Origin: Inonotus obliquus
Taxonomy: Eukaryota > Basidiomycota > Agaricomycetes > Hymenochaetales > Hymenochaetaceae
Reading direction: 5' to 3'
DNA: 64,000 nt
NCBI GenBank assembly: GCA_032164295.1
Contig: JAJHTX010000013.1
Span: forward strand, 434,001-498,000
A program made the translations under genes and the position numbers. Position 1 is the stretch's first letter; each line of letters opens with the position of its first letter. Positions 1 through 64,000 of this stretch are shown here, one piece after another. The notes beneath the pieces were generated by a model. That model did not search any database and was not told the DNA's origin. It saw only the letters and a list, made by a program, of their open reading frames with translations.

Positions 1-676
1 AACCAGTGGCTCTCTGAAAACTCGGAGAAATTGCAGCCGCCTGTGAATAACTTCTGTCTTTACTCCGGAAAGGATTTCATTGTCATGGCTGTTGGTGGAC
101 CTAATGAGCGGAATGATTATCATGTCAATGAGACCGAGGTACGTGTGTTTTGCGTCAACCTATCTGTAAGAGGATGTACTGACCCGTGTTTGAACAGGAA
201 TGGTTTTACCAGCACAAAGGCGCGATGCTACTGCGTGTTGTGGATGGAGATGAATTTCGCGACATTCACATCGGAGAAGGAGAGATGTTCCTCCTACCTG
301 GTCAGCACAGTAAACTAACTTATCCTTGGGCTATGTTCTCAAAGTGGATCCTACCGGTAGCGAATACCCCACATAACCCAGTACGCTTCGCAAATACTGT
401 CGGACTTGTGATCGAACGCGTGCGGCCTAATGAAGCCATTGGTATAGTTCTTCAGCCTTTGACTACAGAGCGGGCGGACTAACATCCAGCCTCTTTGCAG
501 ATCGACTGCGCTGGTACTGTAAAACTGGCAATCACACTGCTCCGACGATAATACGCGAGGAATCGCTTCATGTCACTGATTTGGGCTCACAGCTGAAACC
601 AATTATCCAGGGCTGGCTAGCTGATGAAAGCCGTAGAAAGTGTTCTGCTTGTGGAACAGTCGCTCCCGCGAAGTAA
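1..676 (+). CDS. BNA1: 3-hydroxyanthranilate 3,4-dioxygenase (5' end outside window)
   Basis: Cytosolic cupin-fold iron dioxygenase of the kynurenine pathway; it opens the ring of 3-hydroxyanthranilate on the way to quinolinate and NAD. The reading frame is already open at base 1, so the N-terminus is missing. Four exons are read as 1-138, 198-300, 361-441 and 501-676, with GT-AG introns of 59-60 bases. Splicing gives the family signatures: [10 protein letters not shown] followed by EWFYQ (metal-binding His and Glu), then [14 protein letters not shown] (third metal His), then DRLRWYC. The last exon carries the C-terminal CSAC pair seen in fungal and bacterial enzymes that bind a structural metal. 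Stop TAA at 674-676. A lone ATG-initiated reading of the second exon is only a fragment of this gene. Identification is firm; exon limits come from splice signals and family conservation. Confidence 0.93.
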
Positions 677-851
677 AACTGACAACGGAAGTAGATATTC
701 GTAAAACATGAAATAATATATGAATGGATGCAGTCGGAGCGGCTTCTAACCACAAATATGGCAATGTCGATCTCGAGTTGCTTATGTAATTCATCTCAAA
801 GTTTATTTACTTGAAAAGTTCCAGATTCAGAGTTCCTTCGTGTTCAAAACT

Positions 852-3345
852 ATGGTAGCAACTAAAAATCCAAAGAAGCGCTCAGCACCAGCGGGCTCAG
901 GTCCGGCTCGTAAAAAGCAGAACTTGGAGAAATCGACTCGTGCCCTGACTTCAAAGAAGGTGCAGCGAAAAGCGCCTGTTACCAATTCGCGAATTGCTGA
1001 AGACTCGGATGGAACTGAGTCGGATGACGAACGGAGCGATGAAGGGGAATTGGACGTTATTGGGAGCAGTGGAGGTGACTTTGAAGAAATGGAAGGTGGG
1101 GAAGCGGAGTTTGAGGATACAAACGAGGAGGACTTCGAGGATGATGAAGAGCAAAAGGAGAAGGGCGGTGATGTTCAGCGGAAAGACACTAAAAGTGAGA
1201 TCGTTCTATTTGGCTAAGACCTACGCGCTTATTAACACCTCTCTCGTATCGCCTAGGTGTACGGGAAGCGCATAAAGTTCAAAAGGCCCTGCAACAGGAA
1301 CGGAAAGCGTCAAAACAACACTCAGATGTTCTTGCTGCAGCGAAACCTCTATGGGAGCGCACCAGGCGTAAGAATGTGACCCCCGAAGAACGCTCGAAAG
1401 ACATTGGTAAGCTTATGGATGCTGTGCGTGGAAGGGTACAGGACGTTGTGTTTAGGCACGATGCGAGTAGGATTATCCAGACGCTTGTGAAGTATGGAAC
1501 CCAGAAGGTGCGGGATGAGGTTGCTAAGGAGTTGAAAGGACGCTACCGCGATCTTGTTCAGAATAAATATTCGAAGGTGCGTCCAATCTCATATACAAGT
1601 TTCCTGATATTCAAGATGGATGGTTGTACACAGTTCCTTGTAACGAAGCTCATCCGACTATGTCCTAAACACCGCACGTCAATCCTCCTGGAGTTCCGTG
1701 GTCATGTTATCCGACTCTTGCTACACCGCGAAGCGTCCAGCGTCATTGCAGACTCGTTCGAGCTATATGCAAATGCGTTTGAGCGCGCGTTGCTTTTGTA
1801 TGACTTTTATGGAAAGGAAGTAGCTTTATTCTCGACTGCACTTGCAAAGGGAGCTGGTGCGGATGAAAATGAGAAAGCACAGTTGAAGAAGGGGTTGGTA
1901 GGTGCGTTGGAAGGCGCGGATGCTGAGAGGAGGAAACGGATTCTGGCTGCTGTGAAAGAGAATCTTGAACTTGTGTGAGTGGGGAGGTTTGCGTTCCGAG
2001 GGGATATCATACATTAATGACCATACGACGTAGGATGAATAATCCTGAAAAGGGTGCGATGACGCACGCGATATTTCATCGTGCGTTATGGGAGTATCTT
2101 TCGCAAGTCAACGAGCTCAAGGATGAGGCCTTACAAGAAAAGCTCCGTCGAGAGATCTTTGATGCGTGAGTTGGTTAGAGACTTGCGGGTTATTCATATT
2201 TCTTATCGAAGAACCTAGATGTCAAGAGCAGCTTGCTGAGATGGTACATACGAAGGATGGAAGCCGAGTTGTTCGGGATTTCGTCGCGCAAGGTGCAGCG
2301 AAGGTGAGCAAGAATCATTGGCCATTACGTCGAACCTACAACTTATCTATGGATATAGGATCGAAAACAAATTGTCAAAGTCCTCAAACCGCATGTTGAG
2401 CGAATATGTAAAGACGATGAGGCACAAAATGTACTATTCACCGCATTGGACGTTATTGAGTATGCCAAACTATTCACTCTTCGTTGGCTTATTTGACTGA
2501 GCCGGTATTGGAAATTTTCAGTGACACAAGACTCACCGGCAAATCTCTCGTATCCGAAATAACATCTCGAGCAACTACACTATACACATCTTCTCAAGGC
2601 CGACGAGCTCTTCTATATCTTCTCGTTCCTCGTTCCTCTCGACATTTCACACCTGCGCAAACCGCGCTCTTAGCTGAGACGGATGTGATTCGCGCAAAGA
2701 CGAGTAAGAAAGATGAGAAGGTGAGGAGGGATGAGATTTTAAAAGCAGCCAGTACGGCGCTTGTTGAAGTGTTAGAGTATAGGGGGAGAGTGGAGGAGAT
2801 GGTTAGGGATGCTGGAGGGAGTTTGGTTGTTACGGAGATTATGTTGTATGCTGAAGGCGGTACGTTTCTGGCTTCTCTTTTTATGAGTTGGTATCGTTTG
2901 ACTGATGTACGCACTGGGTTGTGTAGATAAGACGAAAGCGACAGAGGCGCTTATCGGACTACTCAACGAACCTTATCCGTCACAATTCAGTAACAAGCCT
3001 CATATTGTCGACGTCCCTCACGCATCTCGCGTCTACAAAACACTTCTCCAAGGAGGTCATTTCTCGCATTCGACTCGAACCGTCACCCGTGTCCCCGAGT
3101 CTATCTTCTCACCTTTGAATTTCTCCAGAGCATGGATTAAAGGTATCGATAGCGAACGGACGAGAAAAATAGCGCTTGGAGGTGGGACGTTTGTTGTCGC
3201 TTCTCTTGTCGAGCGTGTACTAGAGGAAGGGTCGGAAGAGGAGAAGGGAGATGTGAAGAGCTGGTTTGGTGAGGAGTTCTTGAAGCAATTGAGAGAGTCG
3301 GAGGTGAAAGGGAAGAACGTGTTGTTAGATGCGCTCAAGAGTTGA
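852..3345 (+). CDS. PUF6: Pumilio-repeat nucleolar RNA-binding protein PUF6
   Basis: Puf6/Penguin family protein: nucleolar, needed for 60S ribosome assembly and, in yeast, for ASH1 mRNA repression. The N-terminus (from ATG 852; another ATG would need an upstream frame) is basic and then strongly acidic, typical of nucleolar proteins. After an intron at 1195-1255 the conserved lead-in REAHKVQKALQQERKASK is followed by pumilio-type helical repeats (VQDVVFRHDASRIIQTLVKYG, FLVTKLIRLCP and others, the latter after an intron at 1577-1633). The C-terminal CPL domain lies at about 2500-3345 ([21 protein letters not shown] region, FVVASLVERV). Several further small introns lie near 1973-2030, 2166-2215, 2305-2360 and 2862-2928. 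The 57-base intron at 1577 has no in-frame stop, so retention would simply add 19 residues. Stop TGA at 3343-3345. Exact internal exon edges are less certain than the identity. Confidence 0.88.
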
Positions 3346-3645
3346 TATTTGTTACGCAAGACGAGGTGGTTCCAATGAAATAACTTTCGCTTCGTTTGAT
3401 CCAAGTTTACTCGGAAGCAACGGATCCGCGACTTTCGGAAAACATGTCCTTTTCGTGAACCATAACTCCTTTAACACCATAGAAAAATACATAAACACGC
3501 GTTGCCGAAACACAGGTGACAAAGACGAAACCAATAGCAAAGATAACTCCTCTAATAATAATCCCTTATTGAATAGTACTATGAAAATTGCAGGAAGACG
3601 GTACAGCAGGCACGTCAACCTTGAAAATAAGTAATTTCCTGGCTT
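3346..3645. other. Convergent intergenic spacer
   Basis: Short spacer between the 3' ends of the PUF6 gene (+) and the membrane protein gene (-). It should hold both polyadenylation regions. A short open frame on each strand is present here but has no recognisable domain, and no RNA gene is seen. Confidence 0.5.
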
Positions 3646-5314
3646 TCAGACTCCTGCGAATTGCATCTGGCTCACACTCTTTAGTCGATAACTCGTACCC
3701 TCGTTCAACCCCATATCTCCTGCTTCTTTCAAATGGATGAGTAGTCGACAGCCGAGGACGCAAAGGAAAGTGGGGCTCCCGATTGAGCCGAGTACAGCCC
3801 AAAGGTAAATATTCGGCACCGAAAATTGCATAAGGAAGATGTTCACGGTGAAACATGCTACGGCGCTGGGAGAAAGGTGTATTGGTGAGTGATTGATTGA
3901 GATAAATACTAGCTGGTAAGCAGGGAAAGGGCGACGGAACTCACAGAAGGAAGTAGAAGAATTGGTCGACGACTAGGACTTTGACGAGGTTGAATCCTCG
4001 AAAGCCGTTGGCTAACTTCCAGAATTCCTTGGCCTTGTGGAGAGCTAGAGCCATGAGAATAGTACTGTAGATTAACGGAATCGCCCTAAGAATTATTATC
4101 GTGAGTCATGATCCTCCGATTCGGACTAGAGAGGAAATGTATCTTACCAATCGATCCCACCTTCTAGCCGGGTTACGATCCTCTCATTCGTACAGACAGT
4201 GGTGTCAATAGTGAGGTTGACAACGACCACTGTAAGGGCAACGTTTCAGGATGGGGTAAACAACATATTGTCTCGAACAGCGGTACTTACTTCCTTGGTA
4301 TATTGTCCCATGTATCATGACTCCAAGCCTAGACAGAGCCGCGAACGCAAGCAGCGTTTTGAGTATGATAGAAACTTTTCGACCTTATGTCATAGTTTGA
4401 GATTTCGTCCACTCCGGGAATTATGACTGTAACTTACTATGCGAATATAGTGCTAGAACACGGATCATAAGAATGTCTAGAAGTTTCGTAAGACCACGAG
4501 ATTGTTCGTGATACGAAGAATGTTCATACAGTCAATCAATACGATGGTAATCCAGTCTGAAGGTGCTATGAGATCACATAGGGATGTAAAGGCGCCAAAG
4601 TACGCACTAGCAATATTTCGTGCCCAGTAACTGAAGTTGCCTATAGATTCATTAGACATGGGTCGTTGTATGACATCTTTCCAGGCTCACATCTGCATTG
4701 ATACGAAGTCGTCATTAGAAGTGCCAATTGAATCTGGAAGTATAACGGTCACCTACATGGTGTAGTCGGCATGCATAGAGAACCCTTGTAGCGCCAAGTC
4801 AATTAGTTCACGAAACCTGACATAATAGGAGCATTCGTGTCGACTCACAGGGCAACAACGAAAGAGCGCCAAAGATACCAACGTAGCGATTCTTGCGAAG
4901 CAATTGAGTTGTCGTAACTTTTCAAGTGATCTTCCCCGAGAGCCGCTTACCGCAAAATAGACCAAGCTGACGGACTTGCGAGGACAGCTCTATCAAGCTT
5001 TGATGAGCTGGAAGTATCTGCTAATAATGTATTCACACATACCCAGAAATACTTCACCTAGGATCGCATATGATAAGCCGGTCTCGATAGACGAACTTTA
5101 GGCGTACCTCCTTGTCTAGTAGGAACACTGAAAAGTAGGAGGTCATAACTACACTCGCCTTCGGAGCCGATCGACACTACTCACCGGTATCATGCAATAG
5201 AACGGTAATAATTGCGATTTGGAAGTTAAGCATAATGGTCTGTTGAGATACATAGGAGCGAACAATTTCTGCGGGAATGAGTGGCTCATCCTCGGCGCGA
5301 GCTGATAGCAACAT
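3646..5314 (-). CDS. DUF6533-like multi-pass membrane protein
   Basis: Intron-rich gene for a basidiomycete-type polytopic membrane protein of unknown function. Read on the minus strand, a likely first exon starts at ATG 5314 (MLLSARAEDEPLIPAEIV) and leads into a hydrophobic segment (NFQIAIITVLLHD) followed by a DKEV motif. Further exons give NRYVGIFGALSLLP (near 4870), ALALHKAKEFWKLANGFRGF with VVDQFFYFLL (near 3955-4065) and the last exon VPNIYLWAVLGSIGSP then CRLLIHLKEAG (3846-3646). This order of hydrophobic segments, an NRY turn, an H-K-E loop and a C-terminal cytosolic R-x-L-x-x-L-K-E-A helix resembles the DUF6533/DUF6534 receptor-like families expanded in mushrooms. Splicing between 4100 and 5250 is not fully resolved, so one or more exons may be wrong. 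Its 3' end faces PUF6. Confidence 0.55.
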
Positions 5315-6076
5315 GCAGAGCAAGAAAAAGCGATAGAGCACAGATACTAGTACTGAGTTTGCAGGGGCTTGAGTCGACTGAACACAAGCTCTCTCTCATT
5401 TAATACTCCAAAATTCTCAAAGGCGCCGCGAATTTATTGGGCACGAGATGAGAAAATCATCTTCCGTGGTGACTCCGGGAACCTTGCAGTCTTTGCCTCA
5501 TCGGAACGCTGTGCTGATGCCCAGACACGGCCTGTTAAGGGCTATGGATCAAATTATGAATGCGCGCGAAAGAAGCATTGGTAAGAGAATGGAGTTGATG
5601 GGTTTCTTACACGTTTCATGCTTAGAAGCATTGCGTGGATTGATCGTGGAATTGTTCAGGCCACACGCCAGCATGATCTGTTGTTCCTTGGTGGAAAAAA
5701 TGCATCGTATGTACAGACGAAAGTCTGAACTCGGGTCGTCTTTTGAGTAACCGGATGTCCCGTAGATCCTGCACCGCTTCCTAGGGACGTAATTATCGGC
5801 GCTAATCATAAACCCAGTGGCACTGGGCGGACGGCAAAGAACCTGATCATCATCAATCTCGGGCTCAAGACGGAGCTGAGGCTGAATTGGATAAGAATAT
5901 TAAAGAAACGCCCCAATTTCAATCGGAACTCTATACAGCATCGATCGACTTGCAAATTACCCCTATCTTACTATGCGAGCGCCTAATCAAAAGCTCAGTA
6001 GCAGGGCGGAATGAGTGAATGCTGGACATGCAGGGAGCGATAGTTCGAAACACGAGATTCGGGCATGCGCATCTAA
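5315..6076. other. Intergenic region
   Basis: About 760 bases between the start of the membrane protein gene and the 3' end of UBA2 (both on the minus strand). Short ORFs on both strands (for example around 5450-5800) show no domain or splice-supported continuation. It probably holds the promoter of the membrane protein gene; nothing else is recognised. Confidence 0.4.
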
Positions 6077-8794
6077 CTAGTCGTCCTCGATGGTGATCAA
6101 TTCTGGACCATCCCCTTCGTCGATCTTTTCATTTGGGTTATCAAGAATCAATAGACCATCCTCTTCAAGACGCCTCTTCTTGCTGGGGCTGGCAAGATTG
6201 AACTCTGGCGCCTTGCTTGCTTTGGATCGTTTCGCTGGCGGCGCATCGTCCGTACGACCATCCACATCCAGTGCTCGCTTGCGGGGTGTGGAAGGAGGCA
6301 GTACTCCTGGAGCAACAGGTTTGGGGATCTTCGGTGGCCTTGGCAGAGGGGATGGCAAGATCAATGCAGGGCCATTGTGGGGATGGTTAGGTCTGCTCGA
6401 ATGGATGAGCTGACTTTCTGAATGCTTGAAAGAACCGGACGTACGACAAGCGCATGATTGCGGCGGCGACCGTGCCTAGCTCGCCATCTTCGTCGACTAT
6501 GGTAAGGAACTTACCATAAGTTACCCCAAGGCTAGCGAGCGAGCGATCTAAATTATCATCGAAGTCCGGATCCGCCAGAAGTCGCTTATCCTCGTAAACC
6601 CCTACATCACGAGGTCCTGTTCCCTTGTCAGGTCCTTCACCAGCTCCAAGCAAGCCATTGACTGCTTCGGACAGCGTGACACGCGCTGGGTCGCACGGCA
6701 GGTCTACGTATGTATCGCGACAAACACCGCAGGTTGACGAAGGCAGTCCCACTGTGCAAGCGTTCAGTGGGACTTCGGCTTTGCGTTGCAAGTGCACGTT
6801 GCGGGCACCTTTGTAGTTCTTTCGAAGGAGCTGTAAGGCTTGCAATACGATAACCCCCGCGATGATCGCATTTGTCGTTGCAATAGCCGGAATGATATTT
6901 CCAGCCATTTCTGTTATGCATAAGGTAAACATAAATATTCACCAAATAAATGGAAAGAAAACGACGGTAACCTTTGATTTCCCATCGGCTCTTCTTAGGA
7001 ATGCCATAAGCTGCGGAACGCAGATTTGATGCAGCTGTTACAAAATCGAGCGTATCATTGTCATCTTTATCAAACGAGATCATATCCTCTCCGTTTCGTA
7101 ATCGTGCAGCAAGACGATGTGTACTTCAGCGAACATCAGTGCGCCAGCTACCAGTGACAGGGACATCATCACACACCTCGAGACAAACAGGACTAAACTT
7201 TCCTGGAGCGTGAGTTCCCTTTGATCCTTGAGCCCTGAAGTCGACTTCGATGATGAAGAGTTTGAGCCGGCTATCTCTGACATTCCGTTCAACGCCACTC
7301 TTGGCGACTTGATGTCACTTACAGAGCCCGGGTCAGGTATATTAGATTTAGAAATAGGCGGAGTAGTGAAACTGCCGTCTGCAATACTGTCGAAATCCAG
7401 GGGAGTCGGCGGGGCTCTGCTCTTCCACATATCTACCATACTAAGTAGATTTTTTATATCGGAGTCGAAAACCTAAGCGAGGAGCCCAAACATTCAATCC
7501 ATACATTAGCGCCGAAATAATCCTGTTCATACCATATCATGTAACAAACCTTTTCAAACACGAGACGAGCGGCGTCTATTGGGTTGCTACTGGAGCCTGC
7601 CCCATTTGCGATAGTCCCATTAGGCGATGGTGTTGTGCGGAGCGCCTTACGCACAGTCGCAAATGCTTGGGCCTCCTTTCGTAGGTTCGCAATCTCCTGG
7701 GCTTTAAAGAGCTTCGTTTGTTTACGTCAATGGGTCTTAAGTGGTGGTACTTGCCATTTTCTCCTGCCCTTTCCGCAGCATCTAACTCATCAGTACCATC
7801 CTCATCCTCTCCAAATAATTGCCTTGATGTAAGAGAATGCGCGTGAGCATGCAAATAGGCCGATCAACAATCAAATAAGTCAATTTAACTCACGGAATCA
7901 GATAACTCTTCGCCCATACAATACAGTGTATTGGCTGGCTCGGAGTACTCCGGATTGTGCAGACAGGGAAGGTCTTCGCAACAGGTTTCGGAAGGCAATC
8001 AAAACACTCGAATCGATCCTATTAATAAAACGTCAGCGTTTCATAAACCTGAGAATCACTGCACATGCAAGACGATACTCCCAGGACCACGGCGCGAGAG
8101 AAGATGCTCACTTTTAAAATAGGTTGTACCTGGCCGTAATAGCCTGCCGTCCCAGATTCCACAAGAGGAACACCGGCGGCAAGACATAACTTGTTAACAT
8201 GTCTTCGAGCATCTATGGGAATTGAAGTTGTCAGTCTTCCAAGTCACCTCATCTCTTACAGACGGTTTGAATAGTATTGAATCGTACCGAGATTATCCAA
8301 CGCATTCAAGACTAGGTCGAACCCGCGAAACCATGCGATATCAAACTGAGGTTCCTTGATATTCGCGTGTATGGGTGAGATGAGTACGGACGGATTAAAT
8401 GCTTGAGCTGTTCGTGCCGCGACCTGAAGAAAGCCCAATTGGGTCGTATGCACCTGAGAAGACAAACGGTACTCCGTACCAGTGCTTTTGATTGCTTGAC
8501 GTCTTTCTTACGAAACAAAAATTGCCGATTTAAGTTGGAAAGGTCGATAGTATCAAGGTCTAATAAGGTGATGTTGCCAAGTCCGGTTAATACCACGTTC
8601 TTCACTGAAGCAGCATCAGAAATACGCGAGACGTAATCAAGCATTATGGCGAACGTACAGAGCTCGCAACCTATACCACCGGCGCCAACGAGAAGAACCT
8701 TCAAGCCGGTAATACGATCATGCAATTCTGGTCCCAGAATTGCCCTGGCATGTGAAGAGCGTGAGCGAGCTGCTTTGGATGTCGTGTTAGACAT
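6077..8794 (-). CDS. UBA2: SUMO-activating enzyme catalytic subunit UBA2
   Basis: Catalytic half of the nuclear SUMO E1 (Aos1-Uba2), which adenylates SUMO and carries it as a thioester. The first exon from ATG 8794 holds the nucleotide-binding motif [13 protein letters not shown] and the E1 signature [17 protein letters not shown]. Later exons carry the [21 protein letters not shown] segment, a first zinc pair CFDC, and the catalytic cysteine in [19 protein letters not shown] (near 7930-8000). The second zinc pair CGVC lies near 6725, followed by the ubiquitin-fold domain. The last exon ends in a basic, nuclear-looking tail ([19 protein letters not shown]) and closes with ELITIEDD, which resembles a SUMO-interaction motif. 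Stop at 6077. At least seven small introns interrupt the gene. Its upstream neighbour in the same orientation is WDR59, ending 232 bases away. Confidence 0.93.
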
Positions 8795-9026
8795 GGTGGA
8801 GGTAAGGTGCAGCTTGAGCTGCTGATGTTGTTAGCAGTGGATGAGCCCAAATGGGTCACAGACGCGGTATTGGTCACACTCTACGTCACGCGTTTTCTGT
8901 GATGCAATAATCATATCATATCGCGAGTGACTCCTTCTCCGTTAACTTCTCCCTCTCGTTTACAACCAGTGAACAGGAATTAAGCAAAACTAACAATGTG
9001 GGTATAATTTACAACTACAATGAGGG

Positions 9027-12000
9027 CTATGCAGGATATACCCTTCTATCGTCACACTCGCACCCGCAGCCAGACGGACACAATTTGAACCGTTGCGAGT
9101 TCCAACATCTTAAATGAGTAGCATGACAGCATACTATGCAGATGTGTGATATGCCTAGCAGGAGAACATCAGGATTAGCGGACGCTAGGGAAATGTTCAT
9201 GCTGGTTTACCTTTGACTGGTGCTCGACATACGACACAAGAGGGGAAAGACTTGACAGAGCAATGGAGGCAGGTGTTTTTCTCCAGCACGGAAGAGCATC
9301 TCTGGCAGAGAGATTCGACATCTTTGGAACGTCGTAGTATTAGTACCACGACACTCTTTGATGGTGAGTACTTACAAAAGCCGCCTGAATCGAGAGTCAG
9401 CGAAGCGGGGTCCAAGGTCTTAACAGCCTTGTAGAGTTCTGCACGTTTTTGGACAAGTTGCCAGCCATGCAGCATCTCGGCATAGGCATGAATGTGCGAG
9501 AAAAGCTGAACTCGTAGATTGTGTACGGGTACTTTACTGCTGAAGAGGAAGATGTGAATACCCTGTTTCGTCCCGAAATCAGACTTGAGACTACTTGCCT
9601 AGTCCATTGCGAGGATATCCGGTCTTGCTCGAAGAAGTTCTTCTGAGAGAGCATTATCTTCCTTCCGCGCAGAGATGAGTTCCCCGATGATGTTGCGACT
9701 TTCCTGAAAAAAGTATAACATGAGTTACAAAGTTTGGAAGAATATCTAGAGACCACAAACTCGATGGATGTCAGCTTATTCCGGTTCTGCTCCTGATTTG
9801 AACCGATGAGATGGCGGACAGTCCCACTATTGAACAGGCTAGACCATGACCCGCGAGAAGAAGCAGAAGAGCCTAAGCTCTGACCCGTGGCCGGAGTTAC
9901 TGGAGAAACTGGTGAATGGGCAGCACGGATGTACGTAGGTGAGAACATTCGGTTGCCTCTCCGCTTCCTAGAGCTGAAGTAATCTGACGACCGGGATTCC
10001 GACGTGCAAGTAGTGGTCACTTGCCCTTCCTTTTCCCGTGGTGTATCTGCGTAATGCAACTTCGTAATAGAACCATAAAGTGATGAATGTAATACGCACC
10101 TCTCATAGCCTGAATGCTTGGCACATCCAGTAGCAAAATAGCAACTGCGAAAATAGCCAACAACTGCACATCTTTTAACTCCAACAGCCGTGTGTGACTA
10201 ACATGACGGGCATAAGGAATGATTCAACTTCCTGCTGGGAGGAATGTTACGCACAGTTGCTCGATCAAGAAACTCGTGTACCTCAATCCAGAATGCTTGG
10301 ATGCAAAAGCCGTAGAAGTCTCACTATTCTCCTTCGATACATCCAATCCTCTCAAGATAGCAGCAAGAGCTTGCAAGACTCTTTCATGGTCATAGCGCGA
10401 ATGCTGGCGTGCTATCTGAGCGTTCGTTGTGCAGAATACAACAGGATCCCCCGCATTGAGGTTATAATCAGCCGCCAGACTCCGGTGAGCACCGACGACT
10501 GGAGATCTATCCTTAACAAAAACGATGGTCAACCTCTTTGGGAGAAGCGAATAATTGTTCTGTGTACTGTCTGCCGCTCGGGATGTCTCGGAAGGGTTAT
10601 GTTTGGGCTGCGAGAATGAGAGGAGGTTGTTCATTATTCTTAGGATGCTCTCCATGTCTTCTGGATCTCGTGAGTCCAGGAAATCGTATGAGTGATCATT
10701 GGCAGCAACGGCGAGTCGCCGAACCGCGTCCGACAGCTGAAGAGGCGAGCGAAAGAGTCTCGGGACACCATCAGATTCTCGTGAAGGAAGAGCAGGTGTC
10801 ACGGATAAGTCCTGTGGTACAGCTTTCACGAGTCGGGGAAGGGAACGGAAAATACAGACGAGCTGGCCTATCAATAGAAGTTGATCAGCATTTCAGTTCC
10901 AGTGGTGAACATGAAGTACTTTCCATTTGGACCGAAAACACCCTGCGAAGACCTTGGCTCTGCAAGGTTTGGGTGGTCGCGAATTAGCGAGGCTGAGAAA
11001 TCCTTGCCCCTCTCCACTTCTGGCTGGTCAGCCTCGTCTGAAGAAGTCCCTGAGTCTAGAGTTGACTTCTTCCCGCGCCGTCCGCCGTCGCCGAATAATA
11101 AGAATCTCAGACAAGCTTCGAGGCATGGCCGTTGATTCTCCCTTATTTCCCGAAGTCTTCGTTGCATATAAGCCCGCCTCTTAACTGAAATTAGAGGACT
11201 ACGTTCGATATCCACGAGGGGTGTGCCATAGGGATATTTGGCATGCGGGTAATCTTTCGGAAATGTAAAAGTCACGCGAACGAAGACATTCACAGTAGAT
11301 GATTCCCCCCATGGGCCATGAAGCCCAAATGTGCAAGTACGGTGCTTCGTTAGACCATGCTGAAGGAAGGGATTCAGCTGAAACTTCAGCTCAAAATGGC
11401 GCATGGGACGCACCCTTTCTAATTTGACCTTTGCAGATGTGAGTTTATTAACCGCTGCATTTATTCTCATAGAACTTCAGTTGCAGCCTGGTGAACCGAC
11501 GGTGATGACTCACTCGTCAAGAAGGGTTGCTGAGCTGTCCGATTCTCGTGGAATCTCTTCGGTCTCTCCACGACTAGCACTTCTTCTTCGGCTCATCTCG
11601 ACGACGGAACTATCCTTTCTTGAAGGTGAACGAGGCCGAGGAGATCCGGAGCTCAGCCGCGATGGCTCCTTGCCTTCGGGCCTAAAGCTTGATAGCCAAG
11701 TTGCGTGGTCCATCCGAGATCTTCCCCCTTTTGTGTTACCTTTGCTCATGGTACCGTCTCGTCTCTCCATAACGCTCGAGGCCATAGATCTCTGAGAATG
11801 TTTTGCTGACAATTCCCTTTCTTTGACAAGTTCGTGACGGGAACCTCGAGCAGCAGATCCATAGTGAGGTAGCAGAACAGGGTTGTTTTGAGCGGTAAGA
11901 GGTGGTGCTCGTACGCCGGCTAGGATAGAGCGATGACCGATAGGTGCCGAAAGTGCGGGAAGTGCTCCTGTACCACTAGGTTGTTCTCGGAAAGACACTG

Positions 12001-13703
12001 ACTCGTCCCTTGGGCGAGGTTTATTCATCTCACCCACTTCTCGAGGAGTCCCGGCTTTCTGCGTATTTCGTTAACTCATGCTATACTTATCCAACAATGA
12101 TCCTAGTAGTCACCTGTATGATATCCCGACTGATAGGCCAAAACCGCAAGGTCTTGTCTTTTGACCAAGTAATAAGCTGATGTTCTGTGTCTTTCCAAAT
12201 AACTTAGCACGTGGTTATGCAATAGATGATAGAAACGATACCATTCATGCCACCTGCAACTGGTGTTCTCCATACAAATTCTTTGACTACATCAGTATGA
12301 CCGTTGAAAACATGAACTGGACCTCTATCATCATCATAACTCCACATCTCGAGCACAGACTCTCCTCGCTGTGGTACACTGAGCACTCCATTGCCAAAGG
12401 GCAGATCTCGGGCGCGCCAAACGGGTCGGCTAGTTCGTAAAATTTGCGACGGTTCCGAATTCGCCGACTGAAACTTGTTCGTATCCCAGATTTTTATTGT
12501 TTTATCAAGAGAGCAGGTTATGATCTCGTTGCGACGGGAGTGCGACCAATCGATGCCATAGATCTTCCCGTCATGGGCTTTGACACGGGAAACAGGAATA
12601 GACCCTTTCTGTGCTAGGTCAAAAAATAAGTTATACGGGTAAGGGTTCAAGACTGACTCTGCGATCCCAGATGAGGACCTCATCCAAGTGAGATGAAGCA
12701 AGTATGTTGCCATCTTTGCGGTTCCATTTTACTTGAGTGCCTCCGGCTACGAACGGTAGTCAGCTTTACTGTTCCAGGGTTAGAGTACATGCAGGTTTCT
12801 CACCATTAAAAGCACACAGACCTTCAAACATGAAATCAGAGATAAAAATTACATCACCAGGAGCATGTCAAAGTGGCTAACCGAAAGTTGGTTTTTGCGG
12901 CTGTCTGATGTCCCAAGCCCAAATCCATGAATCTATTCCAGTGCTGCAGACAATATTCGGATCGAAGGTATGCCAGTTAATGTCCGTAATCGCCCTGTAG
13001 TGAGACTGAAGAATGAATTCTATAGAAGTCTTGCCAACGAGTAAAAGGTTCCAGATTAACCTAGCAATCAGCTTAGAGCCCATTCACTCGAGAATATAAT
13101 TGAAGACACACATGCGCTCGCTGGACGTCGAAACGATGTACTCGGAATGAGTTGGACTTGGATTCCATTGTACATCTGCAACGTCCCACGTTCCGCCTTG
13201 GGGAAGGGATCTAGGTATTTCCAAGGGTGCTTCAAGGTCAATTATAGATAGTCCTTTCCTTCTAATATGTAGCAATTTAGGAGCCTATATCTTTTCCGTG
13301 ACTTGGTCTGTAACATACGCAGCAAGCACTATATCTCGTTTTGTTGGACTTATACTCATCTTGTTTACCACGAATTGAGTCAATTCTGTGCGGACATTGT
13401 GCACTTGGATATGCGTGCACTCACGTTTCCAACAGAGTCACCGACCCATAACTTCATGTCAATCGACGCTTCTCGTCTAAACTTGCCATCTCCGTCTGAA
13501 GATTCGGGTTCACGCAATGTTTCGCTGCGAATAGTTGGCAGCCCTTGGATGCTGGCAGAATCCTCGCTGGATGGGTAGACATTTTGGGGCACCAACGGTC
13601 TACGGGCTGATAGATAGCTGAGAGGGGAAGGTGTGGGAAGAGTTAAAGCTTGTGGTACCTCAGCGAAAGTAAAAGCTTGGTTCGTTGACGGCAACGACTG
13701 CAT
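9027..13703 (-). CDS. WDR59: WDR59/Mtc5-like SEA (GATOR2) complex subunit
   Basis: Large WD40 - linker - RWD - zinc-binding protein of the vacuole-associated SEA/GATOR2 complex that relays amino-acid signals to TORC1. N-terminal exons give GLSIIDLEAPLEIPRSLPQG, GGTWDVADVQWNP, then WD40 repeats such as HYRAITDINWHTFDPNIVCS, HDGKIYGIDWSHSRRNEIIT and VFNGHTDVVKEFVW (13380 to 12200). A disordered Ser/Arg/Pro-rich linker (about 12037-11510) precedes an RWD domain (FTFPKDYPHAKYPYGTP, about 11470-11060). The C-terminus has paired CxxC motifs (SCVVCRAPVKG near 9215, then HICIVCCHATHLRCW and a CPSGCGCEC end), the RING-like zinc domain of the family. Stop TAG at 9027-9029. Start is uncertain: ATG 13703 (MQSLPSTNQAF) is preferred because the more upstream in-frame ATG at 13784 sits inside a regulatory-looking palindrome. 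Confidence 0.9.
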
Positions 13704-13766
13704 ACAGACAAAAACTAATGTCGCTGACAAGCAAGAGGACAGAAGAGCTCGTCTCCAGCTGGTAAA

Positions 13767-13784
13767 ATGCATCACGTGATGCAT
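13767..13784. promoter_or_regulatory. 18-bp perfect palindrome with CACGTG E-box core
   Basis: ATGCATCACGTGATGCAT is a perfect inverted repeat. Its centre is the CACGTG hexamer bound by bHLH factors of the Cbf1/USF type in fungi, flanked by TC and GA that extend the optimal Cbf1-like site. It sits between two divergently transcribed genes. Binding is inferred from the motif only. Confidence 0.5.
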
Positions 13785-13800
13785 CTTGCTTTTCGTCTTT

Positions 13801-13822
13801 CCTACCTACCTACCTACCTACC
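13801..13822. repeat. CCTA tetranucleotide microsatellite
   Basis: Five full CCTA units plus CC, located in the presumed 5' leader of MRF1, about 40 bases before its ATG. Confidence 0.8.
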
Positions 13823-13863
13823 ACTGTAGTACCAGTGCTCGAAGTTGCTTCGCTCATCACTTG

Positions 13864-15446
13864 ATGCTGCGAATATGGCTGAAGTGCCCTCGACGTGTCT
13901 ACCGAATGCAGCTGCACTGTGGCACTGCACTGGCTGTCCAGGCCAAATCCATTCGTTCATTACGCCTCTTTCCTGTACTGGAAACTCTGGATAAGGAAAA
14001 CTCGAAGCTGCTAGCAATTATCGACAAGCGCGTTGACGAGCGTAAGGTTCTGGCCGAGCAGGTATATTTCATTGTTGTTTTTATCTGTGTTATTGACTGA
14101 GAGCCCGAAAGATTAGCAATGCCGAACCTGGTGCGCTTGATGTTGAACACAGTAAACGACTGAAAAATTTGGATGAATTCTACAGAGTATGGTGTAACTG
14201 GCAAGAAGCCAGGAAGGTAAGGTCCATCTTGGTTAGAATGAAAAGCGCCTGAATATTAATGATACTTATTGTAGTAGTCTCTAATTGAGACTGCAGACCT
14301 TCTAAAGGATGAGGACCACACTATCCGTGAGCTCGCAGAAGAAGAATACGAAAATCTCCTAGGAGAGTACGACCGCCTGCTAAACCAAAAAATTCCTGAT
14401 CTCCTCGTTCCTCGATCGCATACAGGAGACATCTCCGCGCTAGTAGAGATTAAACCTGGCGTAGGCGGGTCTGAATCTTCTCTCTTTCTTGAAGAGCTCT
14501 TGAGGATGTATTCACGCTATGCTGATTTGCGTGGATGGAGCTCGAAGATCATCGCAAAGGAGGATAGAGAAGGTGGAGGAATGAAGAACGCGATTCTGGA
14601 AGTAGATGGTGAAGGGGCTTATGATTGCCTAAGGTGGGAGAGTGGTGTTCATAGAGTGCAGAGAGTGCCAAAGACGGAGGCCGCTGGACGGATACATACC
14701 AGTACAGTACAGGCCCTCGTACGTTGCCATCTTCTGCGTTTTTCATTCGATAATCACGATATTTCGTCCAGATTCTACCATTGCCGAAAGAAAACTCTGG
14801 TCCAAGTAGCGACGAAAAAGATCTGCTAGACGAAAAGGATGTTAAGATTGAAGTAATGCGAGCTCGCGGCGCTGGTGGTCAAGTTCGTTCAGGCTTGCTT
14901 TCTTCCTGCAATCGCAAGTATCTAATTTTTCGGTACTAGCACGTCAATAAAACCGAATCTGCTGTCCGGCTTACTCACATACCCACCGGAATCACTGTGT
15001 CCATGCAAGACGAGAGGAGCCAACATATGGTACGTTGAGTCATATTCTGCTGCGCATTGTGTATCTGGTGCGACTTTTCCGTTGGGAATAGAACAAATCC
15101 AGAGCATTCAAAGTCCTCAGAGCAAGGCTTCTTGATCGAAAACTCCAAGCCGAGATATCTGAACGCAGAGATACCAGACGAAAGCTCGTCAAGAGTGCCG
15201 ATCGTAGTGAGAAGATACGAACTTACAATTTCGCTCAGGTAAGACGCCCCTCATGTTCCCTTGCTGCTGATTCTTAACAACTAAATGGAATACCTTTTGA
15301 AGGATCGGGTGACGGATCATCGAATAGGAATGACGGTGAAAAACATCGTTTCCGTACTTGATGGTGATGGATTGCAAGACATCATAAACGCGATACAAGC
15401 TAATCATAGACACGAACTGATAGAGGATTTGCTCGAAAACAGCTAA
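13864..15446 (+). CDS. MRF1: Mitochondrial peptide chain release factor 1
   Basis: Class I release factor that ends translation of mitochondrial mRNAs at UAA/UAG. ATG 13864 opens a basic, Ser/Thr/Arg-rich presequence ([16 protein letters not shown]) typical of mitochondrial import. Exons then give the N-terminal helical domain ([39 protein letters not shown]), the PCRF core ([40 protein letters not shown]) and the catalytic GGQ at 14874-14882, directly followed by an intron and then [18 protein letters not shown]. The end is the helical RF-1 tail ([40 protein letters not shown] end). Stop TAA at 15444-15446. At least seven small introns; the acceptor of intron 1 is the AG before ATTAGCAATGCC, since the next AG breaks the frame. 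The gene converges on the CSC1-like gene with 98 bases between stops. Confidence 0.92.
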
Positions 15447-15544
15447 CTCATGGAGAGAGTGGGGTATAATATTGTTTGCATGTAATTCGTCCGAACATGA
15501 TCCCAAACATAAGTGAAAGCGAAATCCACGGCCGACACTAGAAA

Positions 15545-18500
15545 TCATGATGCTGGAAATGCACCCGGAATCGTTTGTCTTCTCCTCTCAGGGTGGTGGA
15601 AATACGTCCCGTGTCTTTTCCTGGAAGGCGAGACTGTACGACTACTGGCCACTACGGAAGAGGATGGCCCGGCACCATTTGCGGGAGCTGAGGTATTGGA
15701 TCCGCTGTCATGAAGTGAGCTTGTCGAGCTATCATGTCCGTAATCCTCGTCGGAATCACTTCCTACATCTTCCATCAACCAATTTGCGTCCTCGGGCAGG
15801 ACTATGACGCCAGAAGCATCGTCGAAGCTAAGCCGATGTTGGACTCTCCGTTCGTTCTGATTCGAGGTTGCTCGAACGTCGGACCAGGGGTTCCCAAGAG
15901 TTGAGTCAGCATCTGAGTACCCTTCGGGTGGTGCCCCAGGCTCTTGGGTATTGATCTGACTTATCGTTCGCCTTCGGCCACCCTTGCGAATGGTACTGTA
16001 CCGCTTTCGCAGAGTGAGAACGACTGCTTCATTGTTGTGCCTTCCATTGGATGCTGGAGCTCCCCTGTTGACGAGCGTCTGTCCCTTCTTCAGTGGAAGC
16101 CACGGTTGAGGGAGCACACCGTTGAGAGCGGGATGTCCGTAGCGACGTCTTCCGGTACTATATAACCTTGCTTAGACTCCTCAATCGACAATTTGCAAGG
16201 ATACTCACTTTAGTACACCATTGTACCAGTTGCTCATAGGAGGTTGCGACTACGACGAACATTCAGTATAATCAGATCCACAGTTTGAATAATGAGATAC
16301 GTACGTAATCCGTCCGCTCATCTTCCGGTGCGACGTAGAGCGTCTCATCGTTCTGAGCATACCTCCTCCGGTTCAGATTGCTAGAATAGCAACATTAGAT
16401 GGCGAACATTCAAACTAATAGATAGAATACCTTTGCGACCAAGTAACGGGATGCCCGGCCCTCATCCTGAGTATTTCTGCTGACTCCTCTCCGCGTTGCA
16501 CCTCAAACACCGAGCTCAAATTGACGTTCTTGCTCAAAGGCTCGAATGTTTTCGCCGTATACAGGGACCATGCAAAAGTACCGAAAATTAGCAGACCCAT
16601 GAACGAAGAGAGTATGAATCCCTTCTTGAGAAGGAAAAGGCCAGTCATGAAGACCTGGAAGATAATAATCCCCCAGATGAGTCGAGCAAACGTGATGGGC
16701 CATGCCTGTCCTTGGGATTCATATGGTTTATAGAACACTTTATTGGCTAGAATCAGCACCTGATAGTCGCATTCTGAAATCTCACTCACCAAACAAGAGC
16801 TTGTACTTGTAGACCAGGTAACCAATCCCGAAGTAAAGGGCACCAAAAATCAAGATCGTCGGCTGTATTATGCTGTATAAGAAGGTCACGACGAAGACAA
16901 GTATAGCCTGAGGGTAAACGACGCCATAGTTTATCATCGGAGGAGCATTCAGCTCGGCAAAATCTGTTATATGTTAGAAAGCTATGACAGAGGTGCAACC
17001 AAAAAGCATACCTCTTGGAGTGCGGGTTACGAAAACACGAAGGATTATGCGGGGGATTAGGACCCCAAGGTTGAGAAGTTGCAATGGCATTATACCAAGA
17101 CTTTGCAGAATGACATAAGAAAGGAAAAAGTATCTGTCGACGATGTAAGCGTCTGTTGGAGCATGGCAGATCTTTGCGCTCATACCTAGCGCGACCTTGG
17201 TGTAGAGCCTGAGCTATTCTTTCTGGTACTTTTGCCGGTGACTCCGCAAGCTCACGTATCAGTTGCCAATACGTGCTGGCTAGCAAGAAGATGAACACGA
17301 CGTTCACTAGCAGGAAAAGGAAGTATTTCTTCATGAGAGAATATTCGATCCAGCTTCTGGCCTGATATCCCTGGAAATAGGTAAGTGCTATGTGGAACCA
17401 AATTGTCAGCTTGTCAGCTTGGTTGCTAGATCAAACTAGAGGTGTACCTTCGAATAAGAATGGCAGCAGTGCATTGAAAGAAATCATTGCGACTGATGGC
17501 AAGACGTTTTGCACGATGGCACGAAGTTGGTCATTCGCATCAATCCAGCGCCCGAGCCATGGCATAGTCTTCTTGATTTCTTCGTAGCTTAGCAAACTTG
17601 CTAGTGCGGTAATCGGGAAGACCCAGAAGAAGAATATGAGCACCATGAGCCCGAGAACGATCAGTTCCCGGGCGCGCCTCACGTTTCTCGAGTGGCCCAG
17701 GTTATCCCAAACAATATCGCGAGGTTCTGGGGCAAGCACTGTCGTACACTGTAAGGGCTGTGGCGCATGTGCGACTTGTGATGCTATTTGCTTTACCGGA
17801 AAACTCAGTGTCGGAATAGCGAAGGATATCTTGTTGTACTTACTGCACTTGACATTTTCTCAAATGTCACAAAGGCGGTATGTGAGGCCTTGAACTTCCC
17901 TGTCTTCCTCTTCTGCTTGACAGCGTCGTCCGCTTCCTTGAAGCGCTCCTCGAGATATTCCAGAGCGTCGACCTTGCGCTTGAACCAGCCTAGCCTAAGC
18001 GTGGGTCTCTTACGATGTGGTACGACCAACGAATCAGACCTATTAGAATTCGCTCGTCCTTCTTCGATGTCGATCAACGGCGGTACAGCACTGTCTGAAG
18101 GATCAAAGACCTCCACATTACTCGGGTTACCGAGGTAGTCCGTCCAGGCCTTCTCCAACTTCAGCAGTGCTTCCGTTCTGAGATCGATCAGTTTCCTGAG
18201 AGTCGTAACTTCTCTGCACATGCTGACACTCTCAACAGTCAGGTCCATGCTTTCGAAATAGACTGCCAGAGCACGTTCTCCCCGAAGATGAGGTGGAAGA
18301 TCAGTGACCATGACCGTACGCGCTGCAATAGAGTGGACGAGCTCGAGTGAGAACAGTTGTCTGGCTCGGATGAACCGAGAATAGTTCTTGTATATAAATC
18401 GAAGTGCCAGGAAGGTGAAGATGTACGCGAAAAGGAGATGAAGGGATAGGTACGAGTTGGCGTCGTTTAGGAGGTCCATCCAATCTCTCCCTGGACTCTT

Positions 18501-19215
18501 CGTCGGTTTCTTCGTCGGCGTATCCTCCTTTGTTGTGTACCAATCGGGGTCATCGTCCTCGTCAGTAGGCATTCCGATATTGTTCTGTGCAGACCATGAG
18601 ACCAGAGTTAATGGGGTAAAGCGGCCAATGACTACCTTAAAATTTATCGGCATGATGATTGTAATTGCAAGCAAGGACATGACCATGAACAAGTAGAATG
18701 ACATCTTGAAGAAGTTCAGGAGCTGTGGAAAGCCTTAGCCGAATGGACCGGGTGAACTCTACTCGAAGCAACTCACGACTGCCGCATCCAGACCTACGAT
18801 TTGCAGGATTGTTATCTCGGAAGTCCTGATTGTTGGCATAATCCAGCCAAAGAAGGCTGTATGAGCGTGGGCCTCATGCGGGGAAAATCCTTACACAGTC
18901 CCCTTGCGATTAGCGAAGTCCCGTATACACAGTAAATGACACACCTTTGAGCTTCGTCCGAGGCGCGAATAGAAGAGGCCAGCGAGTTCTTGAATAAGAG
19001 AAAATGAGAAACGAGACTATTCCAATCGTCAATGATAGAGTGAGTTGCGTCCTGAACCATGGGCCCTCGAAAGTGCCTACTCGCCACGACCGTGACTATT
19101 AAGAAAAGATAACCGGAGTAAAGTAGAAAGTATGCATACGAGTTGGTGGTGAAGACGGAGGAGCAGGGCTTTCAGGTTCGTCATCATCAAAAAGAAATCT
19201 GAGTATGTCCACCAT
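15545..19215 (-). CDS. CSC1/OSCA/TMEM63-family calcium-permeable channel
   Basis: Polytopic protein of the DUF221/RSN1_7TM family, hyperosmolality- or tension-gated cation channels of the plasma membrane or endomembranes. The chosen start ATG 19215 gives MVDILRFLFDDDEPES. Later exons give FFGWIMPTIRTSEITILQIV and MSFYLFMVMSLLAITIIMP (N-terminal membrane helices), LNDANSYLSLHLLFAYIFTF, the cytosolic domain with RTVMVTDLPPHLRGE (the RRM-like PHM7_cyt segment) and FKASHTAFVTFE, and then the channel domain: APEPRDIVWDNLGHSRNVRR, LIVLGLMVLIFFFWVFPITA, and further helices to about 16420. The C-terminal tail (16117-15547) is disordered, rich in Ser, Asp and Arg. Around nine introns. Several paralogues of this family exist per genome (Csc1, Phm7, Rsn1 types), so no symbol is assigned. 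It shares a 229-base divergent promoter with the E2 gene. Confidence 0.88.
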
Positions 19216-19444
19216 CGTGAAGGTACTGAACTGTTATAGTGTCTGGCATGCCAGACTGCAATGTGAGCAGGAGGTGGTTGTGAGCGAGCAGCGGCAGCGG
19301 TGTCAATCAATAAATTCATAATTTTGGCTCATTTTCGGGCGTAGTCACCGCGTGACCGTGAGAATAAGGTACAAGGTCCGCGGCACGCGTCTGATTCGGC
19401 CATCGGTCCTCCTTTTGCTATTCCCTTGTTCAAAGTCGCTCACA
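19216..19444. promoter_or_regulatory. Divergent promoter region, channel gene / E2 gene
   Basis: Spacer of 229 bases between the start of the channel gene (-) and the E2 gene (+); it must contain both promoters. No clear TATA box or named operator is seen. Confidence 0.4.
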
Positions 19445-20604
<1,160 letters not shown>

Positions 20605-20786
20605 TGTATACAATATTGGTGTGCTATAGCATGTTGTATATCTGGTCGGACCTGTGTTATTTATTCTCCACCACAGGGTCCTTGACTTGAATTTAGCTTT
20701 TAGACTTTGTGGGAATTACTTGACAAATTTGGACTGTGAAGAATTTTCACTGCATAGCAGAATTTTTTGATTCTCGTCATCCAGGT

Positions 20787-23700
20787 ATGGCGCAGGATCT
20801 CAGGCTGAAAAGAAAGAGAGGAGCGAGCTCCGCTAATGTGTCTATCGGAAAGAAAGTGAGTTTATCCACCTTGAGTCTTTCGTAACTTAACTAGAATTCT
20901 TCCAGCGAAGGAGTGCGCTTGCTGACAATGCTGAGCCAGAATTCGATCCGGACGAAGTTGAGCTCCTGGGTAAGCCGTCTGATGGAGAGGAGAGTGCAGG
21001 ACCTAGCGATGAAGAGGAAATGGATGAACTGGGTGGGCTTGGGTCCGGAGAAGAGGAAGCAACAGGGTACGCGGAGGCAGCGAGTACTCAGCGGAACAGC
21101 GACAATGTTAGTAAACCTCCGACGCGCGATGAACTTCGTAGCATCAAGGAGGCTTCAGATTTGTACAAGTCTAATACATTCAAGTTAGCGGTGCGTACTC
21201 CTTGTTCAACAGATGTGTTGCATGACTGATACGGTGTATAGATTGATGCTCTCCTACCGAATGTAAGACCAAAGGAATCGCGCTTAAAGCCCTTGGAAGA
21301 ATTCCTTCATTTGTTGTATACACGTCTTATGTCTCTATCTTCGACGCCTCCTTTTCATCCGTTAGAAGCCTCTCGGACTCTGGCGGAGCAAGGCGTTGTT
21401 GTTCCGTATCCTGCTCCTCAACCGACCCAGGAGATAGCTTGGAAAGTTGCGTTTGAGTCCCCGAGTGATATTGTACTTGTTGGAAGTTGGGCCACGAAAA
21501 CCGGCGCAAAGAGCCCGGGCGGTGCATCTTGGACTGTTGATGTTGCTGTGGAAATGCCTGCAGTGCGTATTTCTTGCTTAACCTTGTCCACTGAACATTT
21601 TTTCATTACAAATGTTCATAGAGTCTCTTCCAAGAAAAGGACTATCTGGACTGTCGGTTCTTTCACAAGAGGGCTTATTACCTAGCCTGTTTGGCACTGG
21701 CGATTCGTCCAGACAAAAATCTCAACGTTGATACGTTCTACGACTCTCCGCTTGACGCTCGTCTCACCTCACTGGTTCTGGCCCCTCGCCATGGTTCGTC
21801 TGGGATTTCGCTTCCCAACCTATATATTCTGACTTTGGAAACTGTTCTTCAGACGATCCATCGACTGATCTCTCCAAACTAAATGCGCGTGTGCGATTGC
21901 TGCCCATCTTATCAGCACCTAGTCCCGTATCTCTCCATCATTCCTCCCCCTCTCACAGCAATTTACGTGTCAAAACCTCCGAGCCAGACGCAGCTCCTTT
22001 AACAAGACCCACTCCGATCTACAATGCGGATCTCCTCATGTGTTCGTCTGCCCGAGAACGCCTTTTACGGACGCACGAGCTAGTGCAGGAAGTTCCTTCT
22101 CTTCGCGACGCTCTCGCTCTCTTGCGTGTATGGGCAAATCAGCGTGGGTATGGTCCTGGTCTGAAGGAGAAAGGTGTCATTTCTGGGTTTGAAACAAAAG
22201 GATATTTCTGGACGGCTGTTATGCACGCAATTATCTCTGGTGAAGAGACGTTTGGGAAGATCGTCAGAAAAGGTGCTGCGAGGAGGACGATTGGACGAGG
22301 TTTGAGTTCGTATCAGTTGTTTAGAGCTGCTCTGGAATTTATTGGTGCGGGTTTTGCGAATGCCTCCGGACGTGTTCTTTGACTTACCGACTGTAAATCA
22401 GCAACTCATGATTTTAGCTCTGAGCCTTTCTTTATCAAGGGTGGCTCGAGAGTACGTTCTTCCCGTAACTATGAGAGACTTTCCTAACAAATTGTTAGTT
22501 TGCTCCGGACACATATATCGGCCGAGCTGCCGTGTTCGTGGACAACTGCTCTGTCAATATTTTAGCCGGCGTTCCTGTGACTTCTCTTGACATTGTGCGT
22601 TATGCGTTAGATTAGTTTCGTGCATCTACTAATGTAAGCTCTCTGTAGTTGCGGCGAGACGCCAAGATCACGCTCAATGTGCTCAACAGTAGCCTTATCG
22701 AAGGCGGTACCGATCCCTTTGATGAGGTATTCCTACGAGACCACAAACAACTGCTGTTACGGTTTGATGTGGTACTTCGGTAAGTCGGGTCTTTCAATAG
22801 TGATTTTCGCTTGCCGTGACCTCTATTTCAGCGTCGACTTGAGGAAAGCAACTTTGCGCAAGTCAAATCTCATCGATACACTTGACCATGGCTCTCCCGC
22901 TCAACACATTATCAATGTTCTGAGCTCCATTTTACGGCGTGCTCTGGGAGATCGTGTCCATGCCATTGCTATTATTGTGCCGACACACGACCTTCGACCG
23001 TTGTCTCAAGGAAATCAATTCACCCGTCTATCATGCATACATCTTGGTCTGATCTTAAACACGGAGAACGCTTTTCGGCTGGTAGACCATGGCCCGGCAG
23101 CAATTGAGCAGGAAAGTCAGGAGACTATCGATTTCAGAGAGTTATGGGGCAACAAGGCGGAGCTGAGACGCTTCAAGGACGGCAGGATAGTAGAAAGTGT
23201 TGTGTGGGAAGTAAGGAGCGTGGACGCTCGTGCGCGCATACCGGCCGATATCGTATCGCACATACTTTCGCGACATGTGGGTCTGGACCCGGGGCGGCAT
23301 ATCGAGACGTTTCAGAAGGACTTCGACGATCTCTTGCGGGTGCCGGATGCGCTTGTGCAGCAGGTTGTCCTTCCTGGCGTGCAGCCGGGATTCAAGGGTG
23401 CATTGGCGGCATTAGATGACCTGGTTCGACAATTGAAAAGCCTCGATCAGGAGATCCCGTTGGCTATCCTCAGTGTTAGCCCAGTGTCGGGTAATCTGCG
23501 ATATACTAGCATCTTTACTCCAATTCCTATACCTCCAAAGAGCGCATCTTTGCTGGCGCCCACGATGCGATACCTTCCCGCCATGGAGATCGTCCTACAG
23601 TTCGAAAGGTCAGGTCGATGGCCGGACGATCTCATTGCAATCCAGAAGATGAAGCTTGCTTTCTTTGAACAAATGGCGAATGCGTTGATGACCAAGGTAC

Positions 23701-25108
23701 CGGGTTTGAGAGCCAGCGTTGCTACTAGCGCGCAACAGGGGACGCTGGCCAATCTGGATACCACCTACTTGGAACTTGTTACTCCTGAAGGCTGGGCGTT
23801 TGCTGCACGGATATGGCATGATCGCGAAGCGACCTTGCTGAACCGAATCTTGGACAAGAGAAACCCTTCGGTGGCTAATGGTGGACTCAAACGAAACGAA
23901 CACTTTGATAAACACGCCGCACTTAAGGCTTATGAGGTGTATGCACGGCGTTACTTGCATGCACCTAAGCATCATCGTGCAATTGCGAACCTGTGTCATC
24001 GATTTGCAGCCTTTGCTGGTACAGTCCGCCTCGTGAAGCGCTGGTTCTCAGCACATTGGCTATTCGAAGGCCACGTCAGTGGCGAGGCTATTGAATTGCT
24101 CAGTGCGTACGTGTTTGTCGGAAGTACGACAGGCGGATTGCAAGGTGGTGACAAGCAACGAATAGACGTGCCCGGAACGAAAGAACTTGGTTTCTTCCGT
24201 GTTCTCGCATTCCTTAAAGAGTGGGCCTGGGAGTCGGGATTATTTGTTGCCCTGTACGAAACGGAAGAGAGTGCGGAGGAGGATGGCGGGAACAGTGTGC
24301 GCGTGAAAGCTGGAACAAGTTTTGGAGTCTGGACTATCTCGACAAGCGAGGATCATCCTGGTCGAGTCTGGACTGCTGAGGGTCCCGATGCGGTTGTTGC
24401 GCGAAGAATAAAGTCTTTAGCTACGGCAAGTTTAGGCTTTGCGCTAGCCCATGAACAGGAAGGCTTTGTTCCCAAGGTCTGTTCTCCCGTGCACCTTTAG
24501 CTTGTTTTCGCTCAGAAATATCTTTCCAGTCACTTTTCCTGCACCCGACAAACGACTATGATATTCTGATTCGCTTAAAGCCTGAAGTGTTATGTCGCGC
24601 ACACCAGAGTCTGGATCCGTCGGTGGCGGTGGAAAGACGGTACGCGAATGTCCGGAGGATGGGTTCGGAGGATGAAGAGCCATTACGAGTGGACTTTGAC
24701 CCTGTGCTGATGTTCTTCAATGATCTCAAGGTACGTGAATCACACGGAAATTTCTCCGGCGCGAGTAACATTTGATTGCTTTGATGTACAGCGCTTATAT
24801 CATGGGACACTGGCATTTTTCTTGGACGCTTATGGTGGCAGCATGCTCGGCGGGGTATGGGACCCGAGTTTGGTTGATGAGCGGCCTTTCCGCGTACTGG
24901 CTGATTATTCGACGATGCCTACGGTAAGCGGAGACACACCGGTATCGATGGGGTTCATTTCTTATATTGCCTTATATTACAGGATACTGATGAAAAGCGG
25001 AAACAGAGAGGCATGGTTGTGTTGAACCAGGCTGCTGTCCTGGCTGAGATTCAACGACTTGGGGAGGGGATTGTGAAGAGCATTGAAGTTCAAAGAGATC
25101 GTTTGTGA
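20787..25108 (+). CDS. UTP22: U3 processome / rRNA processing protein UTP22 (Nrap)
   Basis: Nucleolar Nrap-family protein, part of the UtpC module of the small-subunit processome that acts in early 18S rRNA processing. ATG 20787 starts a basic then acidic N-terminus (RLKRKRGASS; EFDPDEVELLGKPSDGEE). The family body follows: SIKEASDLYKSNTFKLAIDA, EIAWKVAFESPSDIVLVGSW (first degenerate nucleotidyltransferase-like domain), RAYYLACLAL, and HELVQEVPSLRDALALLRVW. A long exon from about 22825 to 24477 carries the second such domain and helical parts (NKAELRRFKDGRIVESVVWE; RLVKRWFSAHWLFEGHVSGE). The C-terminal exons give HPTNDYDILIRLKPEVLCRA and RLYHGTLAFFLDAYGGSMLG. Stop TGA at 25106-25108. About ten introns, all small. 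Length (roughly 1100-1200 residues after splicing) fits the family. Confidence 0.92.
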
Positions 25109-25365
25109 AGTCGACATGTTCATTTGGAAAAGTAGAATAGAAAATGCAAAGTGATGTTCCATTGGATGAGAGGGGCCAAGAAATATAATATACGTAAATT
25201 AGCGGGAAACCAAGGGGTGGTAACCGGGTGATCATATAAATTTCCACCACCGCGCTCTTTTTCTCTTCCACTCACCGCCTCTCGTCCTTCTCCCGCATTC
25301 CACTTGCCGCTCCTTTGCAGGCTTCACACTCATTTTCTTCCCACTTCACATCGTATAACGCTACA

Positions 25366-26037
25366 ATGCTCGCCCACTTCGTCGTCTCTTCCGCCGTTGC
25401 AGCTTTCTTTGTCCAGAGTACGTTGAGTTTTTTGCGAGTTTTTTGCGTGGAGAACCCCAAAACTGACCACTCTCTTTGTTTTGCGTATCGTTTCGCGACG
25501 ACAATAGCTGCGTTCGCATCTGACTGCGTGCGCACGTACACCGTCGGCGACGGTGACATTTGCGATAGCATATCGGCCGCGAACAATGCGTCGACCTACC
25601 AACTCGCTGCTGTAAACTCGGATGTCATCGACTCAAAATGCAGCAACCTCGCGGTTGGCAGCTCGATTTGCCTTGGAACAGAAGGTGAAGACTGCAAGAC
25701 GACGTATGTTGTGAAGTCCGGTGATACGTGCGACGACGTTGCCAGCGCGCACAGCATCAACACAACTCTGCTTTTCACGAACAACCCGAATATCGATGAT
25801 GCTTGCTCGAACATTTACATCGGAGAGGTGAGTTGGTTCTATTCTACCTCAGGATGCGATTTGACTTTCTTGGCGTAGGTGCTCTGTGTCGCTGACTCTG
25901 TCCTTGTTCCTCCCGTTCCGTCGAGCGGAATTCCAGCGGCGACTATTCCTGCCACCGCGTCCAACCCCACCGCAACCGCGTTCGTGGCTCAGGACGACGA
26001 CGATGACGAGGACCTTCCCTGGTGCGATGAGCTCTGA
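25366..26037 (+). CDS. Secreted protein with two LysM domains
   Basis: Small chitin-binding-type secreted protein. ATG 25366 opens a signal peptide (MLAHFVVSSAVAAFF...AFAS) interrupted by an intron at 25418-25507. LysM 1 starts at CVRTYTVGDGDICDSISA and ends at GSSICLG. LysM 2 is CKTTYVVKSGDTCDDVASA through SNIYIGEVLCVA, joined across an intron at 25828-25878. The tail is Ser/Pro/Thr/Ala-rich and ends in an acidic run (five Asp) and LPWCDEL. Six or more cysteines fit disulphide-bonded LysM effectors. Intron 1 is exactly 90 bases and free of in-frame stops, so retention would insert 30 residues into the signal region without a frameshift. Known LysM proteins of fungi hide or bind chitin; binding here is inferred. 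Stop TGA at 26035-26037. Confidence 0.85.
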
Positions 26038-26450
26038 GGCACGGCCGTATCTACATAGCGTAACGTTCTCACAACTGCATAACCTTGCATCCACTTTATC
26101 CGTTTCATCACCATCTCTCCTCCCAATTTACGTCTCCCCCGCGATGACATGCACCTACATACCCGGAAATCTCATTCTAGTCTTCTGGTCAACTCTGGCT
26201 TGATGCTAGGCAACCTTTACGTTCTGGCTCTTTGGCTTTTTTCAAGGTTGTGGCATCCGTCGTAATGTTTTGTATGCCGTATATACCACCTTTTCTACTT
26301 CTTTCTTGGTCTGCATGTTCTTTCAAGCTCGTGCATGCGTTGTTCGTGGAGGTAATAAAAATCTTGGCTTATTGGCTTGTTACATATCACCCGCAAGGAT
26401 TGAGTAGGGCGTAAGTATAGGATCAGAAAGTATACGATAACTTGAAGATC

Positions 26451-27605
26451 TTATATACGATGAGTATCACCACGAGCGACGTTCATTGCGCCTTTCCGAC
26501 TACCTGTGCCAAAGCCGGAACCAAGAGAAGACATCACACTCTGGAAAGCGGCATAGACAGTTTCGCTTGGTGCTGGGTGAATTGTGTTTACTGTATGAAG
26601 GATAATTCGACCCGTACGAGGACTGAATGTATAAGTTGTTGTCCTTTGTAGAGATATCAGTACGATCGAGCGCTCCAAGCCAGAATGAAACTTACACATC
26701 CCATTCGGCGCTTTCGTTGCTCAAGCCCAGCCGACTTACTCCAGAAACAAGTAGTCCAATCGTTATAGCCCGCTCACGTTGCTTGGTTTCTTTCGATGTC
26801 CCAGGTCCAGTAGGTGGATCGGAAGGCGCAGGCCCATGTGATTGTTTGCCTGAGTGGATTTGTACCTTGTTTATAGCGGCAGCGAGGTTGGTGTAGAGCG
26901 CATGCATCCCGTGGCGTAGGAAGACGGATGAGGCAACATAGAGTGGTAAACCTAAGGTAAATGCAATGACCGAGGTTCAGTTTTGTAACTGCATCCTTAT
27001 GGTTTCTCACGCACCTTCTACCTTCAGCATACGCGGGAGAGGTGCAGGAAGGGCTACAGGCGGCGTGTATTCCAATCGAATCGTTCTGGCATAGATACCT
27101 TCTTCGTCACACGTCTCACATTCATGCTCATCAACACGTCCTTTGCCCTTGTGACTGGCACCGAGAAGGTTGTGTATGTGTAATGGCAAATGATAATTGG
27201 TAGCGACAAGTCCTGTATTAAAGAATGTCGGAAGTGTCTGCTGGAGAACATCCATCGCGTGTGCTTCACGAAGGTTAGTTTCAACTATCGAACTGGATAC
27301 ATTCCGTCTGCTAGAGTATGAACGATGATTTGCGAGGCGGGTACCTAAGGACGTACCATACCTGTGCGCAGTTCCCACTCCCGGTCAGAGACATCTTCCT
27401 CGCCCTTCATCTTGGGCGGAGGCCTGTGGCGGGGACCAGGTGAGCTCGAACCAGTAGACGACGACCGATCATTAGATGCCAGCAGGAGAGCATTTGCCGC
27501 GTAGTGCCGTCGATGAGAGCGTACCCTTGAAGTAGGAGACAGTCGGGGCCATAGCCGCAAACCGGTCGACGAGCGCACCATTGTCGCGTTCACGTCGAAA
27601 CTCAT
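26451..27605 (-). CDS. Predicted mitochondrial protein, function unknown
   Basis: Not recognised with certainty. Read on the minus strand from ATG 27605, the N-terminus (MSFDVNATMVRSSTGLRLWPRL, continuing with many Arg, Ser and Thr and almost no acidic residues) looks like a mitochondrial presequence. Later exons give AMDVLQQTLPTFFNTGLVAT, YARTIRLEYTPPVALPAPLP, PLYVASSVFLRHGMHALYTN and a C-terminal YTFSPRTGRIILHTVNTIHP. The pattern of a short alpha/beta body ending in a strand-rich segment 'YTF..RTG.I..H.V..I.P' recalls small NTF2-like/DUF2358-type proteins, but this is only a suggestion. Introns are inferred near 26640-26690, 26905-27015 and 27290-27355. Stop at 26451-26453. It converges on the LysM gene. 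Confidence 0.6.
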
Positions 27606-27750
27606 CGCGACGCGAGGTTCGCACAAGAAAAACGCTATATTATGTAATCAAGCAATACAAAAAGGATTTATCTGCACATTTTCTATTGCAGAAGAATAAT
27701 CAGCACTATTGTAACAGGAGCAGAAGGTATTAAAGTGAAGAGGGCGCACG

Positions 27751-28368
27751 TCAGCTATTGATTTCTTCCAAGTATCCCTGAACGAGCAGGTGCTCAACGT
27801 CTGCCCTCCGAACCATGAACCTCTGTCCCTTTTGAAAATCAATAGCACCCAGCTCGGTCTCTATCACACCACAGTCTCTTACGACGCGTACGAGGACGTG
27901 GATTTCTTTTGGTGGACTCGATATGCTGCTTGTGATATCTAGTTCATCTGTAAAGTCCGCTCGAAAATCGACAATCATTGCGTTGTACTCGCGTAGGAAA
28001 TTCACTTCGTGTGGTGCGAGATTCGCTCTGATCTGAGGATTGGATAGAATAGGAGGTAGTGAGGCACCTTGGGACCAGTAGAGTGATTTGAGAAAGTCCA
28101 TGCGATGCTGGTGGTAAGCGAGCAGACATCTTTTGTTTCGGGCGACGGTCGCCTGGTGAATGTAGAATGACGGTGGTACAAGGCTGGGGTTTTCAGGCAA
28201 GGAATCCAGTGTGTTTTCCAAGAGTGTCTCGAGACCGCGCTGCTCGCGAATGAGCATCCGTACGAGGTTGTCATTGTATTTGAAGAGCGTGTCAGTTGCC
28301 GTCGAGCGTCGTGATTCGGTGACGAGTTGGGTCGCGAGGTCTCCGAGTTGCTTGCTTTCGCTAGACAT
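27751..28368 (-). CDS. PSF1: GINS complex subunit PSF1
   Basis: Subunit of the GINS tetramer (Sld5-Psf1-Psf2-Psf3) that joins Cdc45 and Mcm2-7 in the replicative helicase. A single uninterrupted frame of 205 residues, the usual length of PSF1, from ATG 28368. It shows the family order: FKYNDNLVRMLIREQRGLET, NKRCLLAYHQHRMDFLKSLY, NLAPHEVNFLREYNAMIVDF and the C-terminal B-domain with PPKEIHVLVRVVRDCG, FQKGQRFMVRRADVEHLLVQ, GYLEEI. It is one of the few intronless genes here. Its start faces the ULA1 gene with 174 bases between ATGs, so the two share a promoter region. Confidence 0.94.
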   Translation of the reverse strand: MSSESKQLGDLATQLVTESRRSTATDTLFKYNDNLVRMLIREQRGLETLLENTLDSLPENPSLVPPSFYIHQATVARNKRCLLAYHQHRMDFLKSLYWSQGASLPPILSNPQIRANLAPHEVNFLREYNAMIVDFRADFTDELDITSSISSPPKEIHVLVRVVRDCGVIETELGAIDFQKGQRFMVRRADVEHLLVQGYLEEINS

Positions 28369-28542
28369 GATGATTGTTTGGCGATGCCGATGTGATTTAG
28401 TGGCTGGAGAACGTTCGTCGCGTCCTGACGCGTGCCGGTGACGAGATCACGTACAGTCACGTCCCGTGCGAGCGATGGGAATGACTCCGCCAACTTAACT
28501 TACATGATCTGAATCTGATTTGCAACGACCACGACAGCGTTG

Positions 28543-30468
28543 ATGGCAAGGATGAGCGACTCTCATGATATCGAGAAGCTAACGACGGCCGTGCAACATT
28601 CCAGGTGCGTCCAATTATCTCTGCATACATCTTGTCCTTACGGGCCACCAATACAGGTCGTCATCTGTTCGACCAGACAACAAGGCTCGTAGATACGATC
28701 GTCAACTCCGGTGGGTGGTTTCAGAATGTTCATTCACACTGTGCTCTTCATGAACATGGACAATCTTGCAGGCTTTGGGCAGCATCTGGACAGAACGCGC
28801 TTGAATCCGCGCGTATCCTAGTCATCTCCGCTTCCGCCACATCTACCTCCATCCTCAAGAATCTCGTCCTACCAGGAGTCGGCCATTTCACCATACTTGA
28901 CCCAGACACTGTCTCTAGGGAAGATGCGGGAAATAATTTCTTCTTAGAAGGTCTCGATAGCGTCGACAAGAGTCGCGCCAAAGAGGCCGTCCGTCTGCTT
29001 AGAGAACTCAATGATAGCGTCGAGGGCCACGCTGATACAAGTGTATGTGGCGTTCATCCCTCGAAGTTATGTTTCGCCTAATTGAAATAACAGGACCTCG
29101 CAAGCCGACTGACGGATATCGATTATCTCGCATCCTACAATCTCATCATTGCACATAACCTCTCCGCAACTCTTCTCGACCCTCTTTCAAAACTTCTCTG
29201 GGAGGACACGACTCTTCCCCCACTCATTACTGTCCGATCTTCTGGCTTCCTTGCCGAGTTCCATGTCCAAATTCACGAGCACACTATAATCGATTCACAC
29301 CCCGAGTCAGCTCCATCGCTTCGCATTGATAAACCGTTCCCCGAGCTATTAGAACATGCCCGATCACTTAATTTTGAGACGATGAGCGCCATAGACCATG
29401 GCCACATCCCGTATGCAGTCATACTTGTTCGTGCTTTAGAGACCTGGAAGCAAACGGTGAGCATTGAGGTTCTCGGAGTCTCCTTCGATTTGTTACTCAG
29501 CCAATACATGCAGCACGAGGGTCAACCACCCAAGAGCTCAGCAGAGCGGACAGAGTTCAAAAAATCCATACAGGCTATGAAAAGGAAGGTGGACGAGGAA
29601 AACTTTGACGAGGCCGTCGCTCAGGCGTATCGCGCCTGGACTGAGACGAAAGTCCCTTACGACATTATCCAACTCTTTGACGATCCTGCTCTGAAGACAC
29701 TCGGGTCTTCTTCGCCTCCGTTTTTCCATTTGCTTGCTGCACTCAAAACATTCACCGAGCAGCCTCCATACACTCTTCCACTTTCTGCGACTCTACCGGA
29801 CATGAAAGCGGATACAAATAGTTACGTCCATCTTCAGAAGCTATACAAAGCTCGCGCAGAGCAAGAGAAGGCGCAATTTGATGAGATCCTTAGAGGACGA
29901 GGCGTGCAGGCCGACTCCGCATTGGTGGACGAGTTTGTGCGTAATGCTCACGGTCTAAAAGTTGTTCGAGGGAACAGGTGGAGTGCTCTAGATGAAGATC
30001 CTAAAGCACTTGGTAGGCGGCAATTTTCTTGAGTCTCACCCGATTTTTCTCACCAGTTCGTGAAGCAAATCTACTCTCGTCGGAAGAGACAGCAAGGGTG
30101 GCGGCTACACATCTGGCATTGTCTGCCGTCTCGCACTTCCTTTCCAAAAATCCAAGTGGCCAAGAACCGACAGAAGAACAATTGACAACTTACCTACAGT
30201 CAAATCTTCCTGAAGGGACTGAGCTGCCCGAGGCTCTACCCGTGGCCATTGGTGAAGTGTACGTCTTTCTACTGTCTCACATTTCTGTGTTTGTCTCACT
30301 CTTCGTAGCGCTCGCGCTCCAGCAGCCGATTTACCGAATACAGCAGCCTTCCTGGGTGGTTTGGTTGCCCAGGAAGCGATAAAGGTCATTACGAAACAGT
30401 ATGTCCCTGTACAAGGTACATGCGTTGTGGACCTAATTGGCAGTTGGACTGGAGTACTACGGGCATAG
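28543..30468 (+). CDS. ULA1: NEDD8-activating enzyme regulatory subunit ULA1/NAE1 (APP-BP1)
   Basis: Non-catalytic half of the NEDD8/Rub1 E1 (Ula1-Uba3), which starts cullin neddylation. ATG 28543 opens MARMSDSHDIEKLTTAVQ; after two introns comes the hallmark PDNKARRYDRQLRLW...GQ. The inactive adenylation fold follows: RILVISASATSTSILKNLVL, GVGHFTILDPDTVSREDAGN NFF, YNLIIAHNLSATLLDPLSKL, VRSSGFLAEFHVQIHEHTII, then ALETWKQT and the helical middle domain. The C-terminal exons carry AAFLGGLVAQEAIKVITKQY and end GTCVVDLIGSWTG. The Gly-rich nucleotide loop and catalytic cysteine of true E1s are absent, as expected for this subunit. Stop TAG at 30466-30468. About six introns. Confidence 0.92.
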
Positions 30469-30574
30469 AGTACATTTCCTGTATCGTAACAAAACTGTAT
30501 AACAAATCAAATGACAACACTTGGTGACCAATTATTCATATTTGATCCCGTGATTTCAACTCAACGCCTTGCTC

Positions 30575-31165
30575 ATGACTACGATACCTACGCCAGCTTG
30601 CCATGGAATGCTTGAACTCCCTTCCGCAATGGAGGAACGGTCTCGCCTAAATGAACAGCTGGGCTCTGGCGCCCATCCCGATCTTGATACCTTGTCGCCC
30701 GCGTCAAAACACATTGCACTAGGCCTTGCTCTCACTATCGGATCTGCTCTAGGGGAACTACCGCCTTCCCGCGAGCAATGTCTGACCGCGTTCACCTCAC
30801 CGAATAATGCAGGTCTCTCCGCGGGAGCACGAGCGTGGTCGAAGCATGCTCACCGATCAAGCCATCACAATGAATCTGAATCACAACCTCCTTCCGATGG
30901 TTGGTGGGGAAACCCCAAAGGGCCCGTTGCATCACTGAATTCCCATGCACTCGAGCTCTTCGACAAGATCATGCACGATGCTTCGTGGAAGAACCTACAC
31001 TGGCTACCTCATACGGTATTGGTATATGAGGTTCGCGTTGCGGAAGGATACGGTGTGCGTTGGTCGCTAGATCGCTCGCCTACCACACTACAAAGGGACT
31101 GGGTGTTTAGAGGATTTGTTGAACCAATGATGGAGAAAGGGCATGAACTTCGGTGGAGACATTGA
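30575..31165 (+). CDS. Conserved fungal protein of unknown function
   Basis: Intronless frame of 196 residues from ATG 30575 to TGA 31163-31165. It has the look of a conserved cytosolic protein: IALGLALTIGSALGELPPS, GARAWSKHAHRS, a Trp/Gly motif GWWGNPKGPVASLN, HWLPHTVLVYEVRVAEGYGV and a strongly patterned end WVFRGFVEPMMEKGHELRWR. Similar proteins are known to me only as uncharacterised fungal hypotheticals. No membrane segment, signal peptide or catalytic motif is evident. It is the last host gene before the transposon island, 106 bases after the ULA1 stop and in the same orientation. Confidence 0.75.
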   Translation: MTTIPTPACHGMLELPSAMEERSRLNEQLGSGAHPDLDTLSPASKHIALGLALTIGSALGELPPSREQCLTAFTSPNNAGLSAGARAWSKHAHRSSHHNESESQPPSDGWWGNPKGPVASLNSHALELFDKIMHDASWKNLHWLPHTVLVYEVRVAEGYGVRWSLDRSPTTLQRDWVFRGFVEPMMEKGHELRWRH

Positions 31166-32625
31166 TGGACTAGTACTAGTGGTCACGTAGGCCATGTGTT
31201 GTCTGGGCGGGCCCCTCCAGATGGACTCGGACGTGTCGTGGGTATCTGTAGGAAGATTAGTGTAGATGAACCGTAAAATACTTAGTAGCTTAGAACAGGA
31301 TGTCTGATATGAGCTACAAAAGGAGAGTGCAGATGGTGTCTAAATGAGGTATGTACATCTAACTAAGGTTAGATAGCCTATATGTGTCAGATTACAGTAG
31401 GGTGTGGCTAACATAATGTTGTATTGCATAGAAAACATACACAATACACAAAAGATATATAAAACCAGAATTTCAACCAGCATGTACAGTAGGTAAAGGG
31501 AGGAGGAAAACAACTGCAAAAGGGTATTGTAGAAGAAATCCCCCCCTCCAACTTGAGTGACCCTCTGACCCAGCAATCTAGCACTAAATGGCCCAGCCTA
31601 GATGATCCCTGTTGCAGCTTGCAACTTCTACATCTTTTGGTTTATATCTGCAAAAGGTGTGGTTTCTCTGCAGGTACTTCCTACCCAGAGCAAATAGGTT
31701 GGCTATAAATGATGGCATCTGGTCTAGCTACCAGTGTGACAATTGTCTCTGAGCCCTCCTACTTTACAGCCCTATTTATAAGGGTATTGTCATAGGAAGG
31801 CCTTTCTGGCCTCTGTAGAAGCCCATTACAGGCTCAAGACCTTATAGTCCTGCACTGCTGCCATCTGTTGCTCTCTGACTTATACAGATCTATCCTCCTT
31901 ATCTACATAACCATCTAACATCTTATCTACTGAATTGAGAAGGATTGAGACCCTAGCATACAATTATAGAGTGCCATTACAGCAACTGTACCCAGTCTGA
32001 AAGCTGCTAGGACAAGTCTACATTGTATGAACTGAAAGGTAGAGAGAATGGACTCCTATCGACACAGCACTCTAAAAAGATAATGAAGGATGGTTTGTAG
32101 ACTAGATCATGCTAGTTCGCCCAGCGAAGAAGGCAAACATGACTTACATCATATTAAGAAGAGGTTAATCTCACAGCAAATAGGAGATAGCATAACTTCT
32201 GACTAGCCTGATATTACAGAGAGCCACATATAAAATATACAGATTCTTTTTAACTGCACTAGTGAGGTAGACAGAGTAAAGAAAGAGAGAAGGAGTTTTT
32301 CCATGCTCAATGGCATGATTTAAGAGAAAAAAGAGTGGCAATTTCTCATAGTCATGCGAGACACTTTTTTAGGTGAAATTTGTATACTTACTATATATAA
32401 TGAAAATTAGCAATCTATATTTATCATCTTCTGTATATTATGTACCTGTCCTCTCTAAGACCAGATAATTAGTATTTTATAAGAAATATACCAGATAATT
32501 AAATACAGAGACTTTTTAAGTGTTATATTAGATAAATACTAAAGATATTGCATATCTAGCATACTCTATTGTTAATTATTACTGGTTGACCTTGGCCAAC
32601 TATCAAGGTTCTAAACAAGGTCTTT
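31166..32625. other. AT-rich gene-free stretch at edge of transposon island
   Basis: About 1460 bases without a credible gene. Composition shifts sharply from the coding half to AT-rich DNA. TATA-like strings are present (for example CTATTTATAAGG near 31780). A 78-codon frame on the minus strand (31576-31340) is low-complexity and not believed. Probably decayed transposon sequence. Confidence 0.5.
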
Positions 32626-33930
32626 TGTTAGAAAGGTAACATAAATTACTATTACTAAGTCTAATTAATAATCCAAAGTGATTCCAATATGAATTAGATA
32701 CAAAAAAGATTGAACACAATTACACAAGCACTACAACAGCTAATTATACTAGCAACACTGAGATCAGAAGTGTTATAATACTATAGTACCTGTAGATTAG
32801 TACATAATATAGTAGAGAAGCTACTTCGAGAGATACTAAAGAAGATAACATACTTAGCAACAATTAAAGGACAATCAAATATTATAATGAGAAATGGTTT
32901 ATTATAATAAACTATAAACTGAATACAACTGTATAGAAGACTTATGAACGAGAAGTCAGATTACTCTCATATAATAATTACTACTTTTTAATAACAATAG
33001 AAATACAGAATGTTGCTTCATAAGACAATTATCACAGATACAATGTAGCAGTACTTAACATCAATATTCTATATAGGAATGAACCTGAACATATAGCAAG
33101 AGAGTCAGCCTTTAAGTAGACTGAGTATCTAGTCTAAAGGCTTAAGCAATTATTAATAGAAGGAAGAACAGTTGTACAATTAAAGGAAGATCAACATAGA
33201 GGAATAATAAAGATCAAAGGAATCTGAGACAGACCACTAGCAGATATAGCAGTAGCACCAGGATATACTAGAGTGCAACAAGTAATTAATAATATCAACA
33301 CACCTAGAGCAATAACATTACCAAGATGGTAAAGTATAAAAACATAGACAGAGCCAATACAGACATCCGTATAGCATACAACCTAAACATTACCAAGTAT
33401 GGCATAGTTTGATTGACAGCTTCAATGCCGATTACATGTTATGAACCTTGACCATATAGTATATCATTAATGTTTAATAAAGCAGTATAAAGCTAGGTGA
33501 AAGGAGATAGAATGTTAAAGAAAGGGCTTAAATAGAAATAGGACACAAAGTATTTAGAGTTATAAGAAAATAGATATAACCAGAACCGATGTGAATAAGT
33601 CATAAAGCAATGCACAGCAGCTAGCATCAAGTATGACTAGGTCTGAAGGTAGTTACAATAAGGTCAACAAATCAACAATAGTTTATTCCTATACTAGAAA
33701 GGCATATAAAATAATATAAATAGGAGGCTATTGTAGGGCCAACCCAGCAGTGTAATCCAAGTTCAAAGACTCAGAGTAAACCTTACAAAAAGCCTCCAGT
33801 TGATTGATAAACAATTTTTACATACTGAGAACTCAATAAGTATTTGAGAGCGACACTACTTAGCTAATCAACAGTGTGAGTTGAAGCTTAGTAAAAAATA
33901 CAGATTACAGCTAGACTATCTCTCTCAACA
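32626..33930 (+). mobile_element. Degraded LTR fragment (copy C) of the element B family
   Basis: Starts TGTTAGAAAGG, as does the LTR of element B (45240), and runs co-linear with B's split LTR (45240-45658 then 59632 to about 60510). Matching landmarks include GCAAGAGAGTCAGCC (33108 and 59680), the TATA box (33715 and 60303) and AGTGTAATCC 34 bases after it. Differences from B are overwhelmingly C-to-T and G-to-A, and the U3 ORF is riddled with stops. Homology stops at about 33930, some 300 bases short of the B LTR end, so the copy is 3' truncated. Confidence 0.8.
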
Positions 33931-34151
33931 ACAGACTAAAAAAACTTCTGGACCTGATGTACTTAAGTAACAAGTCCTTCCTCCATTGAACGGATCAGAA
34001 CTTTCCTGAATACAGGAAAATGCTTTGTTTCAGCAGAACCACGGAAGTCTTGAAATATATTGATCTGGGTAATGGGAAGAAGATTACAAAAAAGTATTAC
34101 TAGCTAAGTTTATTTATTTTGAAGCACTAGCATCTTCACATATTATCCTTC

Positions 34152-34643
34152 TTGATGGGTCTTGACAAACGTCTGAAACAACCAGGCAATGATCTTCCAA
34201 ATAAAGAGAATGTCACCTCTGATGCTGGCGACATTGACAAGAAGAAGAACTTCAAGCCTTCGCCTGGTGTAGATGCCTTAAAGAAGCTTTTAAACATAAC
34301 ACCCAAAGCCAAAGCCAAAGGATCTCCGGCAGTCCCTCATGTCAAAGCTACAACTAGAAAACCAAAGAAGTCAAGTGCTGTCTCAGACAAGGTGAATACT
34401 GTCCCAATCAAATTGGTTACTGTCACAGCAGAGAGAGCAGTAGATGACTGCACATTTGCTTTCTACCTTATGCAGAATAAAAAGCTGCTCAGATATCTTA
34501 TTGCCACCCTCTTTTTGATAAAGGAAAATAGGAACAGACATGCACATCCCAGTATGTTTGATAGCAATTTCTATGCACCTGATGCACACATCACCTTCAG
34601 TAGGAAGTTAGGCTACCACAGCGATGTTTCCAAAGAGAACTAG
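34152..34643 (+). CDS. Orphan ORF, basic N-terminus, possibly transposon remnant
   Basis: Unrecognised frame of 163 residues beginning MMGLDKRLKQPGND. The first 90 residues are Lys/Pro/Ser-rich and disordered (NKENVTSDAGDIDKKKNFKP; AKAKGSPAVPHVK). The rest is ordered: LMQNKKLLRYLIATLFLI, then NRNRHAHPSMFDSNFYAPDA and FSRKLGYHSDVSKEN. After the TAG at 34641-34643 the same frame continues 16 codons (KHVEALQNVLAYFAEN) to TGA at 34692, so the stop may be a CAG-to-TAG change in a longer gene. It has balanced codons in an AT-rich repeat area. It may be a fragment of a transposon gene or a captured host exon. No function is assigned. Confidence 0.4.
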   Translation: MMGLDKRLKQPGNDLPNKENVTSDAGDIDKKKNFKPSPGVDALKKLLNITPKAKAKGSPAVPHVKATTRKPKKSSAVSDKVNTVPIKLVTVTAERAVDDCTFAFYLMQNKKLLRYLIATLFLIKENRNRHAHPSMFDSNFYAPDAHITFSRKLGYHSDVSKEN

Positions 34644-34734
34644 AAACATGTTGAAGCTCTTCAAAATGTCTTGGCCTACTTTGCAGAGAACTGAGGTTTT
34701 AAAGAATACAAGGAGGATCATTTTGCTAAAGGGT

Positions 34735-36490
34735 AATATTGGAGGCTACAATTGATATGGGCTTAATTCTGCAATTCTACCGCTTCTTCCAATTAACAAT
34801 ACTTTTGTGATTCTACCGCTTCTTACTTCTCTTTGGACCACGGTACTTCTGTTGTCCTATCTACGCCTGCAGTTTGGACGAAGTACGAGGCTTCTGCAAT
34901 TCAACAAGGCTAAGATTGATTGAGAACTGGTCCTGCATGCTTTTAGCCAGACTTCTGCGCCAATACTGAATCACTAATTCTTACGCCCGTCTTCTATCAT
35001 GGTACCGAACCACCAGGCTTCGATACCGATAATACCGATACCGTACCATCCACCCATCCTAATACCAACATTTAATAGTCTACGTTTAGTTGATACTATG
35101 CCCTCGACAGCCTATACTGAGAGAAAGGTCACAAGCTACAATCAGTCTGCCATACGTTGCTGCGAAGAGTTAGATTATTAAAAGTGTTGAAGCTCCAAGT
35201 CCAACAGTCCGCCCTTCCGAACTGTCATGCATCGATACCGACGATACCAGTGTTGATACCAGTGGCCCACTCCAGTACTGAAGTTTGTGATGTGTACTAG
35301 GTCGAGACCGCACCCTCGAAGGTCTACATTGAGAGGAAGGTTGGGAAATGAATCAGGTCTGCTGTACGCTGCTTCGATCTCGGAGGAGACCATTGATCCG
35401 ACTCGGAAGCGAAGCCAAGCAATGTCCAGTCAAGCCAGGCAACACGTACCGATAGATATTGAGGGGCACGAGCGATCTTATTGATGCCCAGGGACGATCC
35501 CAGCATACTGATTGGTACCAAGCGATAGAGTACTTCTATGCCAAGGTTGGGTTATACTAACATGTCAACTTCGGTGCATGCTGTCCGATCGCTTGGTAGA
35601 TGCCCAGACTAACGCTGCACAGATCATAATACTAGAACAAAGGTAAATCTGTATGACACGCTTCTCTGGAGAAGAAGATGACAGGGCCATTGTCAGGAGC
35701 GCCCATGCGGTAGCTTGAAACACATCCTTACTTTAGCACTGGTCGACGTTGGTACCACCACCCTACCTCGGTATCGCTCGTCATGAGTTTTCATTAGATT
35801 CTTGTCTTGTCCCACCCTATTCTTAGCTACCTCCTGATAAAACTTCTTATTTATTCATCATCTTATGTTTCCCCTGATTATATTTTTACATTTATTTTGA
35901 CCTTATGTTCCCCTTCTTGTATCGGATTGTGGTACGATTTAACTTGTAAAAATTCCCCATTTGGTATCTTGAATGGCTACGGTATTATGGTATTTATAGC
36001 CTGCATGTTCTACCGTAGCAAATCAGCTAATCTGAGAGGAGCTTCCAGAGTGAAGATTCGGGTTTTGCTCATCTTGTTCAAGTTCCCATTTGCCAGTCTC
36101 ATCTCGTAGTCGCCGGTATCGATACCGGTAGTCATCAACATCATCTTTGTAGTACTCACCCCTCGTCTCGTGACTAGTATCATTAAGAACTCTTCTTCTA
36201 CTTCGTCTTCACCTCTGCTTCATTCTTACTACCTTGATACCGAACGACAAACGACTTGGTATTAACGGATTCGTCTCAGTATCGACCGCCGCCTGCCATT
36301 TTCCCCTCTTGAGTGGTCACCTAGAGCCTCCCTGTATTACTCTATCTCGCCAGGCCTTACTACCTCTCTCGACTACCTGTCTGTGATAGTATGACTTAGT
36401 ACCGCCACATACCGGCCCTCCCAATGCACTTAAATTGTACCCCCCTCGTCTGGTACTTCTGATACCGACCGCGTTCTTGTACATTCAACG
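34735..36490 (+). repeat. RepD copy 1
   Basis: First copy of a non-coding repeat family seen four times between 34735 and 44790. Its start (GGAGGCTACAATTGATATGG) recurs at about 37789 (+) and inverted at about 42515. Middle landmarks (GATGCCCAG..GATCATAATACTAG, AACAAAGGTAAATCT, TTCTTGTCTTG) recur in copies 3 and 4. It lacks the 1.3-kb inserted unit found in the other copies and so works as an empty-site reference. Rich in GGTACC/TACCGA words. No coding capacity seen. Confidence 0.7.
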
Positions 36491-37785
36491 CGCATCAAAA
36501 TTTATGTGTCCAAATTCTTATGAAATTCTCTGTAAGGTAGTACCTCACCTCCTCCTCAAGACAGTTCAAAAATTATAGCTCATAAAATACTCTATGTAAA
36601 GATCTGATTCAAGTTCATATGTTTAAACCAGCTATGCATGTAACCATATCTAGATTTTTGTAACTCAATGTTGTGTTCTTTATGATAGAACAGGATAGTT
36701 GACTATCATGTCTACTTATAGAATCTCCTCCCCCAGCATTGCAACTACCATAACTCATCCAATTTGCTATAAAAAAATCTGCTTCCTTTTGCTAAATCAA
36801 TATTTTGATAGGCATAGCATAGTAATTGAGGTTAAATATATAGTTATATTGGTAAAATAGTTGCATTACTCTATCATATAGACCAGCACAGACCTACAGA
36901 TTTTAAACTTGATCAACCAGGAGTCAAATATAATCTTCAATGGCTTTCAGATGAGCTTCGTTTAGCTTAGGTCTTAGGACTATAAATAGTAAGTTGGATT
37001 TTCCTTTACAATAGGGTGGACCAGGCAACATAGATAATGTGCATACACTCTTTCTTGTACCATGATCATTCTACTCATCTCCTTTCCTCATCAACCACCA
37101 TCTTCACTTCAAGTGCCTGAAAATTTCCACAAGGATTTCAACACCCTTTTCTAGTACAGGTCCACAATAAAATACAATTGTAATTGCTTTTGTTTTAGGT
37201 CAATAAGAAGCAGGAAGAAGAGTGTGTGTGTAAATGACCCAACCCAGTCTTGTTGTCATGTCGCATTTTGGAACTCTCAGCTAGATAATCACATATCGCA
37301 AGTCTAAGATTTAGCAGTCATAAACTAGTTCTATAGCATCTTAAGCATCAAATGCACAGCAAAACATAAAACAGAAAGAGAAGAAGAAAGAATATGATAT
37401 ATTGCACATGCTGGAATAGTTGAGCCTTAAATATGTCTGCAGATTGAAGGCTATCAATTTGGACTGCAATGTAATGTCTAATGCTGCCAAGAGTACATTT
37501 GATATATTTTCTAAATAAGATAGGTGTTCTAATAATGATTAAATCTATAGTACTTGGTAATGTGTTATTCCAATGGCCAGAGATGTTCTGCATTCTTAGT
37601 TTATTATATACAACCCAAGGCAGATAAGAATATATTGCAGGATTTGGCATCTCAGTTCTGCAAACAGCTTATTTGTGCCTTGCTTGAAGATTTATAGCAA
37701 TGAGAAAAGCAGTAAATTATGATAATCCCAAACCAAGAAAACAATGTAATTACTACTACCACTATGTATCAGTAAAGGGAAATAT
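36491..37785. other. AT-rich spacer between RepD copies
   Basis: About 1.3 kb of AT-rich sequence with only short low-complexity ORFs on both strands. Nothing recognisable. Confidence 0.45.
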
Positions 37786-39720
37786 CAGAGGCTACAATCA
37801 ATATGGGCTTAATTCTGTGATTCTACTGTTTCTTACTTCTCTTTAGACTACGGTACTTCTGTTGTTCTATCTATATCTACAGTTCTATTAGAACACAAAG
37901 CTTCTACAATTCTACTAGACTCAGATCAGTTGGGAACTGGTTCTACAAGCATTATACCAGACTTTTATGCCAGTACCAAGCTACCAACCTTCGATACTGA
38001 TAATACCAAAACTATATCGATCCCAGACTTCTCTATTTCTACACCTGTACTCTGTGGCCCACACCTTACAGTCAATACTGCATTCTCAGTAATCCATACT
38101 GTTAATGGTACTTGGTATTCTAGGTAGAAACTGCCAGTCCGACTTGAAAGTGATGCTAAACTATGCCCAGTCAGTCTAAACTAGTGTAATAACTACGTTC
38201 TGAAAGGTACTGAAGGGTATGAGTGATCTTATTGATGCCTAGAGATGGCCCTAGCATACTAATCAGTACCAAATAATTGAGTACCTCACCACCAAGGTCT
38301 GGTTATACCAACATGTCAATATTAGCATGCTAAAAGTACGAGAATGTGGCTAGTATCAGAAGTACCAGTCGAGAGAGATACAATTTAGGTACGTTGGGAG
38401 GGCCAGTATGTAGCGGTGAAGAGAACTACATGCAGCTGAGCTCAGTATCGATAAATGTGCGAGATCGCGTCCGGTACCGGAGGTACCGAGACGAGGGGTG
38501 TATGGTTTTAAGTGGGGGGAGGGCTAATATGTGCCGGTACTTAACCAGTACGGTCACGGTACTTGTTGTCTATGAAAAGGGGGAGTGAATGGATGGGCCA
38601 GAAGCGAAGAGTATGTGATTCTGGTATGAAAAGGACAGTTTAGAACGTGGGAAAAACTTCGGTATAGGTCGCTATAAGAGAGAACGTAGCAAAACAAGAG
38701 TCTAATACCGTGGGAAAAACCTCGGTACAGGTCGGTACAGAAACAAAGGGGTCGGTATGTGAAGGTATGTTGTCAAACAAGAAGATCAGTACAGAAACTA
38801 AAGGATGACGTGCAGAATACAAAGAATAACAAAACGTCGGTACCGTGGGAAAAACGTCGGTACACGTCGGTACTGCAAGAAAACAACTGGCACGGGGTGG
38901 TATAGCAAGAAACTGAAGGGGAGAGACTGGTGGATGAAGGTGTCGACTGGACGGGGAAGCAAACCTGAGCCCTCACACGGGAGGCTAACTCTGAAGGTTC
39001 ACTTGAGACGGAACTGGGATGGGACTGGGACGAAGCTTGAGATGAGACTGAGACGGAACTGAGAAGGGGGTGAGGAAACCCGAGCCCTCACGTTAGAGGC
39101 TAGCTCCTAAGATTACCTGGAGAGCTACTACGTACAGGAGGAGATATTTATACAACTGTACCGTAGTTAGCTCATAAGTCCAAAAGGAGAAAGTAAAAAG
39201 GAAGATCAAAACAAAGAAAAATGTCATAAGAAGACTGATTACAGTAGAGCCATCAGGGGGACAACAAGAAAGGGTTAGGGAGGACAAGAAACCAATGAAA
39301 ACGTAGCATATAGTACCCCTGGATGAAAAGTCCTCAGGACAAGAGATTTGAACCCCTGCCAAACGATACCGACGCGTTCCTGGTGGTACCGGACCTGAAA
39401 ACCTTAATAGATACTGACCCTGAGCTTCCCCAATGAACCGGCATGCATACTCCAACCATCAGGAATGAATACCAGAGAGGAAGACGTCCGATCCATGTCA
39501 TGAGAGCATGTTGAATTGTCAATTTGTCTCGGTACCGGGTTTCTCGGCACTCGGTACTCTCGGTATTCTCGGTACCGGGTTTCTTGGCGCTCGGTATCGG
39601 TACTCTCGGCATTCGGTATCTTGAGAAATGTGACCGACAGTTTCTCTAGGTGTGCTGGTGAATACTGGAAGGTGTAGATGGGACTGTACCGTAGCATGGG
39701 GTAAGCGTAGAATGGGATAC
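37786..39720 (+). repeat. RepD copy 2 (left arm of large inverted repeat)
   Basis: Plus-oriented copy starting GAGGCTACAATCAATATGGG. Up to about 38330 it follows copy 1; from 38418 it contains the 1.3-kb unit bounded by inverted 30-mers. From 38466 to 39720 it is the reverse complement of 39770-41030. Confidence 0.7.
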
Positions 39721-39759
39721 CGGGGTTGATACCGAGCTCAGCTGCACGTAGTTCTCTTC
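38418..39759. mobile_element. 1.34-kb unit with 30-bp terminal inverted repeats, non-coding
   Basis: Bases 38418-38447 (starting GAAGAGAACTACATGCAGC) and the reverse complement of 39730-39759 match at 28 of 30 positions. Related units occur inverted in RepD copy 3 and, without a left terminus, in copy 4 (right terminus at 44429-44458), while RepD copy 1 lacks it. The termini suggest a TIR-type non-autonomous element, but no target duplication is visible and no transposase is encoded. Confidence 0.45.
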
Positions 39760-41030
39760 ATCGAGCCCAGTATCTCATTCTATGCTTACCCCATGCTACA
39801 GTACAGTCCCATCTACACCTTCCAGTATCCACTAGCACACCTAGAGAAACCATCAGTCCCATTTCTCAAAGTACCGAATGCCGAGAGTACCGGTACCAAG
39901 CACCAAGAAACCTGGTACTGAGAATACCGAGAGTACCAAGTGCCGAGAAACCCAGTACCGAGACAAATTGACAATTCAACATGCTCTCATAACATGGATC
40001 AGACATCTCCCTCTCTGGTATTCATTTCTGATGGTTGGCTTATGCATGCCGGTTCTTTGGAGAAGCTCAGGGTCAGTATCTGTTAAGGTTTTCGGGTCCG
40101 GTACCATCGGAAATGTGTCGGTATCGATTGGCAGGGGTGCAGATCTCTTGTTCTGAGGACTCTTCATCTAGGGGTACTATATGCTACATTTTCATTGGTA
40201 TCTTGTCCTCCCTAACCCTTTCTTGTTGTCCCTCTGATGGTGCTACTGTATTCATTCTTCTTATAACATTTTTCTTCAGACTTTTCTTTGTTTTGATCTT
40301 TCTTTTTACTTTCTCCTTTTGGACTTATGAGCTAACTATGGTACAGTAGTATAAATATCTCCTCCTGTACATAGTAGCTCTGGAGATAATTTTAGGAGCT
40401 AGGCTCTAGTGTGAGGGCTCGGGTTTCCTCACCCCCTTCTCAGTTCCGTCTCAGCCTCGTCTCAATTTCCGTCCCAGTCCCATTCCAGTTCCGTCTCAAA
40501 TGAACCTTCGGAGTTAGTCTCCCGTGCGAGAGCTCAGGTTTACTTCCCAGCACAGTCGACATCTTTATCCACCAGTCTTCCTCATTCAGTCCCTTGCTAT
40601 ACCACCCCGTGCCAGTTATTCTCTTGCAGTACCGACCTGTACCAACATTTTTCCCACGGTACTGACCTTTTGTTATCCTTTGTATTTTGCATGTCATCCC
40701 TTAGTTTCTGTACTGATCTTCTTGTTTGACAACATACCTCCACGTACCGACCTCTTTGTTTCTGTACTGACCTGTACCGAGGTTTTTCTCATAGTATTAG
40801 ACTTTTGTTTTGCTACGTTCTCTCTTGTACCGACCTGTACTAAAGTTTTTCCCACGTTCTGACCTGTCCTCTTTTCATACCAGTCTCATACCCTTCCCTT
40901 CCAGCCAGTCCTTTGCATCTCTCTTCTACAGACAACAAGTACCGTGACCGTACTGGTTAAGTACCAGCATATATTAGCCCTCCCCCACTTAAAACCATAC
41001 ACCTCTCGTCTCGGTATTTTGGTACCGAAC
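38466..41030. repeat. Large inverted repeat, arms about 1.26 kb, 49-base loop
   Basis: Left arm 38466-39720 and right arm 39770-41030 are reverse complements with scattered transitions; the loop is 39721-39769 and the axis lies at 39745. Arm lengths agree within a few bases. Near the loop the match is almost perfect (39665-39720 against 39770-39825). It is produced by two RepD copies placed head to head. Confidence 0.8.
39525..39625. repeat. Degenerate CTCGGTA(C/T) tandem repeat
   Basis: Roughly ten-base units of the type CTCGGTACTCT / CTCGGTATTCT / CTCGGTACCGGG repeat through this stretch. The inverted counterpart (TACCGAGA-type units) lies at about 39870-39965 and a decayed one near 44225-44325. 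Confidence 0.6.
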
Positions 41031-42530
41031 ATGATCTCGCACATTTAGTGGTACCAAGTTGTTCTGTTACAGACACATTATTGAGAGAGGTAGGATGACC
41101 TAGAAAGGTAGTAGAGTATAGGGAGACTTCAGGTAACTACTCACAAGAGGAAGTGGCAGGAGGCAATCGGTACCAAGATGAATCTGTTGATACTAAGTTA
41201 TCTAGTATTGGTACCAAGACAGTAAAGGCAAAAGGAGCTACTCTAGTACTAGTTTGCAATATCCAAGGAGGCGAAACAAAGAGAGACAACTGGAGAAGAG
41301 ATGGTGAGGAGTCTTGGTGGGGTGAAGTGCAAGACAAGAGGCGAAGACTACAAGAGACAATATCGACGAATACTGGTATCGATATCAGTGTCTATGAGAT
41401 AAGACAAATGAACTAGGACTTGAATGAGATGAGCAAAACCTGGATCTTAACTCAGGAAGCTCCTCTCAGATTAGCTGCCCTGCTAAGTAGAACATGCAAG
41501 CTATAAATACTATAATACCATAGCTATTCAAGATACCAAATAAGAATTTTTACAAGTTGAATTGTACTATAATCTGGTATAAGAAGGAAAACATAAAGTT
41601 GAAATAAATGTAAAAATATGATCAGGGGAAACATAAGATGATGAATGAGTGTGAAGTTTTATTAGGGGGAAACTAAGAATAGGGTAGAACAAGACAAGAA
41701 TTTAAATTAAACTCATAACGAGCGATACCGATGTAAGGTGGTGATACCAACATTAAGGCCAATACTAATAGATGGACCATCCTAAAGTGTTTCAGACTAT
41801 AGCAAGGGTGATTCTGACTGTGGTTCTGTCATCTCCTTCTTTAAAGAAGCACATTATTAAGATTTACCTTTATTCCAGTATCCTGATCTGTGTAGCATCA
41901 GTCAGGGGCAGCTACTAAGCGATCAGACTGTGTGCACCAATGTTGACATGTTGGTATAACCAGACCTTGGCGGTAAGGTACTCAATTGCTCAGTACCGAT
42001 CAGTATGCTGGGGCTATCTCTGCATTGATAAGATCACTTGTGTCCTTTGATACCTTTCAGAATGTGGTCATTGTGCTAGTCTGGACCGATTGGGCATAGC
42101 TCAGCATCGCTTCTGAGTCAGACTGGCAGTTTCTACCTAGAATACCAAGTACTGTTGTCGGTATGGATCACTGAGGATGCAGTATTAACTGTAAGGTGTG
42201 GGCCACAGAGCACAGGTGTAGAAATTAAAAAGTTGGAGATTGGTACAGTTTTGATATCATCGGTATCAAAGGTTGGTGGTTTAGCACTGGTGTAAAAGTT
42301 GAGTGTAAGGCTTGGTAGTTCGGTACTAGCATAAAAGTCTGATGTAATGCTTGTAGAGCTAGTTCCCAACTGATCTTAGCCTAGTAGAATTACAGAAGCT
42401 TTGTGTTCTGATAGAACTGTAGGCATAGATAGGACGATAGAAGTATCATACTTCAAAGAGAAGTAAAAAGCGATAGAATCACAGTGTTAAGCCCATATTA
42501 ATTGTAGCCTTCAGTGTTTCCCTTTTGCAC
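39770..42530 (-). repeat. RepD copy 3 (inverted, most complete copy)
   Basis: Minus-oriented copy of about 2.76 kb. It combines the sequence of copy 1 (41430-42520, reversed: GATACTAG..AAAGGTAAATC; AAACATAAGATGATGAATGA) with the 1.3-kb unit (39770-41030). Its outer end at about 42515 reads as the reverse of the GGCTACAATTAATATGGG start of the other copies. Confidence 0.7.
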
Positions 42531-42534
42531 GCAG

Positions 42535-44790
42535 CCCAATTGCTTGGCAAATGCCTCTGACTGATATCACACAGATTAGGATACTAGAACAAAGGTAAAT
42601 CTTGATGACACACTTTTCCAGAGAAGAAGATGACAGAGCTACGGTTAGAATCGCATTTGTTATAGTCTAAAATATATTGGGATGATCCATCTATTAGCAT
42701 CGGCCCTAATGTTAGTATCGTCACCCTACATCGGTATCGCTCATCGTGAGCTTTTATTGGATTCTTGTCTTGTTCTACCCTATTTTAAGTTTTCCTCTGA
42801 TAAAACTTTGCATTTATTCCTCATCTCATGTTTCCCCTGATCATATTTTTATATTCATTTCAATCTTATGTTTTCCTTCTTATACTAGACAGTGGTACAA
42901 TTCGACTTGTAAAAATCCACATTTAGTATCTTGAATAGCTATGATATTATGGTATTTATAGCCTACACCTTTTACCATAGCAGAGTAGCTAATCTGAGAG
43001 GAGCTTCCTGAGTGAAGATCTAGATTTTGCTCATCTCATTCAAGTCCCAGTTTGTTCATCTTGTCTTGTAGTCAACAGTATTGATACTAGTAGTCATTGT
43101 CCTTGTCATCTCCTCCAATCACCTCTCTTCGTTTTGTCTTCTTAAGTGTCCTTAAATGTGCAAGATCACATCTGGTACCGAAATACAGAGACAAGAGGTG
43201 TATGGTTTTAAGTAAGGGAGGGCTAATATGTGCCGGTACTTAACCAGTACGGTCATGGTACTTGTTGTCTATGAAAAGGGAGTATTAATAGACTGGCCAA
43301 AAGTAAAGAGTATGAGACTCTGGTATGAAAAGAGTAGGTTAGAATGTGGGAAAAACTTCAGTACAGGTTGGTATAAGGGAAAACGTAGCAAAACAAAAGT
43401 CTAATACCGTGAGAAAAATCTGTACAGGTCGGTACAGAAACAAAGGGGTCGGTACGTGGAGAAATGTAGTCAAGCACAAAGGTCAGTATAGAAACAAAAG
43501 GGTGATATGCAGAATACGAAGGATAACAAAATGTCGGTATCATGGGAAAAACATTGGTACAGGTTAGTATTGCAAAAAAACAGCTAGCACGAGGTGGTAT
43601 AGCAAGGGACTGAATGAGGTAGACTAGTGACTGAGAGATGTTGACTGTGCTAGGAAGTAAACCTGAGCTCTCACATGGGAGGCTAACTCCTGAGGTTCAC
43701 TTGAGATGAAACTGGGATGGGACCGGGACAGAACTTGAGATGAGACTGAGATGGAACTGAGAAGGGGGTGAGGAAACCCGAGCCCTCACACTAGAGGCTA
43801 GCTCTTAAGATTACCTAGAGAGCTGCTACGTACAGAAGGAGATATTTATACTACTGTACTGTAGTTAGCTCATAAGTCCAAAAGAAGAAAGTAAAAAGGA
43901 AGATCAAAATACAGAAAAGTCTGAAGAAAAATGTAACAAGGAAAGTAAATATTGCAGCGCCGTCAGGGGGACAACAAGAAAGGGTTAGGGAGGACAAGAT
44001 ACCAATAAAAATGTGGCATATAGTACCTCTGGATGAAAAGTCCTCAGAACAAGAGATCTACACCTCCATCAATCGATACCAAGACATTTCAGCTGGTATT
44101 AGACCCGAAAACCTTAATGGATACTGACTCTGAGCTTCTCCAAAGAACCATATATGCAAGGTCCAACCACTAGAAATGAATACCAGAGAGAGAAACATAT
44201 GAGAGCATGTTGAATTGTTAAAATGTCTTGATACCGAGTTTCTCAGCACTCGGTACTCATGGCACTCTTGGTACCAGCTTTCTTGGCGCTTGGTACTGGT
44301 ACTCTCAGCATTCAGTACTTTGAGAAATGGGACTGACAGTTTCTCCAGATGTGCTGGTAGATACTGGAAGGTGTAGATGGGACTGTACCGTAGTATGGGG
44401 TAAGCGTAGAATGGGATACCAGGCTTGATACCGAGCTCAGCTGCATGTAGTTCTCTTCATTGTAAGCCAGTACCAGAATAGCTCTCTTTGCCTTTGCTGT
44501 CTCAGTATTGATGCTAGACGACTTAGTATTAATAAATTTATCTCAGAACTGATTGCCTCCTGCTATTTATCTCATAAGCAGTCTCCTAGAGTCTCTCTGT
44601 GATCTACCATCTCACCAGGCCACCTTACCTCTCTCGACAACATATCTGTAATAGTATGACTTAATATTGCCATGTACTAACTCTCCCAATGTACTTAGAT
44701 CATACTCTCTCAACCAGTATTTCTGGTACTGGCCACAATCTTACACTTTTATTAGTATATAGTATATGTGTAGAGAATAGACAGCTTGGT
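42535..44790 (+). repeat. RepD copy 4 (5' truncated)
   Basis: Plus-oriented copy starting inside the repeat (CAATTGCTTGGCAAATGCC, matching 35590). It contains the 1.3-kb unit (about 43160-44458) followed by TTGTAAGCCAGTACC and then the segment matching 36240-36480 of copy 1 (GTATGACTTAATATTGCC). No coding capacity. Confidence 0.7.
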
Positions 44791-44933
44791 ACACCCATGC
44801 TAGAGCCAACAATCAAACATGTCCAGTGTTACATTTTCGGTACAACATGCCTCTTGTGCTCTTTTAGCATAGTGATACATTGTAAAGAACTTCATTAAAA
44901 TCTTTAGGAGCACAAAATACTCTAACAACTAAC

Positions 44934-45031
44934 CTGCTTCTGCTCTTTCTTCCTTCTCACCATCTTAGCTGCCTTCTCCTCTTTGGTCATTGGTATAGTT
45001 AATGGATTTAGAGTAAGAGGTGGAGTTCTTG
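44934..45031 (-). pseudogene. Isolated exon-like fragment
   Basis: On the minus strand a polypyrimidine tract ending CAG is followed by a 98-base open segment reading RTPPLTLNPLTIPMTKEEK and then a Lys/Arg/Glu-rich helix (MVRRKEEQKQ), closed by a GTTAGT donor. This looks like one exon of a protein with a charged helix, as at the C-terminus of some transposases. No flanking exon was found. Confidence 0.25.
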
Positions 45032-45301
45032 CTGCAGGGGAGACAGAACAGAATCACTCAGGTTTTTTGTGATTATACTGAGTATCTCAATCAAACTTTA
45101 AAGTAAGGACCGGTGTGCATAGACAAGTGTTACATGGACAGTTAATATAACATGCATAATACCTTTATGAAGGATGTAAGTCATAGACCATGGCAAGCAA
45201 CATTCATATATATTTTATTAGATAATCATTACCTACAATTGTTAGAAAAGCAATACAATTCACTGTTATTAAGTCTGATTAATAACCAAAGTGATCCCAA
45301 T

Positions 45302-45658
45302 ATGAATTGGATACAGGAAAGGTTAAATGCGGTTACATGAGTACTACAACAGCCAATAATACCAGCAACACCAAGACCAGGAGTGTTACAGTATTGTAGT
45401 ACATGTAGACCAGCACACGAGATAGTAGAGAAGCTACTCCGAGAGATACTGAAGGAAATAATATACTCAGCAATAATTAAAGGACAGTCGGACATCATGA
45501 TTAGGAGACGGTTCATTATAATGAACTACGAACCGAATACAGTTGTACAAAAAGCTTATGAACGAGAAGTCAGATTACTCTCATACGATAATTATTACTT
45601 TCTAATGGCAATAGGAATAAGGAATGTTGCTTCAGAGAAAGACAATCACCAATGCGAT
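45302..45658 (+). pseudogene. U3-encoded ORF of element B, 5' part
   Basis: Frame from ATG 45302 (MNWIQERLNAVT), with a TGA at 45338-45340 where copy C has CAA, then VLQQPIIPATPRPG, YCSTCRPAHEIVEKLLREIL and IIMNYEPNTVVQKAYEREVR, ending at the site where A inserted. It continues in frame after A at 59627. It shares C-x2-C-R, I-x-E-x-L and a Y/H-x-P-x-x-V-V block with the U3 ORF of A. Function unknown. Confidence 0.55.
45654..45658 (+). repeat. Target site duplication of element A, left copy (GCGAT)
   Basis: GCGAT directly before the TG of the left LTR; the same five bases follow the right LTR at 59627-59631. Confidence 0.92.
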
Positions 45659-45716
45659 TGAAAGGATTGTGCTGAAATTTTGATTCGATTAGGAACGCCG
45701 ATCGAAACTACCCCGG

Positions 45717-46493
45717 ATGGGACCGGTTAATTTCACTGGCCGGAGACGATCAGGATCGACAGCGAGAAGCGAAGAACACGCACGGCTAATACAATCCGAA
45801 GCCGACGATCAAGAAGCATCGGCTAGCAACGCTAATCCCGACGATCACACTAAACCTTCGCAAACGATGCAGCAAGTACAGCAACCTCCAACGGCTTGCT
45901 ATAAATGCAGAAGAGTGCGACAGATCATCGAAGACCTACACAAGATAATACTACGGGAGGCAACGGGCATGTTGACATATCATGTGTCCAGCGAACGAGC
46001 AACAGCTTATCGAGAATACCACAATCCCCCGGAGGTCGTTCGAAATCGCACGAGGTCAACAATAGCAATGGATACGGCAATAGGCATGCAACCAAAGACG
46101 CACTGGACAATAGTAGGAATCCACAACATATTAGCACTCGAGTGCCCAAGCACATTCGTGGAGATCAGTGCAGACTATGTTACGAACCGCCGCTCACCGA
46201 TAACAGCGGCATGGGTTGCAAACACACTCAGGGAACTATGGGCATACTGCAAAGCTATTCGACTACAAGGAGACCTATACCTAGGCTGGAGAATACCTTC
46301 GAACGATACTCGACGAAGTGTACGGCTACTCATCGCCATAGGCACATACGTTAAACCACCTTGGTTTCCCCACGATGATATCCGATGTCGAATCACACTT
46401 GACGGCCCCGAACAAGAGTCCCGAGGCGACAAGCAAATCACAGCCTTCATAGCCCCAGATGCTATACAACGGAACCCCGACGGAATTCCTTAA
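45717..46493 (+). CDS. U3-embedded ORF of element A, left LTR copy
   Basis: 258 codons from ATG 45717 to TAA, wholly upstream of the LTR TATA box, so it lies in U3. Residues 1-60 are disordered and polar. A CYKCRRVRQIIEDL segment with a C-x2-C pair follows at about 62-75, then an ordered region with several Trp and aliphatic residues (HWTIVGIHNILALE; ITAAWVANTLRELWAY; LYLGWRIP; VKPPWFPHDDIRCRI). No known domain is recognised. The B-family LTR carries a distantly related frame at the same place. Because U3 is copied only at the 3' end of genomic RNA, expression would be from the 3' end of the transcript or from an upstream U3 promoter. The left copy may not be transcribed. Confidence 0.6.
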   Translation: MGPVNFTGRRRSGSTARSEEHARLIQSEADDQEASASNANPDDHTKPSQTMQQVQQPPTACYKCRRVRQIIEDLHKIILREATGMLTYHVSSERATAYREYHNPPEVVRNRTRSTIAMDTAIGMQPKTHWTIVGIHNILALECPSTFVEISADYVTNRRSPITAAWVANTLRELWAYCKAIRLQGDLYLGWRIPSNDTRRSVRLLIAIGTYVKPPWFPHDDIRCRITLDGPEQESRGDKQITAFIAPDAIQRNPDGIP

Positions 46494-46823
46494 ATGCACG
46501 AGCAACTGCGGACGAGCGAACTTTAACTACGGCGCAGCCATGCAAAACCAATGGCATACGAACACGCATTCAATGACTCACTCACTGACTCACTCTATGC
46601 ACAGGGCGCAGCACAAGGCCGACCCCGAGCATAGGTTTCAATTCAGTTCAAGTCAAGATGAGTCAACGCCGAGTCATCGCCTTGCACAGTGCGCAGTCGA
46701 TGAGTCAATCCGCAGCAGAACAATAGGAATACCGCACGAGTTTGGAAGCTAGAATAACGAATCAGATCGAGAGTAGGAACTACGGAGCGTAGGAAGTGGT
46801 CCGTCCACAACATGAGGAAAAGG

Positions 46824-46873
46824 TATAAATAGTTGTAGACTTAGACCGTAGCTCCCCATCTTTCTTTCGATCG
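46824..46873 (+). promoter_or_regulatory. LTR promoter: TATA box and inferred 5' end of element A RNA
   Basis: TATAAATAG at 46824. Exactly 34 bases on, at 46858-46873, lies ATCTTTCTTTCGATCG, the perfect complement of the primer-binding region at 47243-47258. The transcription start is inferred at or next to 46858. The same arrangement is at 59210/59244 in the right LTR. Confidence 0.75.
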
Positions 46874-47242
46874 TCTTGTCCATCGAGTCCTCTTAGGCAT
46901 CTAGCTTCTAATCTGAAGACCACCTAATCTGCTTAACCTCTCTTACTCTACGGCGTGGAACGATTGATTAGTCGTCCACCGACTAGAGAAGCTTGCGAAC
47001 GGCAACCTACCTGTGTTTAACTGGGTACTTGTCCTACTAGCCTGTCAACGAGGTTGAGGCCCGACTTGATCAGTTAAACGAAAATGTCCGAGGCAACGCT
47101 TATTATACTTGGGAATCTGCCCTGCTTGTGAAAACCGAGTAGGCTCCGGAAACTCTTAGAAAAGCATCGCCGAACCCGTAACACTGAGGCCGTCCTATCG
47201 TGGTTACTGTATAGTCCCGTAGGGCGAGCGTTTTCTAACATT

Positions 47243-47258
47243 CGATCGAAAGAAAGAT
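47243..47258 (+). promoter_or_regulatory. Self-priming primer-binding site of element A
   Basis: CGATCGAAAGAAAGAT, two bases inside the left LTR end, is complementary over 16 bases to the inferred 5' end of the element's own RNA. No tRNA-3'-end-like TGG site is seen at this position. Tf1 and related chromoviruses prime reverse transcription in this way. Confidence 0.75.
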
Positions 47259-47369
47259 CTCCTTCGGGAATCTCAGTAGATCAGTGTTATCGCTTTCTAA
47301 CATACGAAGAAAGAAGATCCACTCGCAATTGGGAGTGTAATAACCAACAGCGTCTAACGCTAGTGAAAG

Positions 47370-47573
47370 GTGCACGTCACTACCGTTCTACAAATTACTC
47401 ACATCATTATCAAATTAGCCACTGTTATTCTTTACTGGGCTTGCGTAGCAAACGTTAGTCAGGAAGAGTATCAGTTGTATTCACCCAACTTCGACTCGAG
47501 CAGTTGTAATTGCCAGCCACTCGTCGAAGAACCATTACCTGCAGTTCCTACATACGTAGTCGAGCTACAGTGA
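47370..47573 (+). CDS. Short membrane-segment frame in element A leader
   Basis: 67-codon open frame with no ATG (opens at GTG). It contains ITHIIIKLATVILYWACVANV, a plausible transmembrane helix that resembles the start of the pre-gag frame of element B (IKLIVAYSTVLTWLVASIIV). It is not in frame with the coiled-coil frame that follows, so joining would need splicing or frameshifting. May be a remnant. Confidence 0.35.
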   Translation: MHVTTVLQITHIIIKLATVILYWACVANVSQEEYQLYSPNFDSSSCNCQPLVEEPLPAVPTYVVELQ

Positions 47574-47799
47574 AACTATCACCAATACGATATACGATCA
47601 AGTGTCCCATCGCACATCGAATCGAGTACAAGTCTACTAGAGTCACCTTCATCGGAAGTCGACTGACTCGTAGCTAGTTGAAGATTGATTCAGAAGGAAA
47701 CCTGGGCTTACAGGAGGAGAAAAGAATCTGACAACTACGAAGAACATTATCCAGGAAGGATACGAAGTCAACTAAAGAAGCCAATTCGCTTATCGATAT

Positions 47800-48681
47800 A
47801 TGCAACATCAACGACGTAGTAACGGTCGAAGCAACCTACCAAGAGGTCCACGCAACGACACACAGGAACAGCCAGAACGTTGAGGCAACAATCGAAACGC
47901 AAGACAAGCACGAGAGTTGACAAGGGAATACGAAACCCTAGCAAGGATTGCGACACTCGAAAGACAAGTGATCGCACAACACAACAGACAAGAGTTATTG
48001 GAGATCCACGAGGAACAACGTCAAATCGAAATCGACGAAATCAAATTCTTAACGAGAAGAATTATAGCAGCCGTCGAAGGACTCCAAGACAACGTTATCG
48101 CAGGAAGCACGCCAGCAAACTTACAGAGGTCTAATCTCCAGACAGAGCAAACCGCTACAGGAGACGGAGTTACAGTATCTGGACTAGCCAAGGATCTCGA
48201 GGAATTCGAGCAATCGACAAGACACCGGTTCTTCGTCGAACGAACGTTAATCAACGGTCTCGTCGATAGAACAAATCAGCTAGAAGAGCAGAACAAGAAG
48301 CTCGACAACCAGTACCAACAACTCACAGAGTTAATCGGAAACATCCAGAGAGAACACATCGAAACAACTCAACGCATTCAAGAGACACGCAACGAAATCC
48401 AAAGGTCATTGGAAAGTAACGAATCAATAGACTCAGGCGAAACGCACATCGAACAGTTCACCTTCATTCCACGTGAACAGATCGAGGAAGTCTTGACAAG
48501 GATCCGTAACTTGACATTGGAAGAAGAAACCGCGACAGTATCAAGCGGCGTACAGACAAGCGTACCAATCGTTGAAACATTCGAGACAACTCTATTACCG
48601 ATCAGACCACCTCGCGTAGTAGCATTTACCGACAATGGCAACACCTCCAACACCAGATCAACTACAAGCTCGGATCAATGA
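47800..48681 (+). CDS. Pre-gag coiled-coil frame of element A
   Basis: Open frame ending at TGA 48679-48681 and overlapping the gag start by 47 bases (gag is in the +1 frame). ATG 47800 is in frame but is followed by TGA at 47881-47883 (CGT TGA GGC); from there to the end, over 260 codons, there is no methionine codon. The product would be a long coiled coil (ARIATLERQVIAQHNRQELL; LVDRTNQLEEQNKKLDNQYQ; IQREHIETTQRIQETRNEIQ) with a Ser/Thr-rich end. Element B has a similar frame at the same place. Translation could start at a non-AUG codon, read through the TGA, or begin on a spliced exon; or the TGA is a simple disabling change. Function unknown. Confidence 0.5.
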
Positions 48682-49750
48682 GCTTACCAGTCGAATGGCA
48701 AGATTGTTGATCAAACTACCAAAGTTTCTAGGCGCACGAGACGAAAGTATCGATCAATGGGTAGACAGGAGTGTGGCGAAATTAGTGTCAAACGGAATTA
48801 AGGACGAGAAGGAAATTGCGAACGCGCTATTCCTAGCTATCGAGGGAGATGCATTCAATTGGTTCCTCGAAAAGCAACTCACCGTATCATTCGACGCTAC
48901 CACCGGAGCACTCAAGAGCTTACCTACCGTCGTAGATGCAGCAGGAGCGGTTGCGAAACCTCCTACCGCTATGTTCGCATCACTCAGGGATATGATTCAA
49001 TTCATTCGTACCAAAGCAGGCAAAACCGTTCCACAAGAACTCGAGGCCCTGAACAAGATATTCAATATCAAACAGGCCAGCAAACCTATCGAGAGTTACA
49101 ATCACGCGTTCAGGCAACTACGAACGAAGATTGCAAGCACAGTGGACGAGAATACGATCAAGCACTGCTACATCAAAGGATTGGATCAATGGCTTATCAA
49201 TCGCGTACTCGCACACGACATGGAAGCATTCACGAAATTCAGTTACGAAGAATGGATGGCAATAACGGAGCAATATGCAGTCATGAACAAGACAAAGGCT
49301 CAGCTCACGCAAGGAACATATCAACCACGGTATTCATTTCATGGACAACCGAGGTACGAGCAGCCTACGAGACTAGAAAGGGATCCGAACGCAATAGACA
49401 TCGATGCAATCCGAGGCTTGCCGAAGAAGGGATCATCAGGATGTTACAATTGCGGAAGACAGGGTCACTATGCAAGCAAATGCCCCGAACCAAGAAGATC
49501 ACCTACGTCTAAAGAAGCACTAGGTAATCACCGCCAACATCGTCGACCAAACACGTCTAAAGGAGCACGTGGAAGATCGGCGAAGCATCACAAGAAGAAT
49601 AGAAGAACCATGCACGCAAGAATTCAAGAAGCCGAATCCGAGGAAGAAGAAGACGACAATCATACGAACAAGCGAAACGTCAATCCCAAACCACGCGACC
49701 AGAAGCCTAACAAAGGAAAGGCTAAGGCACAAGGTCAGGGAAAAGACTAG
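48635..49750 (+). CDS. Gag polyprotein of element A
   Basis: 371 residues from ATG 48635. Capsid-like part: LIKLPKFLGARDESIDQWVD, NALFLAIEGDAFNWFLEKQL, QELEALNKIFNIKQASKPIE. A nucleocapsid zinc knuckle CYNCGRQGHYASKC (C-x2-C-x4-H-x4-C, about residues 269-282) follows, then a basic tail and an acidic patch (ESEEEEDD). The last bases before the stop (49738-49744) form a slippery heptamer that would connect gag to pol by a -1 shift. Confidence 0.92.
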   Translation: MATPPTPDQLQARINELTSRMARLLIKLPKFLGARDESIDQWVDRSVAKLVSNGIKDEKEIANALFLAIEGDAFNWFLEKQLTVSFDATTGALKSLPTVVDAAGAVAKPPTAMFASLRDMIQFIRTKAGKTVPQELEALNKIFNIKQASKPIESYNHAFRQLRTKIASTVDENTIKHCYIKGLDQWLINRVLAHDMEAFTKFSYEEWMAITEQYAVMNKTKAQLTQGTYQPRYSFHGQPRYEQPTRLERDPNAIDIDAIRGLPKKGSSGCYNCGRQGHYASKCPEPRRSPTSKEALGNHRQHRRPNTSKGARGRSAKHHKKNRRTMHARIQEAESEEEEDDNHTNKRNVNPKPRDQKPNKGKAKAQGQGKD

Positions 49751-49780
49751 CACCTCCGCTCAAGACTGCGAAGCGAGAGG
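49738..49780 (+). promoter_or_regulatory. Predicted -1 ribosomal frameshift signal, gag/pol of element A
   Basis: Slippery heptamer G GGA AAA (49738-49744) in the gag frame, 8-base spacer, then a hairpin: CCTCCGCT (49753-49760) pairs with AGCG and GAGG (49772-49780, one bulged A) around an 11-base loop. The gag stop TAG is at 49748. A -1 slip enters a frame that is open through to the pol ATG at 49801 and beyond. Confidence 0.7.
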
Positions 49781-49800
49781 GTAAGAAGGATTGCGAAGAA

Positions 49801-52800
49801 ATGTACAGTAAAGGATTACCGACATATGCATTACACCCAAGATTGCCTATCAGGATTCTTGTGGGAACGCAAACCTTAGCAGTCAAAGCACTTATCGACT
49901 CAGGAGCAACATGCAGTACTATTCATCCGGAGTTAGTACGAAAGCATGACTTACCAAGACGAACGCTATCACAACCTAGACCGTTGCGAAATGCAGATGG
50001 AACAGCAAACCGAAAAGGAGCAATCAAGTACGAAGTGGACGCACTTATATTTGACGGAATCAAGCCCATCGGTCAAACTCTGGCAGTCGCACATACGGGA
50101 ACGGATCAGATCATACTAGGCATCGATTATTTGGGCAAGGCCAACCCGATCATCGATTGGAAGGAACAAGTCATGGAAGGAAATGGACAAACGATACCAT
50201 TTGAGCTCAGTATCGTTCGAGCAGAGTCGACAAGCAAGAAACGGAAACGAAAACGGAAAAGTACAAACCGTAATCGTAGAGGCAGAACCAATAAGCCCTC
50301 ACCGCGTTCAGGCAGCACCAATAAGACCGAACGGCGGGGTAGCAATGGCAATAAGTCTACGAAAGGCAGAGTCAATAAGACCTTACGATCGAACCAGAGT
50401 AGCAATGGCAATAAGGCTACACGAAACGACCCAAGCGTCAACAAACCAAAGGGAAATCTGGTAACCGACAAGCGCAAATCGGTAGACGATCAGGAGAACA
50501 GTTGTAATCGCGAACAACGAAGGAAAGCTAGGCCCAATCAAATAGGAGAGGCGACTAGTCAGGAGCGACCATCCTGGTACGGGAATGAAAGAGCCATTAC
50601 CCAAGACGAAGGCACGAAGACATCGAAAGCTCTATACAAGACAGAGAAACGAAAGGTTCCACAAGTAGATCAACGATCGCAGCATGGCAGTAGCAATAAG
50701 ACCAAGCAGGCACAAGGCAGTCGCAATAAGACCTTGAAGAGTCGAGACGATCAACGACCGAAACAACAAGGCATTGGCAATAAGCCCTTGAACAGCCAAC
50801 GCAGTACCAATAAGACGTTGCCGTTGGATAGTAAATCACCTGTTACGCGCAAGACAGCCTATGGCAGGAAGACGAAAGCTAAAGCTACGAAGAGCCCTGG
50901 ATCCGGCTCATCTGACAACTCAGAAACCGACAGCGATAGCGACAACGATAGTGGAATATGGATTAGGCCAGACCTCAACACGAAGGAAAGGCAAAGGGAC
51001 GACCACCCTAGAGAAGGCAGAAACCGAAGCGAAAGCCGATCGACGAGAAACGAAACAAGGAACGTTTCACCACCGAGAATTAGACCACGATCAGGAAGTC
51101 AATTCAGCAATGCTCCAAGGAAGAGAGCACGGACGCCAGAAGGTGAACGAACGTCGAACGCACCAAGACAAAGCAGCGCCAATAAGACTTTGCAGTCTAG
51201 TCAGAGCATTGGCAATAAGACTCGACAGGACTGGGCAGTACCAATAAGGCCCGAAGACGAATCAAGATCGCCTATATCAAGATTCGAGAATGAACAGGCA
51301 GAAAGACCTGACACACGAGTACAAAGTCAAGGCAGTCGCAATAAGCCCTTGCAACCGAGTACGACATCGCTAGGAAAGCGAAGACAAGAGTCACCGTCAG
51401 TCGAACGGAAGACAACGAAACCACGAGTAGTCAAGGAAGACCCTACATTCAAGTATTGGAAAGGTTATCTTCGAGAAGGAGAAGAAGCCGTAGGAAACTT
51501 TGATCCGAAAGGCACATGGATTATGCCACAAAAGGAACGATTCGAAGACAAACCGATACTAGGACATCGGCGAAGACAGTCTATCGATAGTACAGGAAGT
51601 ACACGAACACGAAGCCCCGCACCGAAACGAACAAGGTGGGAGCACACGGATCAAGACGAAGTTATGGACGAACTGCAAGAACCAGGAGGAACCCAACCTC
51701 AAGAAGAAATGCATATCGAACGTATGGTAACCAACGAACCATCACCTATTCAGCAGCGAATAGCGTATCTCGCCACCGAGGCTCGAGGTAAATCAAAACC
51801 CTTACTGCAGAAGGAGGATCTCGCAGAAATGTTTGAGATCAAACGAAATTGGTCACCAAATACGAATCGACAGCATCGCCAAGAGAAGCAACCATTGAAC
51901 AAGGTTAGCTCAGTAGCGCAGCAATACTCGCAGCAGAAAGCAGCAGCAGAGGGATTGCTAGACACGCAGAAACGAGATTGGCGCAAACTGCTACCAAGGC
52001 AGATAGCAGACTATGCAGACGTATTCGATCCAGACAGGGCAAGACGACTACCAAGACATACGAAGTATGACATGGTCATACACCTCGATGAGAAGGAACC
52101 GTTACCGAAACCACGACCTATTATCAAGCTCACGCCAGTCGAACAGGAAGCACTGGACAACCACGTAGATGAGCTGATGAAGAAAGGATGGATTACCAAG
52201 GTCGAACCACACGAACCATGCCCAGTAGCATCACCCGTATTCTTTGTTGGAAAGAAGGACGGAGGGGCAAGAGTAGTAACGGACTATCGAGCGATAAACC
52301 AAATCACGATACCAGACCCGTACCCGATTCCAATCATGAATGGGTTACCAGACAAGTTGGCAGGCAACAATTACTTCTTCACATTGGACATGCGGTCCGG
52401 ATACCACAACTTGCGTATCAAGGAAGGAGATGAATGGAAAGCGGCATTCCGAGTCGGCAACACGATCTACAAGCCACTCGTTATGATGTTCGGAATGAAG
52501 AACTCACCCGCAATATTCCAACGATTCATGAACGACAACTTTGAGCAATGGCTACGAAGTCAGGAGATACTTATCTACCTGGACGACATCATTGGAAAGG
52601 CAAAGACTGAGGAAGAACACTGGAAACTCCTACGAGCAGTCTTGAAGAAATGCCGAGAACTCGATATCTACTTGAAGATCGAGAAGTGCCATTTCCTACA
52701 GAAGAAGCTAGACTACCTAGGCTTCATAGTGGGCGACAAGGGAGTACAAATGGACCCGTACAAACTCAAAGCAATCGCAGAATGGCCTACACCAACGACG

Positions 52801-54420
52801 AAACGGGAGATCAGGAAGTTCCAAGGATTTTGCAACTTCTATCGAAGATTTGTGAAGAACTATGCAGAGCGCATACACCCGATTAACGAACTCACCAAGA
52901 AGGATAGGAAGTTCGTATGGACAACTGAATGTCAGCAAGCATTCGAGGACATCAAGCAAGCGTTTCAAACGGAAATAACGCTAGGTTATCCAAACCACGA
53001 TAAACCATTCATCCTCGAAACAGATGCATCGAAATTTGCGATCGGAGCTTTACTCCAACAAGAAGACGACAAGGGCGAACTACGACCGTTAGCCACAATG
53101 TCGAAGCAGTTGTCAGGAGCACAACTCAACTGGCCAGTTCACGAAAAGGAGATGTTCGCAATTGTTCATTCACTGAACGAATGGAGACACTTGCTTGAAG
53201 GAACGAAACATCCTTTTATCATTCGAATGGATCACAAGAACCTGCAATGGTTCATGACAGGACAGAACCTATCTGAGAAGCTGAAACGATGGATGCTAAA
53301 GCTATCCCAGTTTAACTTCAAGATGATACATTGGCCAGGCAAGGAGAACAAAGCCGACGCACTATCAAGGCGAACCGATTACGAAATCGGCAAAGACACA
53401 GAGAAGATCACTATGCTACCAGCAGACCGCATACAGCAGCAAACGTTGAAACGAACGGAAGTCGCAGGACTATACGAGTTGAAAACTACGTCAGTCAGGA
53501 TCACGGACCCGATACTTCGAACTATTCGAAAGGACTATGCGACAAAGGAGGCACAAACCGAATGGAACGTCATACGGAATACGAAAGACAGAAGCCACAC
53601 CTACACGGATGGAACTCGTTATGTAGATGGAAAGTTATGGATCCCGCCGAACGCCAACCTACGAAGTCTACTAATGCGAAGGCACCATGACCACACAACT
53701 GCAGGCCATCCCGGAGTAGCCAAAACCACTGAGCTTCTGGAGAGACGATACTATTGGCCAAACCTTCGATCGGACGTCCGAGACTATGTAACAACTTGCG
53801 ACGCATGTCAGCGATCAAAGCCTCTTCGGCAAAATCGCGAGCCACCGATTCAACCGATATCCCCACCTGAAAGGCCATGGGAAGCCATTTCCTGTGACCT
53901 GGTTACAGACCTACCAGTCAGTACCGAGGGATATGACACCATACTGGTTGTTGTGGATAGACTTACCAAGATGGGGAGGTTCATCCCTATGACGGGTGTA
54001 CCGAATGCCAAACGCATTGCACAGATGTTCATCCAAAACATCTTCAAGCATTATGGGACCCCAAAGGTTGTACTCTCCGACAGAGGAAGCAACTTCACGG
54101 CGCAGTTTTTGAAGGAGTTCTGCCGACTCCTCGAAATCGATTGGAAAACTAGCACCGCGTATCACCCACAAACCGATGGTCAAACAGAGCGACTGAACCA
54201 AACAATGGAACAGTACTTACGCTGCTATGTGTCCTACCGACAGACAGATTGGGCACATTACTTGGATCTCGCAGAATTCGCCTATAACAACAGACAGCAT
54301 TCAGCAACACGTCAATCACCATTCTACACGTTGTACGGATGGAATCCAACAACTGACTTTGCCAGTCACGATGAAAGCAACGTCCCAGAAGCACAAGATT
54401 ACCGAGAGGAGCTTCAATAA
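49801..54420 (+). CDS. Pol polyprotein of element A (protease, RT, RNase H, integrase)
   Basis: 1539 codons from ATG 49801; the frame is also open upstream into the end of gag. Protease active site LIDSGATCST at residues 31-40. Residues about 140-560 are a long basic, disordered insert full of Asn-Lys repeats, unusual for pol. Reverse transcriptase spans about 770-1000 (KKDGGARVVTDYRAIN, TLDMRSGYHNLRI, YLDD at 926-929). RNase H starts near 1070 (FILETDASKFAIGALL). Integrase has the zinc motif with HHDH..GHPG and CDACQ (about 1295-1340) and D1366, D1427, E1463 with the D-x35-E spacing. The frame ends at TAA 54418-54420, after which the same frame stays open for the integrase C-terminus and chromodomain (next entry). 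All catalytic residues are present. Confidence 0.93.
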   Translation: MYSKGLPTYALHPRLPIRILVGTQTLAVKALIDSGATCSTIHPELVRKHDLPRRTLSQPRPLRNADGTANRKGAIKYEVDALIFDGIKPIGQTLAVAHTGTDQIILGIDYLGKANPIIDWKEQVMEGNGQTIPFELSIVRAESTSKKRKRKRKSTNRNRRGRTNKPSPRSGSTNKTERRGSNGNKSTKGRVNKTLRSNQSSNGNKATRNDPSVNKPKGNLVTDKRKSVDDQENSCNREQRRKARPNQIGEATSQERPSWYGNERAITQDEGTKTSKALYKTEKRKVPQVDQRSQHGSSNKTKQAQGSRNKTLKSRDDQRPKQQGIGNKPLNSQRSTNKTLPLDSKSPVTRKTAYGRKTKAKATKSPGSGSSDNSETDSDSDNDSGIWIRPDLNTKERQRDDHPREGRNRSESRSTRNETRNVSPPRIRPRSGSQFSNAPRKRARTPEGERTSNAPRQSSANKTLQSSQSIGNKTRQDWAVPIRPEDESRSPISRFENEQAERPDTRVQSQGSRNKPLQPSTTSLGKRRQESPSVERKTTKPRVVKEDPTFKYWKGYLREGEEAVGNFDPKGTWIMPQKERFEDKPILGHRRRQSIDSTGSTRTRSPAPKRTRWEHTDQDEVMDELQEPGGTQPQEEMHIERMVTNEPSPIQQRIAYLATEARGKSKPLLQKEDLAEMFEIKRNWSPNTNRQHRQEKQPLNKVSSVAQQYSQQKAAAEGLLDTQKRDWRKLLPRQIADYADVFDPDRARRLPRHTKYDMVIHLDEKEPLPKPRPIIKLTPVEQEALDNHVDELMKKGWITKVEPHEPCPVASPVFFVGKKDGGARVVTDYRAINQITIPDPYPIPIMNGLPDKLAGNNYFFTLDMRSGYHNLRIKEGDEWKAAFRVGNTIYKPLVMMFGMKNSPAIFQRFMNDNFEQWLRSQEILIYLDDIIGKAKTEEEHWKLLRAVLKKCRELDIYLKIEKCHFLQKKLDYLGFIVGDKGVQMDPYKLKAIAEWPTPTTKREIRKFQGFCNFYRRFVKNYAERIHPINELTKKDRKFVWTTECQQAFEDIKQAFQTEITLGYPNHDKPFILETDASKFAIGALLQQEDDKGELRPLATMSKQLSGAQLNWPVHEKEMFAIVHSLNEWRHLLEGTKHPFIIRMDHKNLQWFMTGQNLSEKLKRWMLKLSQFNFKMIHWPGKENKADALSRRTDYEIGKDTEKITMLPADRIQQQTLKRTEVAGLYELKTTSVRITDPILRTIRKDYATKEAQTEWNVIRNTKDRSHTYTDGTRYVDGKLWIPPNANLRSLLMRRHHDHTTAGHPGVAKTTELLERRYYWPNLRSDVRDYVTTCDACQRSKPLRQNREPPIQPISPPERPWEAISCDLVTDLPVSTEGYDTILVVVDRLTKMGRFIPMTGVPNAKRIAQMFIQNIFKHYGTPKVVLSDRGSNFTAQFLKEFCRLLEIDWKTSTAYHPQTDGQTERLNQTMEQYLRCYVSYRQTDWAHYLDLAEFAYNNRQHSATRQSPFYTLYGWNPTTDFASHDESNVPEAQDYREELQ

Positions 54421-55152
54421 GCGCAGCGACAAGCCTATGCAAGCATTAAGCAGGCTAACGAAGCGATGAAGTTATATGCAGACTTACATCGAGGGAAGCT
54501 ACCAGATTATCGACCTGGAGACGAAGTGATGTTGGATATGAAGAACTTAGCAAGACTCGAACCGACGAAGAAACTAGCCATGAAATGGGCAGGGCCTTAT
54601 AAAGTCGACAAGGCCGTGGGGAAGGTTTCATTTCGACTGAAACTTCCTGAAACAATGGCAATTCACCCAGTATTTCATGCGAGTCTATTGAAGCCATACA
54701 AGCGGAAAGAATTCCCAGGACGTAAGCAACTTACGGAACCACCACCAGTAGAAGTGGAAGGCGCAGCCGAATACGAAGTCGAAGCAGTTCAAGATACCAG
54801 ACTGCGGCGCAGCAAGGTGCAATACCTAGTCAGATGGAAAGGCTATGCAGAAACAACATGGGAACCGCTGGAGAACCTGAAGCACACGTACAAGCTAGTT
54901 GAGGACTTCCACAAGAAGTACCCTCAGGCGCAGAAGCCACGGAACCTTACGCAATGGTTATCCGCGAGGCGCCGGAATAGGAAACAAACGAGTCACGAGG
55001 ACACGGAAGAATCCTCCGACGGATCAGAAGGATCGACGTCAGACTCAGAAGGTAATACTGATACCGAAAGCACAGTATCAGAAGACAGTCAACGCAGCAT
55101 GCGCAGTCGAGGAAGGACTACGCGCAGCAGCAGACGACTACGCCCGCAGTAG
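54421..55152 (+). CDS. Integrase C-terminus with chromodomain (after in-frame TAA)
   Basis: Same frame as pol, separated from it only by the single TAA at 54418. It begins AQRQAYASIKQANEAMKLYA, has the integrase C-terminal SH3-like part (YRPGDEVMLDMKNL; GPYKVDKAVGKVSFRLKLP; HPVFHASLLKPYK, the GPY/F module), then a chromodomain YEVEAVQDTRLRRSKVQYLV with WKGYAETTWEPLENL, which targets such elements to methylated histone H3 chromatin. The acidic, Ser-rich end finishes in an Arg/Ser tail. Either the TAA disables this copy, or it is read through. An ATG lies at 54466. Confidence 0.85.
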   Translation, partial: AQRQAYASIKQANEAMKLYADLHRGKLPDYRPGDEVMLDMKNLARLEPTKKLAMKWAGPYKVDKAVGKVSFRLKLPETMAIHPVFHASLLKPYKRKEFPGRKQLTEPPPVEVEGAAEYEVEAVQDTRLRRSKVQYLVRWKGYAETTWEPLENLKHTYKLVEDFHKKYPQAQKPRNLTQWLSARRRNRKQTSHEDTEESSDGSEGSTSDSEGNTDTESTVSEDSQRSMRSRGRTTRSSRRLRPQ

Positions 55153-55464
55153 GCATAACTGCGGCACAGCAAGTAGTACTCATCTGCAGCTGATCACAGA
55201 AGATCGCAGCAGATGATGACATTCTCGCAGCAATGCTTGAGAATTTACGAAGTCACGACGAGTCATGAACAGTCACGAACGAACGAGAGACACTGCGGCA
55301 CAGTATACGCAGTAGAGGTCAAGTCATATCGAAAACAACTGGACCGATCACCCAGTCATACGCAGTAACGACACAAAGCTATAAGAACAAGCAGTAACGA
55401 CCTATGAACGGCACCAACGCCAGAAACAACTCTCATTCGACACGAAACAAGTATACATTTCGAA

Positions 55465-56481
55465 ATGCCACTACTCGAAACACTTGCAGAAGTACAGCAT
55501 GCGCAACTCAATGTCACAGAAGTCGACATACAGTCACGACCCGACAAATATCAATGGCCACAGCTAGACGACAGGGAGAACACCGAGATGTTATGGGATG
55601 ACATCATACCCTCGAACGTCGGCAGATATTTCGACGATTTCATGGACAAGATCAGCATGGCACATCAGCGCGGCATGGGATACAATATGCTGCTAATGCC
55701 ACCGATATTCTTTGGATCTTGGTTTGCCATGACTACAGAAGCTTACAATTCAGTGAGAAGACTCAATGACGACGCTTACATCGCATATGCTCTAGATCTC
55801 AGCACAGCGATTCTATCGTATCAACCGTTGCTGTTGTCACAAACGGAAACAGTCAGCAATTGCGTCGCATTACTCTATGCAGCAACGAGGATCTGTGCAT
55901 ATCGAGTCGAGCTCACAGAAGCATTCGAACACAAGGTCATGCGATGGTCGCTTATCCACTGTATCACAGCCAAAGAACGCGACTACATCGAGTACATCGC
56001 GCAGCAGCAAATTCAATATGCACGACTCAAGAGACGTTTCTACTCTACGATCAACATACTTAGGCAAACATGGGAACGAACAAAGGCACCAGGAAGATCT
56101 ATCCCATGGGACACACCTCATCGAGACTTACCATACTTGGAGGCGTGGAAACTGATCGAGAACGAAGAAACGGAACGCCGCAACAAAGCGAAAGAAGCAG
56201 CGGAAGGATTATGGGAGAACCCTCCGGACAAACTAGACCAATCTATTTGTTGGCCTTACGACGAGGACTACCTCCAGGCACTCAACAGTGCGGAATACCG
56301 CCTTAGATACACCCTAGGCGCAGTACTACATCCTAAAGATAGTAGCTGGTTCACGGACGTATATCAATATCCGCAGAAGCTACAATCCCGGAAACCCGAG
56401 GACGAGACATCCAATAGTCGCAAGAGATCCCACGATGACACAGAAGAATTCGATCTAGCGCCGACAGATGACGAAGCATAA
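55465..56481 (+). CDS. Post-pol ORF 1 of element A, unknown function
   Basis: 338 codons from ATG 55465, 312 bases after the pol stop. No known domain recognised. The start is acidic/polar (LLETLAEVQHAQLNVTEVD), followed by MLWDDIIPSNVGRYFDDFMD, a moderately hydrophobic patch GMGYNMLLMPPIFFGSWFAM, and helical stretches with AYALDLSTAILSYQPLLLSQ, TRICAYRVELTEAFEHKVMR and an Arg/Lys/Glu-rich region around 200-250. The tail (RKPEDETSNSRKRSHDD...) has a possible nuclear signal. It has no signal peptide or fusion-peptide features, so a classical envelope protein is unlikely. Codon use matches gag and pol, and the long open frame in a young copy argues for a real product. Confidence 0.6.
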   Translation: MPLLETLAEVQHAQLNVTEVDIQSRPDKYQWPQLDDRENTEMLWDDIIPSNVGRYFDDFMDKISMAHQRGMGYNMLLMPPIFFGSWFAMTTEAYNSVRRLNDDAYIAYALDLSTAILSYQPLLLSQTETVSNCVALLYAATRICAYRVELTEAFEHKVMRWSLIHCITAKERDYIEYIAQQQIQYARLKRRFYSTINILRQTWERTKAPGRSIPWDTPHRDLPYLEAWKLIENEETERRNKAKEAAEGLWENPPDKLDQSICWPYDEDYLQALNSAEYRLRYTLGAVLHPKDSSWFTDVYQYPQKLQSRKPEDETSNSRKRSHDDTEEFDLAPTDDEA

Positions 56482-56820
56482 CTATGCAACTCATTCTTCT
56501 ATGGTATTTATTGACAGAACAACACATGCGCACCCCATGGTATCTATTCAACATTATGCAACCCGAAATCCCCTATGGTATTTATGAATGCCAAGTCAAC
56601 TGCGCACATACATCGAAGAATCACGGGACTATTACGAAGCGACTACGGGCAAGATAATTCGTACACGAATGACAGGATATGGGAAATCCGCAGCACGACA
56701 ATAATAGAGTGCGACAGCGAAGCACAGATCGCAGCAAGACAATTGAAAACCGCAGCAACCGCAGCACGGTGAACCCGGGGAAGACTAGAACAGAGTCACG
56801 AAGGGTACAAGTTGGAAACG

Positions 56821-56830
56821 CATAAATAGA
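56821..56830 (+). promoter_or_regulatory. Internal TATA-like box before post-pol ORF 2
   Basis: CATAAATAGA, close in sequence to the LTR box (TATAAATAG), 76 bases before ATG 56906. It could drive a separate short transcript. Inferred from sequence only. Confidence 0.4.
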
Positions 56831-56905
56831 GGCAGGAATCCGACAGGAGAGCCTCAGCTGGAAAAGCACAAGTAGTCTAGAACCACCAATGACATCTCGA
56901 ACACC

Positions 56906-57670
56906 ATGAACGCCTACTACACCGCACTCCTCATCATCACGGTCTGCACCACAGCCGTAGTGATCGTGGACGTCGTACAACGAGCGCTGGAACGCTGGGA
57001 GCAGTTAGTAGTGAGGCTCGAGGAAATAAACAGAGAGCAGCACGAGATGAGGATAGAGGAGTCACGAAGGACCCAAGAAGTGAGACGAGCACGAGCCCAA
57101 GGCCGTAACCTCACAGTCGAGGCACTCCACCACATAAGCGCAACGTCCTTCGGACGCATCGAAGACCGCCTTCAAGAAATACTACAGAGCATCCCCGACC
57201 GAGCAATCGAAGACCTAGCAACATCGAGCGCAGCAAGACTCGATCAGCTGGTCGATGACGTCGCAAGGATGCGGGCGGCAATAGAAGAACTCGAAGCGAT
57301 CAGGAACACGGCAGAAGCACAACAGGCACAGGCACCGGTAGAAGCACCACCGGCAACGCCCGACGACCTATACGTCGACCTACCCGGCTACGTACAACCC
57401 GAACCAGAAGCATGGCCCGAAGCAGACGCGGCAGAAGCAGAAGCAAACGCGTGGGGCGGCCCGTACATCCTACAGGGTCCGCAACCGCCGGCTAATGCCC
57501 CGTGGTGGCCGATGCGAGGTAGACAGCGGGTGTCGGAAAGGTCAGGCCTGCACAACCGGGCAGCCGAATCGCCAGAGTCAGGCGAAGGCTCAGTAAGCCC
57601 CGGTGAGAGCCGAGATTGCGAGTGGACAGCGCGCGGATGGAACGACGGTCAGACCCATTGGGAGGACTGA
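56906..57670 (+). CDS. Post-pol ORF 2 of element A: membrane-anchored coiled-coil protein
   Basis: 254 codons from ATG 56906. Residues about 4-24 (YYTALLIITVCTTAVVIVDV) form one transmembrane helix or signal anchor. They are followed by a long charged coiled coil (LERWEQLVVRLEEINREQHE; FGRIEDRLQEILQSIP; LDQLVDDVARMRAAIEELEA), then an Ala/Pro/Glu-rich linker and a Trp-rich acidic tail (ANAPWWPMRGRQ; CEWTARGWNDGQTHWED). The plan (TM, coiled coil, acidic Trp/Pro tail) resembles the pre-gag frame of element B, which also ends in Trp-rich acidic sequence. GC content is higher than in gag or pol. Not an evident envelope glycoprotein. Function unknown. Confidence 0.6.
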   Translation: MNAYYTALLIITVCTTAVVIVDVVQRALERWEQLVVRLEEINREQHEMRIEESRRTQEVRRARAQGRNLTVEALHHISATSFGRIEDRLQEILQSIPDRAIEDLATSSAARLDQLVDDVARMRAAIEELEAIRNTAEAQQAQAPVEAPPATPDDLYVDLPGYVQPEPEAWPEADAAEAEANAWGGPYILQGPQPPANAPWWPMRGRQRVSERSGLHNRAAESPESGEGSVSPGESRDCEWTARGWNDGQTHWED

Positions 57671-58031
57671 ACCGGCAGGGCAAGAGGTGCAGAGGGAGGA
57701 AAAATAATAAAGAAAAATTTTCTTATTTTGCTTTTGGTGTGACAAGTCTAAGTCCACTAAAGTGAAACTTAAAGGAAATTTACAAGAAGAAACAACAATT
57801 CGACTGGGAGTCAAGCTATCTCCCTTTACTTTCTTCAAATTACCCTCGAAGCACGCTCTCAAATCGAGCTCAGGATACGATTTCAGACTTCAATAAGTCT
57901 TTCAACTGCATCACGCACACGAATTTCGAAGGAAATACGAAGCAACATCGTCACTAATTTCGCACACGATCCTACGATCTCATCGCAATTTCAACCCAAT
58001 TGAGATCTTTTCCCTATCGAGTAAAGATCTT

Positions 58032-58044
58032 GGAGGGGGGCGAG
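58032..58044 (+). promoter_or_regulatory. Polypurine tract of element A
   Basis: GGAGGGGGGCGAG directly before the TG of the right LTR, the expected place and composition for the plus-strand DNA primer (one C interrupts it). Confidence 0.85.
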
Positions 58045-59626
58045 TGAAAGGATTGTGCTGAAATTTTGATTCGATTAGGAACGCCGATCGAAACTACCCC
58101 GGATGGGACCGGTTAATTTCACTGGCCGGAGACGATCAGGATCGACAGCGAGAAGCGAAGAACACGCACGGCTAATACAATCCGAAGCCGACGATCAAGA
58201 AGCATCGGCTAGCAACGCTAATCCCGACGATCACACTAAACCTTCGCAAACGATGCAGCAAGTACAGCAACCTCCAACGGCTTGCTATAAATGCAGAAGA
58301 GTGCGACAGATCATCGAAGACCTACACAAGATAATACTACGGGAGGCAACGGGCATGTTGACATATCATGTGTCCAGCGAACGAGCAACAGCTTATCGAG
58401 AATACCACAATCCCCCGGAGGTCGTTCGAAATCGCACGAGGTCAACAATAGCAATGGATACGGCAATAGGCATGCAACCAAAGACGCACTGGACAATAGT
58501 AGGAATCCACAACATATTAGCACTCGAGTGCCCAAGCACATTCGTGGAAATCAGTGCAGACTATGTTACGAACCGCCGCTCACCGATAACAGCGGCATGG
58601 GTTGCAAACACACTCAGGGAACTATGGGCATACTGCAAAGCTATTCGACTACAAGGAGACCTATACCTAGGCTGGAGAATACCTTCGAACGATACTCGAC
58701 GAAGTGTACGGCTACTCATCGCCATAGGCACATACGTTAAACCACCTTGGTTTCCCCACGATGATATCCGATGTCGAATCACACTTGACGGCCCCGAACA
58801 AGAGTCCCGAGGCGACAAGCAAATCACAGCCTTCATAGCCCCAGATGCTATACAACGGAACCCCGACGGAATTCCTTAAATGCACGAGCAACTGCGGACG
58901 AGCGAACTTTAACTACGGCGCAGCCATGCAAAACCAATGGCATACGAACACGCATTCAATGACTCACTCACTGACTCACTCTATGCACAGGGCGCAGCAC
59001 AAGGCCGACCCCGAGCATAGGTTTCAATTCAGTTCAAGTCAAGATGAGTCAACGCCGAGTCATCGCCTTGCACAGTGCGCAGTCGATGAGTCAATCTGCA
59101 GCAGAACAATAGGAATACCGCACGAGTTTGGAAGCTAGAATAACGAATCAGATCGAGAGTAGGAACTACGGAGCGTAGGAAGTGGTCCGTCCACAACATG
59201 AGGAAAAGGTATAAATAGTTGTAGACTTAGACCGTAGCTCCCCATCTTTCTTTCGATCGTCTTGTCCATCGAGTCCTCTTAGGCATCTAGCTTCTAATCT
59301 GAAGACCACCTAATCTGCTTAACCTCTCTTACTCTACGGCGTGGAACGATTGATTAGTCGTCCACCGACTAGAGAAGCTTGCGAACGGCAACCTACCTGT
59401 GTTTAACTGGGTACTTGTCCTACTAGCCTGTCAACGAGGTTGAGGCCCGACTTGATCAGTTAAACGAAAATGTCCGAGGCAACGCTTATTATACTTGGGA
59501 ATCTGCCCTGCTTGTGAAAACCGAGTAGGCTCCGGAAACTCTTAGAAAAGCATCGCCGAACCCGTAACACTGAGGCCGTCCTATCGTGGTTACTGTATAG
59601 TCCCGTAGGGCGAGCGTTTTCTAACA
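58045..59626 (+). repeat. Element A right LTR
   Basis: 1582 bp, TGAAAGG to CTAACA, same length as the left LTR. Two differences noted against it, both transitions. Confidence 0.95.
58103..58879 (+). CDS. U3-embedded ORF of element A, right LTR copy
   Basis: 258 codons, protein identical to that of the left LTR copy (the one base difference inside it is silent, GAG/GAA). This copy lies within the transcribed part of the element, downstream of post-pol ORF 2, and so is the one that could be made from element RNA, in the manner of accessory genes overlapping the 3' LTR of some retroviruses. See the left copy for sequence features. Confidence 0.6.
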   Translation: MGPVNFTGRRRSGSTARSEEHARLIQSEADDQEASASNANPDDHTKPSQTMQQVQQPPTACYKCRRVRQIIEDLHKIILREATGMLTYHVSSERATAYREYHNPPEVVRNRTRSTIAMDTAIGMQPKTHWTIVGIHNILALECPSTFVEISADYVTNRRSPITAAWVANTLRELWAYCKAIRLQGDLYLGWRIPSNDTRRSVRLLIAIGTYVKPPWFPHDDIRCRITLDGPEQESRGDKQITAFIAPDAIQRNPDGIP

Positions 59627-59631
59627 GCGAT
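59627..59631 (+). repeat. Target site duplication of element A, right copy (GCGAT)
   Basis: Matches 45654-45658. Confidence 0.92.
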
Positions 59632-59916
59632 GTAGCAGTACTTGACATTGACATTCCATACAGGAGCGAACCTGAAGGTATAGCAAGAGAGTCAGCCTAT
59701 AAGTGGACCGAGTATCTAGTCCAAAGGCTTAAGCAATTACTGACAGGAGGAAGAACAGTTGTAGAAGTAAAGGAAGACCGACATGGATGAATAATAAGAA
59801 TTAAAGGAATCCGAGGCAGATCACTAGCAGATATAGCAGTAGCACCAGGATACACTAGAGTGCAGCAAGTGATTAATAATATCAACACACCTAGGGCAAT
59901 AGCATTACCAAGATAG
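59627..59916 (+). pseudogene. U3-encoded ORF of element B, 3' part
   Basis: Continuation of the frame broken by A: DVAVLDIDIPYRSEPEGIA, then AYKWTEYLVQRLKQLLTGGR. A TGA stands where copy C reads GGA; then SLADIAVAPGYTRVQQVINN and a stop at 59914. Together with the left part it would be a protein of roughly 200 residues. Disabled by at least two stops. Confidence 0.5.
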
Positions 59917-60828
59917 CGAAGTGTAGAAATACAAACAGAGCCGATGCAGACACTCGTATAGCACGTGACCCAAACATTACCATATATAGCACAAGATCGA
60001 CAGTCTCAACGCTGATTACATGTTATGGATCTCGACAACATAATACACCATTAAGGATGAGCAGGCAGAACAAAGCTAGGTGGAAGGAGATAGATTACTA
60101 AGAACAGGACTGGAAGGTAATAGAAATATGACATAAGGTGTTTAGAGTCATGAGAAAACAGATATGACCGGAACCGATATGAACAAGTCATAAAGCAATG
60201 CAATGCAGTTAGCATCGAGTATGACTAGGTCTGAAAGTAGATACAATGAGGCGAATGGACCAATAGCCCATAATTCCTATACTAGGCAAGCATGTAAAAT
60301 AGTATAAATAGGAGGCCATTGTAGGGCCGACCCAGCAGTTTAATCCAGAGACTCAGAGTAAACCTTACAGAAAGTCTCCAGTTGATCGATAAACAATCTT
60401 ACATACTAAGAACCCAAGAAGTACTTGAGAGCGACCCTCCTTAGCTAATCAACAGTGTGAGTTGAAGCTTAGGTAAAATACAGAGTGCAGCTAGACTGTC
60501 TCTCCCTATCGTCAGCCTGAGCTCTAATTGATCGAAGTGTGGTAACTATCGACCTCTCATACCTCTCTTATCGTGTCCAACAAGTGTTAGTACAGATAGT
60601 TAAGGTCATCACTTAGTTGTCAGTATAACTAACATTACAATAATAGTATTAGACCAAAGGTTACAGAAGTTGGTCAATAGTTGTTTTAAGACAGAGCTTA
60701 ACACATCCTCTAAGGTGGCTATTGATTCCACAGCTATAGTAACATATTAGATTTGGATTAACCCCTCTTTCAAGGTAATAACCAGATCTAGATGCCAATC
60801 CTACCAGATCAGCACTTCCAAACTAACA
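59632..60828 (+). repeat. Element B 5' LTR, second part
   Basis: Rest of the LTR up to CTAACA (60823-60828), the inverted match of the TGTTAG start. Contains the TATA box at 60303. Confidence 0.75.
60303..60348 (+). promoter_or_regulatory. LTR promoter of element B: TATA box and inferred RNA 5' end
   Basis: TATAAATAG at 60303; AGTTTAATCCAG at 60337-60348, again exactly 34 bases downstream, is complementary to 60830-60841. Copy C keeps the TATA (33715) and AGTGTAATCCA at +34 (33749). Confidence 0.7.
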
Positions 60829-60829
60829 T

Positions 60830-60841
60830 CTGGATTAAACT
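60830..60841 (+). promoter_or_regulatory. Self-priming primer-binding site of element B
   Basis: CTGGATTAAACT, one base inside the LTR end at 60828, is perfectly complementary to the inferred RNA 5' end (60337-60348). Same layout as element A. Confidence 0.7.
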
Positions 60842-60955
60842 CCCTTTTTGGCAAGCTCAAGACCAGGGCATCGACTATTGTCACTAAGGTAACTGTGTTA
60901 AAGTGGACTAGTCATCCAAATTATACTGATCAAATTATTCTCTAATTAGATTAGT

Positions 60956-61369
60956 AGGCTCACCCGACAGCAAATAGATATTTGTAACAAGTATAAGTGC
61001 CGAAAGGAAGATAGCAACATCCTGGACGAAATAGAGAGCCCGGATATTGTAAACGAAACGATAAGGTAATTAGAATTCAAAGCTGAACAACAAGAGCTGC
61101 AGAACGAACTAGTTTGGTGGACCCACATCGCCTCACAACCACGTTGACAAGAGACATACAGACTTAACTTCGAATAAGGAAAGTCAATTAGTAATCAGTG
61201 CTTACTACTATCACCAGCAGTCGAAGGACTATTTAACCGAGAACTGCGAGACATTGGAAGAAACCTCTATCTACTCAAAGTTCACAGAAACATTCTACAT
61301 CGCACACTACAAGCACACATTGAAGGAGACTTAGCTAAGGCGAAAGTAAGGATTGAATTATCTCACTGA
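60956..61369 (+). pseudogene. Degraded coiled-coil frame in element B leader
   Basis: One frame reads RLTRQQIDICNKYKCRKEDS, then ILDEIESPDIVNETIR, stop, LEFKAEQQELQNELVWWTHI, stop, and GLFNRELRDIGRNLYLLKVH up to TGA at 61367. Three internal stops (TAA, TGA, TAA) interrupt it. Charged heptad-like composition. Probably the decayed first part of the pre-gag region. Confidence 0.4.
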
Positions 61370-61371
61370 TA

Positions 61372-62898
61372 TTGATACTTATCAAGTTGATAGTGGCTTA
61401 CTCAACAGTTCTTACTTGGTTGGTTGCGAGTATCATTGTGCTGGCAATCTACTATAGGTCATCTATCATCAACACAATCAGCAGAGGAACAACGTTATTT
61501 CAATCACTGTTTATTCGCCCCACCTTTACCGTCGCCTGGTACATCTACTGGTATACAACTCCCATTAGAGTACAAGTGGAACAATTGGCCCGAAGGATCA
61601 AACTACTCCTAACAAGACAGCAAGAACAAGCAGACGTACTTGGAACCTACCTGCACAACCAATTCGAAGAAGTCAAGAACAACCTGATAGAGGTCGACGA
61701 AGGACAGACAGCAACATATTAGGAGGTAGAACACCTCCAACGCAAACAGAACTGCCTTCGAAACCAGCTTACGGACATCAGGGTTGCCATCGCAGGATTG
61801 GAATCTCAGGAACGCCGAGCAGACGAAGCAGAAGTACAAGCAGATTGGAATGAATTTTGGGTAAGGAACAACGAGTACGGAAGGCAACAGAGGCAACAGA
61901 CGCCAGACAAAGAAAGGGTAGCAAGGATTGAAGAGGAACAGCAGAGGTATCAAGAGGTAAGCACAAGCGAAGCTATTACTACTCTGGAAGACACTCAACC
62001 AGAACCTCAGCAGGAGAACCAGGTCCAACAAGCGCAGGACAACAACTGGTACACTGCAGGAACTAGCTGGAACATTAAGGAGAATGCACCGACACCAGGT
62101 TGGGTAAACGAGGATCAAGGTTGGCCAGCAGAACCTCTAGTAAGTTGGGACAACAACCCAACAGAAGACTGGTCAGTGGAGCCACACCACGTCTACAACA
62201 ACTACAACGGAGATGAAGAGTACAGACACCCTGATTCACCACTTCCAACCATCCCTGAAGAAGGAGAAGAAGTTCCAGAGATAGAAACAAGGAGATACGC
62301 GATGGAATTTGAACCAGAACCAGAACCAGAGCCAAGGACAGAACCAAGTGAGCAAGAATCGCCAACTCCGATGGGCAGTACCCCTGACATTGAATTTAGT
62401 ACCAGGTCTATTCCTCATAGCGGAGTCAGACTACCAGGCGGCACTAGCATTAACCGCCTTGAGGCAAGGGTAACTATCGACATCACCAACTACAGTGGAG
62501 ACACCCCAGCACAGGTACATAGAGAACTGGAAAGTATCGTAGAAACCTTGTATGGACCATCAGCACCAGAGGAAATAGAAGCAAGGAGACAAAGTATTCT
62601 TTGCCAATATCAGGAACAAGAACCGGAGCCAAGGGTAGTAGTAGACCTTGCAAGTTTTAATAGGCTTAGCCCAGAAAGGAGAGAAGCTGAAATAGATAGA
62701 ATCATAGATACCCTATTCAGAGATATAACAGATGAAGAAATCGACAGAAACTACTTTCTTCAATATCAGAAAGGTACCAGCAGCAGCAAAGGAACAGTAG
62801 ACTCGAGAGATCCAGGATACCATTCGGATAATAGTACCGAAAGCAGCAACAAAGAACCACTCAGTAGTAGCTCAGACTCAGAAGCACAAACTCCCTAG
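61372..62898 (+). CDS. Pre-gag TM/coiled-coil frame of element B (one in-frame TAG)
   Basis: Continuous frame except for TAG at 61720-61722 (probably from CAG). It begins without ATG: LIKLIVAYSTVLTWLVASII is a clear transmembrane helix, followed by a second hydrophobic patch (TFTVAWYIYWYTTPI) and a coiled coil (QLARRIKLLLTRQQEQADVL; LQRKQNCLRNQLTDIRVAIA). The second half is acidic and Trp/Pro-rich (NNWYTAGTSWN; PEPEPEP run near 62320). It then has two related blocks: IDITNYSGDTPAQVHRELES...ETLYG..APEEIEARR and VDLASFNRLSPERREAEIDR...DTLFRDITDEEIDR, an internal duplication. The first ATG in the frame lies far downstream. It ends 23 bases before gag. Function unknown. Confidence 0.5.
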
Positions 62899-62921
62899 AT
62901 AGGTAGAGTAATACCAGTAAG

Positions 62922-63863
62922 ATGGCAAGCAGTTTACAATTGAGTATGAGTCAGAAACCTCCCAAGTTTAGGGGCAGGACTAATGAGAATATCAATGTAT
63001 TTATTAATAAAATGACTGGATATTTTGCATGGATCGACCAACAGAATACTGCAAACAAGAAAGCAACACTCATAGACAATGAGAAAGCCTATATTGTAAG
63101 TCAATGCATGGAAGAGAAAGCAGCCAAATGGGTAAGCTCAGCACTAAGTGTCAATCCGACAGAAATGATAGATGCAAGCAAATCATGGGCAACGTTGGCA
63201 GCATTTCTCACACATATTAGAAGCAGTTACAAGAAGTATTATGATCCAGTGGAGGATGCACAAAATAAGATCCTCAATATCCGACAAGGAGATTTGATAT
63301 TATCTTACAACCAGGAATTCCTTACATTAAAGGCCAAATTAGATAAAACGGCATAGCCAGAAGTGCCACTGTTGGCACTATACAAGAAAGGATTAAGTAA
63401 ATGGATGTATATATCACTAGCAGGCCAGGCAGGAAGCTCTGCATGGGACCTGGATACATGGATGGAAAATGCAAAGACAATGGAGTGTGGTGCTTATGGG
63501 GTCAAAGCACGAGAAAGGACCTTCACACCTCATTGGGATAGACTCAGGGTAAGAGAACCCAATGTAGTTCCTATAGATATAGATAAGAGAATGTTCAGAA
63601 GATCCCAGAAGAGAGGTAAGACCAAACAATGGAGCAAGAAATCAAACAAGAAGCAAAGCAAGAACGATGGATGTTATAAATGTGATAAGCCAGGTCACTA
63701 TAGCAGAGATTGCAATGTGCAACCACAACAAGGAAAGCCTCCGAACAGGTCATTCAATAGCAAACATAAGAGACAGCATATAGAAGGAGTGTCTGAAGCA
63801 TCTAGTGACAACGAAGAGTCATCTAGTGATGAAGAAGCAAAGGATTTTCGCAGAAGCACTTGA
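62922..63863 (+). CDS. Gag of element B (one in-frame TAG)
   Basis: From ATG 62922: MSQKPPKFRGRTNENINVFI, EEKAAKWVSSALSVNP, KYYDPVEDAQNKILNIRQGD (capsid-type segment). TAG at 63354-63356 interrupts the frame; it continues PEVPLLALYKKGLSKWMYIS and carries the zinc knuckle CYKCDKPGHYSRDC (C-x2-C-x4-H-x4-C) near 63670-63710, ending in an acidic Ser-rich tail. Same plan as gag of A but clearly diverged. Pol would follow beyond the window. The stop makes this copy defective. Confidence 0.8.
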
Positions 63864-64000
63864 TTGAATCGGCTAATCAAGTTGCAAAAGACAAGAGGTC
63901 TATGAGAAAGGAAATAAACAGGTCACGTGTAAATAAATACCTGAAATGCCGATGGACAACTTCTATAAAACCTAATACTAACCATCCAAAGATAAGGGTA
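63864..64000. other. End of window inside element B
   Basis: No start of pol can be recognised in the last 137 bases. Confidence 0.4.

Follow-up and report, generated by a model that had tools for sequence, protein, structure and literature searches.

In the retrotransposon Tf1 it is the first 11 bases that match the primer site, and the RNase H cut falls between bases 11 and 12, according to the consulted sections of PMC7175516. The consulted part of PMC10085805 presents self-priming as common in the Tf1/sushi group and also depicts the Tf1 leader as a three-duplex 'pretzel' in which two duplexes flank the primer duplex. Self-primers have been predicted from sequence for Tj1, Tosmo1–3 and Tcry1 of other fission yeasts (excerpts of PMC4600332 and PMC10085805), self-priming has been proposed for Tcn1 of Cryptococcus neoformans (PMC7175516, same sections), and the Tcn1-clade elements of mosses and club-mosses are mostly predicted to be self-primed (excerpt of PMC6317226). 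The corresponding excerpts on two other elements report neither tRNA- nor self-priming evidence for a Tcn1 element of Selaginella (PMC2864245), and no such complement for Skipper of Dictyostelium, a chromovirus without TGG (PMC5006619). Self-primer lengths beyond that of Tf1 were not found in the literature searched, which was a limited collection.

The window we analysed is a stretch of 64,000 nucleotides belonging to the 36-Mb genome of Inonotus obliquus (30 contigs), and it contains an LTR retrotransposon of about 14 kb, element A (45659–59626; the features of A given below, and the TATA box, primer and primer site of H, lie on the + strand, the target-site duplication having no strand). 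The LTR pair (45659–47240 and 58045–59626) lies on a single alignment diagonal with two mismatches in 1582 bp (at 46163 and 46711), has TG...CA ends, and is flanked by the target-site duplication GCGAT on the left (45654–45658) and on the right (59627–59631). Between the LTRs we found a 254-aa ORF with an uncertain start codon and a sub-threshold Pfam match only (47917–48681), a gag-like ORF with Ty3_capsid and Retrotrans_gag matches below the Pfam cut-off and a CCHC zinc knuckle above it (48635–49750), and a pol ORF (49801–54420) that in this copy ends at an in-frame TAA (54418–54420), which separates it from the ORF carrying the integrase C-terminus (SH3_Tf2-1) and chromodomain (54466–55152). 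These are followed by a 338-aa ORF (55465–56481), for which neither a Pfam match nor a homologue was found in protein searches, a second 254-aa ORF without a Pfam match (56906–57670), and a polypurine tract, GGAGGGGGGCGAG, directly preceding the 3' LTR (58032–58044). Because Pfam identifies protease, RT, RNase H, integrase, SH3_Tf2-1 and chromodomain, with the chromodomain following the order PR–RT–RH–IN, A is a chromovirus of the Ty3 superfamily. The genome has 17 copies of A which are 99–100% identical in RT, and in 11 of these a frame of 1808 aa is open across pol. We note that two copies appear to be arranged in tandem with one LTR in common (locus L003, C12:401999–403644), this LTR being preceded by a polypurine-like tract, GGGGGGCGAG, and followed by a primer site.

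The LTR of A also contains a 258-aa ORF (45717–46493, and again at 58103–58879) with a dN/dS of about 0.31. Of 31 distinct copies of this ORF, 29 are intact, two have a stop and none has an indel; it has no Pfam match, and a protein search found no homologue at E 1e-3. A selected LTR-encoded protein, as this might be, would be unusual. It should also be noted that A sits within the 5' LTR of a second chromovirus, element H (45239–45658 and 59627–60828), whose RT lies just beyond the edge of the window and whose LTR region has a diverged copy at 32625–33924. Just upstream of A, at 38452–44460, repeats in direct and inverted orientation are clustered, with about 75–90% identity.

The preliminary description of this DNA had proposed that A is self-primed, on the grounds that a TATA box, TATAAATAG, at 46824 is followed 34 nt on by a block, ATCTTTCTTTCGATCG, whose exact reverse complement lies two bases past the LTR end, and these elements are all present in the sequence. 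The TATA box occupies 46824–46832, the block 46858–46873, and the complement, which we take as the primer-binding site, 47243–47258. The end of the LTR can be placed at 47240 because the LTR pair, the TG...CA ends and the GCGAT on both sides agree, and this leaves a spacer of TT (47241–47242) before the site. The start of transcription predicted from the TATA box (+34, with a C/A initiator) coincides with the first base of the complementary block, which would thus be the 5' end of the RNA. The 16-mer occurs exactly three times in the window, in both LTR copies and at the primer site, and 153 times in the genome (77 + 76, LTR copies and sites), and the same pattern read backwards does not occur.

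The earlier judgement that a match in this position is very unlikely to arise by chance is borne out by a strict search, which required a TATA box, a distance of 33–35 nt, and a complement of at least 11 nt following directly after CA plus 0–2 nt. This returned no match in 40 Markov-resampled sets of 275,643 letters, compared with ten rows from four families (A, D, F and H) in the real sequence, variants and one-base offsets being counted. A looser scan (10 nt, 28–40 nt from the TATA box, and the LTR condition dropped) does not discriminate, with 17 raw rows in the window versus 28 in the reversed window, and it is the strict criterion alone that separates real sequence from control.

We expanded the comparison to other chromovirus families of the same genome on the premise that, if the block is a primer, the differing blocks of other families should match their own sites. 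The families were H from the window, D and F from within other genomic loci, B, E and a second copy of H, and G and a second copy of F (L093), with the 5' end of G taken from L092 as the neighbouring L091 starts within gag. In RT, B is 55% identical to A, the two H copies 52% (window) and 54% (second copy), G 45%, D and the second F copy 43% each, and E 39%; the RT belonging to the first F copy (C12:417749, 42% identity to A) was assigned by position only. A TATA-spaced block complementary to a downstream site is present in every family whose 5' end was captured, seven in all (A, B, D, E, F, G and H), these seven being a sample from a genome with 138 RT matches, most of which fall outside the comparison. 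A further five H-like LTR loci (L085–L088 and L090), with no primer site in the short stretch after the LTR, may be solo LTRs and are outside the seven families.

Six different primer sequences are found among the seven families: that of A, AGTTTAATCCA which H and B have in common, ACTCTCTTGTT in D, ACTCGACTCTT in F, GTCTCACTATT in E and AGCTTTGACCT in G. In every family the primer starts 33–35 nt after the TATA box and has a purine at +1 (A in six, G in one), and the base at –1 is C except in one family, which has T. In the window, H has its TATA box at 60303–60311, its putative self-primer at 60337–60347 and its primer-binding site at 60831–60841, 2 nt past its LTR end (60828). The site starts 1 nt (D, E and F) or 2 nt (A, B and H) after the ...CA end, where the LTR ends are backed by a second LTR copy in A, D and E, and by coordinates in H, and are placed in B and F by sequence pattern only; the bases before the site of G are ...GATATA, with no CA, and the position relative to the LTR end refers to the other six families. 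Primers and sites thus differ together between families, which comes close to a natural compensatory-mutation experiment, and the sequence evidence for self-priming now takes in seven chromovirus families of a single fungal genome. We also observed that D, F and E have a direct repeat of 25–29 nt which begins at the 3' end of the primer and recurs about 60 nt later (L006 3475–3566, L016 86–169 and L083 1252–1338); the two repeats are alike within each family, and on visual inspection the stretch between them resembles an intron, having GT...AG and, in E, also TACTAAC.

This comparison bears directly on the possibility that the match in A is a product of chance or the remnant of a duplication. 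There is indeed, 62 nt downstream (47291–47319), a degenerate second copy of the LTR end together with the primer site, with an alignment score of 33 where the best of 200 shuffles reached 29 and none reached 33, and its purine stretch is far more variable among full copies than that of the real site. However, this duplicate leaves out the region of the RNA start, the signature is absent from the resampled sets, and six primer sequences at one TATA distance in a single genome would have to be accounted for in the same way. The reading is already contradicted by the seven families, and we regard its probability as negligible. The duplicate itself could be a trace of an earlier shift of the boundary. 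Apparent second copies of the primer site in the U5 of H and B were rejected, as 21 and 55 of 200 shuffles, respectively, reached their scores.

Priming by a tRNA is the commonest mode among LTR elements generally, and a host tRNA, through its 3' end or an internal fragment, could be the primer of A, with the match to the LTR being incidental. We cut out 30 of the 63 loci with tRNA matches in the genome and obtained 94 ARAGORN predictions, 41 of them distinct and many on small contigs that are apparently mitochondrial. Against these 41 tRNAs the longest run at a 3' end complementary to the site of A is 5 nt, and the longest anywhere is 8 nt; the preliminary description had suggested this comparison, and its outcome goes with self-priming. 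TGG is absent from the site. That the tRNAs read are part of the host set leaves some room for a tRNA primer, yet such a primer would leave the perfect 11–16 nt match of each of the seven families to its own LTR unexplained. We have rejected tRNA priming of A on the lack of fit among the tRNAs read, and consider it very improbable.

Given the geometry of the locus, the agreement of the seven families and the poor fit of tRNAs, the proposal that A is self-primed holds as the best reading: A very probably primes minus-strand DNA with the 5' end of its own RNA, with the start, cut and extension as predicted from the DNA. The RNA would begin at 46858, some 34 nt past the TATA box, and its first 15–16 nt would pair with 47243–47258 by folding back across about 385 nt. 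RNase H would then cut the leader close to where the duplex ends on its inner side, at about nt 15–16 rather than nt 11. Extension of the released 3' end, which faces the LTR, would run across TT and U5 and yield strong-stop DNA, which would place the end of the cDNA 2 nt beyond CA. This is the already known mechanism of the Tf1/sushi type, with a match in A that is longer than usual.

The minimum-energy fold of the leader holds the duplex between primer and site in all seven families, and this adds little because such long perfect complements would pair anyway. For the duplexes that flank the primer in the 'pretzel' of Tf1, we found many candidates of 6–10 bp in the leaders, none of which was convincing or common to the families; a candidate helix in A, between CTTGTCC beside the primer and GGGCGAG, does not stand out. 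The predicted folds would also suit a complement that serves as a structural RNA element (in leader closure, packaging or translation control) in an element that uses another primer; Tf1-type leaders are described as having further duplexes (PMC10085805, in part) and Skipper, without TGG and, in the excerpt of PMC5006619, without such a complement, must prime otherwise. Against this, six families have the site at a fixed place, 1–2 nt past CA, where a primer is positioned, and no other candidate for a primer was found at the LTR end. We think it highly improbable that the complement has a structural role only with priming left to another molecule.

If the RNA 5' end of A is the primer, its length needs to be considered separately. 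The preliminary description had noted that the duplex exceeds the 11 nt of Tf1, and the length of 16 nt is real as sequence. B, D, E and F have matches of exactly 11 nt. That of H is 13 nt in the window copy (reaching 60349) and 11 nt in L089, because two spacer bases happen to pair in the former, and the 12 nt found for G by the scan can be read as 11 nt counted from the purine, with one further pair at –1. It is credible, if on the doubtful side, that A primes as Tf1 does with an 11-nt primer (46858–46868 on 47248–47258) and that the five further pairs are coincidental: four families have a match of this length and H and G have an 11-nt core, the extension seen in H can be accidental, and base R16 of the block is variable in A with one copy mismatched there. 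Five extra pairs would arise by chance in only about 1 in 1000 cases (4^-5), however, and with an 11-nt primer the LTR end and the primer would lie 7 nt apart, where the other five families with a placed LTR end have 1–2 nt. As this gap would set A apart, a primer of about 15–16 nt is moderately favoured by the sequence.

Variation among copies of A adds to this picture without deciding it. We compared the primer site and its surroundings at 17 genomic places, 15 of which are identical over a 28-nt pattern, with one spacer change (AT for TT) and one change at pair 16 in the remaining two. The latter belongs to a copy with a matched double change at pair 16, A:T for G:C, in both LTRs and the site (L025/L081), a change which would suggest that each cycle may rewrite the site of A from the primer. 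Both changes fall at CpG, though, so that two coincident transitions are a possible explanation. In another copy (1 of 17), R16 is C in both LTRs and the site is unchanged, giving a mismatch, from which it follows that pair 16 is dispensable or is not copied. The evidence at pair 16 is therefore mixed. R16 is also the most variable base of the block, with four substitutions and three neighbouring insertions among 32 distinct LTRs, and R1–15 has one change in 480 base-copies in the same set; this proves little because R33–83 vary as little (three changes in 1631 base-copies). The lack of any change in R12–15 (0 in 128 base-copies) speaks against an 11-nt primer in the same limited way, and we rejected constraint on these bases as evidence for the primer because the LTRs of A are too uniform to tell.

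Our fuller reading is that A has a longer self-primer than the Tf1 type, in which the duplex, the RNase H cut and the 3' end of the primer would have moved from nt 11 to about nt 15–16 with the 2-nt distance to the LTR kept, and we put this forward tentatively, at slightly short of an even chance. If A does have such a longer primer, the duplicate downstream of the site would be a trace of the shift of the site. The match or core of 11 nt in six families and the 16 nt of A offer a comparison for what sets primer length, and the question posed by these families is whether it is set by a fixed RNase H distance or by the end of the duplex.

Among sequences with a named source, A is nearest in RT to two chromovirus proteins of Sanghuangporus baumii, P0003 and P0006, with 70% and 65% identity, and these group with A in our RT tree. 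In this tree of 15 rows, which was constructed without Tf1 or sushi, the one firm grouping of A is with P0002 and the two Sanghuangporus proteins, and the wider fungal group around A is weakly supported. The site of A is complementary to the predicted start of its own RNA, a common feature in the Tf1/sushi group, and A fits this group by its priming sequence rather than by the tree. Tj1, Tosmo1–3 and Tcry1 are like A in that their self-primers were predicted from sequence in the same way, as far as the excerpts cited above describe them, and Tcn1 is like A in being a chromovirus for which self-priming has been proposed, a likeness by description in the cited sections.

The resemblance to Tf1 and Tf2 of Schizosaccharomyces pombe extends beyond the complementarity of the RNA 5' end to a site just past the LTR, as these elements also have a chromodomain at the C-terminus of integrase and an SH3_Tf2-1 domain. 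Their 11-nt match is that of the sister families of A, as the full match or as its core, compared with 16 nt in A itself. Unlike Tf1 and Tf2, A is about 14 kb in size, has LTRs of 1582 bp containing an ORF, and carries two extra ORFs after pol.
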